IMG/VR virus record: IMGVR_UViG_3300036399_001505
Span: 1 to 57,475 of that record
DNA length: 57,475 nucleotides
Strand: one strand, 5' to 3'
Source: a virus
Positions within the stretch are counted from its first letter, which is position 1; the number at the start of each line of letters is the position of its first letter. The notes under the pieces were generated by a model. That model worked only from the letters and a program-made list of their open reading frames with translations, was not told the DNA's origin and did no database searches. A program made the translations under genes and the position numbers. Below are positions 1 to 57,475 of the stretch, piece after piece.

Positions 1-703
1 CCGCCGACAACGCCGCCCGCCCCCCACGAATCGCCTTGCTCCCCTTGGCACCGGCCACCTTCGGCGCGGCATCGCGCACGATCGCGGCCATCTCCCGAGC
101 GGTCCTGGCGTCCGACTGGGCCAGCTCTCGCAGGCCTGCCCGAAGGGTGCCTGCCACCTTCCCGCCCCTGGCGGTTGCTCGGACCCGTGCGCCTGCCTCT
201 GCGCCGGCCCTGGCCCCTGCTGCGGTGGGCTTGACCCTCTGGCCCGTGATCGTCTCCAGCTCGCGGATGCGAGCCGCATCAGTCCTGGCCAGTGTGCGCA
301 AAGTGCCCCGCAGGGTGGAGGTGAGCGATCCCGGCCGCTGCGCAGCAGGGGTGCGGCCCGCCCGCTCCTTCCGCACCGCCGCCAGGCTCCGCGCCACGCT
401 CCCGCGCACGCCCCGGCCACCTTTGGCGATCGTGCCCGCCCGGAGCCCTGCCGGCCGCATGGAGGCCAGCTGCGTGGCCCGCTTGTTCCCCTTGGCCGTC
501 TTCAGTCTCCCGCCGCGCACCGTGGCCCCATTCCGGCCGATCCCGCTGATCCGCCCAGAGTTGTCCCGGTTCAGCCGGTTCCCCGCCCTGGTGGCCGCCC
601 GCCGGGTCGCTGGGGTGCTCCGCTTTGGGGCCCCGCCGCCTGGCGAGCTGGCGAACCGGCCACTGTTATCGCGGGTGTAACTGGTGCGGCGGCCTCGTGG
701 CAT
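1..703 (-). CDS. Basic, Arg/Ala-rich phage protein A (3' end outside window)
   Basis: The frame is open from an ATG at 703 to the left edge, so about 234 N-terminal residues are visible and the stop is missing. It begins MPRGRRTSYTRDNSGRFAS, almost the same N-terminus as the proteins at 8497-9900 and 12787-13908. A second RDNSGRI block follows near residue 45, as in the 12787-13908 protein. The rest is very rich in Arg, Ala, Gly and Thr and looks helical or disordered. The start lies 25 nt downstream of a CGGGAAAACTG motif and has no clear Shine-Dalgarno sequence. Function is unknown; a DNA-binding or internal virion role is inference from charge and context. I recognise no enzyme domain. Confidence 0.75.
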   Translation of the reverse strand, partial: MPRGRRTSYTRDNSGRFASSPGGGAPKRSTPATRRAATRAGNRLNRDNSGRISGIGRNGATVRGGRLKTAKGNKRATQLASMRPAGLRAGTIAKGGRGVRGSVARSLAAVRKERAGRTPAAQRPGSLTSTLRGTLRTLARTDAARIRELETITGQRVKPTAAGARAGAEAGARVRATARGGKVAGTLRAGLRELAQSDARTAREMAAIVRDAAPKVAGAKGSKAIRGGRAALSA

Positions 704-728
704 GGCGGAGCGGTCAGAGCTTCTGCCG

Positions 729-739
729 CAGTTTTCCCG
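729..739 (-). promoter_or_regulatory. Late start-associated motif CGGGAAAACTG
   Basis: Exact copy on the minus strand, followed by CGGCAG. It lies 25 nt upstream of the ATG at 703 and is one of 15 such sites in the late blocks. Confidence 0.7.
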
Positions 740-806
740 CTGGCCCAGTTATGGATCCTCCCGCCGACCTGATGCTTATCTGGATTTGGGTAGCTATTCT
801 GCTGCC

Positions 807-1022
807 ATGCCAGCCCCCGATCCTGTTGCCGGTTTCCTCCCCGCGGACCCCGCAGGCATGGAGCTGAGCACTGCCCAGGCGTTTGAGATTGAGCGCATCG
901 GCCGCCTCCTTGACGAGGTGGACGACGTGCTGAGCCTCCGCAACCTGGCGAAACTCCTGCTCCAGTCGTGGTACGCCCAGAAGGCAGCCACGGCCTGGGC
1001 GATGCGCCAGGGGATGGGGTGA
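807..1022 (+). CDS. NblA-like small helical protein
   Basis: This encodes 71 residues. After a short Pro-rich leader the protein reads MELSTAQAFEIERIG, then a linker, then LAKLLLQSWYAQKAATAW. NblA proteins (about 60 residues, adaptors that trigger phycobilisome degradation) share the pattern ELS-x-x-Q-x-F followed by a second helix with a conserved LYxQ-type core, and some cyanophages carry nblA. The match here is by pattern only and the second helix diverges, so it could belong to another small cyanobacterial helical family. Translation could start at the ATG at 807 or at the internal ATG at 858. The gene opens a plus-strand operon and overlaps its neighbour by ATGA at 1022. No clear promoter was seen. 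Confidence 0.45.
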   Translation: MPAPDPVAGFLPADPAGMELSTAQAFEIERIGRLLDEVDDVLSLRNLAKLLLQSWYAQKAATAWAMRQGMG

Positions 1023-1189
1023 TGACCTGCGGCCTCGTTCGGCTGATCTGCGAAGAGCCCACGGCCCTCCCACCCGATCAGGAGGGCAGCAGGTCGCTGG
1101 TGGTGGACGTGCTCCCCGAGCAGGTCGCCGCCGAGGTGGCCCGGCTGCAGGGCGAGGGCTGGCAGACGATCTCCGAATGGCCTCTCTGA
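1022..1189 (+). CDS. Hypothetical protein, 55 aa
   Basis: A short reading frame starting in the ATGA overlap with the gene before it and ending in a TGATG overlap with the lysozyme gene. The C-terminal half (VLPEQVAAEVARLQGEGW) looks like an amphipathic helix. Two cysteines lie near the start. The tight coupling on both sides is the main argument that it is translated. No family recognised. Confidence 0.5.
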   Translation: MTCGLVRLICEEPTALPPDQEGSRSLVVDVLPEQVAAEVARLQGEGWQTISEWPL

Positions 1190-2262
1190 TGAGCACCAAT
1201 CCCCCCGATCCCCAGTGGCTGGCCCCAGCCCGGCAGATCGTCGCCGAGTTCGAGGGGTGCCGCCTCACCGCCTACCCCGACCCCGGCAGCGGGGGCGATC
1301 CCTGGACCATCGGCTACGGGCACACCGGGCCCGACGTGGTGGAGGGCGCCGTGATCACCCAGGCGGTTGCTGAGGGCATGCTGACCACGGACATCACCCG
1401 AGCCGCCGCCGAGGTGTTCCGGCTGCTCCCGATTGCTGGGAAGTGGACCCCGAAGCAGCAGGCGGCATTGATCAGCTTTACCTTCAACGTGGGCCCCAGG
1501 AGTCTGGAGATTTCCACCCTGCGGCGGCGCCTGTTGGCCGGCGAGAACCCCGAGGCCGTGGTGAAGGCCGAGCTGCCCCGCTGGAGCAAGGCCGGGAAGA
1601 AGATCATGGCGGGCCTGGTGCGGCGCCGGGCGGCAGAGGTGGCCCTGTTCGTGGCCGGCGCTCCCGCCCCTGTCGCGATCGCCACGCCACCGCGCCCGCC
1701 TGGTGGCCCCGCCCCCCAGGGCCCGCCGATCTGGCCGCCGGGGATGGTGGGCCCGAAGATCCGCCCCACCCTGAAGGCGGGTGATCACCACCTGATCGCC
1801 AACGACGTGAACGAAACCCTTACGGCCTGGACCCACGACGGGCGCCGGCTGTGGAGGATCCCCTGCTTGTGCCGCGGGCAGGGGAGGGAGGCCGAGTGGA
1901 ACCGCACGGGCACCGACACCCCGCCGGGGCTCTACCGGATCAACCCGAAGGGCGTCCACCGCGACTACGAACAGGACCCGACCGCGGCATTCACTCCCGA
2001 TCGCCGCGCCTACGGCTGGTATTCGTTTGACCTGGAGGGGCTGGAAGGGCAGGAGGGGCCCACGTCACGGCCCTATCGCGACGGGATCTTGCTGCACGGT
2101 GGCGGCAGCGCCTGCGGCTGGCCGGGGGCCTGGAACCCACGGCAGGAGCTGCACCCGACCCTTGGCTGCATCCGCCTCCACAACCAGGATCTCCGCGATC
2201 GGATCCTTCCCCTGCTTGACCTGGGGACCGTGTGGGTCAGCGTGCTGCAGGAGGCTGTATGA
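1189..2262 (+). CDS. GH24 lysozyme fused to L,D-transpeptidase (YkuD)-like domain
   Basis: The protein has 357 residues and two domains. Residues about 10-165 match phage T4-type lysozyme (GH24): Glu22 in EFEG, Asp31 in AYPD and Thr40 in WTIGYGHT are at the expected places for the catalytic Glu/Asp/Thr. After a Pro/Gly-rich linker, residues about 195-357 resemble an L,D-transpeptidase domain. They contain LLHGGG (His303) and TLGCIRLHNQDL (Cys327), the His and Cys-Arg motif of YkuD enzymes. The lysozyme half would cut peptidoglycan glycan strands. The second half would normally form or exchange peptide cross-links, but might act here as a hydrolase or a binding module. No signal peptide was seen, so export would need a holin. 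The start at 1189 was chosen for the TGATG overlap; ATG at 1177 is in frame. Confidence 0.85.
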   Translation: MSTNPPDPQWLAPARQIVAEFEGCRLTAYPDPGSGGDPWTIGYGHTGPDVVEGAVITQAVAEGMLTTDITRAAAEVFRLLPIAGKWTPKQQAALISFTFNVGPRSLEISTLRRRLLAGENPEAVVKAELPRWSKAGKKIMAGLVRRRAAEVALFVAGAPAPVAIATPPRPPGGPAPQGPPIWPPGMVGPKIRPTLKAGDHHLIANDVNETLTAWTHDGRRLWRIPCLCRGQGREAEWNRTGTDTPPGLYRINPKGVHRDYEQDPTAAFTPDRRAYGWYSFDLEGLEGQEGPTSRPYRDGILLHGGGSACGWPGAWNPRQELHPTLGCIRLHNQDLRDRILPLLDLGTVWVSVLQEAV

Positions 2263-2624
2263 CCCGCCGCACCTACGACGACGCGACCAGGGAGGCGCTT
2301 GCCAGGGCCATCCTGGAGACCCCCGCCGACATCGCCCACGCGGTCATCGGCCGCCGGCTGGATATGAATGCCGAGGCGGTGCGCCGTGTGCGGGTTGGCA
2401 TGATGTGGGCCTCCTATGCGTCAGAGCTGCCACGCATCCCCGTGGCCGACATCGTTCGCACGTGCCGGTCGTGCCGCCTGTTTGAGGAGAGGCCATATCG
2501 GCGCACAACGGGCGGCACAAGGTTCTACGGCTTCTGCAGTCTTCACTTCCCCGAGGCGACGGACAACCACGACTGGGCTCGATCCTGCGAGGCCTATTGC
2601 TGCAGCGAAGGGGGTCGGCCATGA
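2259..2624 (+). CDS. HTH plus Cys-cluster protein
   Basis: This encodes 121 residues and starts in an ATGA overlap with the lysozyme gene. The N-terminal half has a helix-turn-helix-like pattern (ILETPADIAHAVIGRRLDM followed by VRRVRVGMMW). After ELPRIP comes a cysteine cluster: CRSCRLF, then FCSLHFPEA, then a final CEAYCC. The same order (HTH, PEIPR or ELPRIP, then CxxC...C) is found in the protein at 22150-22623, so the two are probably related. A zinc-binding DNA- or RNA-binding role is inference. The next gene overlaps by ATGA. Confidence 0.6.
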   Translation: MTRRTYDDATREALARAILETPADIAHAVIGRRLDMNAEAVRRVRVGMMWASYASELPRIPVADIVRTCRSCRLFEERPYRRTTGGTRFYGFCSLHFPEATDNHDWARSCEAYCCSEGGRP

Positions 2625-2842
2625 AAAAAACCGCCTTCACCGGGATCATCACGCCTCGCGCCGATCGGTTCCGCCTCGGTGACTTCTGGGCCGGGCCCGA
2701 TGGCCGCACCTACACCCCTCGCCGCCTGCCCGACCTGCCGGGTCACGTGTGCTTGATCCCCATCGGCGGTGGCCCCCACGTGCTGATGCGCCGGGATTCG
2801 GTGCGTGGATTTCAGCGGAAGAAGTGGGGCGGGAAGGCATGA
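2621..2842 (+). CDS. Hypothetical protein, 73 aa
   Basis: A small, rather basic protein starting MKKTAFTGIITPRADRF, coupled by ATGA overlaps to the genes on both sides. The central segment (GDFWAGPDGRTYTPRRLP) is rich in turns and aromatic residues and the end is basic (FQRKKWGGKA). It may be a small beta-strand protein. No family recognised. Confidence 0.55.
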   Translation: MKKTAFTGIITPRADRFRLGDFWAGPDGRTYTPRRLPDLPGHVCLIPIGGGPHVLMRRDSVRGFQRKKWGGKA

Positions 2843-2880
2843 GCGATCACGACCCCTGCCGACCACTCACCAGCCACTAA
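2839..2880 (+). CDS. Possible 13-residue micropeptide
   Basis: An ATG overlapping the previous stop opens a 13-codon frame (MSDHDPCRPLTSH) ending at TAA 2878-2880, just before the next start at 2885. It may only serve to carry ribosomes across the gap, or be the remnant of a longer gene. Very weak evidence. Confidence 0.15.
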   Translation: MSDHDPCRPLTSH

Positions 2881-2884
2881 GCCC

Positions 2885-3109
2885 ATGAACATCTTCCACC
2901 TACTCCGCCAGCTCCGCCTGTACGCAATCGCTCAGCGGCTGGTCCCATTCCCCCTGCCCGCAACAGAGCGCGAGCTGCGCCGCTGGGATGCCCTCGGCGA
3001 GGCCTACGGCGCCCTGCTGGAGATCAAGTACGCCGACAACCTGCAAGCCGCCCGTGAGCTTGCAGGGGATTCCGCCGATCGCGTTCGTGAATACTGCCGC
3101 CTGCCATGA
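2885..3109 (+). CDS. Hypothetical protein, 74 aa
   Basis: Starts 4 nt after the previous TAA and overlaps the next gene by ATGA. The sequence is amphipathic and largely helical (MNIFHLLRQLRLYAIAQRL at the start, then ERELRRWDALGEAYGALLE). No transmembrane segment is convincing and no family was recognised. Confidence 0.5.
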   Translation: MNIFHLLRQLRLYAIAQRLVPFPLPATERELRRWDALGEAYGALLEIKYADNLQAARELAGDSADRVREYCRLP

Positions 3110-3342
3110 CCACCCCATCCCTCCCGCCCGACATAGAGCGCTGCCCCGGCGTGGGCGAGCAGGAGGGCCATGAGTGGTTCTGGCGCGAGGGGTGCCACGA
3201 CTGCGCCCGGCGCTTTGACCTGTTCAGCGGAGCCCCTCCCGGCTCGCCCACCATGACCCCACCGCCGATCGTGGTCTTTGAGTGTGAGGCCAGGCTGACC
3301 TTTAGGGACGCCCGGCTGATCCAGTGGGCCCGCGAGGGATAG
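3106..3342 (+). CDS. Hypothetical protein with possible zinc site, 78 aa
   Basis: Last gene of the plus-strand operon, coupled by ATGA to the gene before it. It contains a His/Cys-rich stretch (EGHEWFWREGCHDCARRF) that could bind a metal. The C-terminal part (VFECEARLTFRDARLIQW) looks like a strand-helix unit. It is convergent with the KilA-N gene, with 45 bp between the stops and no obvious terminator hairpin there. Confidence 0.5.
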   Translation: MTTPSLPPDIERCPGVGEQEGHEWFWREGCHDCARRFDLFSGAPPGSPTMTPPPIVVFECEARLTFRDARLIQWAREG

Positions 3343-3387
3343 GCGGGTTGGCGGCCTCCACCGGAAGCGCCCGGCCCGCCCTGGCGA

Positions 3388-4071
3388 TCACCACCAAACC
3401 TGCTGCCCCGTCCGTGCCTTCATGGCCCGGCTCCAGCCCAGAGCCGCCTCGTCCACTGCTGCTATGGCCGGCAGTGGGCCGCAGGAGAGCAGCAGGTGGT
3501 GAGCGATGCCCCGGATGATCTCGTTGGCCTCGGGGTCACCGATCCAGCGCTGATGGATCAGGGCCGGGAGGTAGTAGGACGACTTCCAGACGGGATCCTG
3601 CCGCAGGCCACGGGGGCGCGATGCGGCGGCGGTGCGCTGCTGGAGGGGCTCTGCAGTGGCGGACTGGGCCACGCCGATGGACTCCAGGAACCAGCCATCC
3701 ATCCAAACGGCAAAGGCTGGTGAGATCCAGCGGGCCAGATCGACCGCCAGGCGGGGGTGGATCCAGGTGCCCTGCAGCTCGGGCCGGCCGCCCTTGACGA
3801 TGTGAATCAGGCCGTGGATTCCCGAAGTCGGAATTCCGACCTCGGCTGCGCCGCATGGGATCTGAATGCCCAACCCCTCGGCAAGGGCGCAGACGTACTC
3901 CTTGGTTCGGTCGTTGGCGGAGTAGAGCGTCCACCGCTTCCCGCCGGCCTTGCACATGGCCGTGGCGTTCACAAAGCCATCCGCCTCGCGGCGCTGAATT
4001 GTGCAGCCGTTCCACTGGCGGGCCTCGATGCCGGCCGACAGCAAAGCTGGGCCGCAGTTCGCGTTCTTCAT
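3388..4071 (-). CDS. KilA-N domain protein
   Basis: The protein has 227 residues. Residues about 20-130 fit the KilA-N domain, a DNA-binding fold of large DNA viruses and phages: RREADGFVNATAMCKAGGK, then LIHIVKGGRPELQGTWIHP and LAVDLARWISPAFAVWMDGW. The C-terminal hundred residues contain WKSSYYLPALIHQRW and are unassigned. In phages such proteins are often regulators or antirepressor-like. The gene is transcribed away from the ribbon-helix-helix gene at 4441, so the two may form a control pair. A CCCGCT/AGCGGG hairpin and a TTGACA box lie upstream. Confidence 0.85.
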   Translation of the reverse strand: MKNANCGPALLSAGIEARQWNGCTIQRREADGFVNATAMCKAGGKRWTLYSANDRTKEYVCALAEGLGIQIPCGAAEVGIPTSGIHGLIHIVKGGRPELQGTWIHPRLAVDLARWISPAFAVWMDGWFLESIGVAQSATAEPLQQRTAAASRPRGLRQDPVWKSSYYLPALIHQRWIGDPEANEIIRGIAHHLLLSCGPLPAIAAVDEAALGWSRAMKARTGQQVWW

Positions 4072-4078
4072 GGGTTAT

Positions 4079-4093
4079 CCCGCTCGAAGCGGG
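4079..4093. promoter_or_regulatory. Small inverted repeat in KilA-N leader
   Basis: CCCGCT-CGA-AGCGGG, a perfect 6-bp stem with a 3-nt loop, 8 nt upstream of the KilA-N start codon. It could be an operator half-site pair or an mRNA hairpin that limits ribosome access. Confidence 0.4.
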
Positions 4094-4131
4094 AAGTAGT
4101 GAGCCCCTGGCATCCCTGCCAAGGTCCTCAA

Positions 4132-4162
4132 AGCGTAGGGCTAATCGCCCGCGTTTTGTCAA
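4132..4162 (-). promoter_or_regulatory. Candidate promoter for KilA-N gene
   Basis: On the minus strand a perfect -35 hexamer TTGACA (4162-4157) is followed after 19 bp by TACGCT (4137-4132). The -10 match is modest and the spacing slightly long. The remaining leader to the start codon is about 60 nt. Confidence 0.4.
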
Positions 4163-4323
4163 GCGATTGTTGCGCCGGGTCGTTGGATGAGGTTTCAGGG
4201 AGGCCACTACAAACCCCCCACCCCTGCCCTGATTCCCAGTCAGGGACTGGTGTTGTATTCGGGCCAACCCGGACTGCCGCAGGTTACCCCAGATCCCCCA
4301 GTGCAAACTCAAATGCTGCGGGG

Positions 4324-4351
4324 TTGCTCTGTCCCTGTCTTGATCTAGGAT
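4324..4351 (+). promoter_or_regulatory. Candidate promoter for the RHH operon
   Basis: TTGCTC (4324-4329), 16 bp, then TAGGAT (4346-4351). It points away from the KilA-N promoter, giving a divergent control region of about 310 bp. Confidence 0.4.
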
Positions 4352-4440
4352 AGACCCGAATCACCACCCCATTCCCAGATCACATGAACGCCATCAAAAC
4401 CATTGCGCACAGCTTGATGCAGTGGCTCAATGGAGACCGC

Positions 4441-4593
4441 ATGACCGAGATCCTGGTAGACATTGACCCCGACGCGGTGGAGCGGCTGGAGGCGATGGCC
4501 GCCGTGCAGGGGGTGACCGTTGATCAGCTGGCGGAGGACCTGCTGAGCGACGGGCTGAGAAAACTGGAGCGGGCTGGGTCGCCCCTGTCCTGA
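4441..4593 (+). CDS. Ribbon-helix-helix (CopG/Arc-type) regulator
   Basis: This encodes 50 residues with the ribbon-helix-helix pattern: a short N-terminal strand (MTEILVDIDPDAVERLEAMA) followed by GVTVDQLAEDLLSDGLRKLE. Such proteins bind operators as dimers through the strand. ATG 4441 was chosen because GGAG lies 6 nt upstream; an in-frame ATG at 4384 would add 19 residues but has no ribosome site. It faces away from KilA-N. It probably autoregulates, as most of the family do, but no operator was proven. Confidence 0.7.
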   Translation: MTEILVDIDPDAVERLEAMAAVQGVTVDQLAEDLLSDGLRKLERAGSPLS

Positions 4594-4623
4594 TCCCCAT
4601 CACTATTGCCACGGAGACGCATC

Positions 4624-5172
4624 ATGGTCAAGCATATTGAGTTCCCGGATCTGAAGCCGGAAGTATTGAGGGCGGGCGACGCCCTTTGCAACGCCTCAGT
4701 CTCAAGGGGCCTAGTTGAGGGATACCTTTTTCACCCAAACAACCGACGCGGCCTTGCCGCCTTCCTGCGTGAGGCGGTTTACCATGCCTTCCCTGGATAC
4801 AGCATAAACATCATGAACATCGGCACACATTCAATCCTGGAAATGGCCAACAACCTCCACGCCCCACCACCGCCTACAGCGCAAGAGGGTGCTCCCCCGG
4901 TTTATCAGAGCCCCGATTGTCAAGGCATTGGGCTAACTCCCTCTTCCAGCGTGGACATTCCGCCGGTTTCCCTGTCAATTGAGGAGGGCACGCTGAATCG
5001 GATCCGGCAGGCGCTGAGTGTCGCGGCAGACAGCGCACACGAGCTTGCTCAGAATACAGGTGCGGGCGAGCACCATCTTCCGCTATCGAAAGTGCGGCTG
5101 AGGGACGGGTTTTTTGCCGATCAGGCCGAGTGCCTTACCTTGCTGAAGCTGCTGCCCGATTCCAAGTTTTGA
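4624..5172 (+). CDS. Protein sharing a domain with the 37083-37436 protein
   Basis: This encodes 182 residues; the start at 4624 has GGAG 6 nt upstream. The N-terminal 85 residues closely parallel the protein at 37083-37436: both begin with a short HxEFP strand, then RR-G/C-LAAFLREA, and end the domain with ANNLHxPPPP. The C-terminal half (EEGTLNRIRQALSVAADSA, later DQAECLTLLKLLPDS) is specific to this copy. Function is unknown. It is followed at once by a strong terminator. Confidence 0.6.
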   Translation: MVKHIEFPDLKPEVLRAGDALCNASVSRGLVEGYLFHPNNRRGLAAFLREAVYHAFPGYSINIMNIGTHSILEMANNLHAPPPPTAQEGAPPVYQSPDCQGIGLTPSSSVDIPPVSLSIEEGTLNRIRQALSVAADSAHELAQNTGAGEHHLPLSKVRLRDGFFADQAECLTLLKLLPDSKF

Positions 5173-5199
5173 CCTAGACTGCTGCGGGATGCTTCAACA

Positions 5200-5230
5200 A
5201 AGCCCAGGGGCTCAAATCCCTGGGCTTTTT
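5200..5230. terminator. Rho-independent terminator (bidirectional shape)
   Basis: Stem AAGCCCAGGG (5200-5209), loop GCTCAAAT, CCCTGGGCTT (5218-5227), followed by TTT. It ends the plus-strand unit at 5172 and, read in reverse (AAAAAGCCCAGGG), sits just after the minus-strand late operon stop at 5236. Confidence 0.85.
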
Positions 5231-5235
5231 CATGC

Positions 5236-5406
5236 TCACCCCTCGCCAACCTCTCGCCCCTGGCTGATCAGCAGCGCCCGGTAGTGCCCCATCACCACCC
5301 CGAGGCTCCGATGCACCAGGCAGGAGCCACCGGAGCAGATGCGCCACAGGCGCTGCCCAGGCCGGCTGTCTGAGATCACCAAATGCACCTGACCGTCAAT
5401 ATCCAC
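5236..5406 (-). CDS. Small WRIC-motif protein, 56 aa
   Basis: A GTG at 5406, one base after the tail-tube stop, opens a 56-codon frame. The central segment LWRICSGGSCLVH resembles IWRICAGDLCVES in the small protein at 40054-40326, with similar strand residues before it and a G-x-x-hydrophobic end. The paired cysteines could bind metal or form a disulfide. It is the last gene of the left late block and ends just before the shared terminator. Function unknown. Confidence 0.55.
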   Translation of the reverse strand: MDIDGQVHLVISDSRPGQRLWRICSGGSCLVHRSLGVVMGHYRALLISQGREVGEG

Positions 5407-5407
5407 C

Positions 5408-6274
5408 TCAGGCGTTGTCGTAGATGGTGTGAACCTGGCCCAGCACCATCAGGCTGGCGCCGTACTTCACCAGAGCGCCTGCATCGCCCTCCTCCTGCTT
5501 GGAAGTGATCCGGCCGTAGCAGAGCTTCCTCTCAGTGGTGCCACCAGGCCCGACCCGCAGATACTTAACGGCGAGCTTCTCGGCAACACCCAGCTGTCGG
5601 ATCACCTCCATGATCTTGTGATCGACCGATTTATGCACGGTCATACCCTTAAAGGCGATGCTGGAGTCGGTATTGATTCCGATAGAGATTGAAGCGCCGC
5701 GGGTTACCTGATCGTGCGTGAGAACCTTCTCGTCCTGTTCTTGCGTCGAGAGAGGGGCGCCGGTGACGTTGAGGAGTTGGATCGGCTTGCCGGTTCCATC
5801 CAAGGGGTAAAGGCCCGTGGTCACGGTGCCAGCGGCAACGGCGGCCGAGGTGATGTTGGCGCCGGTGAGGGCATAGCTCACGGTGAAGGGGGAGGCGGTA
5901 GTAACCCCCGTCACGGTGAAGGCGCCGTTACAGCTCGCGAAGGGGCTCGGAAGGGCGGCCACGGTGATCCGATCGCCCACGAGCACACCAGCAGCGGCGT
6001 TGAGGGTCAGGGTCACCACGTTGGTAGCAAGCGCCGCATTGGTGACGGTGCGAACCACGCCGTTTACATTCAGCTGGAAGGTGGAGGCCTCCCCGCTGGT
6101 GCTCACAGCCCCGGCGCCACTGATCGCGTTGGCGGTGTTCAGCCAGGCGCTGAGGTTCGCACCGTTGTTGGCGGCGGCGGCAGCAGCATCTTCCAGTGCC
6201 ACGGATGCGAGTCGCATCGGGACGATAAAATGCTGGATATCCAGCGCGGCGGCGTAATCAACGGTCGAGGGCAT
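5408..6274 (-). CDS. Probable major tail (tube) protein
   Basis: 288 residues, rich in Ala, Val, Thr and Gly with alternating beta-strand character, as in siphovirus tail tube proteins. It starts MPSTVDYAAALDIQHF. The middle (about 55-165) resembles an Ig-like beta-sandwich insertion (AAGVLVGDRITVAALPSP and FTVTGVTTASPFTVSY). It lies directly downstream of the tail-assembly chaperone gene, fitting the tail module. The start is 24 nt downstream of a motif copy. The assignment rests on context and composition, not on a signature motif. Confidence 0.6.
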   Translation of the reverse strand: MPSTVDYAAALDIQHFIVPMRLASVALEDAAAAAANNGANLSAWLNTANAISGAGAVSTSGEASTFQLNVNGVVRTVTNAALATNVVTLTLNAAAGVLVGDRITVAALPSPFASCNGAFTVTGVTTASPFTVSYALTGANITSAAVAAGTVTTGLYPLDGTGKPIQLLNVTGAPLSTQEQDEKVLTHDQVTRGASISIGINTDSSIAFKGMTVHKSVDHKIMEVIRQLGVAEKLAVKYLRVGPGGTTERKLCYGRITSKQEEGDAGALVKYGASLMVLGQVHTIYDNA

Positions 6275-6291
6275 GGCCGGGGGTGGTTTCT

Positions 6292-7529
6292 CTACCTGGA
6301 GTTTTCCCGGCTCGCCAACACCAGCACCGCGCCGGCCTGGGCTGCGGTAAACGATCGCCCCGGCACCGCATCGGTGGGCACCAGCAGGGCCACGACCTCG
6401 CCGGCCTCAGAGGCGAACTCCCGCATCCGGCCCGCGGCGCTGCGCTGGGCCACGAGGAACCCGCCCCAGTGGCCTGCATCCACCCGGTAGGGGGCCAGGA
6501 GGATCGCATCCTCGGCCGCCCAACACAGCCGCGGCGGCGGGGTGACGCCACGGCCCTGGGCCTCCAGATCGGCCAGCCATGGGCCGTCGAGCACGAACCC
6601 CGGCAGGAGGTTGCGCTCCAGCAGCTCCAGCAGGGCGGCGCCGGCCTCGCTCGGGGGGCGCGGCTTCTCGGCCACCTCCACCCAGAAGCAGAAGTCCCGC
6701 AGGCTGTAGGGCTCGGGCTGGGCTTCGCGATTGCGGTTGGTCTCGGCGAGGATCAGGGCGATTTGGGCGACGCCTTTCTCTTCCCGGTGAAGCCTTTCGC
6801 GTTCGGCGGCGTGGCCCGCCTGGAGGGCCTGGAGGACATAGCCGGCGGGGAGCTTCCCGAATCGCTCGCGGCTGAACTCGGGGGCTCCGGGCCAGAATCT
6901 GCGGCAGTCCCAGAAGGCTCGGGCCCAGTCGGGTCGGTCGCAATCGAGCCGCTGACCTCCTGCAACTTTCCCAGCGCCTCCTCCAGCGCCCGCATCTCGG
7001 CCGCCGGGTCCTGCTGCAGGCCAGCGCCGGCCCGCTCCTCCTCCTGCTCAAAGGCGTGGAGGATCCCCAACAGGGGGCCGGGGAGCTTGCGGGTCTGCTC
7101 GTCGGTCCAGGCGGGCTTGATCCGCTGCAAGATCACGGTGACGGCCCGGATCGTGACACGGTTGGTGATGGCCCTGGCTTCTTCCAGGAAGGGGCCGATG
7201 ATCTCAGCGTGAACCACCTGCAGGGCCTGCTCCTCGGGGCTCATCCGGCCGGCTTTGGCGCCCTGTTCCTGCGCCAGGAGCCGGACAAGCAGGCCGTAGC
7301 ACCAGTGGGCAGTGTGATCGGGGGCGGCCTGGCTGAGGGCCACCGCAGCGGCGGTGATCAGGCGATAAAGGGCATTCTGCGGGTCGATCTCCCGGATGCT
7401 CTGCATCTCATCCACCGTGAGGTAGCCCAGCCGGGGAATCACCAGCTCGCCGCCGTTCCACTCGATCGTGGCGGTGGCCTGCTCGGGGGGCTGGGGGGCG
7501 GTTTCCCAGGGGAGGAGGTCAAAGGTCAT
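6292..7529 (-). CDS. Tail-assembly chaperone, -1 frameshift fusion (GT-like)
   Basis: If ribosomes slip back one base at GGGAAAG (6972-6966), the first 188 residues are joined to a second frame ending at 6292, giving about 412 residues. The second frame reads like a genuine protein (DWARAFWDCRRFW, then FGKLPAGYVLQALQ and IALILAETNRN), whereas the zero frame after the site becomes Ser/Pro-rich. In lambda and many siphoviruses the G and GT chaperones are made the same way from the identical heptamer and assist tape-measure and tube assembly. Here the gene precedes the tube gene rather than following it. It starts in an ATGA overlap with the gene at 7526-8026. Confidence 0.75.
6299..6309 (-). 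promoter_or_regulatory. Late start-associated motif, variant CGGGAAAACTC
   Basis: It differs from the consensus in the last base. It lies inside the last codons of the frameshift product (which end in RENSR) and 24 nt upstream of the tail-tube ATG. Confidence 0.6.
6753..7529 (-). CDS. Tail-assembly chaperone, zero-frame product (G-like)
   Basis: 258 residues if no frameshift occurs. Residues 1-188 (MTFDLLPWETAPQPPEQATA, YLTVDEMQSIREIDPQNALY, then a helical region with IIGPFLEEARAITNR) look like a folded chaperone domain. The last 70 residues are Ser/Pro/Ala-rich and overlap the alternative frame, so they may be only weakly constrained. This short form would correspond to lambda gpG. Confidence 0.6.
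   Translation of the reverse strand: MTFDLLPWETAPQPPEQATATIEWNGGELVIPRLGYLTVDEMQSIREIDPQNALYRLITAAAVALSQAAPDHTAHWCYGLLVRLLAQEQGAKAGRMSPEEQALQVVHAEIIGPFLEEARAITNRVTIRAVTVILQRIKPAWTDEQTRKLPGPLLGILHAFEQEEERAGAGLQQDPAAEMRALEEALGKLQEVSGSIATDPTGPEPSGTAADSGPEPPSSAASDSGSSPPAMSSRPSRRATPPNAKGFTGKRKASPKSP
6966..6972 (-). other. Programmed -1 frameshift site GGGAAAG
   Basis: In the zero frame the codons are CTG GGA AAG, so the site has the required G-GGA-AAG phase for simultaneous slippage to GGG AAA. The same heptamer is used in lambda G/T. After the slip the new frame stays open for 224 codons. Confidence 0.7.
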
Positions 7530-8026
7530 TTCAGACTGCGGAAGGCTTGGATGAATGATGCCCGATACTGCGCCCGATAGTCATAGGGCTCGATGCCGGG
7601 AACTTTGATGGTCCCGATCACCGCCGAAGTCCAGGGCCGGGCGGGCAGGTTCACGAGGGGGCGGGTCCTGTCGCCCCAGGGGTGGATGTTCGCGCCGTAG
7701 TGAACCGCCGTGGCATAGCCCACGGCCCATCGGAAGGTGCAGAGGTTGCCGCTGATCTGGAAGGAGTTGCTTGCCCGAAGGGTGCCGAGGTCCACGATGT
7801 TCCGGGGCGATCCCACCGGGCGGCCCCTGGTGCGGCTGCCATCGCGGCGGAAGGCGCCCCCGCGCATGGTCACCCGTGGCCAATCCCATGCCTTGGTGCC
7901 CAACGCATCCTGAAAGGCGCTGTTGAGCTCGGGGAACACCACTCGCGCCGCCGCCTCTGATGCCCGCTGCGCTTTGGTGAGGGTGGCCGGGTTCACGCGC
8001 ACCGTGGCCCTGGTGCTGACCCTCAT
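7526..8026 (-). CDS. HK97 gp10-like head-tail/tail completion protein
   Basis: 166 residues starting MRVSTRATVRVNPATLTKAQ in an ATGA overlap with the gene before it. The C-terminal half has the pattern YATAVHYGANIHPWGDR followed by LPARPWTSAVIG, like the 'YA..vE.Gt' and 'ARPF..PA' signature of small tail-completion proteins of the HK97 gp10/virion-morphogenesis kind. Position between head genes and tail chaperone agrees. The longer upstream extension of this frame is low-complexity and unlikely to be translated. Confidence 0.6.
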   Translation of the reverse strand: MRVSTRATVRVNPATLTKAQRASEAAARVVFPELNSAFQDALGTKAWDWPRVTMRGGAFRRDGSRTRGRPVGSPRNIVDLGTLRASNSFQISGNLCTFRWAVGYATAVHYGANIHPWGDRTRPLVNLPARPWTSAVIGTIKVPGIEPYDYRAQYRASFIQAFRSLK

Positions 8027-8493
8027 CGCCCCGCCGCAAAGGTGCCGGTGAACTCGTCGCCTGCAGCGGCCCGGATCACCGCATCGATCCCGCCCATGCC
8101 CGAGAGGGTGGCGATCGTGACCCAGCCGCGCTCCGACTCGGTGGTGGCCGGCAGGCTGGCCAGGTCGCCCATGAACGCCTCCAGCTTCTCGCCGCGGGGG
8201 AGCCCCGTGGGCCTGAGGCCGGTATCGGTCCAACTCCAGGCGCCCCCCTCGTCCAGCCAGTTGGCGCCGGATGGCACCACGGCCCAGCGGGTGATGTTGC
8301 CCTCGATGCCGCCCGAGCCGATGGAGCGCCCGCCACTCTCCCGCTCGCCGCCGGGGTCCTGGGCCTCAGCAAAGGCCTCAATCACCACAAGGTCCGCGGC
8401 CCGCTGCAGCCCCTCCCGCAGGCTGATAGCCGCTGCGGTGGGGCGCCGCCAGAGGAGGCGAAGGTTTGCAAAGGGGGCGAAGGGGGTGGCCAT
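8023..8493 (-). CDS. Probable head-tail connector-region protein
   Basis: 156 residues, MATPFAPFANLRLLWRRPTA at the start. It contains a Gly/Ser-rich middle and a segment (WAVVPSGANWLDEGGAWSWT) with many Trp, suggesting a beta-rich virion part. It lies 3 nt after basic gene B and overlaps the gp10-like gene by ATGA. No family was recognised; the assignment is positional. Confidence 0.5.
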   Translation of the reverse strand: MATPFAPFANLRLLWRRPTAAAISLREGLQRAADLVVIEAFAEAQDPGGERESGGRSIGSGGIEGNITRWAVVPSGANWLDEGGAWSWTDTGLRPTGLPRGEKLEAFMGDLASLPATTESERGWVTIATLSGMGGIDAVIRAAAGDEFTGTFAAGR

Positions 8494-8496
8494 GGG

Positions 8497-9900
8497 TTAG
8501 CGGCGGCGGGGCTTGCGGGGCTGCGCTGACTCCTGCGCCAGTTGAAGCGCCTGCCGAATGGTGTCCTTGTCCAGTAGGTTGCCAGACTTGACGCCTACTC
8601 CGTCAATCCCTTGGGTTTTGATGAACTTTCGCTTGCTGTAATAGCTAAACACCGCTTGCGCTTGCTGCTTTGTAATACCTCCAAGTTTCTGGATCTGACC
8701 CGTCAATGCTTGCTCTGCTTGTACTCTCCTTCCGGCAATGTCCCTTAGCGCTGAGCGGGTTTCCTGGGGGAGCCTTGAGGGGCTGCGCGTTGGCTTTTGT
8801 GCTGCCGTCTTGCGCCTTGGCTTTTGATTTTCGCCGGATAGCTTGCGATCGGGCCGGGGCTGAGCGGTTGGAGCCGGGACGCCGGGGCGAGGCTGCGGAA
8901 CGAACCCTTTGGGGAGAACGCGGCTGGTCATGCCTCTCTGCGGGCCGATCCGCTTCACCCCACGCAGGAACTCAACCGCTCGCGTTGCGGTCACCTGGCC
9001 AATCGCTGCCCGGCCAGCCTGCTTCTTCGTTTCCGGCTGCGCCTTGATGCTCCGGTTGTAGTTGGCGATTGCCCTGGCCTCGGCTCGCTGCCGCTGCCCT
9101 TGCCTGCCGGCGCCTGCCTTGGCCTTCCGTGCAGCAATGACCCCAGGCTTCAGGCCACGGGGCTTGGCGATCGTGCCGGAGGGGCGGGCCTTCTTGCCTT
9201 GAATGTTGGCCAGACCTGGCGAGGCATCTGTAGGCATCTCCCAGGCTTTGCGCCTCTTTCTTGACGGCTGATACCTCCCGAGGATTCGCGGCCCCCTTGC
9301 GCTGGGGTTGGCCGCCCACTTCTTGGCTTCCGTGACATTGCGGAAGTCCTTGCGGCCCATCACCGGGTCGCCCTTGCGGTCAATGATCGTTGCGGTTGCA
9401 CCCTTTCCGCCTGTGGTGACCATGACCCTCCGGCCACCGGGCAGGCTTGCGGTCTGCCTGCCTACTGAGCCAGCAGGCTTATCCCACTTCAGAGCCCGAG
9501 GCTTGCGGGCTGGCGTGGCTGGCTTGGGCGCCGCCACCGGCTTGGCCGCCACCTTCCGCCCTCCCCGAATCACCCCCGCCCGCGCTGCCATCCGCACCGT
9601 GGAGGCAGCCCGCACCTTCCCGAGCCGGTTGGCGCCCTTGGTGACGGCGCCGCGTTGCGCCCGCAGGCTGAGCGATCCCCTCAGGCTGCGATCGGCTGGA
9701 TCCTTGCCGGCCAGCTTGGTGCGGCTGCGGCGGAGGCTCCCACGGGCCCCGAGGGTGCCACCGGTGACCTTGGGCCTGGCCGCTCGCCTGGTGGCCGGCG
9801 TGCTCCGCTTCGAGGGGCCACCGCCGGGAGTCGAGGCAAATCGCCCGCTGTTGTCGCGGACATAGCTGGTGCGTCTGCCTCTGCTGCCGCCGCGGGCCAT
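8497..9900 (-). CDS. Basic phage protein B, shared N-terminal tag
   Basis: 467 residues, strongly basic throughout. The N-terminus has RRTSYVRDNSGRFASTPGGG, shared with proteins A (1-703) and C (12787-13908). The body is Lys/Arg/Ala/Pro-rich with a few more ordered pieces: GGKGATATIIDRKGDPVMG near residue 165, and a C-terminal region AQAVFSYYSKRKFIKTQGID with DTIRQALQLAQES. It could be an internal or DNA-binding virion protein; the shared tag followed by different bodies suggests a common targeting signal. This is inference. The start is 21 nt after a motif copy with no Shine-Dalgarno sequence. Confidence 0.7.
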   Translation of the reverse strand: MARGGSRGRRTSYVRDNSGRFASTPGGGPSKRSTPATRRAARPKVTGGTLGARGSLRRSRTKLAGKDPADRSLRGSLSLRAQRGAVTKGANRLGKVRAASTVRMAARAGVIRGGRKVAAKPVAAPKPATPARKPRALKWDKPAGSVGRQTASLPGGRRVMVTTGGKGATATIIDRKGDPVMGRKDFRNVTEAKKWAANPSARGPRILGRYQPSRKRRKAWEMPTDASPGLANIQGKKARPSGTIAKPRGLKPGVIAARKAKAGAGRQGQRQRAEARAIANYNRSIKAQPETKKQAGRAAIGQVTATRAVEFLRGVKRIGPQRGMTSRVLPKGFVPQPRPGVPAPTAQPRPDRKLSGENQKPRRKTAAQKPTRSPSRLPQETRSALRDIAGRRVQAEQALTGQIQKLGGITKQQAQAVFSYYSKRKFIKTQGIDGVGVKSGNLLDKDTIRQALQLAQESAQPRKPRRR

Positions 9901-9921
9901 GGGATCGGGGTCTACTGCTCG

Positions 9922-9932
9922 CAGTTTTCCCG
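9922..9932 (-). promoter_or_regulatory. Late start-associated motif CGGGAAAACTG
   Basis: Exact copy, 21 nt upstream of the ATG of basic gene B and 11 nt after the stop of the small gene before it. Confidence 0.7.
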
Positions 9933-9943
9933 TGGTCCTGGGC

Positions 9944-10051
9944 TCACTTCATCGGCTTGGCCTTCTTCCCGCCCTTGGTCTTCGCCTTGGGTTTGCCGGC
10001 CTTGGGCTTGCCGGGCATCCCGCCGAAGTAAGGCATTCCACCTGCTGGCAT
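9944..10051 (-). CDS. Tiny Lys/Gly-rich protein, 35 aa
   Basis: A 35-codon frame: it starts MPAGGMPYFGGMPGKPKAGK and ends in a Lys-rich tail (KGGKKAKPMK). The GGMP repeat followed by a basic tail recalls other tiny phage late proteins but I cannot name a family. Support: it lies exactly between two motif copies, with its ATG 20 nt downstream of the first and its stop 11 nt before the second. Confidence 0.55.
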   Translation of the reverse strand: MPAGGMPYFGGMPGKPKAGKPKAKTKGGKKAKPMK

Positions 10052-10071
10052 GGTCTGTGAGCGACTGCCTG

Positions 10072-10082
10072 CAGTTTTCCCG
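10072..10082 (-). promoter_or_regulatory. Late start-associated motif CGGGAAAACTG
   Basis: Exact copy followed by CAGGCAG, 20 nt upstream of the ATG of the tiny gene at 9944-10051. Confidence 0.7.
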
Positions 10083-10109
10083 CTGGACCCGCCAGACCAC
10101 GCAAGCCGC

Positions 10110-10445
10110 TCACGCAGAAGCCTGCAGTGCCGGGGCGGCTGACGACACCAGCCAGGCCCTAATCTTCAACTCCCTATCAGCACAATAAAAGGGCTGTGAT
10201 TGATACCACTGCCAAGCATCACAGTGATTTTTAGAACCATTGCAGGAGGCGCAAGCGGGAATCAAATTAGATCGCTCTGTTGTGCCACCCTTTACCTTCG
10301 GCACAACATGATCAAGGGTGATCTTGTCGGGTTGGCAACCGCAATAAGCGCAACAACCATCCCACGCCTCAATAATTCCCCGCCTGAATCGATGTTTGGT
10401 GACACGCTTGGATAAAAGCTCGGACCCTTCAATTTGGTGTGACAC
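10110..10445 (-). CDS. HNH endonuclease
   Basis: 111 residues with a complete HNH domain: a CAYCG zinc knuckle, TLDHVVPKVKGG carrying the catalytic His region, the middle Asn in ERSNLIPAC, and ACASCNGSKN closing the zinc site. The likely start is GTG at 10445. Such free-standing HNH genes in late operons are often homing endonucleases, though some HNH proteins act with terminase during packaging. It lies 8 kb from TerL, has no motif of its own, and is wedged between a structural gene and the motif that serves the next gene. That favours insertion of a mobile gene. Confidence 0.85.
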   Translation of the reverse strand: MSHQIEGSELLSKRVTKHRFRRGIIEAWDGCCAYCGCQPDKITLDHVVPKVKGGTTERSNLIPACASCNGSKNHCDAWQWYQSQPFYCADRELKIRAWLVSSAAPALQASA

Positions 10446-10500
10446 GGGTTTGCCGTGAGGGTGTGCTGATCAGAGGTGCGGCGGGCGATGGCGCCCCTGC

Positions 10501-11013
10501 TCAGCTCCTCAGCAACATCCCCGCGCCGCTCATCCCCTGCGGGGCGATCCGGGGCACGTTGAGGGCCGTGGCAATCCGGTTGATCAGCGCTTGGGTCCGC
10601 TCGTCCCGCTGCCCCTGCGCCGTGGCCCTGGCGCCGCCGCCGCCGAAGCGGTAGCGGGCCTTTAGGAGGGAGGTGTCCCACGCCAGCTTGCCGGCCTGGT
10701 TCAGTTGCTCATCCCGCGTGGGCGAGGTGCCGGGGATCGGGCCTTCGTATTCCTCGGCGTTTCCGAGGTGAGCAGTGCCCGCGTCAATCTCATCGGCCTG
10801 GATCTCCTCCAGGTTCACGATCTCGTCCAGCCACGCCTGGATCTGCGTCACGGTGCTGGGGCTGTGCGTGGCGACCGCGTTCATCTGCTGCGTCAGCTCC
10901 ACCAGGCTGCCCTCAGTGGCGGGCCAGCCGATGTAGGTGCGGATCAGATCCCGATCGTTGCGCGTGCTAGTGGCCGTGGGGCGCCAGAGGGGGTCAGGGG
11001 CGAGGATCGTCAC
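10501..11013 (-). CDS. Late-operon protein of unknown function, 170 aa
   Basis: Starts at GTG 11013, 20 nt after a motif copy. The N-terminus (MTILAPDPLWRPTATSTRND) precedes an alpha-helical central part (LVELTQQMNAVATHSPSTVT, VNLEEIQADEI) and a C-terminal part with LLKARYRFGGGGARAT. Given its place after the Mu F-like protein it may be a small head or connector protein. No family recognised. Confidence 0.55.
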   Translation of the reverse strand: MTILAPDPLWRPTATSTRNDRDLIRTYIGWPATEGSLVELTQQMNAVATHSPSTVTQIQAWLDEIVNLEEIQADEIDAGTAHLGNAEEYEGPIPGTSPTRDEQLNQAGKLAWDTSLLKARYRFGGGGARATAQGQRDERTQALINRIATALNVPRIAPQGMSGAGMLLRS

Positions 11014-11021
11014 GGCGCGGG

Positions 11022-11270
11022 TCAGGCTGCCTGCAGTTTTCCCGCCGCAGGATCTTCCAGGCCCACGCGAGCCCCATGCAGCGTGCCCAGCCAGTACCGG
11101 CCCTCGGGGTCCAGGTTGGCGGTGAGCAGCCGCAGGATCTGCTCCCCTTCCGGGTCGTCCGCCACGGCTGTGAGCATCCGCAGGCCCTGCCGCGCCGCCG
11201 GGGCGTTGCGACCGAGGACAGCGACGCTGAGGCCCTGGAACAGGCGGAGCGTGGGGGAGCGGTCGGGCAT
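11022..11270 (-). CDS. Late-operon protein of unknown function, 82 aa
   Basis: A mostly helical protein starting MPDRSPTLRLFQGLSVAVLG. ATG 11270 is preferred over an in-frame ATG at 11282 because it lies 21 nt from the motif at 11292, the usual spacing. Its C-terminus (PAAGKLQAA) is encoded across the next motif copy, GGGAAAACTG giving GKL. No family recognised. Confidence 0.5.
   Translation of the reverse strand: MPDRSPTLRLFQGLSVAVLGRNAPAARQGLRMLTAVADDPEGEQILRLLTANLDPEGRYWLGTLHGARVGLEDPAAGKLQAA
11034..11044 (-). promoter_or_regulatory. Late start-associated motif CGGGAAAACTG
   Basis: Exact copy, overlapping the last codons of the gene at 11022-11270 and 20 nt upstream of the GTG at 11013. 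Confidence 0.7.
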
Positions 11271-11291
11271 GGGGGTATTCAAGCCGTACCT

Positions 11292-11302
11292 GAGTTTTCC
11301 CG
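11292..11302 (-). promoter_or_regulatory. Late start-associated motif, variant CGGGAAAACTC
   Basis: One mismatch in the last base; 21 nt upstream of ATG 11270. Confidence 0.55.
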
Positions 11303-11325
11303 CTACTGAGGGGGCGCCGGTCGAG

Positions 11326-11440
11326 TTACCTTCGACCTTCTAAAACCGCCCGGTTGCGCATTCGCGTGTAGTGGGCCAACGACCGCTCTTGATCCGCCTG
11401 CCCCTGCTGCCGCCTGCCACTGGAACCGCTGCTACTGCTG
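11326..11440 (-). other. Unresolved short reading frames after a motif copy
   Basis: Two overlapping minus-strand frames compete. One starts at GTG 11420, exactly 20 nt after the motif, and ends at 11340 (26 residues). The other ends at TAA 11326 and has a more protein-like tail (DQERSLAHYTRMRNRAVLEG) but lacks a good start codon. One of them is probably a tiny late gene; I cannot decide which. Confidence 0.3.
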
Positions 11441-11451
11441 CAGTTTTCCCG
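11441..11451 (-). promoter_or_regulatory. Late start-associated motif CGGGAAAACTG
   Basis: Exact copy followed by CAGCAG, downstream of a terminator and upstream of the unresolved short frames; a GTG lies 20 nt downstream. Confidence 0.65.
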
Positions 11452-11492
11452 CCACAAGGGGTGCTGATCCGGGCCAGCTGAGCCCAGCCAGC

Positions 11493-11513
11493 AAAAAGGG
11501 GCCCTAGGGCCCC
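11493..11513 (-). terminator. Rho-independent terminator after the Mu F-like gene
   Basis: On the minus strand the perfect palindrome GGGGCCCTAGGGCCCC is followed by TTTTT. It would end transcription from the portal/Mu F unit, and the motif at 11441 lies about 40 nt beyond it, as if restarting expression. Confidence 0.8.
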
Positions 11514-11701
11514 TGCTTAAAACTCAAACCCAGAACCGCGGAACGTTTGGCGACAGGACGCGGGGTCTGGGGATCCACCGGAAAATCCAGTGATTATCGC
11601 GCATCTGGGGGGGGGAAGCCCCCAGCAGCACGGGCCCCTAGGGGCCTGTTCTTCGCAGCGTATCCCTAGGGAAGCGAGAAATCCCCGTTTCACTATGCCA
11701 G
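11514..11701. other. Non-coding stretch with CTAG-centred palindromes
   Basis: No convincing gene. Besides the terminator palindrome it holds GGCCCCTAGGGGCC (11633-11646) and TCCCTAGGGA near 11665, all centred on CTAG, and a run of nine G at 11607-11615. These could form strong RNA hairpins or be protein sites. Confidence 0.5.
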
Positions 11702-12784
11702 TCACCCCACCGGCACCGGCGCCCGCTCAATCCCTGGATACTGTCGCCGCTCGCTGGGAGAGGGCTTGCGCACGGCCTCCTCCAGCACCTGGGAGGCACG
11801 GGCGAAGGGCCACCCCTTGTCGGCCCCACCCTTGGCGGCGGCGAACTCCTCGGCCACGGCCTTGCGCGAGCGCTCCCAGTAATCCTCTCGCAGCAGGGTG
11901 GCCCTGAGGGCGGGGTCCTGCTCTTCTACCGCTTCTGAAGATACCGGAGATAGGCTACATCTACATCTTGGATGTAGCGTGCCCACCATCTCATCGAGTC
12001 GGTAGATTCTACCGTGCCTGGAAGCGCAAACGGCGCACGTCCGCTCATCCTTTGTCGCGATCCACCTGGCATAGCCGAACCCATTGCGGGCCGCCGTTGC
12101 CTTCTGGGCGCCCACGTAGGCGTTGGCCAGCTCCGATCGGGCGATCAGCTCTGCCCGCTGCTCCAGGCCCATGCGGCTGTTCAGCCCCTGCGGATCCTTG
12201 GCCCCCTGCAGTGCCGTCCTGATCTCGCGCTCCAGCGCACGGGGCCCCTTCCCGCGTCCGATGCCATCGGTAACGATCCGGGCGATGTTGTCCCTGAAGC
12301 TCTCCACCTCGCCCCTGATGTAGGCGGTGGCGGTGCTGGCGGCGGCCTCCACGGCGGCCCTGCTGGCGCCCACGAACACCCCCTGCGCAGTCGCGTCAGG
12401 GTCGGCGGTCTGCGCGAGCTGCTGGCCCAGGTCACCGCCGAGGGCCACCGCCTCGGCGAAGTCCTCGCGGTAGCGGTTCTGCAGCCACTGCAGCTCTCGA
12501 TCGGAGGCGAAGGCCTGGGCGAGCTTCAGGAGCTTGCTGAACTTGGCGGAGCCATCGGCGATCGAGTAAGACCCCGGCCGGCGGGTCACCCCATCGGCGC
12601 TGAGCTGGTCCGGGAGGTTGGGGTCCACGAACTGGCCGTAGTAGCGCCGCAGGTTCCGCAGGGTGCGGGCCAGGGAGCGGCGCAGGGCAGCCTTGGTGTT
12701 GGTGGTGGCCCGGTTGCCGATCGCGTCCAGGGCGGCGGCGTAGTCGTCGGCCAGCTGGAGTTGTTGGTCGCCGATGGTGGCCAT
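11702..12784 (-). CDS. Mu F / SPP1 gp7-like minor head protein
   Basis: 360 residues. The N-terminal two-thirds is helical. The C-terminal part shows the family signature: RAELIARSELANAYVGAQKA, then the Cys/His block DERTCAVCASRHGRIYRLDE, then LHPRCRCSLSPV. Proteins of this family attach to the portal side of the head and are needed for morphogenesis or DNA ejection. The gene follows basic protein C with 2 nt between and has no motif of its own, fitting translational coupling. It is followed by the GGGGCCCTAGGGCCCC terminator. Confidence 0.85.
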   Translation of the reverse strand: MATIGDQQLQLADDYAAALDAIGNRATTNTKAALRRSLARTLRNLRRYYGQFVDPNLPDQLSADGVTRRPGSYSIADGSAKFSKLLKLAQAFASDRELQWLQNRYREDFAEAVALGGDLGQQLAQTADPDATAQGVFVGASRAAVEAAASTATAYIRGEVESFRDNIARIVTDGIGRGKGPRALEREIRTALQGAKDPQGLNSRMGLEQRAELIARSELANAYVGAQKATAARNGFGYARWIATKDERTCAVCASRHGRIYRLDEMVGTLHPRCRCSLSPVSSEAVEEQDPALRATLLREDYWERSRKAVAEEFAAAKGGADKGWPFARASQVLEEAVRKPSPSERRQYPGIERAPVPVG

Positions 12785-12786
12785 GG

Positions 12787-13908
12787 TCAGGGCCTGCGAT
12801 CGCGGCCGGTGGATCTCGCCGCCCGCTTGGCCAGCAACCTCTGAGCCGCCTTTGCGCTTTCAAGCTCCGGGTAGCCTTGCGCGGCCCTGGTCAGCCTCGC
12901 AATGCGATTCTCGGCCCTGGGTGGCTTGACCCTGCCAGCCCTGGCCAAGGCGTCATACAAAGCGCCGGCCTTTTGATCCTTTGCTCTAATCGCTGACATC
13001 TGCCTTTCCGCAGTGGCGATCATGCGCCCCTCCTGCTTTTTGCTCATTCGGGTGCGTCCGCCGGGGGAAGCCGAGGCAATGGCCACGCCCATCGATGCGG
13101 TCCGAGATCCTTGGCGTGCAACAAACTGCTCTCGGCTAATGGTTGCCGCTTTGCCTGTGGGCTTGCCTTTCATCACACCACCGCCAACAACGCGAGCCCC
13201 GCGGATCTTTCTGGCAGCGGTGCTAGGCGCGAGCTGCAAGGCCTTGGGGTTGTACTTCATGCGCCCCCTATTGCCCGTGGCCATCCCGACCTTTAGGCGC
13301 CTTGCCGATTGACTCATGGAGCGAGTAATCGCGTCAATCTGGCCAGGCGTTAATTTGTTTTTGCGCTTGCCTACATTGGCGATTGGTTGCATCCTTCCTT
13401 CGGAAAGATTAGTCAACTGTGCTGCTGTGTTTCCTGCAACGAAAAACTTTCGCTTGCGTGCTGAGCGCTCAACTTGTATTGCCCTCTGCGTCGCTTTCGG
13501 CAGGGCTCGGAGTCGCCTCGCGTAATCTTTCCGGTTCGCCGCTGACGCTGGATCAACCCGATCCTTCCTGGCCTCTGGTGATTGCATCCAGCCGACCGGC
13601 TTCTTTGCGGCGGCCACCTTTCCTCGCGCCTTCCCTCCCCTGCTCAGCGCCCCCTGAGGCGCCCCCTTGAGGCGACTGGTCTGCGTGGCCCTGAGGTTCC
13701 CCGCCCCGGTGCGCAACCGTCCCCCGCGGGCTGTGGCGCCGTTGCCGCCCACGCTTGTGATGCGCCCCGAGTTGTCCCGCGTGAGGCGATTGGTGCCGCG
13801 GCCGGCCTTCTTGGCTGGTAGTCGCTTGGGGGCGCCACCGCCCGGTGTGGAGGCGAACCGGCCGCGACCATCCCGCACGTAGGACGTTCGGCGGGTTCCT
13901 CGGGGCAT
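12787..13908 (-). CDS. Basic phage protein C, shared N-terminal tag
   Basis: 373 residues. It begins MPRGTRRTSYVRDGRGRFAS and has a second block RLTRDNSGRITSVGGNGATA near residue 40, as in protein A. The rest is Arg/Ala/Lys-rich with short ordered-looking pieces (RKRKFFVAGNTAAQLTNLSE; KLTPGQIDAITRSMSQSARR). It sits between portal and the Mu F-like gene. Head morphogenesis, DNA condensation or ejection are all possible; none is shown. The start is 20 nt after a motif copy. Confidence 0.7.
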   Translation of the reverse strand: MPRGTRRTSYVRDGRGRFASTPGGGAPKRLPAKKAGRGTNRLTRDNSGRITSVGGNGATARGGRLRTGAGNLRATQTSRLKGAPQGALSRGGKARGKVAAAKKPVGWMQSPEARKDRVDPASAANRKDYARRLRALPKATQRAIQVERSARKRKFFVAGNTAAQLTNLSEGRMQPIANVGKRKNKLTPGQIDAITRSMSQSARRLKVGMATGNRGRMKYNPKALQLAPSTAARKIRGARVVGGGVMKGKPTGKAATISREQFVARQGSRTASMGVAIASASPGGRTRMSKKQEGRMIATAERQMSAIRAKDQKAGALYDALARAGRVKPPRAENRIARLTRAAQGYPELESAKAAQRLLAKRAARSTGRDRRP

Positions 13909-13928
13909 GGCTACTGCAGTCTCTGCAG

Positions 13929-13939
13929 CAGTTTTCCCG
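13929..13939 (-). promoter_or_regulatory. Late start-associated motif CGGGAAAACTG
   Basis: Exact copy beginning at the base after the portal stop codon, 20 nt upstream of the ATG of basic gene C. Confidence 0.7.
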
Positions 13940-15481
13940 TCAGTTCAGGGGCAACCCCTGCGCGTCCACGCCACCCCCGGCGAGGTCATTGGGGCCCGGT
14001 GCCGGCGGGTTCATCAACGCCTGCTGCCGTTCATCCTCGGCGGCCAGATCGGCGGCCTCCTTCTGGCCATCGGCACCAGGGCGGAGCATGCCCCGCTTCT
14101 GCGCCAGGTGCGTGACCGTCTCGCGCATGAGCAGGCCCTTGTCATAGAGCGTGCCGGCGAGGGTGAGCAACGCATCGTCCACCGGCTTATCGGTGACCCC
14201 TGGCAACAGGTCAAGGCCGGCACCGGGCTGGGGCAGCTCGCCGGTGAAGGCCCCCCAAAGCTGGAAGAGGCTCTCCCATGCGCTGCTCTTGCTCTCGGCC
14301 ATTGCGGTGATGGTGGCCTGCAGCTGGGCCCCTTCCAGCTCGGCCTGCGTGGCGGTGCGCTCACCGCTGCCGCTGAACAGGAACGACAAGGTAGAGCGAT
14401 CAATCAGCTTCTCGATCCCCTCCAGGTGCGCCAGGTGTTTATCGAGGCTGCTGCCGGAGGGTTCCGCAAACTCCAGGCCCTCCCCGGAGCCGGCGTTCGG
14501 GAACTCAACAACGCTGTTCGGCCCCAGCATCAGCGGCAGGGGCTCGCCATTTGGCCCAGCCATCCGGCGCCCTTTCACCACGGCCACCGGCAGAGCACAT
14601 CGGTGCAGCAGCTCCTTCAGGTCGGAGTATTCGCGGAACCAGTCCAGGGTGAGGTTCGCCAGGCTCAGCAGCGGCAGGCCGCCCTCCCCGAAGCCGTCGC
14701 GACTGACGCCATACCAGACCACCGGCGGGCTCTCCAGCACCTCGCCCCTGGGCCCGGTGAAGGTGCCCTCCTGCGGGCGCCGGTCGGCATCGACGGCCAC
14801 CCGGATGTTGTATTGAGCCGTGACCCCCTTGCCGCCGTTGCCGGTGATCTCCAGGAGGCGCCAGCTGCCGCCCTTCATCACCCGGTATCGGGGCTCCAAC
14901 TTGACGCCAAACTCCTGGTCTTCAGCCTCGTGCCACTCCAGGATCGTGACGGCGATCGGCACCCGCCGTCCGCCCCGCTTGACGGTCCGCCAATTCAAAA
15001 CGTTCCGGCGCTCGGCGGCTGAGAACGTGGGCCGGCGGCCTTGGGCCCGCTCCTGCGCCCTGTTCTCGGGTGTCCCCTGCGGCGCGTCGGCCATCAGCAG
15101 GCAGCCGCCATCCCGGAGCACCAGGGCATCGGTGCCGAGGCCCCAAGCCTTCAGGCTGTTGCCCTCGCCGTCAATATCCTGGGCTGCATCGAGGAGGCCC
15201 TGCTGCACCCCTCGCAGCTGGTAACGGCTCAGCACCCCCGCGAAGGCGCTCACGCCATCCTTGAAAAAGCTCGGATAGCTGCTGCGCCCCACCCGCGCCT
15301 CATAGGCCTGCCGGGGTTCACCGGCCTCCTTTGGCAGGTGGCGCTTCTTTGCATCACCTCGCAGCAGATCCCAGCAGTCAGCGACCAGATCGAGGTCGCG
15401 CATCACCTCCCGCAGCTTCGGGTGCTGGAACGACGGCAGATCGCCCTTATTGCTCGGGTGGCTGATCTGCTGCTGCTGCAC
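13940..15481 (-). CDS. Portal protein (DUF4055-like)
   Basis: 513 residues starting with a Gln run (GTG 15481). Length, position next to terminase, and order of elements fit phage portal proteins of the DUF4055 kind: an N-terminal helical part with ARVGRSSYPSFFKDGVSAFA, a central clip/wing-like region (VVWYGVSRDGFGEGGLPLLS, LANLTLDWFREYSDLKELLH) and a C-terminal helical part (TATQAELEGAQLQATITAMA) ending in an acidic/Pro tail. The portal forms the dodecameric DNA channel at the capsid vertex. The start lies within the sigma-like gene, 21 nt after a motif copy embedded in that gene. Confidence 0.85.
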   Translation of the reverse strand: MQQQQISHPSNKGDLPSFQHPKLREVMRDLDLVADCWDLLRGDAKKRHLPKEAGEPRQAYEARVGRSSYPSFFKDGVSAFAGVLSRYQLRGVQQGLLDAAQDIDGEGNSLKAWGLGTDALVLRDGGCLLMADAPQGTPENRAQERAQGRRPTFSAAERRNVLNWRTVKRGGRRVPIAVTILEWHEAEDQEFGVKLEPRYRVMKGGSWRLLEITGNGGKGVTAQYNIRVAVDADRRPQEGTFTGPRGEVLESPPVVWYGVSRDGFGEGGLPLLSLANLTLDWFREYSDLKELLHRCALPVAVVKGRRMAGPNGEPLPLMLGPNSVVEFPNAGSGEGLEFAEPSGSSLDKHLAHLEGIEKLIDRSTLSFLFSGSGERTATQAELEGAQLQATITAMAESKSSAWESLFQLWGAFTGELPQPGAGLDLLPGVTDKPVDDALLTLAGTLYDKGLLMRETVTHLAQKRGMLRPGADGQKEAADLAAEDERQQALMNPPAPGPNDLAGGGVDAQGLPLN

Positions 15482-16418
15482 CGGTGCCTAGTCCTTCTGG
15501 CCCAGTTTTCCCGCTTGCGTGGGGGTCGTGACAGGCACCAAACAAATCCAACTGCTCCGCCACCTGCAGGATCTCAACCGGATCCGTGATGCGCCTCCCC
15601 GCCTTGCCCTCGGGGCCTCCAACCCCGTCAGGCACGACCAGGGCCAGGGCCTGCTGTTCTGGCGCCGGCTTCAGTCGCTCGCCCCAAATGATGCCCTCGG
15701 CGTGCCGCAGGAACTGCCCATGGGGCATCCGCGCCACCTGGCGCCGGGGCTGGGCATCCCAGGCCGTTTCCAGCATCTGCCGATCCGCCCACCGCAGAGC
15801 GGCATGGGCCTCGTCTGCGATCCGCAGGACCTCGTTCAGCTCGTCGTAGCTCTCGATCTCATCCCACGGGTCGGGCTCACGGTTGGCATGAAGAGCCTCA
15901 GGATCAAGGAGCCGCGTGGCCCCCTGTGCCCCCAAAACCGCCGTCACCTCCTCAGGCGCGAGCCCGGTGGCCTCCACCACGGCCGAGAGGGTGGCCCCGT
16001 CGGCGGCGAGGCGCCGCACCGTGGGCGCCACGTCCCTCCACTTATCGGGGAACTTCACCCCGGAGCTGTGGCCCTTGTCCCGCAACCACTGCGCCATGGC
16101 CCCGCGGATGTAGGGCACCACGCACGTGCTCAGGGCATAGGGGCGGTCGGTGGCCGGGTTGAGGCGTTCGGGGTTGTACCGGCGGCAGCCGTTCAGCAGG
16201 CCTCTGGCGGCCACCAGGAAGAGGTCGTCAAACGGCATCCGGGTGGACCGGGCCATCCGGTTGGCCATGCTGGTGGCCAGAAGGAGGTTGTCGGCCGCCA
16301 GCTGCTCGGACCACGCCGTAGGCGGCGGGAACCCCTTGAGCCGGTCCAGATCAGGGCACGGGTCAGGCCGGACCTTCTCGCTGCGGGCGGCTCTGAGGCG
16401 CCGGGTGGTGGTGGCCAT
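15447..16418 (-). CDS. Phage sigma-70-like factor
   Basis: 323 residues. Residues about 35-115 follow sigma-70 region 2 step by step: AADNLLLATSMANRMARSTR, then MPFDDLFLVAARGLLNGCRR, then ALSTCVVPYIRGAMAQWLRD, matching the 'NLRLV..iA', 'DLiQEG..GL..A' and 'yrFSTYa..wIRqai' blocks. Region 3-like residues follow (TLSAVVEATGLAPEEVTAVL). Region 4, which reads the -35 box, is degenerate or absent. It sits between terminase and portal and overlaps the portal start. I infer it may direct late transcription. Its own start (ATG 16418) lacks the motif. Confidence 0.75.
   Translation of the reverse strand: MATTTRRLRAARSEKVRPDPCPDLDRLKGFPPPTAWSEQLAADNLLLATSMANRMARSTRMPFDDLFLVAARGLLNGCRRYNPERLNPATDRPYALSTCVVPYIRGAMAQWLRDKGHSSGVKFPDKWRDVAPTVRRLAADGATLSAVVEATGLAPEEVTAVLGAQGATRLLDPEALHANREPDPWDEIESYDELNEVLRIADEAHAALRWADRQMLETAWDAQPRRQVARMPHGQFLRHAEGIIWGERLKPAPEQQALALVVPDGVGGPEGKAGRRITDPVEILQVAEQLDLFGACHDPHASGKTGPEGLGTGAAAADQPPEQ
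15503..15513 (-). promoter_or_regulatory. Late start-associated motif inside the sigma-like gene
   Basis: Exact copy within the 3' end of the upstream gene (encoding SGKTG), 21 nt upstream of the portal GTG. Conservation inside a coding region argues for a function of the DNA or RNA itself. Confidence 0.7.
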
Positions 16419-16454
16419 GCTCAACGCACCGGATTTGGGCCTGTTTGTTGTCCC

Positions 16455-16463
16455 ATTATTGCA
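16455..16463 (-). promoter_or_regulatory. Possible extended -10 element upstream of the sigma-like gene
   Basis: TGCAATAAT on the minus strand, a TGn plus AATAAT extended -10 of host type, about 37 nt upstream of the start at 16418. No good -35 box was seen. Confidence 0.25.
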
Positions 16464-16474
16464 TCAGTGAATGC

Positions 16475-18022
16475 TTAGGCGCCATAGCCATAGCTCACTG
16501 TAGAGAAACTGATGGGACCAGAGCTGGAGAGATAGATCAAGAGCTGACTTGTGCTGTCCACAATGTCATCGAACGTTGCTGCGGGGAATTGCAGTAGCTG
16601 ATCTTTGACCACATTGCTCCAGGGGGCGGAGCGAGGCAGGAACACCCGGCCGTTGTTGAACTCCACGCTGGCAGCATTGGCGCGGGATTCCTTGCCGCCC
16701 ATGTCACCGACCCCGGCGGCAACCACCTGATAGCCGTGGGCGCCCTGCGTGAGGGTTTTGATCACTGCAGCACCGTTGGCTTTTTTCTCAATCACCAGCT
16801 CCCCGAAGCGGTGGCGGGTGTGCATTGAGCGGATCATGCTCACCGTGGCGGGGAAGTCCAAGCGCTCGTTCACCAAGTCCAGCAGCCATGCGCCCTGGTT
16901 GGTCTGCCCCCACAGGGTCATCGCCACCATGTCGCTACCGGCGGTGTCGTCGAAGGTGCAATCAACCGACAGGATCCGGCGGATGAAGTGCATCGGCAGC
17001 TCGGGATCATCGAGCTTGCCGGGCCAGGCCGGGCAGCCGTAGAACCGCATCCGATCCAGGAAGAACACCGTGCCCTTCCCGGCGCTCGGCCGCTGCTGAT
17101 AGATCGACTCCCAATCCCGCTCCGGCGTGTTGGCCTTCTTCCGCTTGATCCATCGCTCGTCAAAGCGATCGCGATCCAGGGCCTCACCGGGCTGACGGCT
17201 GTCGGCCTCGCGGGTGACGGTGGCCGGCAGGGGCTTAATGTCGTTGGCGGCCACCGCCGCGATCGGCAGGGAGACCACGTGCCAGCGCTCGCAGTCGTCT
17301 TCCAGGCCCTCTTTCTCCAGTTCCAGGTTCTTGCTCAACAGGTAGCCGATCAGATCGGCCTCATGCCAGCGGGTGTGAACCACCACCACGCCGTTGCCGG
17401 GCTCCTCACGGGCGCTCAGCACTGAATCCCACCAGTTGTGAACCTGCCGGCGGAAGGCCGCCGATTCGGCCTCTTCCCTCCCCTTGATCGGGTCATCGAT
17501 GAACAGCCAGTGCCCTGGCTTGCCGGTGCCCTTGCCGATGCCTGCAGTCCAGATCGTTCCGATCCCATCGGCGGTGCCCCATTCCTCCTTCCCTGAGCGG
17601 GTGGGGCTCAACGGGCCACCACTGGCGGCGAAGTAATCGCGGGCATTCTCGGAAAACCCCACCGCAAGATCCTGGGTCTGGCAGCAGATGCCCCCGGAGC
17701 GATCGGGGAACCGCCGCAGGCAGTAGCCGGGCAGGAACCGACTGAAGATTGTGGACTTCCAGTGCCTCGGGGGGAGCTCCACCATCAGCCGCGGCAGGTC
17801 GCCATCGGCGAAGCGCTGGCCAAGGGCGATCAGCCGTTCTGTGTGAGGCGTAAACGGGAAGCGCGGGAAGGCATCAGCGATGTACTGCCTGAAGGAATTG
17901 GTGTAAGGCTCCACTGCCGCCGGGATCGCCGCTTCTGCGGCCCTGGCCTCCTGCACCTCCCGCATCGCGGGGAAGCCGCCCCAGTCGTGGTAGGCGGCGT
18001 GGTGGAGGAGGTTTAGGGGCAT
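16475..18022 (-). CDS. terL: Terminase large subunit
   Basis: 515 residues. The ATPase half has a Walker A-like VELPPRHWKST near residue 85 and Walker B WLFIDDPIKG near 175. The nuclease half shows the RNase H-like acidic residues: ILSVDCTFDD, then LVIEKKANGAAVI, then FDDIVDSTSQ near the C-terminus. TerL pumps DNA into the prohead and cuts it. It heads the structural gene order, and the TerS candidate is far upstream (25929-26636). Confidence 0.92.
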   Translation of the reverse strand: MPLNLLHHAAYHDWGGFPAMREVQEARAAEAAIPAAVEPYTNSFRQYIADAFPRFPFTPHTERLIALGQRFADGDLPRLMVELPPRHWKSTIFSRFLPGYCLRRFPDRSGGICCQTQDLAVGFSENARDYFAASGGPLSPTRSGKEEWGTADGIGTIWTAGIGKGTGKPGHWLFIDDPIKGREEAESAAFRRQVHNWWDSVLSAREEPGNGVVVVHTRWHEADLIGYLLSKNLELEKEGLEDDCERWHVVSLPIAAVAANDIKPLPATVTREADSRQPGEALDRDRFDERWIKRKKANTPERDWESIYQQRPSAGKGTVFFLDRMRFYGCPAWPGKLDDPELPMHFIRRILSVDCTFDDTAGSDMVAMTLWGQTNQGAWLLDLVNERLDFPATVSMIRSMHTRHRFGELVIEKKANGAAVIKTLTQGAHGYQVVAAGVGDMGGKESRANAASVEFNNGRVFLPRSAPWSNVVKDQLLQFPAATFDDIVDSTSQLLIYLSSSGPISFSTVSYGYGA

Positions 18023-18034
18023 CAGGGGCGGGGT

Positions 18035-18472
18035 TCAGTGACTACAAAGCCCGTCATCGCCGTAGCCGCAGATTTCCTCCGGGGTGCGGTCGTCAAGCAC
18101 TGGGAGGGGCGGACGATCCCGACCCCACTGACCAAACCCGATGTGGAGCCACTGCTTGCGCTCAATCCTCAGCGGCGCGGGCCAGAAGCCGTGGCGGCGC
18201 AGAAGCTGGAAGTTCGACTTGCTGAGCACTCCATAGGAGCCCGCTTGCCATGAAACCTTGGCGCCCTGCAGCCGCAGTCTCCAGGCCTTTCGTGAGTTCA
18301 GTTGCACAAGCCGCAGTAGTGCCTGTGTCAGGCCTGAGGTGTCTAAGGTGATCGCCTCCCCAGTCTCCGGGTTGCACGCGAACACATTGGCAATCCTGCG
18401 CCCGGTGCGGTCGTAGACGGTGGCGCCGTTGGGGTACTGCTGGCGGAAGGCGGGGGTGTTGGCGTCAAGCAT
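18035..18472 (-). CDS. Hypothetical protein, 145 aa
   Basis: Starts MLDANTPAFRQQYPNGATVY; the ATG at 18472 lies within the end of the Lar-like gene. It has alternating strand-rich segments (ATVYDRTGRRIANVFACNPE) and a C-terminal aromatic basic part (KQWLHIGFGQWGRDRPPLP). It lies 12 nt upstream of TerL. No family recognised. Confidence 0.5.
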   Translation of the reverse strand: MLDANTPAFRQQYPNGATVYDRTGRRIANVFACNPETGEAITLDTSGLTQALLRLVQLNSRKAWRLRLQGAKVSWQAGSYGVLSKSNFQLLRRHGFWPAPLRIERKQWLHIGFGQWGRDRPPLPVLDDRTPEEICGYGDDGLCSH

Positions 18473-18866
18473 GGGGGCTAGGAGTGGTGGTGGGTGGCAA
18501 GTAGAGGGGCTGCCAGTGGGTAGGGAACCATACCAAAGATTCTTCGTCTCCAAATTCATTTGAAAAACAGCCTGCATCGGGACCGCTTGATACAACTGAT
18601 TTCACCTTCCTTCCATCTAACACAAGTATCTCGACAGCATCTACTGGCGCCGTTTCAATCGGCTGCCAGGGGCTGCGCTGGTTCCAGCCGGCGGCGGCTT
18701 CTTCTTTCTCCCACAACATCTCTGCGAAGCTGGCAAGCGGCCCCTGTGCGTCACAGTTGCTGCAAACGACATAGGCAATGCTGCTTTGAAGGTCTGTGCG
18801 AATGCTTAGTTCAGTGCCCCCGCAGAACGGGCAGGGCAGGAGGTTGGGGGTGTTGATGTCAGGCAT
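18465..18866 (-). CDS. Lar-like zinc ribbon with DUF551-like tail
   Basis: 133 residues. Residues 1-60 match Lar-family restriction alleviation proteins: LLPCPFCGGTELSIR, then VVCSNCDAQGPLASF and GWNQR. The rest begins WQPIETAPVDAVEILVLDG and ends WFPTHWQPL, the typical DUF551 signature. Lar of Rac prophage moderates host restriction; whether this protein does is unknown. ATG 18866 is chosen; a GTG at 18875 is in frame. Confidence 0.75.
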   Translation of the reverse strand: MPDINTPNLLPCPFCGGTELSIRTDLQSSIAYVVCSNCDAQGPLASFAEMLWEKEEAAAGWNQRSPWQPIETAPVDAVEILVLDGRKVKSVVSSGPDAGCFSNEFGDEESLVWFPTHWQPLYLPPTTTPSPHA

Positions 18867-18876
18867 TGGTGGCACC

Positions 18877-19389
18877 TCACTCCCATTGAAGTTTCACCCC
18901 ACATTTAGGGCAAAAATTAGAGGCACGGGTGATCATGTCGTCTTTGCATTGGGGGCAGCGATACCATTCGGTATACAGTTCGTCTTCCCCTATGTTTTGA
19001 GCTTCACTGATGGCCACAGGGCTTGGCTCTACCGGGCTCACCGCCGAGGCAGCAGGGCCATTGTGGCAGCCGCTGAACCCAGGATGCGCCAGGATCGCCT
19101 CAGCCAGGGCCGCAGCGCCTAGCTCGTGCTTGCCGTCCACTTCCCTGACGATCTCGGCCAACCGCAGGATGCGGCCTACGTCGGGGTCGTTCGGCTCTAG
19201 CTCTTCCGGTGCGGGGGTGGCTATTGCGCAGGCGATGATAGCGCGGGCGAACTTGATTAACTCAGTAAAGGCAATGGCGCGTGCGTCGTGACTACCGCCC
19301 ATCAGCCTTTCCAAGGCTATAGGTATTTCATCTTCCGCAATTTCCCGGATTTCCTTGTTGGTTAGTCGTCGGATGCTTCGGTTGGTCAT
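18877..19389 (-). CDS. Hypothetical protein with C-terminal zinc ribbon
   Basis: 170 residues. The N-terminal part is helical (MTNRSIRRLTNKEIREIAED, then a long amphipathic stretch ending AEAILAHPGF). The C-terminus is a zinc ribbon: RCPQCKDDMITRASNFCPKC, two CxxC pairs 16 residues apart. Such ribbons in phage accessory proteins usually bind nucleic acid or stabilise a small domain. Function unknown. Confidence 0.6.
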   Translation of the reverse strand: MTNRSIRRLTNKEIREIAEDEIPIALERLMGGSHDARAIAFTELIKFARAIIACAIATPAPEELEPNDPDVGRILRLAEIVREVDGKHELGAAALAEAILAHPGFSGCHNGPAASAVSPVEPSPVAISEAQNIGEDELYTEWYRCPQCKDDMITRASNFCPKCGVKLQWE

Positions 19390-19426
19390 TGTTGGTGGTG
19401 GCAATGGGGTTCGTCGCGTGGTGTCA

Positions 19427-19804
19427 TCACCCGCATTCAATAGCAACATACTCAGCGGCTTCTGAGTCGCTTCTGGTTATCGAAAGGCCATGGTAGCCAC
19501 TGTGTAATCTTCCACTTGCGGCGTATACGTGCCTTTCTTTGCAATAAAGCTGAAAGGCACGGCCGCCTAGGATGACTTCAGCAGGCTCAAGATCCCTTCG
19601 CTGAACCTCGGCAAAAAGCTCGTCAAGCCGTTCGCTGACCAGCCTCCCGGATGACAGCCGCTCGCTTTCATCGGCGGCCCGCAGCAGCTTGTGGGCGTGA
19701 TCCATGGCAATGGCCAGAGGGTCGCCATCGGCGGGCTCCATCTCCCACCCGTCAACGGCATCAGCAAGCTGCTTCAGGGCGGCGCGAAAGTCGGGTTCAG
19801 GCAT
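19427..19804 (-). CDS. Hypothetical protein, 125 aa
   Basis: Starts MPEPDFRAALKQLADAVDGW, a helical N-terminus common in accessory phage genes. The C-terminal part is mixed (VILGGRAFQLYCKERHVYAA). The ATG at 19804 overlaps the C-terminal codons of the secreted protein gene. No family recognised. Confidence 0.55.
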   Translation of the reverse strand: MPEPDFRAALKQLADAVDGWEMEPADGDPLAIAMDHAHKLLRAADESERLSSGRLVSERLDELFAEVQRRDLEPAEVILGGRAFQLYCKERHVYAASGRLHSGYHGLSITRSDSEAAEYVAIECG

Positions 19805-21212
19805 TGGGGATGGGGGTGGTGGTGTAGGCGGTGAAAGGCAGCCGCATCGCCCTGGCGTGGCAGGCGGCGGCGGACCGACCCCCAGCCAGCGGCGGCGCGA
19901 CAAGCTGGGAGAGCAGGAGCAGTAGCACCCAGGAGTTGGCGCTGAATGGGTGGCCCGTGGTGGCCAGTTTGACCGACGCCAAGCCTTCGGGCGAGTACAG
20001 ATTCTTCAGGAGCACGTAGTCGATGGATCGGGCCGGCAGCGCAGTGCCGTCACCAAGGGCAAGCTGAGCGATCACATTGCCGCGATTGCGTTCGGAGCCG
20101 TAAGGGTGGCGGTCGTTGGAATAGGAGGCGAGAACGCCGATCGGTTCGTGGTAGATGAAGGCAATACCCCGGTTCAAGGGGACTGGTTTACTGCCGATCT
20201 GCTTGTAGACCGTGCCATTGCTGGGGTTGGCCTGCAGGATCCGCTGGTTGAAGCGCAGATTGCCGGCATTCACCACAATCGTGCTGCCACGCTCTCCCCC
20301 AACGCGAAGAAAGTTGCCTTTGGGGTCCATTTGGATCACCCTCGCCACCCCTTCGTAAGTAGGGATCTGGACAGGGGCCAGAGCAGCCGTAGCACGAGGC
20401 CCCTGGAGCAGGTCTGCCACCGCCTGCTGCAGCCAGCGCAGACCCTGACCCCAGGGGGCTGTGATTGACTGCAAGCGCTCCCAGGGGGTGAGCAGTGCAT
20501 CCCGCCCGCGCAGAGCCGTGGCCTGAAGGGAATTGGTGGCGATGGAGGCGACAGGACAAGTTCCGGTTGCATCGGTGATCGGCGCGAAGCTGGGCTCCGC
20601 CGGGCTGGCCTTGACAGCAGCCGCGATCTTCTCTCCCCCCTTGCCCGGCCAATGGGCTGCGTAGGGAGCGGTCATCTGCAGGCAGCGATCGATATAGATA
20701 ATGCTGCCACTGACTGCGGACAAAACGACCTTATCGTTTTCGGCACCCTGACTGCCAGACACTATGCAATCAACACCAGAAGCCTGGCAGTTCACGGCGG
20801 CGGGTGAATTGCCGACAACAAAGGTGTCGGCGCCAATGCCGGAGCTGTTGCCCCCTTGTAAAACATTGGTCCCGAGGCTGCCGATCAGCACCTCAGCCCG
20901 AGTGGGGCTTCCATTTGCATTGATGGGCACATTGCTGGAACCCCTGAGCGTGAGCCTGGTTACCTTGTTGGTAAAAGGAGCACCCTTAAGGTCGATTGGA
21001 GCTGCCCCTGGCGCAACATTCGGGGACCAAAAATAGGTGTCCGTGTTGCGATTGAAACCTGCTTCGATATTTAACCTGCAAAGGCCTGGTCTATTTGAGC
21101 AGTATTGATCCCTTGCCTGCGCTGGTGAACCCAGCAGGCAGGCAAGTGCGCCGGCCACCGCCATCAGCGCCCCCTGGGGGCGGCGGCTGACACTGAGTTT
21201 TGCATTTCCCAT
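19797..21212 (-). CDS. Predicted secreted protein, 471 aa
   Basis: Begins MGNAKLSVSRRPQGALMAVA, a basic n-region followed by a hydrophobic core (ALMAVAGALACLLGSPAQA) and an AQA cleavage site, so a Sec signal peptide is likely. The mature part is beta-strand rich. Around residues 75-140 it contains LQGGNSSGIGADTFVVGNS, reminiscent of RTX-like Gly/Asp repeats. Several cysteines could form disulfides. A hydrophobic stretch (WVLLLLLSQLVAPPLAG) lies near the C-terminus. It starts 2 nt after the dcd stop. A role at the host surface (exclusion or fitness) is inference; I recognise no family. Confidence 0.65.
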   Translation of the reverse strand: MGNAKLSVSRRPQGALMAVAGALACLLGSPAQARDQYCSNRPGLCRLNIEAGFNRNTDTYFWSPNVAPGAAPIDLKGAPFTNKVTRLTLRGSSNVPINANGSPTRAEVLIGSLGTNVLQGGNSSGIGADTFVVGNSPAAVNCQASGVDCIVSGSQGAENDKVVLSAVSGSIIYIDRCLQMTAPYAAHWPGKGGEKIAAAVKASPAEPSFAPITDATGTCPVASIATNSLQATALRGRDALLTPWERLQSITAPWGQGLRWLQQAVADLLQGPRATAALAPVQIPTYEGVARVIQMDPKGNFLRVGGERGSTIVVNAGNLRFNQRILQANPSNGTVYKQIGSKPVPLNRGIAFIYHEPIGVLASYSNDRHPYGSERNRGNVIAQLALGDGTALPARSIDYVLLKNLYSPEGLASVKLATTGHPFSANSWVLLLLLSQLVAPPLAGGRSAAACHARAMRLPFTAYTTTPIPNA

Positions 21213-21214
21213 GA

Positions 21215-21901
21215 TCAAACCCTCGCCAACGTGACACCGCTCGCCTGCCCCTGATACTTCCCGTTCCCATAAGGCAGATCGCAGGGCACCCCCTCAAAAA
21301 ACAGGGCCTGGCAGATCCCTTCATTAACGTAGATGCGGCAGTCGGAGCCGCTGCTGTTGCTGATCTCAAGGGTGAGGTGGCCCTCCCAGCCGGCTTCGCC
21401 TGGGGTGAGGTTGACGATGATGCCGCAGCGGGCGTAGGTGCTCTTGCCAATAAAAATTGCGGTTACATTGGGCGGGAGCTTGAGCCGTGGTCCAGCTACA
21501 CCAAGAGCGTAGGTGTGGCCAGGAAGAATAAAATATGAACCTTGTTCATCGTGATTTAGTTTTGCTTGAACTAAGCAGCGGTCGTCAAAGTTTTTGGGGT
21601 CTACGATTAAACCGGGAACGTGCTGAAAGATGCGAAAATCTTTTGGTGAAAGAGTAAGGTCGTAGCCGTAGGAGCTGGTGCCGTAGCTAATGACCGGGCG
21701 CTGGAAATGACCACAAGGCGCAAGACCTGGGCGCAGTACATTTTCCACTTCCCGCACCTTCCCCGGCTCAAACGGGCTGATCATCCCAGCCTCAGCCAGC
21801 TGCCAGATGCGCCAGTCGGGGATGGGGCCGGCGGGCTGTAGGTGGCGAATCCCCCTGGAACCAGGGATGAATACCTCGCGCTGATCGTTTGGTGGGGTCA
21901 T
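21215..21901 (-). CDS. dcd: dCTP deaminase
   Basis: 228 residues. The core motifs of the dCTP deaminase/dUTPase trimer fold are present: ISYGTSSYGYDLTLSPKDF, HTYALGVAGPRLKLPPNVTA, IGKSTYARCGIIVNLTPGEA, WEGHLTLEISNSSG with the catalytic Glu, and GICQALFFEG. The enzyme deaminates dCTP to dUTP (or dUMP in bifunctional members), feeding thymidylate synthesis. No thymidylate synthase is seen here, so it would work with host enzymes. It starts in an ATGA overlap with the next gene upstream. Confidence 0.93.
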   Translation of the reverse strand: MTPPNDQREVFIPGSRGIRHLQPAGPIPDWRIWQLAEAGMISPFEPGKVREVENVLRPGLAPCGHFQRPVISYGTSSYGYDLTLSPKDFRIFQHVPGLIVDPKNFDDRCLVQAKLNHDEQGSYFILPGHTYALGVAGPRLKLPPNVTAIFIGKSTYARCGIIVNLTPGEAGWEGHLTLEISNSSGSDCRIYVNEGICQALFFEGVPCDLPYGNGKYQGQASGVTLARV

Positions 21902-22098
21902 GGGCGGCGAAAGCGTGCGGGCTTGCGGCGGTTGATGATGGCCCGGGCACGGGCAAGGATCTGTCGTGGCGTGGCAGCGAGCTCCGGGCCGTCAGGCGTC
22001 TTCGCCACGCCAGATCGCGCTGGCTCCTCCTCAGGCTTGATTCGAGGGAACAGGATCACCGCGATAGGGATGCGAGGCGGCGGAGATTGCTGGTGCAT
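21898..22098 (-). CDS. Hypothetical protein, 66 aa
   Basis: Basic, Pro/Arg-rich small protein (MHQQSPPPRIPIAVILFPRI at the start, ARAIINRRKPARFRRP at the end). Its stop overlaps the dcd start by ATGA. A short hydrophobic stretch (IPIAVILF) is too small for a membrane helix. Function unknown. Confidence 0.45.
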   Translation of the reverse strand: MHQQSPPPRIPIAVILFPRIKPEEEPARSGVAKTPDGPELAATPRQILARARAIINRRKPARFRRP

Positions 22099-22149
22099 GA
22101 GACCAAGGCAAAGGGTGGTTGTTCTGTGGCTATCCTGACAGGGATTGGC

Positions 22150-22623
22150 TCATCCCGCACGCGGGTCATACAGCTCACATTCGGCTGCAAAGCCGGGGTT
22201 ACTGGCTTTCGCCTCCGGCACCCCGTCCTTACAGGGATTTGCTCCCCCACGCCAGCGGCTGCAGTCGAAGCACGAGGGACCAGTCCTGACGCGCTGCCGC
22301 GGGATCTCCGGCCACAGCCCGGCGTGCGTGTCGCCGCGGCGAACTGCGCACACCGCTTCATGAGAGCAGCCCAGTTGCCTGGCCAGGCTGCAGCTGCTCA
22401 ACTCCGACAGCAGGATCAGGAGCACCTCATCAGGGCTCAGCGGGCGGCGCTGCCGCTTCTTGGGTGGCGACTGGCTGCGCTCGCCCTCCCAGACAGTCCA
22501 CCGATGCTCACAGCTGTGGCACCGATACCGGCGGCGACGGCGACCATCTCGATTTAGCCGAGTATCAGCTGTTCGGAAGCTGTGGCCGTGACACCTGGGG
22601 CATTCGGTTGGAGGGTTGGTCAT
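22150..22623 (-). CDS. Zinc ribbon-HTH-Cys cluster protein
   Basis: 157 residues in three parts. Residues 7-45 form an NrdR-like zinc ribbon (CPRCHGHSFRTADTRLNRDG, then RYRCHSCEHRWTVWE). Residues about 58-105 are a helix-turn-helix (LSPDEVLLILLSELSSCSLA, RQLGCSHEAVCAVRRG) ending PEIPR. The C-terminus has a second cysteine set (CFDCSRW, NPCKDG, AAECELYDP). The HTH plus Cys-cluster order repeats in the protein at 2259-2624. Nucleic-acid binding is likely; the target is unknown. Confidence 0.7.
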   Translation of the reverse strand: MTNPPTECPRCHGHSFRTADTRLNRDGRRRRRYRCHSCEHRWTVWEGERSQSPPKKRQRRPLSPDEVLLILLSELSSCSLARQLGCSHEAVCAVRRGDTHAGLWPEIPRQRVRTGPSCFDCSRWRGGANPCKDGVPEAKASNPGFAAECELYDPRAG

Positions 22624-22997
22624 GGATGCACCGCTCGCCCGGCCCCCGACGTGTGGCACCCCACCCCGTCGAGCCAGTCGGCTGTGGCGCTGCTGCAGTA
22701 GCGCTCTCGCAGTTGCCGGGCAATCTCGTGGGCGACGGCGGCGGAGTCGCGGCGGCAGTCGCTGCAGATCGCCTCGACCGGGCATGGGCCACCGGTTGGG
22801 CAAGCGCCACGGCACACCGCCAAGGCCAGGCGGTCGGCAGGGGTGATGGTGGCCGGGGCCGGTCCATCAACTTTCCACGGCAGCCTAGCCTGAGGCGCGG
22901 GGATCGGCCGCCAGGGGCCGTTCTGGTGGTCGGCGCCCTGCCATTCGTTGTCGCGCTGGCGGACGTAGCGGGGGAGGCCGGGGAGGCAGTCGGTCAT
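22620..22997 (-). CDS. Cys-rich hypothetical protein, 125 aa
   Basis: Coupled by ATGA on both sides. A middle segment CRGACPTGGPCPVEAICSDC holds five cysteines and could bind zinc or an iron-sulfur centre. It is followed by a helix (AAVAHEIARQLRERYCSS). The N-terminal part (LPRYVRQRDNEWQGADHQNG) is polar. No family recognised. Confidence 0.6.
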   Translation of the reverse strand: MTDCLPGLPRYVRQRDNEWQGADHQNGPWRPIPAPQARLPWKVDGPAPATITPADRLALAVCRGACPTGGPCPVEAICSDCRRDSAAVAHEIARQLRERYCSSATADWLDGVGCHTSGAGRAVHP

Positions 22998-23194
22998 GGT
23001 TCAAAGTCCTCAAAGATTCCAAGTTCAATAGCTTCCGCTGCTGTCAATTCGCTGCAGCAGGCATGGCACGGTGGGCTGATATGACAAGAGCAGCCGCCTC
23101 GCAGGCTGATCAATTCGTGCAACAAGGCGTCGTCATTCGCTACTTTTTCGCTGAGCACGTCAAGCTCTGCGTCAGAGATTTGGTAGGTGCTCAC
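22994..23194 (-). CDS. Small Cys-rich protein, 66 aa
   Basis: Starts MSTYQISDAELDVLSEKVAN and contains GCSCHISPPCHACCSEL in the middle, five Cys and two His, typical of a small metal-binding knuckle. The tail is acidic (LGIFEDFEP). ATGA overlap with the genes on both sides. Confidence 0.6.
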   Translation of the reverse strand: MSTYQISDAELDVLSEKVANDDALLHELISLRGGCSCHISPPCHACCSELTAAEAIELGIFEDFEP

Positions 23195-23808
23195 GCCTCC
23201 AACACCTCCGGCGCTGGCGGGGCAGTGGGGCAGATCGCTTCAATAGCAGCATCGGCAATCTCTGCCACGCGATCATCATCCTCAGCTACCAACACAAAAT
23301 CATCGGGGCCCATTGTTCCGACTTGCCAGGCCTCCCATACGCGGGTGCAGTCGTATGCGCCGCCCAGCGCCTCAGTCACGGCTGCACGCACCGCCTCGCG
23401 CTGATCATCATTGATTGATCCGCCTGCATACTCCGGCGCTGGCGAGGTGGCAGGGACAACACAGGAGCAGGCCCCTGGCGTCGGGCAGCCTCGGGGCTCA
23501 ATCGCTACCGGCTGGCCTGGCGAATTTTTGCGCAGCCACGCGGCGGCCTGAGCGGCTAGCTGGCGCACCTCGGCAACGGTTATTCCTACCGAATCATTAA
23601 GTCGGGCCAACTGCTCCAGTAGGGGGCGAGCCGCAAGGAACTCGGCGGGTGAGTCGGGCGCGCCCCCCCCCTCCGGCTGGGCCAGGGCGGCGCGGGCGGC
23701 GGCAGTGGCGTCGGTCCAGTCATCCACGGGAATGCCGGAAATCCCTTGAATTCCTTTGTCTAGTTCAATCAACCGCTCCAGTGCGGCGCGGATTGCGGGG
23801 GTGCTCAT
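23191..23808 (-). CDS. Hypothetical accessory protein, 205 aa
   Basis: Starts MSTPAIRAALERLIELDKGI with a strong ribosome site (GGAGG, 4 nt upstream). A further in-frame ATG at 23844 also has AGGAGG and overlaps the previous stop by ATGA, so two starts are possible. Helical N-terminal part, a central Cys stretch (GCPTPGACSCVVPA), then an acidic C-terminal part (VLVAEDDDRVAEIADAAIEA). Modular accessory proteins of this style recur in this block. Function unknown. Confidence 0.6.
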   Translation of the reverse strand: MSTPAIRAALERLIELDKGIQGISGIPVDDWTDATAAARAALAQPEGGGAPDSPAEFLAARPLLEQLARLNDSVGITVAEVRQLAAQAAAWLRKNSPGQPVAIEPRGCPTPGACSCVVPATSPAPEYAGGSINDDQREAVRAAVTEALGGAYDCTRVWEAWQVGTMGPDDFVLVAEDDDRVAEIADAAIEAICPTAPPAPEVLEA

Positions 23809-23840
23809 GTTGCCTCCGTTTTGGTGGCAGCTGATTTCAA

Positions 23841-24020
23841 TCATGTCGGCCTCCTGAGATCAGCAAGGGCACGGGTGAGATCCATGGATGCGCGGCGGGT
23901 GGAGCCTGAGGTTTTGCTGCCGTTGTGATAGCCGCTGGCAAGTTCGGGCTGAAGCTCTCTGGCCAGATCCAGAAAGCGCTCGGCTTCGGTTATGGCAGCT
24001 TGCAATGTTCGGGCGTTCAT
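23841..24020 (-). CDS. Small helical protein, 59 aa
   Basis: A complete frame between two larger genes, coupled by ATGA to both. It begins MNARTLQAAITEAERFLDLA and ends ASMDLTRALADLRRPT: two amphipathic helices joined by a Gly/Ser/Lys turn. Probably a small dimeric helical protein. No family recognised. Confidence 0.6.
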   Translation of the reverse strand: MNARTLQAAITEAERFLDLARELQPELASGYHNGSKTSGSTRRASMDLTRALADLRRPT

Positions 24021-24565
24021 CGGCCAGCCTCCTCACGCAGTAGCAGCGAGCAACCGTGCTGGCCCCGCTGATCAAGCCACGCCGCTACCTCGCGGATCGC
24101 GGCGTGGGCATCAATGGATGGATCGTCGTCCCCGGTCATCTCTCCGCAAACCCTCTCCACCAACTCCCCGGCATGCGCGGCCGGCGGGGCGGTTGACGGA
24201 AATTCCGATGTGCGGGTTCCGTGCTGCTGCATCACCGGGCGGATGGCCGATTGGGCGGCGCCGTGCTGGCGGTTGAGGTCGTAGACAGCGCGGAGGGCAG
24301 GCCCAAAGCCGTGCCCTGGAGCGTTGTTGTAGGCGTTGCACAGCTCCTCATCCGTGACCACCGGGGCAGCCTCGGGGGTGGGCTCGTCGTCGCCTCGATC
24401 CAGCGCGATCAGCCGGTCGAGCTTGTCCTGATGCGGCTGCTGCTGCGCAGCCTCCAGCGCCTCCACCCGCTCCAGCAGGTTGACCAGCACTTGAGACGCG
24501 ACGACGCCGACAGCGGCGGCTTGGCGCAACCGGGTCAGGGACTCGGGGGATAGCGGTTCGATCAC
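24017..24565 (-). CDS. Hypothetical protein with coiled-coil N-terminus, 182 aa
   Basis: The first 60 residues are helical (LLERVEALEAAQQQPHQDKL suggests a coiled coil). A later stretch (TDEELCNAYNNAPGHGFGPA) and a C-terminal helix with HAAIREVAAWLDQRGQHGCS follow. Overlaps both neighbours by ATGA. No family recognised. Confidence 0.55.
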   Translation of the reverse strand: MIEPLSPESLTRLRQAAAVGVVASQVLVNLLERVEALEAAQQQPHQDKLDRLIALDRGDDEPTPEAAPVVTDEELCNAYNNAPGHGFGPALRAVYDLNRQHGAAQSAIRPVMQQHGTRTSEFPSTAPPAAHAGELVERVCGEMTGDDDPSIDAHAAIREVAAWLDQRGQHGCSLLLREEAGR

Positions 24566-25260
24566 GACTTCGCCTCAGGCTGCGCCAGCACCGAACGCAG
24601 CCACTCGGTAGCGGCTTCGTTGCTGTCGTAAAAATGGCTGTGAGCCTCGACGCCGCCGAGCATCAAACCGGCGATCCCTGGGCCGACTGTGGCCTCCAGG
24701 AGCCGGCCAACTTCTCCGGCCTGATGGATCAGCCAGCCGCCTAGGCAATGTGTGGTGTCGCGGGAGTGCCAGGCGCCCATCTCTAGCGCACCCTCCTGGA
24801 GGGCGGCAGCTGCGGCGGCCCTGAGGCGTTGAGGAGCGTCGGCTGCGATAACGATGCCAGTGGCCCCGTCGAGGTTGGCCCCGTCGAGGCTGGCGCCGAT
24901 GAGGCTGGCCCTGCTGAGGTTGGCCCCGTCGAGGCTGGCCCTGTTGAGGCTGGCGCCGATGAGGCTGGCCCCGCTGAGGTTGGCCCCGTCGAGGCTGGCG
25001 CCGATGAGGCTGGCCCTGCTGAGGTTGGCCCCGTCGAGGCTGGCCCTGTTGAGGCTGGCGCCGTTGAGGTTGGCCCTGCTGAGGTTGGCCCCGTCGAGGC
25101 TGGCCCTGTTGAGGCTGGCGCCGTTGAGGTTGGCCCCGTCGAGGTTGGCCCTGTTGAGGTTGGCCCTGTTGAGGTTGGCGCGTTGGCCGCTCGGATCACA
25201 GGCCAACCAGCGAGCGTGGCTGGCCAGGATTTCGGGCAGGTTGAGGAGTGATTCAGGCAT
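24562..25260 (-). CDS. Pentapeptide-repeat protein
   Basis: 232 residues from ATG 25260 (other in-frame starts at 25293 and 25302). After a helical start ([20 protein letters not shown]) come 21 uninterrupted A(N/S)L-type pentapeptides, which would form a right-handed quadrilateral beta-helix about five turns long. The C-terminal domain ([31 protein letters not shown]) looks folded. Some pentapeptide proteins mimic DNA and inhibit gyrase, but this one is too short in repeats and too neutral to assume that. Confidence 0.85.
24868..25182 (-). repeat. 21 tandem 15-bp repeats encoding pentapeptides
   Basis: Unit of the type GGGGCCAACCTCGAC with variation mostly in codons 1 and 5. The arrays are near-identical over several units (for example 24905-25115), so copy number may vary by slippage or recombination. 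Confidence 0.9.
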
Positions 25261-25382
25261 GGGAGCTTGAGGGGTGGAATGGGTGGTGAGCATGGGGCTC
25301 ACAGCTGTGCCGTAGTGGCGGTGCAGGCCCAGGGTTTTGGGGGATAGTGGTTAGGCCATCTCAAAAGATTGTTGTTATTTAT

Positions 25383-25559
25383 TCAGCGAATACGCTGAAC
25401 CGGGCAAGGCGCATGCCTCGACGGCAGAACAAGCAACGGGGCCAAAGGGATCGCCGCAAAAAAGCCCACGGCGAAACCAGCGGCAAACCACGCTGCAGCA
25501 ATGGCCTTTCCATAAGATTTTGGAGGGTCAGCCAGAATCACGAAGCGGGGCTCCTTCAT
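25383..25559 (-). CDS. Small membrane protein, 58 aa
   Basis: Starts MKEPRFVILADPPKSYGKAI and has one strong transmembrane helix (AAAWFAAGFAVGFFAAIPLA) followed by a short basic tail. The start overlaps the stop of the gene before it by ATGA. Holin-like size, but it is not near lysis genes, so another membrane role is as likely. Confidence 0.6.
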   Translation of the reverse strand: MKEPRFVILADPPKSYGKAIAAAWFAAGFAVGFFAAIPLAPLLVLPSRHAPCPVQRIR

Positions 25560-25723
25560 CGCTCCTCCCGGAACAGGCGGCGCAGCTCCACGGCGCTGGG
25601 GTGGCCCCAGGGGAGGGCGGAGCGCTGAAGCGTGGCCGCCGCCAATGCGAGATCAGGCGCGAGGCGTCGGCGTGGTGCGGGCCTGGGATCGGGCCTTGGC
25701 GGTGGTGGAGCACAGGGCGCCAT
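25556..25723 (-). CDS. Small basic protein, 55 aa
   Basis: MAPCAPPPPRPDPRPAPRRR at the start, a Pro/Arg-rich segment, then a helical tail (ALAAATLQRSALPW ... ELRRLFREER). The ATGA overlap with the membrane protein gene and the plausible C-terminus support it, but the Pro-rich start could be non-coding. Confidence 0.4.
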   Translation of the reverse strand: MAPCAPPPPRPDPRPAPRRRLAPDLALAAATLQRSALPWGHPSAVELRRLFREER

Positions 25724-25758
25724 GGGTTCGCTAGTTGATGACCTGATAAGCATACCCA

Positions 25759-25932
25759 TTAACTGCCTGTCTGAACAGGGATTAACCCAGCCAATATCCG
25801 AGCCACCTCGCGACCTTCCAAAACCCGGCCGTACCGGGCCTGCAGCAGCAGGCTCAGTGTGTACGGGTGCTGGCCGGGGTGCTCGCGGGCGATGGTGGCC
25901 ACCATCTCGGCGGTGCAGCGGGGCTCGCTCAC
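25759..25932 (-). CDS. Small helical protein, 57 aa
   Basis: A GTG at 25932 overlaps the stop of the TerS-like gene (GTGA). It begins MSEPRCTAEMVATIAREHPG and continues with YTLSLLLQARYGRVLEGREV, probably two helices. No family recognised. Confidence 0.55.
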   Translation of the reverse strand: MSEPRCTAEMVATIAREHPGQHPYTLSLLLQARYGRVLEGREVARILAGLIPVQTGS

Positions 25933-26636
25933 GGCTGGCCCTTCTTGAGGTTGAAGGCTTCCTCAAGGATCTTGTGAACGCCCGCGCTGTCTCCCCAATG
26001 CGTTCGGCCGCCATTCGCGAGCCCGTGCATGGCCTCGCACAGGCGGTAGTAGGCCGGGATCAGATCCCACAGCATCCGGGCCATCACGTTCGCCCGCTCG
26101 ATCTCCTGTTGCTCCAGTAGCTGGCGCCAGATCTCGCGGGCGAGTTCCAGGTCACCACGAAAGGCCCGCACCAAAGGGAACAGGGCCTGGGCCTCCTCAG
26201 CCATGCCGCTGCCGAGGGCGTCATAGGCCTTGCGGTAGCGGCTGAGCACCTCCAGATGGGATTCGGCCAGGGCGGTGATGGAGTCGTCCACTTGGCCCAG
26301 CACCTCGGGGTTGACGAGCTTGGTGGTGCTGGCCGGGGATGGTGACTGGGGCGCCTTCGGGACTGGAGGCGGCTTCGGTGTTGGCGGGGTGGGCGGCGCG
26401 GTGCGCTTCGGCTTACCTTTCTTGCCCCTGCTGCGGTCGTAGGCCTCGGATCGCTTTTTCCAGTTGAAGCGGGCGGCTACCTTGCTGATTGCCTGATGTG
26501 AAATCCCCAGGATCTTGGCCAGGGCCGTCAGGGTCCGGTCGGGGCCCAACTCCAGGAACTGCATGAAGCGGTCATAGGCCTCGGCGGGCTCCTCAAGGCC
26601 TCTGCAGCCCTGTCCTTGGTCCCAGATTGATGCCAA
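25929..26636 (-). CDS. HTH protein, candidate terminase small subunit
   Basis: About 235 residues; the start is uncertain (TTG 26636 used; ATG 26564 is in frame). The N-terminal region AYDRFMQFLELGPDRTLTAL, then LGISHQAISKVAARFNWKKR and SEAYD, fits the 'R-S-L..vA..lg.S...i..W..kf.W..Ra..yd' pattern of phage TerS-type and related HTH proteins. A Pro/Lys linker precedes a long helical C-terminal part (EVLGQVDDSITALAESHLEV). TerS recognises the packaging site for TerL. The distance of 8 kb from TerL is unusual, so another regulator is possible. Confidence 0.5.
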   Translation of the reverse strand: MASIWDQGQGCRGLEEPAEAYDRFMQFLELGPDRTLTALAKILGISHQAISKVAARFNWKKRSEAYDRSRGKKGKPKRTAPPTPPTPKPPPVPKAPQSPSPASTTKLVNPEVLGQVDDSITALAESHLEVLSRYRKAYDALGSGMAEEAQALFPLVRAFRGDLELAREIWRQLLEQQEIERANVMARMLWDLIPAYYRLCEAMHGLANGGRTHWGDSAGVHKILEEAFNLKKGQP

Positions 26637-26792
26637 GGATAATCCCGGTCCTGACAAGGATTTTAGGGTTGCACCGCAACCAATCGCCGCAACCCATCCC
26701 GCAACCGCTTGGGCGACCCCATCGCGCCACCCAGATCCAGACAAGGGCCGGAGGGGGTAGGGTATCCCGTACCGGAGGCCTCAAAGCAGAAA

Positions 26793-26812
26793 GCCCAGCT
26801 TTTCAGCCGGGC
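26793..26812. other. Imperfect hairpin in the divergent intergenic region
   Basis: GCCCAGC-TTTTCA-GCCGGGC, one mismatch. In the 26637-26888 gap, which holds no gene I can support. It could be a terminator for either strand or part of promoter control. Confidence 0.35.
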
Positions 26813-26819
26813 CTCCCAC

Positions 26820-26862
26820 GATCACCTTCCCCGATGCTTGCCCGGCGGAAGGGAGGGTGATC
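26820..26862. promoter_or_regulatory. Long inverted repeat upstream of the initiator gene
   Basis: GATCACCTTCCC (26820-26831) and GGGAGGGTGATC (26851-26862) match at 11 of 12 positions around a 19-bp centre, 26 bp before the initiator ATG. Likely an operator or an mRNA hairpin controlling the replication gene. Confidence 0.45.
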
Positions 26863-26888
26863 AGTTATCGCCAACCCCATGATTCTAC

Positions 26889-28049
26889 ATGACAACCGCA
26901 GATAAACGACCGGTCATCACGAGAACCGGGTTTTCACTTGTGCCATCCACGCTGCTGGCCGACTGCAAGAGCAGAAAGGGCACGGTTTTCGTTTACGCGA
27001 ATCTCTGGGACCACGCAAGCGGCGAGCCCGGCGACCGAGGCAATGCGTTCCCCTCGGTTGAAACGCAGGCCAAGGAGTGCGGCATGGACCCGAAGGACAT
27101 TCGCGAGGCCAGGCGCTGGCTGGAGATCAATGGCTGGCTGGATCGCAAGGAAAGACCGGGGCTCACGCCGATGTTCAAGGTTCGACTTGAGCAGCGCGAA
27201 ACACGTTCCCACAGGCCCGCTTTGAAAGGCACCCCTGGGGGAAATACCCCAAGGGTCAAAAGCCCCAGGAGACCCCTGGGGCAAACGCCCCACCCCACCC
27301 CTGGGGCATATGCCCCCCCTATCAATAACCCTCTAACAAGAACCAATGATCAAGAGGTTTTAGAACCCCCCTTACCCCCCGCTACGCAGGGGGAGCGCCG
27401 GCCCGAGGCCGTCGCTGCTGGCCCGTGTCGTGATCGGGATGGCTTCCTGGTCTCAATCCCCGAGCCGCAACCCCCGGTCGCCCCGGAATCACCCCCCAAG
27501 GCCCCGGCAGCCGTGCAGCCACAGCCGCAGCAGCGACCCCGCCCCGAACCACCGCCGGAGCCGGCGCCAGATCCTGAGGCGATCGTCCCGGTCAAGCCGC
27601 AGGCTCAGAGGCGAGAGGCTGGGTTCAAGCCAGCCCACGAGGATGTTCCGGCGGCGCTGCTGCCGGTGGTTCGCGAACTGCTCGCGTTCTGGCCGGCGCG
27701 AAACCCGAAGGCCAAGCGGACGCAGCGGGCCTGGGAGGGCATGCTCACCGAGGCCCAGAAAATCCAGGATCATCAGCAGGGCGGCACCGAGATCCTGCGG
27801 GAGCAGCTGGAAGAGGGCGCTGCGGCGAGGGTCTCCGGCCCTGGGTGGCTGGGGCTGAACTTCAACCGCTGGCAGCAATACGGCACCAAGGCCGGCACGC
27901 CGGTTATGGGCAGCGGCTTCAGGGGTCGCCTGACGCCTGAGCAATCGGCAGCGGAGGCCATCGCGTTCATCCGCAATCGAGACGCGAAGGCTGCCGCAGC
28001 GGCAACGGCAACCACGCGGCAGGCAGTGCTTGTGGAGGTGCTGGCGTGA
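26889..28049 (+). CDS. Phage replication initiator (lambda O-like organisation)
   Basis: 386 residues. Residues about 10-105 form a winged-helix/HTH_36-type domain as in phage replication proteins: GFSLVPSTLLADCKSRKGTV, FPSVETQAKECGMDPKDIRE and ARRWLEINGWLDRKER. A long Pro-rich linker follows (about 160-245). The C-terminal part (LLPVVRELLAFWPARNP, RTQRAWEGMLTEAQKI, ISGPG-like WLGLNFNRWQQYG) is a second small domain often seen in such proteins. Three iteron-like repeats lie inside the gene just after the DNA-binding domain, as in lambda O. Presumably it binds the origin and recruits helicase. The start has no clear Shine-Dalgarno sequence. Confidence 0.75.
   Translation: MTTADKRPVITRTGFSLVPSTLLADCKSRKGTVFVYANLWDHASGEPGDRGNAFPSVETQAKECGMDPKDIREARRWLEINGWLDRKERPGLTPMFKVRLEQRETRSHRPALKGTPGGNTPRVKSPRRPLGQTPHPTPGAYAPPINNPLTRTNDQEVLEPPLPPATQGERRPEAVAAGPCRDRDGFLVSIPEPQPPVAPESPPKAPAAVQPQPQQRPRPEPPPEPAPDPEAIVPVKPQAQRREAGFKPAHEDVPAALLPVVRELLAFWPARNPKAKRTQRAWEGMLTEAQKIQDHQQGGTEILREQLEEGAAARVSGPGWLGLNFNRWQQYGTKAGTPVMGSGFRGRLTPEQSAAEAIAFIRNRDAKAAAAATATTRQAVLVEVLA
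27231..27316 (+). repeat. Three iterons inside the initiator gene
   Basis: Copies of ACCCCTGGGGSAWAYRCCCC at 27231-27250, 27272-27291 and 27297-27316. Each contains a CCCCTGGGG palindrome and a GGGG...CCCC palindrome. A partial inverted copy (GCCCCAGG) lies at 27262-27269. Confidence 0.7.
27231..27366. other. Candidate replication origin
   Basis: Iterons followed directly by an unusually A/T-rich stretch for this genome (about 27318-27366, with CAATAA, TAACAAGAACCAATGATCAA). This is the lambda ori arrangement: iterons then an A+T-rich unwinding region, all inside the initiator gene. Inference from layout. Confidence 0.5.
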
Positions 28050-28768
28050 TCACCCTCGAAGAGTTTCAGGCGGCGATAGCCAGCCTGCTGCAGCTCCTGC
28101 CGATGCAGCGACCCCTGACCCCGGCGGCCCTGGTGTTGGCCTGGGACACGTTCCCGGCCAGCGCAAAGCGGGATCTCACCGGCGAGGTGTTGCGGTTCTG
28201 CGTGGGTCAGCGGCTGATGGATCCGGCGCCGCCGAAGGAGTTGGCGCCTCACCTGGCCCTGCTGCGGTACGCCTACCCGCTGGAGAACGACCGGCCAGCG
28301 ACTGAGCGGCGGTTGCGGTCCGATCTGGCCGAGCGCATGGCGGCCCCCGACCACTTCCACGATCCAGCCCCGGTGCGGCACGAGCAGACCCCGCCTCCAG
28401 AGCGGCTGAGGCTCCCCGGTGGTGGCCGGCAGTGGCATCCGAGCCAGATGACCGCAGAGCAGCACGCGGCGCATCTGCGGGGTGTTGCGGCGGCGATGCA
28501 GCGCCTGCGGGACCGCGGCGATACTGGCCGGGGCTGGAAGGCCGATGATTCGCGGCTGGCTCAGGGCCGGTGGTGGTTTCAGCGCTGCCTTGATGGCTTC
28601 TGGCCACTGCAGGCCGATGACGGGGGTATTGCCGGGGCGTGGATCCTGGCCAATGGCCGCCTGGCGGATGATCTGCTGCAGCAGGCCCAGAGCGCTCCGG
28701 GGTTGCTGCCACCGGCTGAGGTGGTGGTGGCCGAGCTGGTCCTCCAGGGGGTGAACCCATGGCGGTGA
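28046..28768 (+). CDS. Replication-operon protein of unknown function, 240 aa
   Basis: GTG 28046 overlaps the initiator stop by GTGA. The N-terminal part is helical (MITLEEFQAAIASLLQLLPM, LTPAALVLAWDTFP). A later part has RWWFQRCLDGFWPLQADDGG. Its place right after an O-like gene would suit a helicase loader, but I see no AAA+ motif, so the role is open. Confidence 0.5.
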   Translation: MITLEEFQAAIASLLQLLPMQRPLTPAALVLAWDTFPASAKRDLTGEVLRFCVGQRLMDPAPPKELAPHLALLRYAYPLENDRPATERRLRSDLAERMAAPDHFHDPAPVRHEQTPPPERLRLPGGGRQWHPSQMTAEQHAAHLRGVAAAMQRLRDRGDTGRGWKADDSRLAQGRWWFQRCLDGFWPLQADDGGIAGAWILANGRLADDLLQQAQSAPGLLPPAEVVVAELVLQGVNPWR

Positions 28769-29418
28769 CCACGCAAGACGGCTGGCTGGTTGGCGACGCA
28801 GTGCCCGAGCCTGCCGATGGCCTGTACTGGCACCCTGACCGGGGGATGCAGGTGCTGATGCCCGCCCGCGGGATCGTGGCGGCGGCCTTTCCCTCGCAGC
28901 CTGGAGCCCCAGAGCGCTGCCGGTTGTGCCGGGCGGCGATAGCCAGCCGCGCCCGGAGCCTGTGGGGCCCGGCCGCCGCCGGAACGGCATGGGTGCCAAC
29001 CTCCACGAGCTTCAATACGGCCCGCCCGGCGGTGGAGGCCCTGGTGAGCCACGCCTTCTGGCAGCGGATCGAGGTGGTGGGCTCCCTACTGCACGTGGCG
29101 GTGCTCAGGCAGGAGGCGGCCACCACCGTGGACCTGGCGGTGCGGTTTGATGACGGCGGCCTGGGGCTGCTGGCGATCTGGAGTGGCCCGGATGATCGGA
29201 TTCACCCACTGGCGCCATGGGCGGAGCTGGGCGCCGCGGTGGCAGCCATGGCGGACTCGGGAATCCCGCTAGCCAAGGCGGTGGTGGTGTGGGCCGCTGC
29301 CGATGGTGCGGTGAAACTGGAGGCCAGGCCGGCGGACGAGGCCCTCGGCGCCTGGGTTGATGCCGTGGACATGGAGCGAACCCTGCGGCGCTACTCCCTG
29401 CAGGAAGGCGCAGCATGA
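28759..29418 (+). CDS. Hypothetical protein, 219 aa
   Basis: Overlaps its neighbours by 10 and 4 nt. It has a CRLC pair (ERCRLCRAAIASRAR) and then an alpha/beta part (TTVDLAVRFDDGGLGLLAIW, then PLAKAVVVWAAADG). That order recalls PD-(D/E)xK nucleases (Asp, strand, helix, second strand), but the expected ExK is not present, so it may be an inactive relative or unrelated. Confidence 0.45.
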   Translation: MAVTTQDGWLVGDAVPEPADGLYWHPDRGMQVLMPARGIVAAAFPSQPGAPERCRLCRAAIASRARSLWGPAAAGTAWVPTSTSFNTARPAVEALVSHAFWQRIEVVGSLLHVAVLRQEAATTVDLAVRFDDGGLGLLAIWSGPDDRIHPLAPWAELGAAVAAMADSGIPLAKAVVVWAAADGAVKLEARPADEALGAWVDAVDMERTLRRYSLQEGAA

Positions 29419-29996
29419 CCGCCGCCAATGCCTGTCGGGATCACCACCAGCGCCGGGGAGAATCGGCCACAGCGGGCCTTCAGGGGCTTTCTGGTGGGGA
29501 GGGCGCGGGAGCAGGGCAGGACGGCCTTACAGGGCCACAGAGCGTCACCTTTCGGGTGGAAGGGATGGCGCCGGCGCCGCAAGGCTCGAAGGACTGGCTC
29601 CCGAACGGGGGGATGCGGGAGTCCTGTCGCAACGTGAAGCCCTGGCGTGAGCTGGTGGCTCTTGAAGCCATTGCGGCGAAGGTGCCCCTGATGCAGGGGC
29701 CGGTGCGCATGTCGGCGGTGTTCCTGTTTCAGCGACCCGCGAACCACTACCGCAGGGACGGCACCCTGAAGCCCTTAAATCCATCCCTGGTCAGTGCCAC
29801 CAGCCGCGAAGCCCCGCTGTTCCACTGCGTCAAGCCGGACTACAGCAAACTCCAGCGATCTACCGAAGACGCACTGAGCCGCTTGGCCTATGAAGATGAC
29901 GCCAGAATCGTCGGCGGAAGTTGTGACAAGCGCTGGTGCGTCGGCGACGAACGGCCGGGGGCGCTGATCACGGTGATTCCGTTGGGGGGAGGGTGA
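29415..29996 (+). CDS. rusA: RusA-type Holliday junction resolvase
   Basis: 193 residues. The RusA core is recognisable: FRVEGMAPAPQGSKDWLPNG near residue 45, the strand VRMSAVFLFQRP, then KPDYSKLQRSTEDALSRLAY and EDDARIVGGSCDKRW, which carry the conserved Asp residues that bind metal. RusA cuts four-way DNA junctions. The N-terminal 44 residues are an extra low-complexity stretch, so a later start is possible. It closes the replication operon. Confidence 0.85.
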   Translation: MTAANACRDHHQRRGESATAGLQGLSGGEGAGAGQDGLTGPQSVTFRVEGMAPAPQGSKDWLPNGGMRESCRNVKPWRELVALEAIAAKVPLMQGPVRMSAVFLFQRPANHYRRDGTLKPLNPSLVSATSREAPLFHCVKPDYSKLQRSTEDALSRLAYEDDARIVGGSCDKRWCVGDERPGALITVIPLGGG

Positions 29997-30072
29997 ATGG
30001 CCCTCCGCACGGAATCGGTCCCGAGACCGGCCGTTGCAGCTCCGCCGCACCTATAGGCGCCAATCTGACAGC

Positions 30073-30096
30073 AAAAAGGGCCCCATTGGGGCCCTT
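30073..30096 (-). terminator. Rho-independent terminator of the acidic protein gene
   Basis: On the minus strand AAGGGCCCC-AAT-GGGGCCCTT followed by TTT: a 9-bp stem with the T run. It lies 28 bp after the stop at 30125. The plus strand could also use the stem but lacks a T run. Confidence 0.8.
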
Positions 30097-30124
30097 GCGG
30101 CGTACCTGCCGTTCAGACAGGTGA

Positions 30125-30463
30125 TCAGACGGCCTGCGCCAGGTCCTCGCCCTCTTCGCCTTCGCCTTCCTCGGGGCTATCCCCGAAGTCAACGCCGGCC
30201 AGAAGATCGGAGGCGATCTTCAGGCGCTCCAGAGTGGCCACGGGGGTGGCCATCACAGGGGCGCCGATTTCGTCTCCCTCCTCCAGCTGTTCGCTCAGCT
30301 CGACGGTGACGATGTCAACCGAGAACAGGGCCAGCTCAATGAAGCCGGCAAGGTCAAGCCGCTCAGCGGCCAGGTTTAGAAGCTTGGCTACGGCTTCACT
30401 GGGCTGGCCCTCGTCCCCTTGGTCGTCCAGATCTTCAACAAAAGGGCTAGTGGCTTCGGTCAT
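30125..30463 (-). CDS. Very acidic protein, 112 aa
   Basis: MTEATSPFVEDLDDQGDEGQ at the start and GDSPEEGEGEEGEDLAQAV at the end, with a hydrophobic helical middle (DLAGFIELALFSVDIVTVEL). The strong negative charge recalls DNA-mimic anti-restriction or anti-repressor proteins, but acidic phage proteins are common and this is only a possibility. It is a single-gene unit with a CATAAT hexamer at 30491-30486 and its own terminator, divergent from 30733. Confidence 0.6.
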   Translation of the reverse strand: MTEATSPFVEDLDDQGDEGQPSEAVAKLLNLAAERLDLAGFIELALFSVDIVTVELSEQLEEGDEIGAPVMATPVATLERLKIASDLLAGVDFGDSPEEGEGEEGEDLAQAV

Positions 30464-30604
30464 GGGATCGGTGCTGGTCCCCCCAATTATGCCTGTCCAG
30501 ACCCGAATGGGCTACGACATGGCCCTGGATTGCTTGCTTAACAAACCGCAATACCCGAGAAACAGGGCAGGAAGGGCGATCTCAGGGAAGCGCGGTCGCG
30601 CCTG

Positions 30605-30634
30605 TTGCCAGTTACCCAATTCTGCCCCTATTGT
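30605..30634 (+). promoter_or_regulatory. Candidate promoter for the membrane-HTH gene
   Basis: TTGCCA (30605-30610), 18 bp, TATTGT (30629-30634). The 30464-30732 gap otherwise holds no gene I can support, apart from short GC hairpins near 30683-30705. Confidence 0.3.
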
Positions 30635-30732
30635 TCTGGGGTGGTGATGGCCTTTCGAGCCAGCCACGCAGCAACCGCTCCGGCGAGGCCTTGAAAGGCC
30701 CCGGAGCACCCCACCCCATTGCAATCCGAACC

Positions 30733-30921
30733 ATGGCCTCCATCTCCTGCATCCTGTTCTCGGCTTTCGTGCCCCTCGTTATCGTCCTGGCGGTCGTCGC
30801 TTGGTTCCTTGAGACCGATCGCGAGCGAGCCCGCCGGTGGCACCGCTCTGGGCTCAGTCAGCGGCGCATAGCCGAGCGGCTGGGTCGCAACCGATCGCAG
30901 GTTCGGCGGCTGCTGGCCTGA
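30733..30921 (+). CDS. Membrane-anchored helix-turn-helix protein, 62 aa
   Basis: One transmembrane helix near the N-terminus (CILFSAFVPLVIVLAVVAWF) followed by a basic linker and a compact HTH: RRWHRSGLSQRRIAERLGRN then SQVRRLLA, close to resolvase/Fis-like HTHs. The HTH would face the cytoplasm. A membrane-bound DNA-binding protein this small is unusual. It could tether phage DNA or sense the membrane; both are inference. Confidence 0.65.
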   Translation: MASISCILFSAFVPLVIVLAVVAWFLETDRERARRWHRSGLSQRRIAERLGRNRSQVRRLLA

Positions 30922-30983
30922 TCCAGCGCGGCCCACCGGAGCCGCACCCAATCCTGCCACCGTCAACCAGCGGAACCCAACCC

Positions 30984-31058
30984 ATGGCCACGACCAAATA
31001 CATCAAGACCCCGGCGACTGCTGCGGATTTTGACCAGCGCAGGCGGCGAGGCGCATGA
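30984..31058 (+). CDS. Possible 24-residue peptide
   Basis: MATTKYIKTPATAADFDQRR and a basic end, coupled by ATGA to the next gene. Too short to judge; the coupling and good codon use are the only support. Confidence 0.3.
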   Translation: MATTKYIKTPATAADFDQRRRRGA

Positions 31059-31222
31059 CCGCTCCTCTCCCCTACCGGGTCACCCTGCCCACCCCTGCCG
31101 GCTGCGTGACCCTCGATCTTATGGCCACCAGCCAAGCCCACGCCATCGCCTCGGCCCAGGAACTCACCGGCCTGGGTCGCCGTGCCGCCGTGGTGCGCTG
31201 CTGCCGCCTGGGGGATTGGTGA
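31055..31222 (+). CDS. Small protein, 55 aa
   Basis: Starts MTAPLPYRVTLPTPAGCVTL, two probable strands, then a helix (AHAIASAQELTGLGRRAAVV) and a Cys-Cys near the end (VRCCRLGDW). The start overlaps the previous stop. No family recognised. Confidence 0.5.
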   Translation: MTAPLPYRVTLPTPAGCVTLDLMATSQAHAIASAQELTGLGRRAAVVRCCRLGDW

Positions 31223-31312
31223 ACGCTGATCCCTTCCGCCGCTGATCCGCCGCGCCAATCAGCGCCACCATCATCCGCTCGGGCAGTATGTGGCTGCCTT
31301 GCGGATTTTGCC

Positions 31313-31438
31313 GTGGAGATTGATCTCGATTTGTGGCCCCTTGTGGAGCCCTTGGTGCCCCTGTTGGAGGAGCTGGAGCGGGTGGAAGCCCTGGCGGCCG
31401 GGGAGGAGCCACCTGAAGACGACGAGCAGCCAGGGTGA
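31313..31438 (+). CDS. Possible acidic small protein, 41 aa
   Basis: GTG 31313; MEIDLDLWPLVEPLVPLLEE then an acidic tail (GEEPPEDDEQPG). Leu-rich amphipathic helix. Start codon uncertain because other frames are open upstream in 31223-31312. Confidence 0.35.
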   Translation: MEIDLDLWPLVEPLVPLLEELERVEALAAGEEPPEDDEQPG

Positions 31439-31445
31439 TTGCCTG

Positions 31446-31473
31446 TTGCTTTAGTGCAGAGTAAGATTAGTAT
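31446..31473 (+). promoter_or_regulatory. Promoter of the cyAbrB gene
   Basis: TTGCTT (31446-31451), 16 bp, TAGTAT (31468-31473). Transcription would begin within the ATTGC/GCAAT palindrome, leaving a leader of about 16 nt. Confidence 0.55.
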
Positions 31474-31485
31474 TGCTTAGGCAAT
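31472..31485. promoter_or_regulatory. Operator-like palindrome ATTGC-TTAG-GCAAT
   Basis: A perfect 5-bp inverted repeat overlapping the -10 box and start point of the cyAbrB promoter. This is the position expected for a repressor; autoregulation is possible. Confidence 0.45.
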
Positions 31486-31496
31486 CTGATTCTGCA

Positions 31497-31907
31497 ATGA
31501 CCGCAACCCCTTCCGCCCCCGCTGCAACCGCAGCGTCTGCCCCCCTGGTCGGCGCTGACCTCCTCGCCAAGGTCAAGGAGCTGGGCGATGCTTCAAAGAG
31601 CGATCTGGTCCGCTCCACCGGCTACGTCAGCACCAAGAAGGACGGCACCGAGCGCCTCAATTTCACCGCCTTCTATGAGGCCCTGCTGGAAGCCAAGGGC
31701 GTGGGCTTTGGCGGCGACTCCTCGGGTCCCGGCAAGCCCGGCCGCAAGCTGAGTTTCACCACCAAGGTGCAGTTCAACGGGAACCTGATGGTCGGCAAGG
31801 CCTACACCGCCATGCTCGGCCTGGAACCCGGCGACGAGTTCGAGATCAAACTGGGCCGCAAGCAGGTCCGCCTGGTGCCCATCGGCGCAGGCGATAGCGA
31901 CGACTGA
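31497..31907 (+). CDS. cyAbrB-type cyanobacterial transcription regulator
   Basis: 136 residues. After an Ala/Pro leader the protein follows the cyanobacterial AbrB family closely: LVGADLLAKVKELGDASKSD, LVRSTGYVSTKKDGTERLNF, TAFYEALLEAKGVGFGGDSS, then the C-terminal AbrB-like strands KVQFNGNLMVGKAYTAMLGL and PGDEFEIKLGRKQVRLVPIG. In cyanobacteria these proteins (CalA/CalB, cyAbrB1/2) bind DNA and adjust carbon, nitrogen and hydrogenase genes. A phage copy could reset host metabolism or control phage genes. It is a single-gene unit with its own promoter and terminator. Confidence 0.92.
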   Translation: MTATPSAPAATAASAPLVGADLLAKVKELGDASKSDLVRSTGYVSTKKDGTERLNFTAFYEALLEAKGVGFGGDSSGPGKPGRKLSFTTKVQFNGNLMVGKAYTAMLGLEPGDEFEIKLGRKQVRLVPIGAGDSDD

Positions 31908-31938
31908 GCCCCGGCAAACCCTGTTCAGACAGAAGCAA

Positions 31939-31967
31939 GGGAGGCCGCAGCGCCTCCCCTTTTTTTT
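31939..31967 (+). terminator. Rho-independent terminator of the cyAbrB gene
   Basis: GGGAGGC (31939-31945), loop CGCAGC, GCCTCCC (31952-31958), then a run of eight T. A near-identical stem is used on the minus strand at 45661-45686. Confidence 0.9.
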
Positions 31968-32009
31968 CGCTGCCCTGTAGAGTTGCTGCGGTGGCTTGCC
32001 ACCCAGAAG

Positions 32010-32045
32010 ACCCCCGGTTGGCTTCGCTGGTTGACGGGGGTTTTC
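32010..32045 (+). terminator. Second terminator or attenuator
   Basis: ACCCCCG (32010-32016) pairs with CGGGGGT (32035-32041), followed by TTTC. It lies in the leader region before 32132 and could act as an attenuator rather than a backstop. Confidence 0.5.
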
Positions 32046-32066
32046 TGCTGTAATTCTGCTGTAATT
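32045..32066 (+). promoter_or_regulatory. Tandem CTGCTGTAATT operator-like repeats
   Basis: Two perfect adjacent 11-bp copies (32045-32055, 32056-32066), with a related TTGCTGTAGCC at 32085-32095, all within 90 bp upstream of the HTH gene at 32132. The 11-bp period places them on one face of the helix. Confidence 0.45.
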
Positions 32067-32131
32067 TTGCGCCGGAATCTGCCATTGCTGTAGCCTTTCA
32101 TCGACGATGCAGGAACGAACAGGCACAAACA

Positions 32132-32887
32132 ATGGCTCGATCCGATTACGCAAGCTCTGAATACGGCCTAGACCGCCTGGCGGGTGGCATCGCCGTGTTT
32201 AGTCGAGGGGTGCGAATGCTGCTGGCTCGGAACGGCCTCACGCACGAGCAGATGGTGAAGCTCTCGCAATGGGCGAACCCCTGGGGAATGACATGGTTGA
32301 GCACCAGCCAGGTTTCGTATCTGCGCACCGGGCAACTCAAAAAGGCTGGCCCCCAGACAATCGACGCCTTAGCCCAGGTGAATCTGAGGCTTGCTCAGGC
32401 CGCTGGGATCAGCTGCCAAGCCGTGGACGATCTGCTCGACTTTGGCCCGATCCCCAGCACCCTGGGGCTGCCCGCGGAACCGTTCTGCCTGCGCCACCCT
32501 GGGAGTCACGATCCCCTCGACGCAGGAGGGCTCTACCAAGTTTGGCTTGGCCGCCTGGTGCCGGAGTCATTGGAAGAGGGTGGGATCAGCGATATGGAAG
32601 CCCGCCGCCTCTCGGCCAACCTCAGCCGCATCGTGCAGGCCTGGGCCAGGGACCGGAAGGTGACGATCGGCGACGCCCTGGAGCAGGCACTGACCGCCTA
32701 CGGGGTGACCGAGGAGAGGCGCCGGCAGCGCCTGCGGTCTGTGGTCGTGGGCTTTGAGGTCTACTCCGGGGGCGATCTGGATCAGGAACTTCCAGTTCTG
32801 GGGGCGATGCTGGGGGCCCTGGACGGTGACGGGCCGATTGATCCGGCTGATGTGAGGGAGCGCCTTTACCGGCTCCCGAGAGATTGA
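32132..32887 (+). CDS. HTH regulator, candidate phage repressor
   Basis: 251 residues. The N-terminal 100 residues contain a helix-turn-helix-like layout: GIAVFSRGVRMLLARNGLTH, EQMVKLSQWANPWGMTWLST, SQVSYLRTGQLKKAGPQTID, then a helix with LAQVNLRLAQAAG. The middle and end are helical (EARRLSANLSRIVQAWARD; VVVGFEVYSGGDLDQELPVL). Its own upstream direct repeats and its place beside the recombination operon fit a regulator such as a repressor, but no CI-type peptidase motif is seen. Start ATG 32132 lies 37 bp after the last repeat. Confidence 0.55.
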   Translation: MARSDYASSEYGLDRLAGGIAVFSRGVRMLLARNGLTHEQMVKLSQWANPWGMTWLSTSQVSYLRTGQLKKAGPQTIDALAQVNLRLAQAAGISCQAVDDLLDFGPIPSTLGLPAEPFCLRHPGSHDPLDAGGLYQVWLGRLVPESLEEGGISDMEARRLSANLSRIVQAWARDRKVTIGDALEQALTAYGVTEERRRQRLRSVVVGFEVYSGGDLDQELPVLGAMLGALDGDGPIDPADVRERLYRLPRD

Positions 32888-32894
32888 TCACACC

Positions 32895-33101
32895 TCACAC
32901 CCGGCTCAGCCTCTCCTCCATTCGCTCGTTGAGTGAGGCGCAGCGGGCGGCCGGGGAGAGTCCGCCGCGGGGCGAAAGCAGGCGTCTGCCATCGGGAAGA
33001 CAAACCTCAATCTCAACCAAAGGCCCCAGGCAGTGGTGAACGGCGCGAAGCCGCCGTTCAAACAAGGCCGCTTCTTGCTCAGAATCAATCAGGACTCGCA
33101 T
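32895..33101 (-). CDS. Small hypothetical protein, 68 aa
   Basis: MRVLIDSEQEAALFERRLRA then a strand (GPLVEIEVCLPDGRRLLSPR) and a helical end. Convergent with the HTH gene. A run of 12 G/C pairs lies 18 nt upstream of its ATG; the frame stays open through it, so an earlier start is possible. No family recognised. Confidence 0.5.
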   Translation of the reverse strand: MRVLIDSEQEAALFERRLRAVHHCLGPLVEIEVCLPDGRRLLSPRGGLSPAARCASLNERMEERLSRV

Positions 33102-33118
33102 TGGATCACCACGACTGC

Positions 33119-33130
33119 GGGGGGGGGGGG
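33119..33130. repeat. Homopolymer run of 12 G
   Basis: Twelve consecutive G on the plus strand (C on the minus strand), upstream of the gene at 32895-33101. Length may vary by slippage; it could also be a sequencing or assembly weak spot. Confidence 0.8.
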
Positions 33131-33151
33131 CACATTGAACGGGATCAGCGT

Positions 33152-33164
33152 ATCTGCGGCAGAT
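33152..33164. promoter_or_regulatory. Operator 1: ATCTGC-G-GCAGAT
   Basis: A perfect 13-bp palindrome followed by TAG. Together with operator 2, 44 bp away, it lies between the divergent genes at 33101 and 33347. Confidence 0.6.
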
Positions 33165-33195
33165 TAGGCAAAAACACATGAGGTAGAGGTGGCCA

Positions 33196-33208
33196 ATCTG
33201 CAGCAGAT
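33196..33208. promoter_or_regulatory. Operator 2: ATCTGC-A-GCAGAT
   Basis: A second perfect copy, extended to AATCTGCAGCAGATT (33195-33209) and also followed by AG. The 44-bp spacing is four helical turns. Presumed repressor sites for the recombination operon. Confidence 0.6.
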
Positions 33209-33346
33209 TAGATGCGTATCAGCTGTGCCAGCCCATATCAGGATAACCCCCGGCAATGTTGCGAGATGTTTCGTACGCTACCCCATTCCGGCCCGAGTCT
33301 GGATAGGGTGGCGGAGCCCGCAAGGGTTCCAACCAGCGAAAGCGAC

Positions 33347-34633
33347 ATGAACAGTTCTATGGTGAGACGCAACGGCTCAGGGCCGATGCAACGCCAGCAA
33401 CCTGCAGGTCGAGCGGCAAACGGCGCAACAGGCGGCACGGTCCGAACGATTGAAGACCTGCTCAAAAAGCACGGGAGTGAGATCGCCCTGGTACTGCCGG
33501 AGCACGTGACGCCAGAGCGATTGCTTCGCATCGCCCTCTCGGAGGTGCGTCGCAATCCTCGGCTCGCCCAGTGCTCAGCGCCCTCCCTACTGGGAGCTAT
33601 CTTCACGTGTGCGCAGCTTGGGCTGGAGCCCGGCGGGCCGCTTGGCCACGCTTTTTTAATCCCTTATCGGGATGAGTGCCAGTTCCAAATTGGATACAAG
33701 GGCATGATTGAGCTTGCCCGGCGCTCGGGGCAGATCGAAAGCCTTTCCGCCCGCTCCGTCTACGAAAACGATCGCTTTGACTACAGCTACGGTCTTCATG
33801 AAGACCTTGTTCATCAGCCTGCCACAGGCGAGCGGGGCGAGCTGACCCACGCTTATGCCGTTGCCAAGCTGAAGGATGGTGGCATTCAGTTTGAGGTGAT
33901 GGACCGCCATGAGCTGGAGGAGATCCGCGACGGCAGCCAGGGCTACCAAACTGCGATCAAGTACAACAAAAAAGACTCGCCCTGGATTTCATCGTTTGAT
34001 GAAATGTGCCGCAAGACAGTGATTCGGCGCATGTTCAAGTACCTGCCCGTTTCGATTGAACTGGTCAAGGCGGCCAGTTTGGATGAGCGGGCCGATCGGG
34101 GCCAGCGGCAGGAAACCGACCTTGATCACCTGCTCCTGCCCGCCGAAGTGCCCGCCGAGACCCCTGCAATCGCCGCCGCTGCCGCCCCTGTCGCGACCCT
34201 GACCGAGCAGCAGCAGCAGCAGCTCCTGACCGCACTGGAGCGGCAGCTGAGCCCGATCGGCCGGGCTGCGTTCCAAGCGGACGCCTGCAACGCCTTTGGG
34301 ATTGAGGCATTGGCGGAAATCCCCGCCGAGCAACACACCGCCCTGATGCAGAGTCTCGCCAACGCGGGCAGTCGGGAGCGCTGGAACCGCGGCTGCGGCC
34401 ACGCGGACGGGGAGCCAGTGTTGTCCGCTGAGCAGATCGCTGAGCTGACACCCCAGGCGACCGAGGCGACCGAAGAGGCGCCACCGCAGCAGCCAGCAGC
34501 AGCGGCGCCCCAGCGCGTCGCCAAGCCGGCCCTCAGGGCTGCCGCCGCTGCCGCTCCTGAGCCCGATCCGGCCCCGGCTGAATCGGAACAGGAGGAGCCC
34601 GGCGAAGATTCCATTCAACGGGAGCTGGTCTGA
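33347..34633 (+). CDS. recT: RecT-family single-strand annealing protein
   Basis: 428 residues. The RecT core spans about 35-270: LLRIALSEVRRNPRLAQCSA, LLGAIFTCAQLGLEPGGPLG, HAFLIPYRDECQFQIGYKGM, then the region with FEVMDRHELEEIRDGSQGYQ and WISSFDEMCRKTVIRRMFKY. The protein anneals complementary strands during phage recombination. The last 150 residues are an unusual Ala/Gln/Pro-rich extension with a small helical unit (QQQQQLLTALERQLSPIGRA). ATG 33347 is preferred; the frame is open further upstream to 33212. It heads a 12-gene operon that also encodes the RecE-like nuclease at 35950. Confidence 0.9.
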   Translation: MNSSMVRRNGSGPMQRQQPAGRAANGATGGTVRTIEDLLKKHGSEIALVLPEHVTPERLLRIALSEVRRNPRLAQCSAPSLLGAIFTCAQLGLEPGGPLGHAFLIPYRDECQFQIGYKGMIELARRSGQIESLSARSVYENDRFDYSYGLHEDLVHQPATGERGELTHAYAVAKLKDGGIQFEVMDRHELEEIRDGSQGYQTAIKYNKKDSPWISSFDEMCRKTVIRRMFKYLPVSIELVKAASLDERADRGQRQETDLDHLLLPAEVPAETPAIAAAAAPVATLTEQQQQQLLTALERQLSPIGRAAFQADACNAFGIEALAEIPAEQHTALMQSLANAGSRERWNRGCGHADGEPVLSAEQIAELTPQATEATEEAPPQQPAAAAPQRVAKPALRAAAAAAPEPDPAPAESEQEEPGEDSIQRELV

Positions 34634-34797
34634 TGCCCGCCTGCGTCCCGTCTGAAATCGCGGTGCCGGAGGAGGAGATCCTTCGGCAAGCCGAGGGCGA
34701 CACGTCCAACGCCATGAAGCTCGCGGCAGCGTTCGGCTATGAGCTTGCCTGTCGTGACCTGGATAGTGCAATCCTGCCCATCAAGAAGGCCACTTAA
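34633..34797 (+). CDS. Small protein, 54 aa
   Basis: Starts in a TGATG overlap with recT. MPACVPSEIAVPEEEILRQA then a helical part (NAMKLAAAFGYELACRDLDS). It ends in a TAATG overlap with the next gene. No family recognised. Confidence 0.5.
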   Translation: MPACVPSEIAVPEEEILRQAEGDTSNAMKLAAAFGYELACRDLDSAILPIKKAT

Positions 34798-35024
34798 TGC
34801 TCATCATTGCAACTCGTTCAATGTTTATCATCGTCGCCATTGTCTGCTTAGGAGTTGGCTTTATTGCTGGCAAAGCAAGCCAACACTCCATCTATTGCGC
34901 TCGCACCAAGAGTCTTTTGGAAAGCCGAAACGAGCGAGGGAGGGAAGTCCGCTTTCTCCGCGCTCGCATCACGCACCTAGAGGCCAGGGAGCGGACGCTG
35001 GCCTCCACGAGGCCATCCGCATGA
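34797..35024 (+). CDS. Small membrane protein with coiled-coil tail, 75 aa
   Basis: An N-terminal transmembrane helix (SMFIIVAIVCLGVGFIAGKA) followed by a charged helical tail (GREVRFLRARITHLEARERT), the layout of an inner-membrane spanin or other membrane-anchored coiled coil. Coupled to the genes on both sides. Confidence 0.55.
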   Translation: MLIIATRSMFIIVAIVCLGVGFIAGKASQHSIYCARTKSLLESRNERGREVRFLRARITHLEARERTLASTRPSA

Positions 35025-35158
35025 CCCGCCTCCACCTCCTGGGGCTTCTCCTGGCCCCTTTCATCGCCCTGCCCTGCATCTGGCACGGCCAGCGGCAAGT
35101 CAACCCTCAGGCCCAGCTGTTGCTGGTGCCCGAGGTGATCCTCCAGGCTTTGCGGTGA
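35021..35158 (+). CDS. Small membrane or exported peptide, 45 aa
   Basis: MTRLHLLGLLLAPFIALPCI is a hydrophobic N-terminus with a Cys but the ALPC sequence does not match a lipobox. The rest is short and polar, ending LLLVPEVILQALR. Overlaps its neighbours by ATGA and TGATG. Confidence 0.45.
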   Translation: MTRLHLLGLLLAPFIALPCIWHGQRQVNPQAQLLLVPEVILQALR

Positions 35159-35547
35159 TGGCCCATCCCCCAATCACCGTTGCAGCCCTAGCGCAGCTGC
35201 TCAGCGAGTGGCCCCACCACGGCGCCAACGGCCAGCCCACGGGTGTGCTCCTAGGGGATCGCTTCCCCGATGCGGCGACCCGCCCACTGCCCGCCATCAC
35301 GGCCGGCGCATGGGAGGCGGATGACGGGGGTTACCTGCATCTCTGCCTCTTCCCCGAGGTGGTGCCGGTGCCCCCTGGGTCCGTCTCGGCTGACGCTGAC
35401 GCCCTAGACCTGGCGCTGGCAGCCCTGAGCTATCAGCTCACCACGCCACTGGAGCGTTACGACCCCTATAGAGCCAATGAACTGACGGTGCGAGCCGTTA
35501 CGGCTATTGAAACAATCAAGCGACTAGAGCGCCGTCTTTCGCTATGA
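35158..35547 (+). CDS. Hypothetical protein, 129 aa
   Basis: MAHPPITVAALAQLLSEWPH at the start, then a strand-rich middle (GVLLGDRFPDAATRPLPAIT, GGYLHLCLFPEVVPVPPG) and a helical end (LTVRAVTAIETIKRLERRLS). An adjacent GTG at 35155 could also start it. Present in a string of small operon genes; no family recognised. Confidence 0.5.
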   Translation: MAHPPITVAALAQLLSEWPHHGANGQPTGVLLGDRFPDAATRPLPAITAGAWEADDGGYLHLCLFPEVVPVPPGSVSADADALDLALAALSYQLTTPLERYDPYRANELTVRAVTAIETIKRLERRLSL

Positions 35548-35825
35548 TTAACCCATGTCCCGACAGGGGCAGTCAACCAGCGAATCCTCCTTTGATGACC
35601 TTCACCTTTCCTGCGGCACCGCCGCAACCGCGCCCGATGGCGCTTGACCTGCTCGATGAGCTGGAGCTGATCAGCGGCCAGGCCGAGGCCGTGGCCGCTG
35701 ATCTGCGCCGGCTGAGCCTTGATTCCGCCGTGCTGGAACAGCTGCAGCCGGGCGCCGGGGCCAGGGCCCAGCAGATCACCTGCCAGCTAGAGACCGCCGC
35801 CGAGGCCGCACGGGGGTTGGGATGA
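35544..35825 (+). CDS. Small helical protein, 93 aa
   Basis: ATGA overlap with the previous gene; a later ATG at 35595 is possible. The C-terminal 55 residues form helices (LDLLDELELISGQAEAVAAD, then LRRLSLDSAVLEQLQPG). Could be a coiled-coil adaptor. No family recognised. Confidence 0.5.
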   Translation: MINPCPDRGSQPANPPLMTFTFPAAPPQPRPMALDLLDELELISGQAEAVAADLRRLSLDSAVLEQLQPGAGARAQQITCQLETAAEAARGLG

Positions 35826-35953
35826 CCGACCTACTGCTCTACGACGAAGACGACCTGCCGGAGCCCCGGCGCCGCCCCTACGACGAGCTGGACGACGAGC
35901 ACGAACAGGCTCCGACTGTTTACGAACGAAACCCATCGACGCTGCTGCCATGA
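35822..35953 (+). CDS. Tiny acidic protein, 43 aa
   Basis: MTDLLLYDEDDLPEPRRRPY and more Asp/Glu, coupled by ATGA to the RecE-like gene. Possibly a partner of the exonuclease, by position only. Confidence 0.4.
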   Translation: MTDLLLYDEDDLPEPRRRPYDELDDEHEQAPTVYERNPSTLLP

Positions 35954-37086
35954 CCACAATCTCCGCCCCTGTCCAGACCCCCAGCCCCGCCCCGATCGGG
36001 GAGGCCCTGCTGAGCCCCGAAGCCGCCTGGGAGGTGGCCTGGGGGCTCACGCTCACCGGCGCCCCCCAGGTGTTCTCCGGCCTGCCTCGTGAGGCCTACG
36101 ACCAGCTACCTGGAATAAATGCCAGCCTGCTGAAGGTGATCGCGGACCAAACCGAAGCCCACGCCTGGAGCGAGTTCATCAATCCCGATCGCGAGCAAAA
36201 GGAGGACGCCGGCCAGTTCCTGATCGGCAACCTGTTTCACTGCCGCCTGCTGGAGCCCGAGCTGTTCGATCAGCGCTATCTGGTGCTGCCGCCGGATGCC
36301 CCGAAGCGACCCACGGCGAAGCAGTTGGAGGGGCCAAAGCCGCGCAAGGACGGGACCATCAACAAGGACACCGCGACCTACGCCAACTGGCAAGACGCCA
36401 TGGCGCGGCAGGCATGGTGGAAGGCTTTCATAGCGGAGCACCCCGGCGCCGACGCTGCCCAGAATGTCAGCGACAAGGATCTGCGCCTCGGCGATGCTCT
36501 GGCCGGCGCAATCCTTGGCCACCCGGTCCTAGGCCCGCGCTTTGCTGACACCCCCCAGAACCGCGCCGGCAATGAGCTGACCCTCACGTGGGTTGATCCG
36601 CTCACCGGTGCCCGCTGCAAGGCGAGGCTTGACGCGGTGCGCTTCCTCGGGGATCGCCTATGGATCGGCGATCTGAAGAGCGCCATGGATGCAGGCCCCG
36701 GCCCCGATCACTTCGGCCGCGCTGCTGCTAGTTACAACTACTGCCTCTCGGCAGCCTGGTATCGCGATGCCGCCCAGTTCTGCCGGGCGGAGATCGAGGT
36801 TCTACTGGGGTTGCCGGAAGGGGCGCTGATCCTGGCCCCCAACGGCTATGAGTTCGAGTTCATCGCCGCGGAAAAGGCCCACCCCAGGCCCGAGTTCGTC
36901 GGCCGCTACATCCTCGGCGATGAGCAGGCCGAGCTGGGCCGCCGCATGGCCCGCCGGGCGCTGGAGAGGGCTGTGCAAGCCGAAGCCTCGGGCTGGTGGC
37001 CCGGCTACGACTCGGCCGCTCAGCCGCTGGAGCTACCTGGTTATGCCTACCAAAAGATGGAGCGGTTAGCGGGGGTGGCGGCGTGA
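35950..37086 (+). CDS. RecE-like exonuclease (PD-(D/E)xK, DUF3799-like)
   Basis: 378 residues. N-terminal recognition pattern AYDQLPGINASLLKVIADQT (INaSlLK) and FLIGNLFHCRLLEPELFDQR (G.lvH.llLEP) are typical of the RecE C-terminal nuclease family. The catalytic core has GARCKARLDAVRFLGDRLWI then GDLKSAMDAGP, giving Asp ... Asp-x-Lys, followed by a helix with AASYNYCLSAAWYRDA. The enzyme chews 5' ends to make 3' tails for RecT. The pairing with recT in one operon supports this. Stop overlaps the next GTG. Confidence 0.88.
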   Translation: MTTISAPVQTPSPAPIGEALLSPEAAWEVAWGLTLTGAPQVFSGLPREAYDQLPGINASLLKVIADQTEAHAWSEFINPDREQKEDAGQFLIGNLFHCRLLEPELFDQRYLVLPPDAPKRPTAKQLEGPKPRKDGTINKDTATYANWQDAMARQAWWKAFIAEHPGADAAQNVSDKDLRLGDALAGAILGHPVLGPRFADTPQNRAGNELTLTWVDPLTGARCKARLDAVRFLGDRLWIGDLKSAMDAGPGPDHFGRAAASYNYCLSAAWYRDAAQFCRAEIEVLLGLPEGALILAPNGYEFEFIAAEKAHPRPEFVGRYILGDEQAELGRRMARRALERAVQAEASGWWPGYDSAAQPLELPGYAYQKMERLAGVAA

Positions 37087-37436
37087 GTCACGTTGAGTTC
37101 CCGGTAGAGATACCAGAAGCAAGAGCGGCATTTGATGCGGCAATTCTTACTTTCACAAGCCTCGACGACCTACCTCCGCCTAGCGACTTTCGCCGCTGCC
37201 TCGCCGCCTTTCTGCGTGAAGCGCTAGGTCAAGCGGGGGTTTCTTCGGCTATCACATGGAGCGATGTGTCAATTATTGGCAAGCTCTTTGCCATCGCCAA
37301 CAACCTCCACAGCCCTCCACCACCTGCGCCCCCGCCGACCCTGGCTGAGGCTCGGGCCGCCGATCTGGACACGCCAGAGGGCAAAGCCGCGGTTCGCGAC
37401 TTCCTGGCGACGCTGGTGGAGTGGGTGCAGCCATGA
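37083..37436 (+). CDS. Protein sharing a domain with the 4624-5172 protein
   Basis: 117 residues from GTG 37083. MSHVEFPVEIPEARAAFDAA, then RRCLAAFLREALGQAGVSSA and FAIANNLHSPPPP, aligned with the same blocks in the protein at 4624-5172. The C-terminal part (DTPEGKAAVRDFLATLVEW) resembles common phage helical tails. Function unknown. Confidence 0.6.
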   Translation: MSHVEFPVEIPEARAAFDAAILTFTSLDDLPPPSDFRRCLAAFLREALGQAGVSSAITWSDVSIIGKLFAIANNLHSPPPPAPPPTLAEARAADLDTPEGKAAVRDFLATLVEWVQP

Positions 37437-38047
37437 GCATCCCCACCAACCTCCAGCGCTTCGCCGACTTTATGGCCGCGCATTCTTCCCCTGAGGGCTG
37501 CATAGCTGGGCGCCGTTATATGGTGCCGTGCATTAGTCATCCCAGACTGAGACGCAAGCTCTTTGGCTGGGGAAACTGGATCCCATTGATTGGGTCTTTA
37601 CATGAAGATCAAGAGCACGTTGGATTTAACCCTTTTCATATTCACGTCGATACAAGGTTCATTACGATAGACTTTTACGCTGAACCCCGCGCACTGGCGC
37701 AGCCTGTATCTTTATCGGATGGCGGTAGAAGTAATGGCGTACATGATGATCATTATTTAGAGATAGCCAGCAACGCAGCACTTGAGCTACGGCGGCTGCA
37801 GTGTCGCCGGCCAGTGCCTCCTGTCTTCCCTCAAGCAAAATGGGCGGGCAAGCTACAAAAGGCCCACGCCGGCTGCCGCGTGGTTGATGGCCTGTGTCCC
37901 CATCGCGGCATCCCGATCGCCTGCGGTCGCTACTTGGCCCCCGGCGTTCGCCAATGCCCCGGCCACGGGCTGGCGTGGGATGGCGACGGGCGGCAGGTGC
38001 AGCTGGTAGAGCCGGGGCCGGTGGTGGCCTCGGGGGTGACACCATGA
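37433..38047 (+). CDS. Rieske-type [2Fe-2S] protein
   Basis: 204 residues. The C-terminal third carries a Rieske motif: CPH at 155-157 and CPGH at 175-178, spaced CxH-17-CxxH and followed by GLAWDGDG, as in Rieske ferredoxins. The N-terminal 120 residues (CISHPRLRRKLFGWGNWIPL, IGSLHEDQEHVGFNPFHIHV) form an uncharacterised domain rich in His. It could be an electron-transfer module of an oxygenase-like system, or a sensor. No oxygenase partner is encoded nearby. ATGA overlaps on both sides. Confidence 0.75.
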   Translation: MSIPTNLQRFADFMAAHSSPEGCIAGRRYMVPCISHPRLRRKLFGWGNWIPLIGSLHEDQEHVGFNPFHIHVDTRFITIDFYAEPRALAQPVSLSDGGRSNGVHDDHYLEIASNAALELRRLQCRRPVPPVFPQAKWAGKLQKAHAGCRVVDGLCPHRGIPIACGRYLAPGVRQCPGHGLAWDGDGRQVQLVEPGPVVASGVTP

Positions 38048-38616
38048 ACAACCCCACCCTCCGCACCCTGGCCCGCCTACTGGCCCCGTGGCGCACGATC
38101 CGGCGGTTGGAGCGTCGCAACAAGGCGCTTTCCAATGCCCTTGCCAACCCGACGCTGACGGGGATAGCGATTCACAAACAGCAGGCCACCATGGGCTTTG
38201 CGGCTCCTGGCGCACAGATGATCGCCGGCATGTTTTTGGGGTTGCTTCAGGACAACCCCAAGGCCGTGAACTATCTGGAACTGACCTTTGGCTCCAGCGA
38301 CGGGAACATTCTGGTCACCGTCCACCGCCCCGGCGGAGCCACGCCTCACAACCTGCGTGCCATGGCGGAGCAGGAGGCCAGGGAGGCGAAGCAGGAGGCA
38401 GAGCACCTGCGGGGCGATCTGGCGACAGCCAGGGAGGCCGTCAGGCGCCTGGTGCGCTGGGATCTTCAGGGCTACGACAGCCAGGTGGTGGAAGGCGTCT
38501 ACCTCTGGGCCACCCTGGACGGCATGGCCGGTCCGCTGCCGCCGCTGCCGGAACGGTTGACAACGCGCGAGCAGCTGATTACACGGCTGCAGGGTGACCC
38601 AGAGGCTCGTTGCTGA
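38044..38616 (+). CDS. Hypothetical protein with coiled coil, 190 aa
   Basis: MNNPTLRTLARLLAPWRTIR then a Gly-rich hydrophobic stretch (TMGFAAPGAQMIAGMFLGLL) that may contact membrane or a partner, a strand region (NILVTVHRPGG) and a charged coiled coil (EQEAREAKQEAEHLRGDLAT). No family recognised. Confidence 0.55.
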   Translation: MNNPTLRTLARLLAPWRTIRRLERRNKALSNALANPTLTGIAIHKQQATMGFAAPGAQMIAGMFLGLLQDNPKAVNYLELTFGSSDGNILVTVHRPGGATPHNLRAMAEQEAREAKQEAEHLRGDLATAREAVRRLVRWDLQGYDSQVVEGVYLWATLDGMAGPLPPLPERLTTREQLITRLQGDPEARC

Positions 38617-38783
38617 TGGCCGCCGCAATGACCCTCCGCGAGGCCATCGCAAGTCGCCTTACCAGCTACGCGGCTGAGCGCGGACTTCCCCCGTTGGACC
38701 CACCGCCAGGGTCTCCAGTACCGCCCCAAACAGCGCCCGCTGCTCCTCTGGTGTCGCACCCGCGAAAAACTCAGGGTCGCTGA
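38616..38783 (+). CDS. Small protein overlapping the recombinase gene, 55 aa
   Basis: TGATG overlap with the gene before it. MAAAMTLREAIASRLTSYAA then a Pro-rich tail. Its last 125 nt overlap the convergent serine recombinase 3' end, so part of the tail may be incidental. Confidence 0.4.
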   Translation: MAAAMTLREAIASRLTSYAAERGLPPLDPPPGSPVPPQTAPAAPLVSHPRKTQGR

Positions 38784-39963
38784 TGCGCTCGGCATACCCA
38801 GCCAGTTCAGGCGCCACTTTCGGCCGTCGTATCAGGCTGTCAATCTCCTTGCGAAGTTCAACGCAAGCCGAGGAAATAGCCGGGTTACGTCTGGCCAGCC
38901 CCTCTAGCTGCTCCAAATCCCGCCGCTTTGCCGCCACCGCCGGATCCTCGTCCGCAGGCATGGCATACGCTGCCGCCAGGCGATCTGCAGCAGCCACGCA
39001 CGCTGCCACCGCCAGAGGCATGGCATCAGGTTCCCGGATGGCGCCTTTCTCCTCGCACAACCGGTGACGGCAACGCCACCATGCCGTATTGCCCGAGTTG
39101 TTGCGGCGCAGGCTGTGGCCGCACGCCGCGCAGCTCAGCAACCCGGTCAGCCCATGGCGAGCTTCACGGCCTCGACCCAGAAAGGTATTGCCGGGCCGCC
39201 GCAAGTACATCGCCAGCTCCTGCCAATCCCCCTCCCCGATCAGCGGCGGATGCTGGTCGTAGTGGATCTCGCCCCATTGCTGATTCCAGCTCTTCCCGCT
39301 GCCTTTCTGCAGTAGGTGGCCCACGTGCCCCCTGATGCAGGGGTTGTAGAACCAAGCCTGCAGGTTCGGGCTCGCCGGGGTCCAGCTGCACCAGCTCGGC
39401 AGTTCCCGCATCACCGCCGAGAAGCTCCCCAGCTCCCGCAGCCGCACCAGCACCTTCAACGCTTGGGGCCAGTGCTCCGGGTGGGGCTCCAGCCGGTGGT
39501 TGGCACCCCCTCGATACCCGAACGGCTTCCGGCGCCGTAGGTGGCGGCCCTGGGAGCGGTACTGCTCAAACTGCCGCCGCAGCCGCAGGCTCAGCATCCG
39601 CGACTCCACCTCGGCCATGGTGGTGAGGATCCGGGCTTGCATGAATCCCTGGGGTGACGCCGCTTCGATGGTGCCGCCGTCGATCGCCGTGACCTTGACC
39701 CCTTGGATCCCGCACAGGGCCAGCAGCTCATCGGCGAAGGCGGCGTTGCGGCCCAGCCGATCGGCTCTGGTGATCACCAGCTCGGCCACGCGGCCTGAGC
39801 GAACCTCAAGGATCACTTCCGCCAGGCCTGGGCGGGTGTCAACCTTGCCGCTCTCCATCTCCTCCACGATCCGATCGCAGCCGGCCGCCCGAAGCCTGGC
39901 CACCTGAGCAGGCAGGGAGTCGGCCTGCTCCTCCTTTGACACGCGGGCGTAGCCGAGCTTCAT
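38659..39963 (-). CDS. Large serine recombinase (phage integrase)
   Basis: 434 residues. Residues 1-140 are the resolvase catalytic domain: LGYARVSKEEQADSLPAQVA with catalytic Ser9, VAELVITRADRLGRNAAFAD and ILTTMAEVESRMLSLRLRRQ. A recombinase domain follows (RRRKPFGYRGG), then the zinc ribbon LLSCAACGHSLRRNN ... WWRCRHRLC, and a C-terminal helical region (AAKRRDLEQLEGLARRNPAI). Such enzymes integrate and excise phage genomes at att sites, normally next to the gene. It lies between early and lysis genes, not at a junction with host DNA. Confidence 0.92.
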   Translation of the reverse strand: MKLGYARVSKEEQADSLPAQVARLRAAGCDRIVEEMESGKVDTRPGLAEVILEVRSGRVAELVITRADRLGRNAAFADELLALCGIQGVKVTAIDGGTIEAASPQGFMQARILTTMAEVESRMLSLRLRRQFEQYRSQGRHLRRRKPFGYRGGANHRLEPHPEHWPQALKVLVRLRELGSFSAVMRELPSWCSWTPASPNLQAWFYNPCIRGHVGHLLQKGSGKSWNQQWGEIHYDQHPPLIGEGDWQELAMYLRRPGNTFLGRGREARHGLTGLLSCAACGHSLRRNNSGNTAWWRCRHRLCEEKGAIREPDAMPLAVAACVAAADRLAAAYAMPADEDPAVAAKRRDLEQLEGLARRNPAISSACVELRKEIDSLIRRPKVAPELAGYAERISDPEFFAGATPEEQRALFGAVLETLAVGPTGEVRAQPRSW

Positions 39964-40053
39964 GGATAGGCTGCGTTGCAGTGGTTTCGGAGCCTAGCGC
40001 TTTGAAGACGTTTTCCTTCGATACCGTCTCATAAGCGCACGCCTGTTGCCGCA
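39964..40053. other. Intergenic candidate region for attP and integrase promoter
   Basis: 90 bp between the divergent recombinase and the gene at 40054. Serine-integrase attP sites usually adjoin the gene. A weak inverted pair GAAGACG/CGTCTC (about 40002-40030) is visible but no core could be assigned. attP might instead lie downstream near 38616-38783. Confidence 0.3.
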
Positions 40054-40326
40054 GTGAGTCTCAGCCCCTGGGAACCCGGAAACCTTCAGAACCACAGCGG
40101 TAGCCCGGTGCCTGATCCTCTCGTCCCGGTCCAGGAGGTGGTAGTGGTCAACGGGGAGCCGATCTGGCGCATCTGCGCTGGGGATCTATGCGTGGAGTCA
40201 AAGTCTGGCGCAGCGGCCTGGCGGAGCCTCCGGCGCCGCTGCCGGGATGCAGGGGTCACCCTGGCGGCCAGGCACATCACAGGGCCCAGTGTGGGGCCCC
40301 CTCCGTTGCCGGATCCAGGTGTCTAG
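40054..40326 (+). CDS. Small WRIC-motif protein, 90 aa
   Basis: GTG 40054, lone plus-strand gene between recombinase and peptidase. The middle EVVVVNGEPIWRICAGDLCV shares its WRIC-x-G-x-x-C core with the 56-residue protein at 5236-5406. A basic helix follows (SLRRRCRDAGVTLAARH). It overlaps the peptidase stop by 4 bp, convergently. Function unknown. Confidence 0.5.
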   Translation: MSLSPWEPGNLQNHSGSPVPDPLVPVQEVVVVNGEPIWRICAGDLCVESKSGAAAWRSLRRRCRDAGVTLAARHITGPSVGPPPLPDPGV

Positions 40327-41063
40327 CTGAACAGCCAGGCCCAGCCCCTTGATTGGCCCTCTACCAACCATCGAGGGTTGAGGTGCCGGTAGCTGTAACG
40401 CAAACCGCGACCCGCAGTACCTCCTGTGCGGATCCATCTGCCGTTGATTAGATCCAGGTCACCTTGCGGATCCATCACGGCCCAGCCGAACGCATCGAAG
40501 CCATAGCAGGCGATCCAGTGGCCACCACCGGTAGGAGCACCAACAGGGCCCTTGTGCAGGATCCCCATGCAGACAGGTAGGCCCGCCTTGATTTCGGCCT
40601 GAACCTGGGAGGCCGAGCAGCTCGTCACAAACCGCGCCTTGACCCCCAGCTCCTTCAGTGCCGCCTGGTGTGCCGCCTGGTCGGTGGTGTCACCGTGGCG
40701 CCGCACGACGGCCCGGTACTGGTCATCCGAGGCGATCCCGCCAACACCGAGATAAGCCAGGCACATTGCGATCGAACTCGTCTGGCATTCCCTGTGTCCG
40801 GTCCCGCCTTCATTGTCGAGCTGCGAAAAATAGGGGAACCCCGTTAGCGGGTTGGTCGGTCGTGCCGCTGGCGGTTCCACAGGCTCAGCCTGCTTGCCGT
40901 CCTGGCTCCAGGTTGCAAACCAGGACCGGTCGCGCCGCATGGCTACCGCGTGCCCATTGGCGGCAAGATCCGCCTCCAGCTCAACGATCGCCGCCGACTG
41001 ATGGGGCAGAGCACGCCAGTACCTGAACAACTGGGGCAGGGCAATAGGGGAAGTGTTGGCCAT
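40323..41063 (-). CDS. C39-like cysteine peptidase, probable lysis enzyme
   Basis: 246 residues. The C-terminal 160 residues fit the papain-like C39_2 fold: FPYFSQLDNEGGTGHRECQT with SSIAMCLAYLGVGG around the catalytic Cys, then AGLPVCMGILHKGPVGAPTG, and GGGHWIACYGFDAFGWAVMD supplying the catalytic His and Asp. Phage proteins of this kind often act as endopeptidases on peptidoglycan. The N-terminal part (LPQLFRYWRALPHQSAAIVE) may be a binding segment. It follows holin-like genes, supporting a lysis role. A degenerate motif lies 20 nt upstream. Confidence 0.75.
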   Translation of the reverse strand: MANTSPIALPQLFRYWRALPHQSAAIVELEADLAANGHAVAMRRDRSWFATWSQDGKQAEPVEPPAARPTNPLTGFPYFSQLDNEGGTGHRECQTSSIAMCLAYLGVGGIASDDQYRAVVRRHGDTTDQAAHQAALKELGVKARFVTSCSASQVQAEIKAGLPVCMGILHKGPVGAPTGGGHWIACYGFDAFGWAVMDPQGDLDLINGRWIRTGGTAGRGLRYSYRHLNPRWLVEGQSRGWAWLFS

Positions 41064-41065
41064 GG

Positions 41066-41329
41066 TCACGTCAGGTTCTCCCCCAGGTTTCCCGGCAAGC
41101 TGAGGCACACGCCTAGTGCCGTGCCTACCGCTGCCTTCGCTTGGGACCATGAGAGGGTCTTCCCACTGAAGGGCAAGCGCGGGCTAGGCATCATGGGACG
41201 TGCTTTTGATCTCCTTCCGGGAGGCACAATGTTCTCGGCCCCCTGCATCTTGCGCGGAATCGTTGGGGTGACCGTCAAGATGGTCAACAGCACCAAAGCT
41301 GAGATCATCAACTTTGAGCCGGTCATCAT
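41066..41329 (-). CDS. Small membrane protein of lysis cassette, 87 aa
   Basis: Starts MMTGSKLMISALVLLTILTV, a membrane or signal segment, and has a second weakly hydrophobic segment near the end (AVGTALGVCLSLPG). It lies directly upstream of the peptidase gene with 2 nt between. Could be a holin, spanin or pinholin-type protein; the sequence does not decide. Confidence 0.5.
   Translation of the reverse strand: MMTGSKLMISALVLLTILTVTPTIPRKMQGAENIVPPGRRSKARPMMPSPRLPFSGKTLSWSQAKAAVGTALGVCLSLPGNLGENLT
41084..41094 (-). promoter_or_regulatory. Degenerate late motif CGGGAAACCTG
   Basis: One internal mismatch to the consensus, inside the end of the gene at 41066-41329 and exactly 20 nt upstream of the peptidase ATG, the usual spacing. 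Confidence 0.4.
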
Positions 41330-41407
41330 GGCTCGGGAAGACACGGATCCCAAGGACTTGGAGGAATGGCAGACGGAATTACTAGAGGCCTTCCACACCC
41401 AACCCGC

Positions 41408-41644
41408 CTAGGTCTGGGTTGGATCCTGGGGATCCTCGGGGTCTCGCCGCCGCCGCCCATCCAGCTGAGCCAGCAAGGTTCCGCCTGTCGTGGCTGCTGC
41501 CAGGGCCCCGGTGCCTGCAGCCTTCCAGATCTCAACGCACTCCCCGCCCTGCGACTGGCAGTAGATCGCCCCGCCAAACCCCCCGGCAGCAGCAAGACCG
41601 AGGCACAGGGCCACGGTGTTGATGATCACCTCCCGGCAGTTCAC
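41408..41644 (-). CDS. Holin-like protein, 78 aa
   Basis: Two hydrophobic segments (TVALCLGLAAAGGFGGAIYC and AAGTGALAAATTGGTLLAQL) and a charged C-terminal tail (DGRRRRDPEDPQDPTQT), the shape of a class II holin. Overlaps the gene before it by ATGA-type coupling. Holins open the inner membrane to release the endolysin. Confidence 0.6.
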   Translation of the reverse strand: MNCREVIINTVALCLGLAAAGGFGGAIYCQSQGGECVEIWKAAGTGALAAATTGGTLLAQLDGRRRRDPEDPQDPTQT

Positions 41645-41907
41645 TGGGCCTCCAGTCGCGTCACCCGTCGATCAATGCCGTTGAGCGCACTCTCCACTTT
41701 CTCAAGCCGCAGTTCCGCAGCAACCTGGCGGCCGAGGATGGCTTTCTGGTTCTCCAATACCAGATCAAGCTGACGCGGCACGGTGATGCCGATGTAGCCA
41801 ATGCCAGCCACGGCCAGCAGGATTAGGCCCGCTGCCACCTGTTGCTCAACCTCGCGCCAGAAAGGTGCCTTGCCGGGGGTGCCTGGGGGCTGGTTGCCGC
41901 TGTCCAT
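41641..41907 (-). CDS. Membrane protein with coiled-coil tail, 88 aa
   Basis: One transmembrane helix (VAAGLILLAVAGIGYIGITV) then a heptad-rich tail (RLEKVESALNGIDRRVTRLE). Typical of phage hemolysin-XhlA-like or spanin-like lysis accessories. Its ATG is 19 nt downstream of a motif copy, so it heads the lysis cassette. Confidence 0.6.
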   Translation of the reverse strand: MDSGNQPPGTPGKAPFWREVEQQVAAGLILLAVAGIGYIGITVPRQLDLVLENQKAILGRQVAAELRLEKVESALNGIDRRVTRLEAQ

Positions 41908-41926
41908 GGGGTATTAAGCTCTGCTT

Positions 41927-41937
41927 CAGTTTTCCCG
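41927..41937 (-). promoter_or_regulatory. Late start-associated motif CGGGAAAACTG
   Basis: Exact copy followed by AAGCAG, 19 nt upstream of the first lysis-cassette ATG (41907). Confidence 0.7.
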
Positions 41938-42006
41938 CTCCCGCAGTGATCCCACTAAATCAGATTGGCGGCTGATCCGGTGACCCCAGGGAACAGGGCT
42001 AGATTG

Positions 42007-43089
42007 TCAAATGTCTTCCGAAACCTTGACCGTAATAAACTCGTCATTCGGGAACGTCTCAACTTCATTGTCGGCATAGGTCACCTTGAACTCCGCATCA
42101 AACAGGCCAGCGTTGTCAGTTTCGCCCGCCTGCCACGCATATTCCAGTGTTGGCGTGCCCGTTGCGGTCACCACCACGGCCGCAGCGTCAATCACGGCAG
42201 CGGCACCACGCGGTCGTTTTGGTCGCATTTGGAACTGAACGGATGCGCCGGTCAGCACGACCGTTGCTGGCTTTAGCACATAGCGGATCGCGGGTGAAGT
42301 GTCGCCCCGCTTGATGTAAAACGTACTCATTGAAACCTCGGCGAGACTTTGCCCGCCCTGGCGTGACATAACCAGTTTTCCCCCATTCGGTGGATCGTCA
42401 GGGAATGCAAAGCGGGCGGCAATCAGGCTCGGGCCCTGCCCGCTGACCACTGCCACGCCTGCTGCTGCGCCAACAGCGCTTGCCGTGGACCGGCCAACCC
42501 CGGCCGCAGTTGCCACGCCAGACGCAGAGCCCGCCCCCGCCACTGTCGCCCCGCCTTGCCCTACCGCCGTAGCAGCACCGGCAGCAGAGCCCGCAGCAGT
42601 GATGACGGCGGCGCCCTGCCCTGCTGCCGTCGCAGCACCAGAGGCCGCCCCAGCAAAGGCCAGCAAGCGCATGCCGTTTGCTGATGCCGTTGCTGAGCCT
42701 GCAGCCGATCCGGCGGCGGCGGCGGTGGACGCGCCCTGCCCGCTCGCCGTTGCAACACCCGCCGAAGAACCGGCGGCGCTTGCCACCGAGTCGCCAACCG
42801 AGCCGACACCGCTTACCGTTGCGAGGCCGGATGACGATCCGGTTGAGGCGGCATTGGCCTGAGCCTGGCCGGATGCCGTTGCAAAACCTGCCGACGATCC
42901 AGCGGCTGTGGCAATTGATGCGGCCTGCCCCGCAGCCGTGGCAGCACCGACAGCCAGGCCCGCTGCGGCAACAATGGCAGCGCCCTGCCCCTGAGCGGTG
43001 GCGGCGCCAGATGATGACCCGGCGGCGTCAACAATCCCCCCGCTACCGCTAACGCCTGTCCCCAGCGGTGGAACCCTGAGCCGCAGCAT
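42007..43089 (-). CDS. Repeat-rich virion protein with BppU-like C-terminal domain
   Basis: 360 residues in two parts. Residues about 18-230 are ten Ala/Gly/Ser repeats of about 20 residues, pattern AAGSAAGAATAxGQGAAVxT, suggesting a repetitive fibre or beta-solenoid. Residues about 254-360 begin MSTFYIKRGDTSPAIRYVLK and continue TGASVQFQMRP, like the Ig-like N-terminal domain of baseplate upper (BppU) proteins. A near-copy of the late motif lies between the parts, suggesting that two genes were joined. A tail-fibre or adhesin role is likely but inferred. Confidence 0.6.
   Translation of the reverse strand: MLRLRVPPLGTGVSGSGGIVDAAGSSSGAATAQGQGAAIVAAAGLAVGAATAAGQAASIATAAGSSAGFATASGQAQANAASTGSSSGLATVSGVGSVGDSVASAAGSSAGVATASGQGASTAAAAGSAAGSATASANGMRLLAFAGAASGAATAAGQGAAVITAAGSAAGAATAVGQGGATVAGAGSASGVATAAGVGRSTASAVGAAAGVAVVSGQGPSLIAARFAFPDDPPNGGKLVMSRQGGQSLAEVSMSTFYIKRGDTSPAIRYVLKPATVVLTGASVQFQMRPKRPRGAAAVIDAAAVVVTATGTPTLEYAWQAGETDNAGLFDAEFKVTYADNEVETFPNDEFITVKVSEDI
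42373..42383 (-). promoter_or_regulatory. Near-copy of late motif (GGGGAAAACTG) inside a gene
   Basis: One mismatch at the first base. It encodes GGKL in the middle of the gene at 42007-43089, 42 nt before an internal ATG that would start the BppU-like half. Confidence 0.35.
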
Positions 43090-43092
43090 TTT

Positions 43093-43956
43093 TTAGTCTC
43101 CGATCAAGGGCGGACGATTGAGGAACGGGCTTCCAGTAAACAAGGCATCTCGCAGTGCCCACCTCCACGCCAGATAGCCATCGATCTGCTGCCGAACCCT
43201 GGCGCTCGCAATAGAAGCAAGAATGATGATTTCCGCAACGTAGCCTATAAGTGGCAGCGTGTTATTGCCAAGCGCGCCGATCTGCAAAGCAAAGGATGCA
43301 TTGGACGCAGAGGGAGCAGCCGTTGAGGCGTTGATTTGACTCAGTGTCTTGTTGACCCGAACAAATGACCTGTTGGCGGCAGTGCCATTATTGGGATCGG
43401 CGATGTGCGAAAGAATGACAGGCGTATTGGCTGGCATCAGACCGTCGGCAGACGCAGCCCCCAGAGACGTACTGCCACCACCCGAAGCCTGGACAAGAAC
43501 GCCATTGTTTCTGGGAGCACCAGCCCTGTCGTCATAGGCGATATAGGCGCCGATATTGGCCGATGTAGCCCCATTAGTTCCCATCAAACCATGGATCGCA
43601 TTGGGATTGCTGATGTTTCCGGCCTTCCAGACGGCAAAGATGCTCGACCCGTTGGCGTTATGCAGGAAATTCCATGTTGCCGCTGTATTCACAGAGGTCA
43701 GCCATTGCGACCCGTTGAAGGCCAGTACGTTTCTGCCATTCAGCGCCCCTGGCGTGAGCGTGGGTTGTGTCCCGCCAGTCCCTTGCGTGAAGTTTCTTGC
43801 GTTCCCGCTCTTGTCCCGCCATTCGCTGACGCCCGTGGCCGTGCTGATGGTGGACAAATCGGCAGCATCAAGCCACAAGGCGGTGCGCAGTTGGGCCGGT
43901 GTCCAGAGCCTTCTCTGCAACAGCGCCTCGTCCAGTGGCGACACGCCGCGTGGCAT
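43093..43956 (-). CDS. Concanavalin-like (LamG) virion protein
   Basis: 287 residues. The segment LWLDAADLSTISTATGVSEW, RDKSGNARNF, then LNGRNVLAFNGSQWLTSVNT and VAEIIILASIASARVRQQID are typical of phage and bacterial ConA-like lectin/LamG domains. It ends with a helix and LAWRWALRD. Such proteins decorate tail fibres and bind sugars on the host surface. Overlaps its neighbours closely. Low-complexity Asn/Thr/Ser content agrees with a beta-sandwich. Confidence 0.7.
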   Translation of the reverse strand: MPRGVSPLDEALLQRRLWTPAQLRTALWLDAADLSTISTATGVSEWRDKSGNARNFTQGTGGTQPTLTPGALNGRNVLAFNGSQWLTSVNTAATWNFLHNANGSSIFAVWKAGNISNPNAIHGLMGTNGATSANIGAYIAYDDRAGAPRNNGVLVQASGGGSTSLGAASADGLMPANTPVILSHIADPNNGTAANRSFVRVNKTLSQINASTAAPSASNASFALQIGALGNNTLPLIGYVAEIIILASIASARVRQQIDGYLAWRWALRDALFTGSPFLNRPPLIGD

Positions 43957-44387
43957 TAGCTGACATCCTCATTGAACGGGCGGACGTAAAGTTCGTGTCC
44001 GCTTGATGCCGTTGAGGCGCCTGCGTTGTTTACGACCGTAAAACGCATGTTTGAAAAAGGATATAGCCGCACCATCGGGAATGTTACGACCTTGGCACCT
44101 GTGGTCACTGTCAATGCCGCCAGGTAACTATCAAACGAACCTCCGCCGATGTCTGGAACGTCTGTGCCGTCACCGCTATAAACGCGCAGCGTAATGGTGG
44201 CGGGGGCGATCGGCGTAAAAGAAGCTAGCTTGATGGTAACCGCTGCATAAAGATCCCTGTTAGTGCCGTTGTCGTAAGGGATTGCGTTAGCAGAAGTTGT
44301 CTCCGATCCATTCGCTAGGGAATTGATCGCGTTTCCGGCAATGTTGGACCCGCGAGCAGCGGGCGCTGCCCATTTTGCGACGGACAT
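43956..44387 (-). CDS. Probable virion accessory protein, 143 aa
   Basis: Strand-rich (AVTIKLASFTPIAPATITLR, LTVTTGAKVVTFPMVRLYPF), like a small beta-sandwich. Lies in the fibre cluster, overlapping both neighbours by a few bases. No named family. Confidence 0.5.
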   Translation of the reverse strand: MSVAKWAAPAARGSNIAGNAINSLANGSETTSANAIPYDNGTNRDLYAAVTIKLASFTPIAPATITLRVYSGDGTDVPDIGGGSFDSYLAALTVTTGAKVVTFPMVRLYPFSNMRFTVVNNAGASTASSGHELYVRPFNEDVS

Positions 44388-44845
44388 TAGATGTTCCCCC
44401 TGGCAATGCCAATATCACGGATTGTGACCACACCCACGCCTTCCATTTCCGCCCAGGATTGGGCTGCCTCTGCGAGTGCCATCAGTGCATTGCGGGTTTC
44501 ATTTGTCAGGATTTCGGCAGAAACTAGGACGCCAAGTAAGTTGGCCGTTGCGTTGTATATCGCCGGTATACTGATCCTGATTGTTGATGTTTGGATAATT
44601 GCGTCACGCAGGACAATACACGCGCCGCGCACCTGGTCAGGAACTGCAGTATTCTCGGCAGCTAGAACTACTGCCCCCCATTCACCCGTAGATAGCAGGA
44701 TTTCCCTGGCGTCGTAAGTGGCCACATCACTCCGTTTGGTTGGTAGGTTGCTATCTGTTGCATTGAGCGCGGCGGCAACGTCCGCTTCCGCGATCCCGGC
44801 AAACTGCGCCACTTTTGCCGCGATCTTTTGTTCTCGCGTCGCCAT
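44387..44845 (-). CDS. Probable virion accessory protein, 152 aa
   Basis: Helical N-terminus (MATREQKIAAKVAQFAGIAE), a middle with YDAREILLSTGEWGAVVLAA, then helices (NETRNALMALAEAAQSWAEM). It has a GAGG ribosome site 6 nt upstream, unlike most late genes here. Possibly an assembly chaperone for fibres, by position only. Confidence 0.5.
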   Translation of the reverse strand: MATREQKIAAKVAQFAGIAEADVAAALNATDSNLPTKRSDVATYDAREILLSTGEWGAVVLAAENTAVPDQVRGACIVLRDAIIQTSTIRISIPAIYNATANLLGVLVSAEILTNETRNALMALAEAAQSWAEMEGVGVVTIRDIGIARGNI

Positions 44846-44882
44846 TTTTCACCTCACGTAATTGGCGCGGTCAGGCATGGGC

Positions 44883-45320
44883 TCAATCCTCAGTGATCAC
44901 GGTGCTCGTGGTGAGGCCCGGCGTTACCCCCGAAGCAATAGCAATGGTCGGGCTGATCGCCCCCTTGTAAAGAACCAGGGTTGCGCCCGAGGATGCAACC
45001 CCAACCGAGAAGTGTGTTGCGGTCGCAGTACCAGCCGTGCAAGCCGGGAAATCAAAGTTCGCCGCAGGTGACACCGCGTTGTCCGTCACCGTGAACCCGA
45101 CGGAGGAACGCGCTACACCGACGCGGGCATAGCCGGTGTAGACCACCTCGCTAGTGGCCTGCGTGCCCACTTCACCGGGGTCTGCGCTGTGCAGGGAGAA
45201 GAACAGCTGCCCCGCCGTCGCGGATCCGCGCAGACCGGCCGCATCGCCGATGTTGGCGATGTTTGTGTTTTGAAACACCAATTGCAGCCAGGCGTTTTCA
45301 AAGGCATTCGACTTGGACAT
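44883..45320 (-). CDS. Phage tail fibre-cluster structural protein
   Basis: 145 residues; MSKSNAFENAWLQLVFQNTN, then LFFSLHSADPGEVGTQATSE and YTGYARVGVARSSVGFTVTD. This order (LHTADPGE, Q.TSE..YTGYARV) is familiar from many phage structural proteins near fibre or head-decoration genes. The start has AGGAG upstream; the nearest motif is 49 nt away. Confidence 0.65.
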   Translation of the reverse strand: MSKSNAFENAWLQLVFQNTNIANIGDAAGLRGSATAGQLFFSLHSADPGEVGTQATSEVVYTGYARVGVARSSVGFTVTDNAVSPAANFDFPACTAGTATATHFSVGVASSGATLVLYKGAISPTIAIASGVTPGLTTSTVITED

Positions 45321-45360
45321 TTCGACTCCTGGTGTAGTGTTTGGCGGCAGGCCGCGTTGA

Positions 45361-45651
45361 TCACTGCCTCAGTTTTCCCGGCTCGGACTCGGCCTCGGCG
45401 CTGGGCTCCGCCACCTCCTGGTAGGCCTCGTTCACCGCTGGCGTGGCCGGGTCGTCCGCCTGAAAGGTGTCGCTATTGGTGCGAGCCCGGCGGCGCCCAG
45501 TAAGCCGGCTCAGCCTTCCCTGCCCTTGCGCGGGGTCCTCGGGGGCTGCGACTTGCTCCTCGGCAGCGTCGTTGCCTTGAGCTGGCCTGGCCCATTCGGC
45601 GGCTGGGTCCCAGTCCATGCCAGGGCAAACGCTGATTGATAGAAAGCTCAT
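45361..45651 (-). CDS. Acidic late protein, 96 aa
   Basis: MSFLSISVCPGMDWDPAAEW at the start, then Gln/Ala/Glu-rich. Its last codons (GKLRQ) are encoded by the motif at 45370. A terminator-like hairpin separates it from the decoration protein. No family recognised. Confidence 0.5.
   Translation of the reverse strand: MSFLSISVCPGMDWDPAAEWARPAQGNDAAEEQVAAPEDPAQGQGRLSRLTGRRRARTNSDTFQADDPATPAVNEAYQEVAEPSAEAESEPGKLRQ
45370..45380 (-). promoter_or_regulatory. Late start-associated motif CGGGAAAACTG
   Basis: Exact copy followed by AGGCAG, in the last codons of the gene at 45361-45651. The next start (45320) is 49 nt away, an exception to the usual spacing. Confidence 0.65.
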
Positions 45652-45660
45652 GGTTCCTGA

Positions 45661-45686
45661 AAGAAAAGGGAGGCCGCAGCCTCCCC
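45661..45686 (-). terminator. Rho-independent terminator after the capsid genes
   Basis: Minus strand: GGGAGGC-TGCG-GCCTCCC followed by TTTTCTTT. It lies 22 bp after the decoration gene stop and would end the highly expressed capsid unit. Confidence 0.8.
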
Positions 45687-45707
45687 GTGGACGAAAGGGC
45701 CCTGTGA

Positions 45708-46205
45708 TCAGGTCCGCTGGAGGTGGATGCGGTTGCCGGTGCCACTGGGGGCGGCAACCCCGTTTGCGCCGGTGCCGGCGGTCAGCCGAAGCGCAACCAC
45801 GCGAACCTTTCCAGTGATGGGAGCGCTGGCAGCAACGGCGGCGGCTCTGACCAGTCCCTCGACTTGATCGCCGGTGAAGCCCAGGGGCACCTCGGCGGTC
45901 CCACTGAAAGCGATGGCGCCGATAGTGGCCCACGCCGAGGCATTGGCCAGAACATCGCCCTGGGCCACGTGAGCGGCCTGAACGAGGTAGCCACCAGCAG
46001 AGCTGGACTGGCCGCCCACAGCGACGACCTTCCAGTTGTCATAGGGGTTGAGGCGCCCCTCCAGGAGGCGGGCGGTACCGGTGCGGGTAGCGGCGGGTTC
46101 AAGATCGCCGTCACCGTTCACACCAGCAAAGACGGAGCCGAGCAGGATGCTGTCCCGGTCAATCCGGGCGGCTCGTTGATTGGTGTAGCCAACTGCAGCA
46201 GGCAT
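45708..46205 (-). CDS. Capsid-adjacent protein, likely head decoration
   Basis: 165 residues: MPAAVGYTNQRAARIDRDSI, then AWATIGAIAFSGTAEVPLGF and a Gly/Ala/Val-rich C-terminus. Directly after the major capsid gene, the usual place of decoration or cement proteins. Beta-rich composition agrees. No motif upstream; function by context. Confidence 0.5.
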   Translation of the reverse strand: MPAAVGYTNQRAARIDRDSILLGSVFAGVNGDGDLEPAATRTGTARLLEGRLNPYDNWKVVAVGGQSSSAGGYLVQAAHVAQGDVLANASAWATIGAIAFSGTAEVPLGFTGDQVEGLVRAAAVAASAPITGKVRVVALRLTAGTGANGVAAPSGTGNRIHLQRT

Positions 46206-46242
46206 GATGAATCAGGGGGTAAAGGAAAGAAGCAAGATTGAA

Positions 46243-47220
46243 TCAGGCCGCAAAGTTGGCCTTGGTCACGTTGTAAAGGCGGGCAGCCTTGCGGGGGTTC
46301 TTGATCACCGCCGCGCAGTCAATGTTGATCCGGGTTTTGAAGTGAGTCGTAGCGTAGGATTCGCCCACGTCATAGACCACCAGGCCCGGCTGAAGCTCGC
46401 CATTTACCATGCTGAGGCCTTGGGCCATGTAGACCGAATCCTCGCCAAGGGCAACGCAATAGATGGAGCAGGTATTGCCACCGCTCCCTTCGGTAAAGCC
46501 CTGAATCGGTACGTTGAGTGGGTCAACATCCGTGAGGATGATTTCCGCCTCGTCGTAGAACATTGCCGGCTGGCCGAGAGCATTGGTCTCGATCTGCAGG
46601 TTGCCGGTCAGGGTTTGATCGCGCCGCAGGGCCTGCAAGGCGGGCCTCATGCTCTTGGGAAAGATCAGTTTCTTCTCGGATGGCGCCGCGTCCACCTGAT
46701 TCATCATGTCGTCCAGTGCCGCCAACTTAGGGGAGGCGCCGGTGGCATGATTGGCGATGGCCTGGCTATTGGTGGATACAGCCGTAATCAGGTTGGCGAG
46801 GCCGTTGAACGACCTGCCGCCGCTGGCTTGGAGGCTGCCGCGAATAAAGTCGGTCTCCAGTAGCATCCGAATGGCTTTGGCGTTGCGGAGAACCTCGCTG
46901 TCGTGAGAGCCTCGGCCTTCGCGTGCGAGGCGCTGAACATCGGTTTCAATGTCAGCGGTGTAGATCGCCGTGATCACGGACTGAGGGATGGAGCTGCCTC
47001 GTCCATTTTTGGGCTTCTCGTCCAGGAGGCGAGCGGCCACAGCGGGCAGTTCGTCTTCCAGTCCGAACACTTCAGAGGCGCCAGTGATGTCCTTGAACGG
47101 AAGCTGCGCGAACAGGGGGCCGTTTTTGAGCATCGTCTCAATAACGGCAAGCTCCTGCAGATTCGCATCGGCTTCAAAGGACTTGCGCTCAAAAACTTGG
47201 TGGTAGGTGGTGATGGTCAC
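46243..47220 (-). CDS. Major capsid protein
   Basis: 325 residues from GTG 47220. The order after the scaffold gene, the length, and the mixed alpha/beta content fit HK97-fold capsid proteins: an N-terminal arm (YHQVFERKSFEADANLQELA), a middle with IYTADIETDVQRLAREGRGS, then KLIFPKSMRPALQALRRDQT and LGQPAMFYDEAEIILTDVDP, and a C-terminal YNVTKANFAA. The start has no Shine-Dalgarno sequence and lies downstream of a strong hairpin. The family assignment is by context and resemblance; no single diagnostic motif was used. Confidence 0.8.
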   Translation of the reverse strand: MTITTYHQVFERKSFEADANLQELAVIETMLKNGPLFAQLPFKDITGASEVFGLEDELPAVAARLLDEKPKNGRGSSIPQSVITAIYTADIETDVQRLAREGRGSHDSEVLRNAKAIRMLLETDFIRGSLQASGGRSFNGLANLITAVSTNSQAIANHATGASPKLAALDDMMNQVDAAPSEKKLIFPKSMRPALQALRRDQTLTGNLQIETNALGQPAMFYDEAEIILTDVDPLNVPIQGFTEGSGGNTCSIYCVALGEDSVYMAQGLSMVNGELQPGLVVYDVGESYATTHFKTRINIDCAAVIKNPRKAARLYNVTKANFAA

Positions 47221-47342
47221 GATTGGGAAAGGGGTAGACGTGGGCGGATCCGTCGCTCAGTGGTTGTCCAGACAGGCATCGCGCCACGCCGACAAGCCAG
47301 GGGCTCGGGGGATTTGGCTGCCCCTGCCGCATCGCGCTTGAG

Positions 47343-47377
47343 GGGTGATCCCGCCGCATCGCGCGTTGGGATCACCC
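47343..47377 (-). other. Strong hairpin upstream of the capsid gene
   Basis: GGGTGATCCC and GGGATCACCC form a perfect 10-bp stem with a 15-nt loop, one base after the motif at 47379 and 123 nt before the capsid start. No T run follows, so it is more likely an mRNA stability, processing or control element than a terminator. Confidence 0.6.
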
Positions 47378-47378
47378 G

Positions 47379-47389
47379 CAGTTTTCCCG
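47379..47389 (-). promoter_or_regulatory. Late start-associated motif CGGGAAAACTG
   Basis: Exact copy directly before the hairpin. An ATG lies 19 nt downstream (47359), opening a 56-codon frame that overlaps the capsid start; the capsid GTG itself is 158 nt away. Confidence 0.65.
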
Positions 47390-47405
47390 GTCCGCCGGGG
47401 CCGCC

Positions 47406-48227
47406 TCAGCGGCGGGCTGCCGCCTCCCGGTGGACGGCCAGTTTTTCGCTTGGTGACAAGGCTTTCACCTGTTCTGGGGACAGTCCCTGCGAGGTGCGGA
47501 AGCCGCGGGCGCCGACCAGGCCGCCGCCGCCGCTGCCGCCTTTGGGCTTGAAGAAGGACCCGACCACGGGGCTGTTGTCCGCCTGCTCGTTGATCCACGC
47601 CACGGGATCTACGTTCTGATCGCCCTGCTTTACAGGATCGCCATCGGAATCAACGATGAACTCCTTCCCGGTGGCCGGATCCACCTTGATGTGGCGGCTG
47701 CCGTGGAACGCGAACCAGGCATCGAAGTAGGTCTGCCCGCCGCCATCGCCGCCATCGCGGCCTCCGGTCGCCATGAACAGATTCTGCGCGGCGGTGCGAA
47801 CCTGCAGCGCAATGCGATCGGCCTCGGCCTTGGTGGCGCGGGCTTCGGCCTTGCTCACTCGATCGTTGGCCTTGGCCTCCAGGCGCTGCCGCTCGGCCGC
47901 GGTGCTTTGTTGTTGATCGGCCAGCTGCTGCTGCAGCGCCGTCGCCTGGGCCTGGGCCTGGGCAAAGGTCTCAGGGCTTACTAGCCCCTTCATCTGCTCC
48001 AGCTGGGCCTTGAGTTGTGCCAGTTCAGCGCCTTGGGATTTCCGCAGCGCCCGTTCCTCGCGGAGGGCCTTCTGGCCAGCTTCTCCCAGGCTGGAGTCGT
48101 CAGCGTCTAGCTCGTCACTGCCGCCACCGCCATCCCCCGCGTCCACGGGGTCAGGGTCCACAGTGGCCAATGGTCGCCGCCATTCATCGGCAGTCCCGAG
48201 AAGCCGATCAAGCTGATTCTTTTTCAT
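47406..48227 (-). CDS. Scaffolding protein
   Basis: 273 residues. An acidic N-terminus (DPVDAGDGGGGSDELDADDS) is followed by a long coiled coil (about 55-145, with RALRKSQGAELAQLKAQLEQ) and a Gly-rich region, then a C-terminal basic helix-turn-helix (SPEQVKALSPSEKLAVHREA). This layout is typical of phage scaffolds, whose C-terminal hook binds the capsid protein. It lies just upstream of the capsid gene. Confidence 0.8.
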   Translation of the reverse strand: MKKNQLDRLLGTADEWRRPLATVDPDPVDAGDGGGGSDELDADDSSLGEAGQKALREERALRKSQGAELAQLKAQLEQMKGLVSPETFAQAQAQATALQQQLADQQQSTAAERQRLEAKANDRVSKAEARATKAEADRIALQVRTAAQNLFMATGGRDGGDGGGQTYFDAWFAFHGSRHIKVDPATGKEFIVDSDGDPVKQGDQNVDPVAWINEQADNSPVVGSFFKPKGGSGGGGLVGARGFRTSQGLSPEQVKALSPSEKLAVHREAAARR

Positions 48228-48267
48228 GCGTTGCCGGGGAATCGCTCCGCCGGTGCAAGGTGCGCCT

Positions 48268-48278
48268 CAGTTTTCCCG
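48268..48278 (-). promoter_or_regulatory. Late start-associated motif CGGGAAAACTG
   Basis: Exact copy, 10 nt after the stop of the small gene at 48289 and 40 nt upstream of the scaffold ATG. Confidence 0.65.
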
Positions 48279-48288
48279 GTCCGAAGCC

Positions 48289-48426
48289 TCAGCCCTTCAG
48301 GGCCTGCGCCACGGCCTTGGCGATGGCCCGCCCCTCGGCCTGCCGCTGCAGCAGCCGCTGACGGTTGGCCAGGGCCACGAGCTGGGCGGTTTGGATCAGT
48401 GGGGGCTGGGGTTGGGGGGTGGTCAT
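48289..48426 (-). CDS. Small helical protein, 45 aa
   Basis: MTTPQPQPPLIQTAQLVALA then a basic helix (NRQRLLQRQAEGRAIAKAVA). Overlaps the previous stop by ATGA and ends just before a motif copy. Possibly a small assembly factor. No family recognised. Confidence 0.5.
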   Translation of the reverse strand: MTTPQPQPPLIQTAQLVALANRQRLLQRQAEGRAIAKAVAQALKG

Positions 48427-49751
48427 GGTATGTCAATACCAAGCAGTTTAAGCCGATCACGGCAATAGGTGCCGCCGTGGTAGTCGTAGGAAACGACCAT
48501 CCGAACCGGCTCGGGCTGGTTTGCTGCGGCCGGTCCTGGGGCCTGCTCTAATTCATCCTCCAGGCCAAGAGCAAGCATTTCAGGCGTCACTGGCGCGGTA
48601 ACACTTGCGCCAGTAATAATGCCGAACACCCCTCTTTCCGTTGTGGGTGTGCTTGCGACCGATGGATCATCGCGCTTGTAACCCAAGACAGGGATTTCCG
48701 GGTTTCCGCTGTATTCAACGTATGACGCCTTCGCTTGCTGCGGTGATACTTCGCTAAAGGTGCCATCAAGGGCAATGCTTTCATAGATCACAGAGGAAGC
48801 GCTATCAAAGCCTAGTTGGTGAGTGCCAATAGCTGGCTGTGGTAAAGCCAACTCTATAGGAACATCAGGATTCAGCGTATTGTAGCTAATCGCAATTCCG
48901 CCCGCTGCGTTTTTAGTCAGTACAGAGTCTATCTTTCTTTGCATAAACGCAGGAAGGGGCTGCGTCAGCTCAACAACATTGGACTCAGTGACCAGGAAGC
49001 AGGTGTGCATTGTGTTTTGTATCGTAAAGTTATTGGGAGAAAAAACAACTGGACCGGACCCCAATCGTTCATACGCATAATTACGATGGTACTGAGCTAT
49101 AGAAACGACGAGTATCATATCTGACTGACCAGCGGGGAGCAGGTTCCACCAAAGCCTTGCGCAAAAGTTGTGGGTGCCGCTCCCAAAGGTCCATTCTTGC
49201 ACGAGTATTATGGGTAGCAGACCGTCTTCTATCCGGGTCCAAGTTTTTTCAAAGACATCGGTTCCCGTGCCGGCAAATGTCAGGCTATGCCTAAACTGTT
49301 TCCACCTTTCGCCTGATCTGGCTCCCACTGTAACAACAAACTCTAGCGAAGCGCTTGCGGATCCATTGGTCGTTCTTCTTTCGTAAGAACGGGGTATGTA
49401 GACTTCTCCCTCCGCAACTTCGTCAGTTGCGTTGGTAATCTCTAGCTCATTTGCAATAAGAGTGTAGTTCTTTCCAATGTGCAGCCAGGCCAACCCCACG
49501 TCTACCGGCCTAAAGGGCCTCCTCTTCCTCCAAATCCGCCACTTCAACGGATCCCGCCCCTCCGGCGCTTCGCCAGCTCGATCAGGCGGCAGTGGTTGCG
49601 CCCTCAGCGCGGCATCGCGGCGGGCCTTGGCTTTCGCCTTGATCTTGTCGGCCAGTGTCCTGCCGCCCAGCGCCTCGCGGTTGGCGTACTGCGCCGCCCT
49701 GGCGGACTCAATCAGCCGCGGCGGAACGTTGAGGTTGACGCGGGCAGGCAT
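48423..49751 (-). CDS. Virion-associated protein of unknown function, 442 aa
   Basis: Basic helical N-terminus (RTLADKIKAKAKARRDAALR), then a long strand-rich region (YTLIANELEITNATDEVAEG, LEFVVTVGARSGERWKQF, WTRIEDGLLPIILVQEWTFG) and a Pro/Glu-rich end. It lies between tail hub and scaffold genes and overlaps both neighbours. Base composition in the middle is lower in G+C than its surroundings, suggesting recent acquisition. No family recognised. Confidence 0.5.
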   Translation of the reverse strand: MPARVNLNVPPRLIESARAAQYANREALGGRTLADKIKAKAKARRDAALRAQPLPPDRAGEAPEGRDPLKWRIWRKRRPFRPVDVGLAWLHIGKNYTLIANELEITNATDEVAEGEVYIPRSYERRTTNGSASASLEFVVTVGARSGERWKQFRHSLTFAGTGTDVFEKTWTRIEDGLLPIILVQEWTFGSGTHNFCARLWWNLLPAGQSDMILVVSIAQYHRNYAYERLGSGPVVFSPNNFTIQNTMHTCFLVTESNVVELTQPLPAFMQRKIDSVLTKNAAGGIAISYNTLNPDVPIELALPQPAIGTHQLGFDSASSVIYESIALDGTFSEVSPQQAKASYVEYSGNPEIPVLGYKRDDPSVASTPTTERGVFGIITGASVTAPVTPEMLALGLEDELEQAPGPAAANQPEPVRMVVSYDYHGGTYCRDRLKLLGIDIP

Positions 49752-50200
49752 CAGGCGGTCACCAGGAAGCCATCAGTGAACAGGAGCACGTTGTAACTGC
49801 GTGGCTCGCCTGGGCTAAGCACAATGTTCGGGCTTTCGGGAAGCACAAACGAAACACCCGTGTTCCACGTGACGGCCCCACCGCCGCCGATCGTGCCGAT
49901 CACCAGGTAGGCAGCGTTCCAGCTCAGCCCGGCACCCCCGGATGAGGCTGAAAATTCGCAAAGCTGAGCCGGCACCTCGAACCGCTCCGTGGCGCTGTTG
50001 TAGCTGCCAGAGGGGACCGTCCATTCATACCTGGCGTAGCCGTTGCCGGTCAGCTCTGCAGCGTCCCACTGGGCAGTAGTGCTAGCCGCGCTCAGCGATC
50101 CAGTATTGTTGGCCAAGCACAGCCGAGCCTTTTTGCCGGCGTAGCTGTTAGCAAACAACCGCCCCGTCTCAAAGGGGGTCAGAATCATTGCCGCAGGCAT
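49751..50200 (-). CDS. Small beta-rich virion protein, copy 1
   Basis: 149 residues: MPAAMILTPFETGRLFANSY, NGYARYEWTVPSGSYNSATE, LSWNAAYLVIGTIGGGGAVT and LLFTDGFLVTA. It is a close relative of the next gene upstream (50251-50694), alignable along the whole length. Probably a tail- or fibre-associated protein. The ATG lies 19 nt after a motif copy. Confidence 0.65.
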   Translation of the reverse strand: MPAAMILTPFETGRLFANSYAGKKARLCLANNTGSLSAASTTAQWDAAELTGNGYARYEWTVPSGSYNSATERFEVPAQLCEFSASSGGAGLSWNAAYLVIGTIGGGGAVTWNTGVSFVLPESPNIVLSPGEPRSYNVLLFTDGFLVTA

Positions 50201-50219
50201 GGCATTCCCGTATCTGTTT

Positions 50220-50230
50220 CAGTTTTCCCG
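50220..50230 (-). promoter_or_regulatory. Late start-associated motif CGGGAAAACTG
   Basis: Exact copy, followed by AAACAGATACGG as at 50714; 19 nt upstream of ATG 50200. Confidence 0.7.
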
Positions 50231-50250
50231 GTTGCGCATAGCCTTCCCAA

Positions 50251-50694
50251 TCAGGCCGTCACCGTGAACCCATCGGTGAACAACTGGACCGTGTAGATGC
50301 GGCTCAATCCCGCTGCGAGGCTGATACTGGGGCTCTCGTTGAGCACAAACGAAACGCCAGTGCCCCAGGTCACGGTGCTGCCGCTGATCGTGCCGATCAC
50401 CAGATAGGCAGCGTTCCAAGTAAGCGCTGAGCCTGAAGCGGTGAACGTGCAGGTGTACGAGCCCGCCTCAAAGCGGTCTGTGGTGGTGTTGAAGCTGCCT
50501 GCTGGAATTGTCCACTCGCACCGTGCATAGCCGTTGCCGCTGCGCTCTACGGCATCCCATGCCGCCGTGTTTGAACTGAGGTTGGGGGATCCCGATGTGG
50601 TCGTTGCCAGGCATAGGCGGGCTTTCTTGCCGGCATAGTCCCCAACGAACAACCGCTCGGCTTCGTAGGGGGTCTGGAGCATTGCGGCAGGCAT
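50251..50694 (-). CDS. Small beta-rich virion protein, copy 2
   Basis: 147 residues: MPAAMLQTPYEAERLFVGDY, NGYARCEWTIPAGSFNTTTD, LTWNAAYLVIGTISGSTVTW and QLFTDGFTVTA. Tandem duplicate of copy 1, diverged to roughly two thirds identity by eye, with its upstream motif region also duplicated. Confidence 0.65.
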   Translation of the reverse strand: MPAAMLQTPYEAERLFVGDYAGKKARLCLATTTSGSPNLSSNTAAWDAVERSGNGYARCEWTIPAGSFNTTTDRFEAGSYTCTFTASGSALTWNAAYLVIGTISGSTVTWGTGVSFVLNESPSISLAAGLSRIYTVQLFTDGFTVTA

Positions 50695-50713
50695 GGGCTT
50701 TCCGTATCTGTTT

Positions 50714-50724
50714 CAGTTTTCCCG
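50714..50724 (-). promoter_or_regulatory. Late start-associated motif CGGGAAAACTG
   Basis: Exact copy, 19 nt upstream of ATG 50694. Confidence 0.7.
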
Positions 50725-50749
50725 GCAAAAAACAGAGCTTGGCTAGTTG

Positions 50750-53700
50750 TTATCCATTGGGGAACGCAGCGGATGGAGGGATGAACGCCGAGGTGTAGTG
50801 AGCCTTGCCATTGGTGACCCGCACCTCGTCGATCTGACCCTTGAAGTAACGGGGGCTGACACTGGAATCGCCAAACATTAGGAAGTCGCACGTCACCGTG
50901 GCTGAACTCGTAATGGCGCCGATGCTCACTCCGTCAACATAGGCAGTCACCGTGGAGCCGCTGCGCACCATTGCTACGTGTTGCCAAGTATTTACAGTCA
51001 ATGCAAAGCCAGTAGCAAACGGGCTCCCGGAGTCGAAAAAGAACCCAGGATTAGCGCCACCGGGGCGCATCATCAGGGTGCTTTCATTCGCGGCGGACAC
51101 TAGGGTGTCGAAGCCTCCGTTGCTACCCGTGCGTCTTGCCCACAGCTCAATAGTAAAATCGCCATTAAATGTAAATACTGAGCTTGTTGGAGTGCGTAGG
51201 CGTCCATTGAATTCACCGGATGCCCCGCCAAACTTACTTTGTGCTGTCGTGATTGTAACAGCGCCATTTTGGATACTCATTGCGTGTTGGTTGCTACTGC
51301 TGTCGGTGAATGTCGTGCTGCCGTTACTGCCATCCATGTGCAGCAATAGCGCATTTGGCACAGGGGTATCCGCAATAACCCCAGACCCGCTCCCCGCAAG
51401 TAATGCAAGGGTTTCAGCCGACAGGTCCGCAATAATTCCAGACCCGCTACCTGCAAGCAGCCGCTCCATGAATACTTCACCCGAGAGATCTGCGATAACT
51501 CCAGACCCACTGCCCGCAAATAAGCGCTCTGGGATGGTCTCGGCTGACAGGCTTGCAATAACCCCAGACCCGCTACCCGCAGTCACTGTTTTCACCAATT
51601 CGGCTATCGCCCCTGCTCCGCCGCCCGCCAGCACCTCCATAGCCGGCTGCCGAATCCATGGCAGGGCGGTTGCTATTGCCCCAGCTCCGCCACCGGCGGC
51701 GATCGTGACAGTCTCGTGATACGGGCGCAGGACGGCGCCAGGGGTGACGGTCCGCGGGAACACCGGAGCCTGGCCCGAGGGAAGAGAGGCGAACAGGCTG
51801 CTCAGATTGGGGCTGGTGAAGCTGAACCCGCCAGGGATGGCGATCGCGTTCGCGGGCTTGGGGTTGGCATTGGTGGTGGTCGCGACAGGGGCGGGCAGCG
51901 ACGTGGCGCCAGGCGGCAGCGGGAACCACGCATCAGCCACGGTGCCATCCACTGCCCCCCAGAACAGGCAATCTGTCGTAGCCGTCACCCCCTGCGGGTC
52001 GATGTTGTAAGTGGTCCCGTTGGTTCGGAAGGCGGCGGTGCAGCCGTTGAGGCGGATGAACACAAGGCCCATGGGTGCGACTGGCAGCAGCTCGGGGAGC
52101 ACCTGGATCCCGTTGCCGTTCCGGTGGCCCAGCAGGAGGCGGTTTTCGGTGCGGGCATAGTGGAGCGCCGCCTGATCGGCATTGCTCTTGATCACGCTGT
52201 ACGTGCCGTTGGTGCCACCGGAGTAGACGATCCGATCATCAGGCACGTATGGCGGGCTCAGTTCAATGCTGGTCTGGCTGGTGGCCGATCCCACGGCCCA
52301 CGTCGCCTCGGAGGTGGTCTCAACGGTGGGGGCCTTCTGGTTGGCTGCTGCGGTGCGCTCGGCCTCGCTGGGGCGCCGCTGGAGGCCGAACTCGCGTCCG
52401 GTGCTGATGCGGGTTTCAGATCCAGCCGACACAAGCCCCTTGGCTATTCCCAAGACCTGGGCCAGACGGCTGGGGTCCAGTTGATTGCCTGCATCACGCA
52501 GGCGGGAGATAGCTTCCTGACCATCGGGCGTGCTGATAAATGACACGTAGGAAGTTGTAACGGTCTTGGTAGTGCCACTCGCCTTGTTCCTGTCATATTC
52601 AGTCTCTCTAATGGCGGACTGATACTGGCCGCCAAGACCTGCGCCGCGAAGCTCGCCATAAGGCTGCTGATAGCCTGCTGACATTTTCAGCGGAGCCTCC
52701 GCTGAGAACTCAATCGTGACTTCATTCAGTACATCTGCATTGTTGGCGGGGTCGAACGTGCTGTTAGGGGCGTAAAAGGTAGATCCGTAAGTATAGGCGG
52801 TTTCGCTGTAATCAACCCCCCACAAGCCGAGTGTTTCAGTGCGGCGCGACCTGACTCGATCACGGGAATCGTAAGTTGTTTCTGTTACGGTGCGCGTAAT
52901 GTAATTGATCTCTTCTTGCAGTTGGTAGGCCTTGACTTCAAAAACCTTATCCATCACGGCGCCGTTAAGGATTTCAGATTCTTCGCCCCATTGGACAGAG
53001 CGACCCACCCAGAACACCGGCTGCCCGTTGGCATCCCTGCGTTGCCGGTAGGTCGGACTTCCGTTCTGACTGAGAATTGGAGTTTTTGCGTATTCCGTCC
53101 ATTGGTGTGTGTATTGCTGCGGAGCGCTAATGCTGACCTCTCTCTCCCAGTTGCGTTTTTTTATGCTGTCTTCATCAAGATTAGACGGCACAACCAGCTT
53201 CAGGCTGGTGTATTTGGCATAAACCGCATCACCCGGCAGATCACCGGTATTGATTGGGTTCAGGTCAATCAGGTTTTCTTCGGTTAGCAGCGGTCCGGTT
53301 CCCGTCTCGCCAGGGGCCTTGTTGATGAACTCCACAAGGCCCGCCGTGTTCATCCGCACGGCATAGCCCTCGGAAGAAGCCAGCTTGCCCAGCTCCTCCA
53401 CGTAGCCGGCCGTCAGATCAAACTCCTGCCGGGTGTAATGGTTGGTGAGTGGGATTGATCCGGCCGCCGTAAGCCCCAGGGCCGCGAGGATCTGCCCCAC
53501 CAGCCAGCTGGCAGGAATCGCAGGCGCCGCGGCACGCCAGACCGCCTCCGGGGTGTCCGGGTTGGCCTGGCGTGTGGTGAGGCTGTCGGGCGGCTGCTTG
53601 CGGGCCTCCATGTAGGCCAGGTCACAGCCCACGCTGATGCTCGTGATCTTCCCGGCGAGGGGGTTGGCGAACGACGACAGCACCCGCAGCCGGCAGGGGA

Positions 53701-53899
53701 GCCGAGCGATCCAGTTCTGACCATCGCTGTAGGCCAGCTCCACAATGGTGCCCGGCGCCGGCCGGTAGATGCCAGAGAGGTTCACCGTGCCTTTCACGGT
53801 GATCACCCCAGACCCCTGCACGTGGCTGTCAGCGATGCTGCTGGCCTGCTCGGCGAGGGGGCCGAGGTTGCACCAGGCATAGGCGCGGGTATCGCTCAT
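50750..53899 (-). CDS. Tail hub/tip protein with C-terminal LamG domain
   Basis: 1049 residues. The N-terminal half resembles phage tail hub or tip proteins: GSGVITVKGTVNLSGIYRPA, KITSISVGCDLAYMEARKQP, then a segment ending LITEENL-like LLTEENLIDLNPINTGDLPG and long strand regions. Residues about 770-850 carry four to five copies of AGSGSGVIA separated by 10-15 residues. The C-terminal 190 residues are a LamG/ConA-like domain (LLLHMDGSNGSTTFTDSSSN, FTIELWARRTGS, WQHVAMVRSGSTVTAYVDGV, GQIDEVRVTNGKAHYTSAFI), likely binding host surface sugar. Overlaps the distal tail gene by ATGA. Confidence 0.75.
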   Translation of the reverse strand: MSDTRAYAWCNLGPLAEQASSIADSHVQGSGVITVKGTVNLSGIYRPAPGTIVELAYSDGQNWIARLPCRLRVLSSFANPLAGKITSISVGCDLAYMEARKQPPDSLTTRQANPDTPEAVWRAAAPAIPASWLVGQILAALGLTAAGSIPLTNHYTRQEFDLTAGYVEELGKLASSEGYAVRMNTAGLVEFINKAPGETGTGPLLTEENLIDLNPINTGDLPGDAVYAKYTSLKLVVPSNLDEDSIKKRNWEREVSISAPQQYTHQWTEYAKTPILSQNGSPTYRQRRDANGQPVFWVGRSVQWGEESEILNGAVMDKVFEVKAYQLQEEINYITRTVTETTYDSRDRVRSRRTETLGLWGVDYSETAYTYGSTFYAPNSTFDPANNADVLNEVTIEFSAEAPLKMSAGYQQPYGELRGAGLGGQYQSAIRETEYDRNKASGTTKTVTTSYVSFISTPDGQEAISRLRDAGNQLDPSRLAQVLGIAKGLVSAGSETRISTGREFGLQRRPSEAERTAAANQKAPTVETTSEATWAVGSATSQTSIELSPPYVPDDRIVYSGGTNGTYSVIKSNADQAALHYARTENRLLLGHRNGNGIQVLPELLPVAPMGLVFIRLNGCTAAFRTNGTTYNIDPQGVTATTDCLFWGAVDGTVADAWFPLPPGATSLPAPVATTTNANPKPANAIAIPGGFSFTSPNLSSLFASLPSGQAPVFPRTVTPGAVLRPYHETVTIAAGGGAGAIATALPWIRQPAMEVLAGGGAGAIAELVKTVTAGSGSGVIASLSAETIPERLFAGSGSGVIADLSGEVFMERLLAGSGSGIIADLSAETLALLAGSGSGVIADTPVPNALLLHMDGSNGSTTFTDSSSNQHAMSIQNGAVTITTAQSKFGGASGEFNGRLRTPTSSVFTFNGDFTIELWARRTGSNGGFDTLVSAANESTLMMRPGGANPGFFFDSGSPFATGFALTVNTWQHVAMVRSGSTVTAYVDGVSIGAITSSATVTCDFLMFGDSSVSPRYFKGQIDEVRVTNGKAHYTSAFIPPSAAFPNG

Positions 53900-54651
53900 C
53901 GGATCTTCGTCACCGCGAAGGCCACGTCGTAGTAAGTGCCGATCGTGCCGCCATCAGCGCGGCGCCTGGCCACTGGCTCCGACCATTCGGTGGGGAACCA
54001 CCCGCCCGCGGAGGGGCTGGCGGAGGAGGTGGTCTTGAGCCATGTCTCCAGGGCCGTCAGGTTGGCGGCCGTCACCCACCCCTGCACCCGCCGCGTTTCG
54101 GTTGGGGCCAGCGGCCCGGTGATCACGTGCCGCCCGCCGGGGGTGAGCGCCAGGGCCGGCAGATCGGTGAAGCCGTCGGGCCGAGCGGTCAAATTCACGG
54201 TGGCGCTCCCGAAGGTCAGGGTGCCCAGGCTGAGCTGCGCGGCCTGCTCCGCCTCCTCTTCACCCTGCCGCAGCAGGATGGCCAGCGACTGGGAGGCGTC
54301 CACAAGGGTGGTGCTCACCCGGCAGAACATCCCCGCCATGGCGATCGAGGGGGCCGAGGCGAACCAGCAGGGCACCGCCGAGGCCCACGCAAAGCCCGGC
54401 GCGGCGCCGGTCAGGCCCACGGTGGCCCCCACCGCGCCAGTGAGCACCGGGTCATCCTCCAGGATCTTCACCGCGTTCCAGGCGGCATAGAGGCCGGCGA
54501 TCGTGGCCCCGTCTTCGCGGTTCACGACGCCCGAGAGGGCCCACCGCCTGGCGGCCCGGCCCCGACGCACGTCCACCTCGTCGTAGCCGTACGGGTGCTC
54601 CGTGAGGTTCGGGAAGGTGTAGGTGGTGCCGCTGTAGGAGATGGTGATCAT
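53896..54651 (-). CDS. Distal tail-like protein
   Basis: 251 residues: MITISYSGTTYTFPNLTEHP, then YGYDEVDVRRGRAARRWALS and a C-terminal part with GRHVITGPLAPTETRRVQGW and FPTEWSEPVARRRADGGTIG. Between tape measure and tail hub, the usual place of the distal tail protein. Coupled by ATGA overlaps on both sides. The assignment is mainly positional. Confidence 0.6.
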   Translation of the reverse strand: MITISYSGTTYTFPNLTEHPYGYDEVDVRRGRAARRWALSGVVNREDGATIAGLYAAWNAVKILEDDPVLTGAVGATVGLTGAAPGFAWASAVPCWFASAPSIAMAGMFCRVSTTLVDASQSLAILLRQGEEEAEQAAQLSLGTLTFGSATVNLTARPDGFTDLPALALTPGGRHVITGPLAPTETRRVQGWVTAANLTALETWLKTTSSASPSAGGWFPTEWSEPVARRRADGGTIGTYYDVAFAVTKIR

Positions 54652-57475
54652 CGGAGGCCCTGCAGGGTGTGGAGGAGGCCGGCATTGCCGGGCAGGTTGA
54701 CGGTGACCTCAGGCCGATACGACCGCATGGTGCCTTCCAGGACATCGATGGAGCGCTGGAGGCGCCCCAGGGCCGCCGCCTGCGATGCAGCGCCGCCACT
54801 CCCGGCAGCCGGGGCCATGCCAGCCGGCAGGGGAGCCGGGCCGCCACCGAAGGCGCCGAGGGCATCCAGCCGTGAGGTGAGCCCCGCCGGTAGCACCATG
54901 CCGGGGGAGGGCGGACTCCAGGAGCCGTAGGCCGGGGCGTGGATCAGCGACAGGGCACCCGAGCGCGATAGGAAGCTCTCTGTGCCCAGCTCGTTCACCT
55001 GATACCGGCCACCCGGATCCACACCACCGCCGGCCCAGCGGGCGGCAGGGGCGTTGGCGAGCTTGGAAACGGTCTGGAGCAGGACATTGGCTTGGGCGTT
55101 GGCCGTCGCGAACCCATCGGCCAACCCATTGGCTGCATCGGTCGCGTTGCGCAGGGGCTCGGGCAGGCCTGATGCCGCGGCGTAGATCTGCTCCACCGGG
55201 CCGTTGCCGGCCTGGATCGTGCCGACGAACACCTGCTTCAGCCGATCAACACCAGCAGCGGCCTTGTCCACTGCGGCCAAGGCGCCCCCTAGGCTCTCCT
55301 CCCATCCCTTGCTGGCTGCTGCGGCCCGCTGCTGGTTGGCGGCGGTCCCCTGCTGTGCTTCTTGTGTTTGGCGCTCCAGCCCGAAGATCGTCCCGAGGTT
55401 GGCCATCCGCTCACGCTCAATCCCGGCCAGCGACTGCGCGGCCTTGATGGATTCCCCCTGCAGCTTGATTTGATCGTTGAGGAATGGTTTTTGCAGTGCC
55501 GTGGTGCTTGGATCCGCCAGCTTGCTGCGCAACTCAAGCAACTGCTGACGCTCCTGCAGCACCGCCCGATCGGCTGCCCGCATGGCGCCCTGCTGCTCCA
55601 GGAACTGTCCCGCCTGCTTCAGCTCCAGCACCTTGCGCTCCATCTCAAACCGCTGTGCCGTGGCCTCGATGCTGGCCTGCATGGCGCGGTACTCGATCCC
55701 CTCCCCATCCCGCTTGATCGCCGCGATTCGCTCCTCTGCCTGCTGAATCACCTGTGCGTTTCCCCCGCGCTCTCGCAGGAACTGCAGCTCCTTCTCTGCC
55801 AGGCTGAGGCGGTTGCTGTTGCGGCTCTGCTCCACGTCGAAGCCGCTCTGGGTCAGGGCCGCCTGAGCGCTGGCGAGGTTCACGTAGGCATCGGCCACCT
55901 GCTGAATGGACCGAAGGCGTGCGGTGTCCTGCCCGAGAATCTTCTCGTCTAGGTTGGCGCTGGCTTGCTGCACGCTGAGCTTGCCCTTCGCTACCTCCAG
56001 TTGCTCCTTTGAGGTGAGCACCCGCCTGCCGTCTGCGGCAACCTGCCGATCCAATGTTGCCGCTAGATCCTTGTTGATCTTGTCCCGCTCAAGGTCAAGA
56101 TTCCTGACTTGAATTTGCAGCGGGAGTAGTTGACTGCGGAGCCTGGACGGATCGGCGCCCTTGGACAGCGCTACGGCGATGTCACCTTGCAGGCCGCTGA
56201 GCTGCCGCAAGGCCTCCTCTCGGTTGATCACCGTCTTAATCCCGACCTTTCTAAGATCTATCTGGCGCTGATAAACATCCAAGGCTTCGTCTATGTCTTT
56301 CTGCTCGGGGGCGCCAACGGGGAGGCTGATTTTCTTGGCCAGCAGCCCCTTAACCTGCTTCTCAAGCTCAGCGAGATCCTTGGCGCCCTGTTGGGCCACC
56401 GGGGAAGCGTCTGTAACGGCCTGGCCCCGGTCGATCTCCTGCAGCAGCTTGAGGTAGCGCTCAGCGCCGTCCACCTTGGCTTGAAGCGGGGTCTTCTGCC
56501 GATCCCCTTCGCCCAACTTGTTGTACTCCTCTTTCAGCGTCTTAAGCTCAGCCTTCGCCTTATCAATGCTCAGCTTGATCTCCAGCGGTCCCTCAACTTC
56601 TCGCAGCTGCATGTAAAGCTCATTCACCCGCTTCTGTGCCTCGGTGGTATCAATGCCCAGTTTTTTCCCGTCTGCAATCTCTTTTTGAAGCTGGGCGATC
56701 TGATCTTTCAGTTCGCGGGCCTTGCCTGAGAGGGTTTCAGTATCTTGGCCGGTCGTCTTGATCATGTTGTCCAGCGCAAGATAGGCTGCAACGCCAACGC
56801 CAGCTGCGATACCAGCGTTTACAAGGCCCTTAATGGTTAGCCCGTTGATAACGGCTTGAAGTACAGCGGAGATTTTAAGTTTTTCATTCCATAAGCCTTG
56901 CGCCACAGTTACAGCCTTAAGGATTGTAGCGGTTACACCAAACTCGATAACTCTGGACTTCATCACCGCCAAGGCGACCCCCAGCGCCACGGTGGTTTGC
57001 AGCAGCGTTTTTGTAGTGCTATCGGTTTCGCGAAAATTGCCCGAGAGCACTGCCGCTGCGGCCCCAATGGCCAGGAGGATTGTGAGGCTGCCACCGATCC
57101 CGGTTATTGCCGCCCCGGCCGCCCTTGCCGCAACAGCCAGCCCCGCAAGCCCGCCGGTCTGGGCCAGCACCAGATTGAGCGCGGCAATGCTGATCGCGGC
57201 GCCCGTGGAGGCAATCCCCAGGGCGATCAGCGCCGCCCCGGTGTCCTTCACCGGCTTGGGTAGGCCCGAGATAGCCCCGACGGCAAGGTTGGCCGCCTGC
57301 ACCAGGGGCCGGAGCCCCGCCGCCATCACCCCGCCGATGTTGTTGCGAAGGCTGTCCATGGTGCCGGTGAGCTGCTGGATTTCCAGGCCCATCCCAGCCA
57401 TGGCGGTGCGGGCGGTATCGGTGGCGCCTTTGCTGTTGCGGAGATCCGCGAACATCTTGCTGATGGCCGAACTGC
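54648..57475 (-). CDS. Tail tape measure protein (N-terminus outside window)
   Basis: The frame is open to the right edge; about 942 C-terminal residues are visible. The first 160 residues have TP901-type hydrophobic segments (LPKPVKDTGAALIALGIAST, ITGIGGSLTILLAIGAAAAV). The long middle (about 250-750) is coiled coil with many Lys/Glu/Gln heptads. The end has GGVDPGGRYQVNELGTESFL, the common tape-measure C-terminal 'G..Y.V.E.G.E.F' motif. The protein sets tail length and is ejected with DNA. The true start lies outside the window; ATG 57455 is only internal. Confidence 0.85.
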   Translation of the reverse strand, partial: SSAISKMFADLRNSKGATDTARTAMAGMGLEIQQLTGTMDSLRNNIGGVMAAGLRPLVQAANLAVGAISGLPKPVKDTGAALIALGIASTGAAISIAALNLVLAQTGGLAGLAVAARAAGAAITGIGGSLTILLAIGAAAAVLSGNFRETDSTTKTLLQTTVALGVALAVMKSRVIEFGVTATILKAVTVAQGLWNEKLKISAVLQAVINGLTIKGLVNAGIAAGVGVAAYLALDNMIKTTGQDTETLSGKARELKDQIAQLQKEIADGKKLGIDTTEAQKRVNELYMQLREVEGPLEIKLSIDKAKAELKTLKEEYNKLGEGDRQKTPLQAKVDGAERYLKLLQEIDRGQAVTDASPVAQQGAKDLAELEKQVKGLLAKKISLPVGAPEQKDIDEALDVYQRQIDLRKVGIKTVINREEALRQLSGLQGDIAVALSKGADPSRLRSQLLPLQIQVRNLDLERDKINKDLAATLDRQVAADGRRVLTSKEQLEVAKGKLSVQQASANLDEKILGQDTARLRSIQQVADAYVNLASAQAALTQSGFDVEQSRNSNRLSLAEKELQFLRERGGNAQVIQQAEERIAAIKRDGEGIEYRAMQASIEATAQRFEMERKVLELKQAGQFLEQQGAMRAADRAVLQERQQLLELRSKLADPSTTALQKPFLNDQIKLQGESIKAAQSLAGIERERMANLGTIFGLERQTQEAQQGTAANQQRAAAASKGWEESLGGALAAVDKAAAGVDRLKQVFVGTIQAGNGPVEQIYAAASGLPEPLRNATDAANGLADGFATANAQANVLLQTVSKLANAPAARWAGGGVDPGGRYQVNELGTESFLSRSGALSLIHAPAYGSWSPPSPGMVLPAGLTSRLDALGAFGGGPAPLPAGMAPAAGSGGAASQAAALGRLQRSIDVLEGTMRSYRPEVTVNLPGNAGLLHTLQGLR

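What the first reader, a model, noticed from the sequence alone, without database searches (positions are those of the whole stretch)
15447..16418. Phage sigma-like factor inside the packaging/head operon, possible reader of the motif
Region 2 of sigma-70 is clearly visible, region 4 is degenerate. The gene sits between TerL and portal, has no CGGGAAAACTG of its own but carries one in its 3' end for portal. A factor with only region 2 would recognise a -10-type element near the start point, which fits a single short motif about 20 nt from start codons. The link is inference.
Basis: partly seen in the sequence, partly recalled or inferred. Interest (0 to 1): 0.8.

Follow-up and report, generated by a model that had tools for sequence, protein, structure and literature searches.

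The report
Phage late sigma factor and promoter
This cyanobacterial virus carries a stripped-down sigma factor, conserved next to its DNA-packaging gene, that very probably switches on the virus's late genes by reading one short DNA signal, and its tail carries the standard tag for grabbing the host's DNA-replication ring, which would tie late gene expression to DNA replication as in phage T4.

Summary
The 323-aa protein at 15447-16418(-), between TerL and portal, is a sigma-70 family factor with regions 2 and 3 but no detectable region 4. CGGGAAAACTG occurs 13 times, all on one strand, before late genes.

Among 72 informative contigs chosen by portal alone, 71 carry the sigma; the exception starts inside an inserted gene. 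The motif diverges with the sigma (CGGGAAAACT[G/A], SGGAAAACY, GGAAAGCT). Blind discovery in cultured S-CRES1 (sigma about 28% identical) gives GGnAnnCTA. That pattern ranks 1 of 1024 before late genes in held-out S-CBS2, PSS2 and S-CRES3, but 87-546 in five phages without this sigma. Spacing puts A at -11, T at -7 and a purine at +1; no -35 is conserved.

New: the sigma's variable C-terminal tail holds the bacterial beta-clamp-binding motif (QLDLF here; Q..[LI]F in 26 of 34 representatives, shuffles at most 4). None of nine genomes searched encodes a beta clamp or family-A polymerase. Best reading: a gp55-like late sigma, SigF-derived, reading a -10-only promoter and probably tethered to the host clamp. 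Both steps are inferred; neither was tested at the bench.

The parts
15447..16418 (-). Late sigma factor gene (323 aa), SigF-type, regions 2 and 3 only
16074..16307 (-). Sigma region 2 (residues 38-115; three helices, most blocks at pLDDT 84-92), core-binding and -10 reading domain
15906..16046 (-). Sigma region 3-like helices (residues 125-171)
15687..15869 (-). Helical segment (residues 184-244) in place of region 4; no significant fold match; possible flap-binding part (inference)
15540..15554 (-). QLDLF, residues 289-293: canonical beta sliding clamp binding motif in a mostly low-confidence tail
   Evidence: consensus QL(S/D)LF from PMC9690074
15503..15513 (-). Late promoter -10 element, inside the 3' end of the sigma gene, 22 nt before portal GTG
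13929..13939 (-). Late promoter, 21 nt before ORF 12787-13908
11441..11451 (-). Late promoter before a short ORF (GTG 21 nt downstream)
11292..11302 (-). Late promoter (CGGGAAAACTC), 22 nt before ORF 11022-11270
11034..11044 (-). Late promoter, 21 nt before ORF 10501-11013
10072..10082 (-). Late promoter before a short ORF (ATG 21 nt downstream)
9922..9932 (-). Late promoter, 22 nt before ORF 8497-9900
6299..6309 (-). Late promoter (CGGGAAAACTC), 25 nt before tail protein ORF 5408-6274
729..739 (-). Late promoter, 26 nt before an ORF that runs off the window
50714..50724 (-). Late promoter, 20 nt before ORF 50251-50694
50220..50230 (-). Late promoter, 20 nt before ORF 49751-50200
48268..48278 (-). 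Late promoter, 41 nt before ORF 47406-48227
47379..47389 (-). Late promoter, about 160 nt before the major head protein ORF 46243-47220
45370..45380 (-). Late promoter, 50 nt before ORF 44883-45320, with a separate Shine-Dalgarno-like sequence (accaggag) next to the start
41927..41937 (-). Late promoter, 20 nt before ORF 41641-41907
16475..18022 (-). Terminase large subunit, the syntenic neighbour that defines this sigma family
13940..15481 (-). Portal protein

Best explanation
The gene encodes the late sigma factor of this phage lineage. It replaces the host sigma on the cyanobacterial RNA polymerase core through region 2 and reads a single extended -10 element, GGnAnnCT (here CGGGAAAACTG), placed 5' of the head and tail genes, with transcription starting about 7 nt downstream and no -35 contact because region 4 is missing. 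It has no such element itself, so it is made before the genes it controls and its first visible target is the adjacent portal gene. A flexible C-terminal tail ends in a canonical bacterial beta-clamp-binding motif; the most likely role is to tether the holoenzyme to the host's own sliding clamp on replicating phage DNA, so that late genes fire on replicated templates, as gp55 does with the phage-coded clamp gp45 in T4. Shown from sequence: domain make-up, motif distribution, co-variation, tail motif, absence of a phage clamp. Inferred: that this sigma reads the motif (about 0.85), the start site, and clamp tethering (about 0.6).
For: Domain make-up: models. One-strand motif before late genes, none before sigma or TerL, and GG.A..CT upstream of only 1 of 12 early + strand genes. 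Co-occurrence from the motif side and from the portal side, 71 of 72. Co-variation: motif variants follow sigma divergence over 52-69% G+C. Blind motif discovery in S-CRES1 gives GG.A..CTAG. Held-out shape test: rank 1 of 1024 in S-CBS2 (30 genes, 5.7 expected), PSS2 (12, 2.7) and S-CRES3 (15, 2.9); controls S-CBS1 311, S-CBS3 87, S-CBS4 217, Syn5 139, MinS1 546. 112 non-redundant sites: flat upstream, G at -6 and -3, C at -2, A at -1, purine (95%) at +1. In the marine set the only raised position near +1 is a purine there. Leaderless layouts with ATG 4-5 nt after the motif in three phages exclude a -35 role at those sites. Tail: Q..[LI]F in 26 of 34 representatives, shuffles mean 0.78, max 4; strict form 23 against max 2; QPSLF or QSSLF again in the distant clade. 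No beta clamp or family-A DNA polymerase in nine genomes, controls ring. T4 precedent: PMC2988020, PMC7892883.
Against: No binding, transcription or TSS data. Sigma and late module are linked and co-inherited, so co-occurrence alone does not prove recognition. The crude gene-junction version of the shape test, with called rather than annotated genes, separated the groups only in tendency and failed on the window itself. PSS2 and the L193/L198 types have the sigma but no QxxLF tail, and L166/L168 have a degenerate one, so clamp binding is not universal. In T4 the coactivator gp33 matters more for clamp activation than gp55's own tail (PMC7892883); no gp33-like protein was identified here. The whole-chain AlphaFold model is of middling confidence (mean pLDDT 69.7).
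Confidence: 0.75

Rival explanations
1. The motif is an RNA-level translation start element, like the start-associated sequences of cluster K mycobacteriophages, and the sigma is unrelated to it.
For: Most sites lie at a fairly tight 20-26 nt before the start codon, and downstream bases GCAG are also conserved.
Against: Distance to the start ranges from 4-5 nt (ATG almost abutting the motif) to 41, 50 and about 160 nt, one of these with its own Shine-Dalgarno. CTG...CAG does not co-vary as a stem: CTC or CCA variants keep CAG. The family pattern keeps exactly the A(-11) and T(-7) spacing of a -10 element plus a +1 purine, and changes with the sigma. Cluster K SAS sit 3-7 nt before the start and contain AGGAG.
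Confidence: 0.06
2. The motif is a promoter but is read by another factor (a host sigma, a second phage sigma or an activator), while the TerL-linked sigma has another job.
For: Several relatives carry a second, full-length sigma. The link between this sigma and the motif is statistical.
Against: The window has only this one sigma gene detectable with the family profile. S-CBS1 and S-CBS3 have an RpoD-like sigma but lack both the TerL-linked sigma and the motif. The motif variant follows the TerL-linked sigma's divergence. Absence of region 4 matches absence of a -35.
Confidence: 0.12
3. The repeats are module-boundary linkers kept for recombination between phages, not regulatory signals.
For: In the G009/G013 phages, whose own motif is GGAAAGCT, one or two CGGGAAAACTG copies sit beside tail-module genes, one nearly identical to a window gene, so gene-plus-motif cassettes do move.
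Against: Sites sit inside coding sequence where needed (15503-15513), keep a fixed downstream layout, are limited to the late strand, and have a -10 grammar that diverges with the sigma rather than staying identical between lineages.
Confidence: 0.03
4. The sigma reads the motif, but the QLxLF tail does not bind the sliding clamp; it is a chance or polymerase-binding hydrophobic tail.
For: Short linear motifs are weak evidence alone. PSS2 and a few others lack it. No clamp complex was modelled.
Against: It is the one clearly conserved feature of an otherwise unalignable tail in at least three deep clades, far above shuffles. Its form is the textbook QL(S/D)LF, with QLDLF as the very last residues in three contigs and QGSLF or alike as the last residues in the marine clade. 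Among 359 window ORFs only the sigma has QL(S/D)LF near its end.
Confidence: 0.35

Closest known systems
T4 gp55 (with gp33 and sliding clamp gp45)
   Same: A sigma reduced to region 2 homology plus a tail, lacking region 4; a -10-only late promoter without a -35; a variable linker ending in a C-terminal clamp-binding motif; late genes as targets (PMC2988020, PMC7892883).
   Different: Here region 3 is kept and the protein derives from SigF-type factors; the promoter is GGnAnnCT, not the T4 TATA-like element; the tail is the bacterial beta-clamp motif QLxLF rather than T4's LDFL; no phage clamp was found, so the host clamp would be used; no gp33 was identified; siphovirus-type, not T4-like.
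phiEco32 gp36 late sigma
   Same: Phage sigma without region 4 homology; single-element promoter (tAATGTAtA) with starts 6-8 bp downstream (PMC8948821).
   Different: No BLASTP similarity to the window protein; a different element; its C-terminus ends EEFQGLIT, without Q..[LI]F.
SigB/SigF/SigG group 3 sigma factors, including the SigF model PRK07408
   Same: Best sequence relatives; region 2.4 carries the VP.IRG type motif instead of WWIRQ.
   Different: Group 3 sigmas keep region 4 and use -35 elements; scores here are far below the family cut-offs.
'rpoS/SigF' genes of S-CBS2, S-CRES1-3 and PSS2
   Same: Same gene: directly follows TerL, same domain make-up, same promoter grammar; QGSLF tail in S-CRES1 and in the neighbouring frame of S-CBS2.
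   Different: Annotated only by name; no promoter or clamp link found in the papers searched. Motif GGnAnnCTA instead of CGGGAAAACTG. PSS2 lacks the tail motif.
Start-associated sequences of cluster K mycobacteriophages
   Same: Many near-identical one-orientation repeats just before gene starts (PMC3203893).
   Different: Those sit 3-7 nt from the start, contain a Shine-Dalgarno, and lie in non-structural genes; here the repeats lie mostly 20-26 nt upstream, without a Shine-Dalgarno, before late genes.

Membership tests
Sigma-70 family | Region 2 (core binding, -10 reading) | tested here: met
   PHROG 36098 5.7e-14; family profile against PDB sigma factors 1.5e-14; Pfam Sigma70_r2 in 26 of 35 members
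Sigma-70 family | Region 4 (-35 reading) | tested here: not met
   No Pfam region-4 hit in any of 35 members; no significant fold match for residues 178-252; absence is also known in gp55 and phiEco32 gp36, so it does not exclude a sigma
SigB/SigF/SigG group 3 sigma | Score above the curated family cut-off over the full length | tested here: not met
   PRK07408 44 bits against a cut-off of 261; SigBFG 32 against 234: a divergent derivative, not a member
T4 gp55-type late sigma | -10-only late promoters without a -35 | tested here: met
   112 non-redundant sites, upstream information at most 0.17 bit per position; marine sites likewise
T4 gp55-type late sigma | C-terminal sliding-clamp-binding motif on a variable linker | tested here: met
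   As sequence motif only: Q..[LI]F in 26 of 34, shuffles at most 4; binding not testable here
T4 gp55-type late sigma | Sequence homology to gp55 | tested here: inconclusive
   PHROG hits are general 'RNA polymerase sigma factor' families; no direct comparison with gp55 was run
T4 gp55-type late sigma | Phage-coded clamp partner | tested here: not met
   No DNA_pol3_beta_3 hit in nine phage genomes; a host clamp would have to serve. Phage clamps of the T4 gp45 family were not searched for
T4 gp55-type late sigma | Coactivator gp33 | not tested
   No gp33 search was made; no other window ORF carries a QL(S/D)LF-like end
phiEco32 gp36-like sigma | Sequence homology | tested here: not met
   BLASTP best E 0.58 over 8 residues
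Cluster K SAS | 13-bp GGGATAGGAGCCC 3-7 nt before the start, containing the Shine-Dalgarno | tested here: not met
   Different sequence, spacing and lack of AGGAG
TerL-linked cyanosiphovirus sigma (S-CBS2, S-CRES, PSS2) | Directly downstream of TerL, homologous over regions 2-3 | tested here: met

The most novel reading that the evidence does not exclude
A sigma factor family, evolved from a SigF-type cyanobacterial sigma independently of T4 gp55, that uses the host's own replication clamp (DnaN) as the activator of viral late transcription: replication-coupled late gene expression without any phage-coded clamp, recognised by a single extended -10 element GGnAnnCT.
Probability: 0.55. Interest if true: 0.88.

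Novelty: new variant of a known kind. Interest (0 to 1): 0.76.

Why it matters
It turns an annotation-only gene ('rpoS/SigF') of cultured cyanosiphoviruses into a testable late-transcription system with a defined promoter, in hosts (Synechococcus, Prochlorococcus) that matter for ocean and lake productivity. If the clamp link is right, clamp-driven transcription, described in the T4 review as unique to T4-related phages (PMC2988020), arose at least twice and can run on a host clamp. It also gives a way to find late genes and start sites in many uncultured phages from sequence alone.

Tried and rejected
(1) CTG...CAG downstream of the motif as an RNA hairpin: rejected, the two sides do not change together. 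(2) Repeated k-mers in S-CRES1 (TGTCCACTAA) and G050 (CAACTCATGA) as their late motif: the first is a local tandem array, the second is a start-codon-containing repeat confined to about 33-35 kb of the contig. (3) Plain k-mer counting found nothing in S-CBS2, S-CRES1 or PSS2, because their motif is gapped; EM discovery and the shape test found it. (4) Shape test on gene junctions from a crude ORF caller: noisy, median rank about 25 with sigma against about 560 without, but rank 565 for the window itself; replaced by annotated starts. (5) Region 4 hidden in residues 178-252: no fold support, although the sequence profile of sigma-F runs weakly into this stretch. (6) phiEco32 gp36 as a homologue: rejected. 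(7) Stable leader RNA before the major head gene: z-score -0.9, not significant. (8) The resemblance of GGnAnnCT to the Bacillus sigma-F -10 sequence is from memory; the papers read did not print that consensus, so it is only a lead.

Full report
What was checked. The window is a whole IMG/VR virus record of 57,475 bases. The ORF at 15447-16418 on the - strand codes for 323 aa. It matches two PHROG sigma-factor families over residues 38-190. A profile of 35 relatives finds solved sigma factors, best sigma-F (1l0o, 1.5e-14). NCBIfam places it nearest the SigF model PRK07408, far below the cut-off. Pfam region 2 hits 26 of 35 members, region 4 none. AlphaFold gives confident helices for region 2 (residues 35-115; 10-residue means mostly 84-92) and a region-3-like domain; all leading Foldseek hits are sigma factors. 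The stretch where region 4 should be folds into three helices without a significant match.

The motif. CGGGAAAACTG is present 13 times, all on the - strand; no copy lies on the other strand and none in the reversed control. With two CTC variants there are 15 sites, 12 of them 20-26 nt before a start codon and two at 41 and 50 nt, the latter with its own Shine-Dalgarno-like sequence; one lies about 160 nt before the major head gene. All precede late-strand genes; of 12 early + strand genes only one has even the degenerate pattern upstream. No copy precedes the sigma or TerL; the copy inside the sigma 3' end serves the portal.

Five tests. (a) Sigma relatives down to about 49% identity, at 52-69% G+C, carry CGGGAAAACT on the sigma strand only wherever the contig is long enough. 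(b) Starting from the motif alone, 12 records over 30 kb have seven or more same-strand copies; nine carry the sigma, two are fragments without TerL, sigma or portal, and one begins inside a methyltransferase gene inserted before the last 25 codons of the sigma gene. (c) Starting from the portal alone, 71 of 72 informative loci carry the sigma immediately or shortly upstream; the exception is that same contig. (d) The motif changes as the sigma changes: SGGAAAACY at 41-43% identity, CCGGAAAACTGA in another lineage, SGGAAAGCT or AGGAAAGCT in the QPSLF clade. (e) In the deep marine clade with cultured phages, blind EM discovery upstream of S-CRES1 late genes returned GG.A..CTAG, well above shuffled controls; 21 of its 30 forward GG.A..CTA copies lie within 75 nt of late starts, against 5 reverse copies in the genome. 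The pattern was then tested unchanged on held-out phages: among 1024 patterns of the same shape it ranks first in S-CBS2, PSS2 and S-CRES3, and 87th to 546th in S-CBS1, S-CBS3, S-CBS4, Syn5 and MinS1, none of which has this sigma. Sense against antisense counts are 30/5, 23/6, 12/1 and 15/1. The marine phages are related to one another, so these are not fully independent trials.

Promoter anatomy. GG-n-A-n-n-C-T has A and T four bases apart, exactly the -11 and -7 positions that sigma region 2 captures in a -10 element (established knowledge of sigma-70 promoters). Among 112 non-redundant sites nothing upstream is conserved beyond 0.17 bit, so there is no -35; downstream, G-6, G-3, C-2 and A-1 are preferred and +1 is a purine in 95%. 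In 76 marine sites the only raised position near +1 is again a purine there. In several phages an ATG begins 4-5 nt after the motif, which would give leaderless mRNA and rules out a -35 role at those sites. Loss of region 4 and absence of a -35 fit each other, as already argued for phiEco32 gp36 (PMC8948821).

The tail. Downstream of the helical part the protein is mostly low-confidence and hard to align, except for a short motif: QLDLF in the window, QLGLF, QLALF, QLVLF, QPSLF, QGSLF, QGNLF elsewhere, often as the last residues. This is the bacterial beta-clamp-binding consensus QL(S/D)LF (PMC9690074). It is present in 26 of 34 representatives at 75% clustering, against a shuffle mean of 0.78 and maximum of 4; a strict form 23 against at most 2. 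S-CBS2 appears to lack it only because its annotated frame shifts; the adjacent frame ends GRLQGSLF. PSS2 and a few others truly lack it. Nine genomes of this group have no beta clamp and no family-A DNA polymerase; S-CRES1 annotation shows no polymerase. A clamp, if used, would be the host's. In T4, gp55 carries a clamp-binding motif at the end of a variable linker, and the phage clamp gp45 activates late transcription.

Conclusion. Reading of GGnAnnCT by this sigma is supported by distribution, co-variation and held-out tests (about 0.85). Tethering to the host clamp is a specific prediction from a conserved short motif (about 0.6). The gene itself has been annotated before as rpoS/SigF in S-CBS2, S-CRES1-3 and PSS2; no description of its promoter or of a clamp motif was found in the papers searched, which do not include most subscription journals.

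Noticed in passing
L030 16832-17560 (NC_015463.1, S-CBS2 gp077): The annotated sigma ends early (VPQGRC); the next frame continues with the family tail ending GRLQGSLF, so the deposited sequence probably holds a frameshift (error or mutation).
   Followed up: partly
L205 1-1160 (contig IMGVR_UViG_3300044636_000846): A DNA methyltransferase-like ORF sits between TerL/sigma and portal and directly precedes a retained last 25 codons of the sigma gene with its promoter; whether a sigma copy lies further upstream is beyond the contig end.
   Followed up: partly
G009 30937 and 42164, G013 6699 (reverse-complement coordinates): Phages whose own motif is GGAAAGCT carry one or two CGGGAAAACTG copies beside tail-module genes (one nearly identical to the window gene after 41937): genes appear to move together with a foreign but compatible promoter.
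   Followed up: partly
L201, L202 (Cyanobium and Synechococcus MAG contigs), L195, L199: A separate subfamily of 171-176 aa, region-2-only sigma homologues lies on contigs assigned to picocyanobacterial MAGs and on viral contigs; context not examined.
   Followed up: no
window 47345-47373 (- strand): An inverted repeat (ggtgatccc...gggatcacc) directly follows the late promoter of the major head gene; the 159-nt leader does not fold better than shuffles (z -0.9).
   Followed up: partly
window 24562-25302 (- strand): ORF with a 15-nt periodic repeat (GGCCAACCTC at 24880-25165), by its DNA a likely pentapeptide-repeat protein.
   Followed up: no
L031 3242-3330 and 31506-31640 (S-CRES1): Tandem and inverted TTGTCCACTAAA/GTGGACA repeats in two intergenic places, one beside replication genes; possible origin-type iterons.
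   Followed up: no
L032 9249-10800 (PSS2 gp012-gp014): Three consecutive near-identical 'transcriptional regulator' genes with near-identical 650-bp units.
   Followed up: no
L217 3258-4115, L344 16898-17815, L031 4679-5530: Several relatives carry a second sigma of host-like, fuller length in the early region; the window has none detectable.
   Followed up: partly
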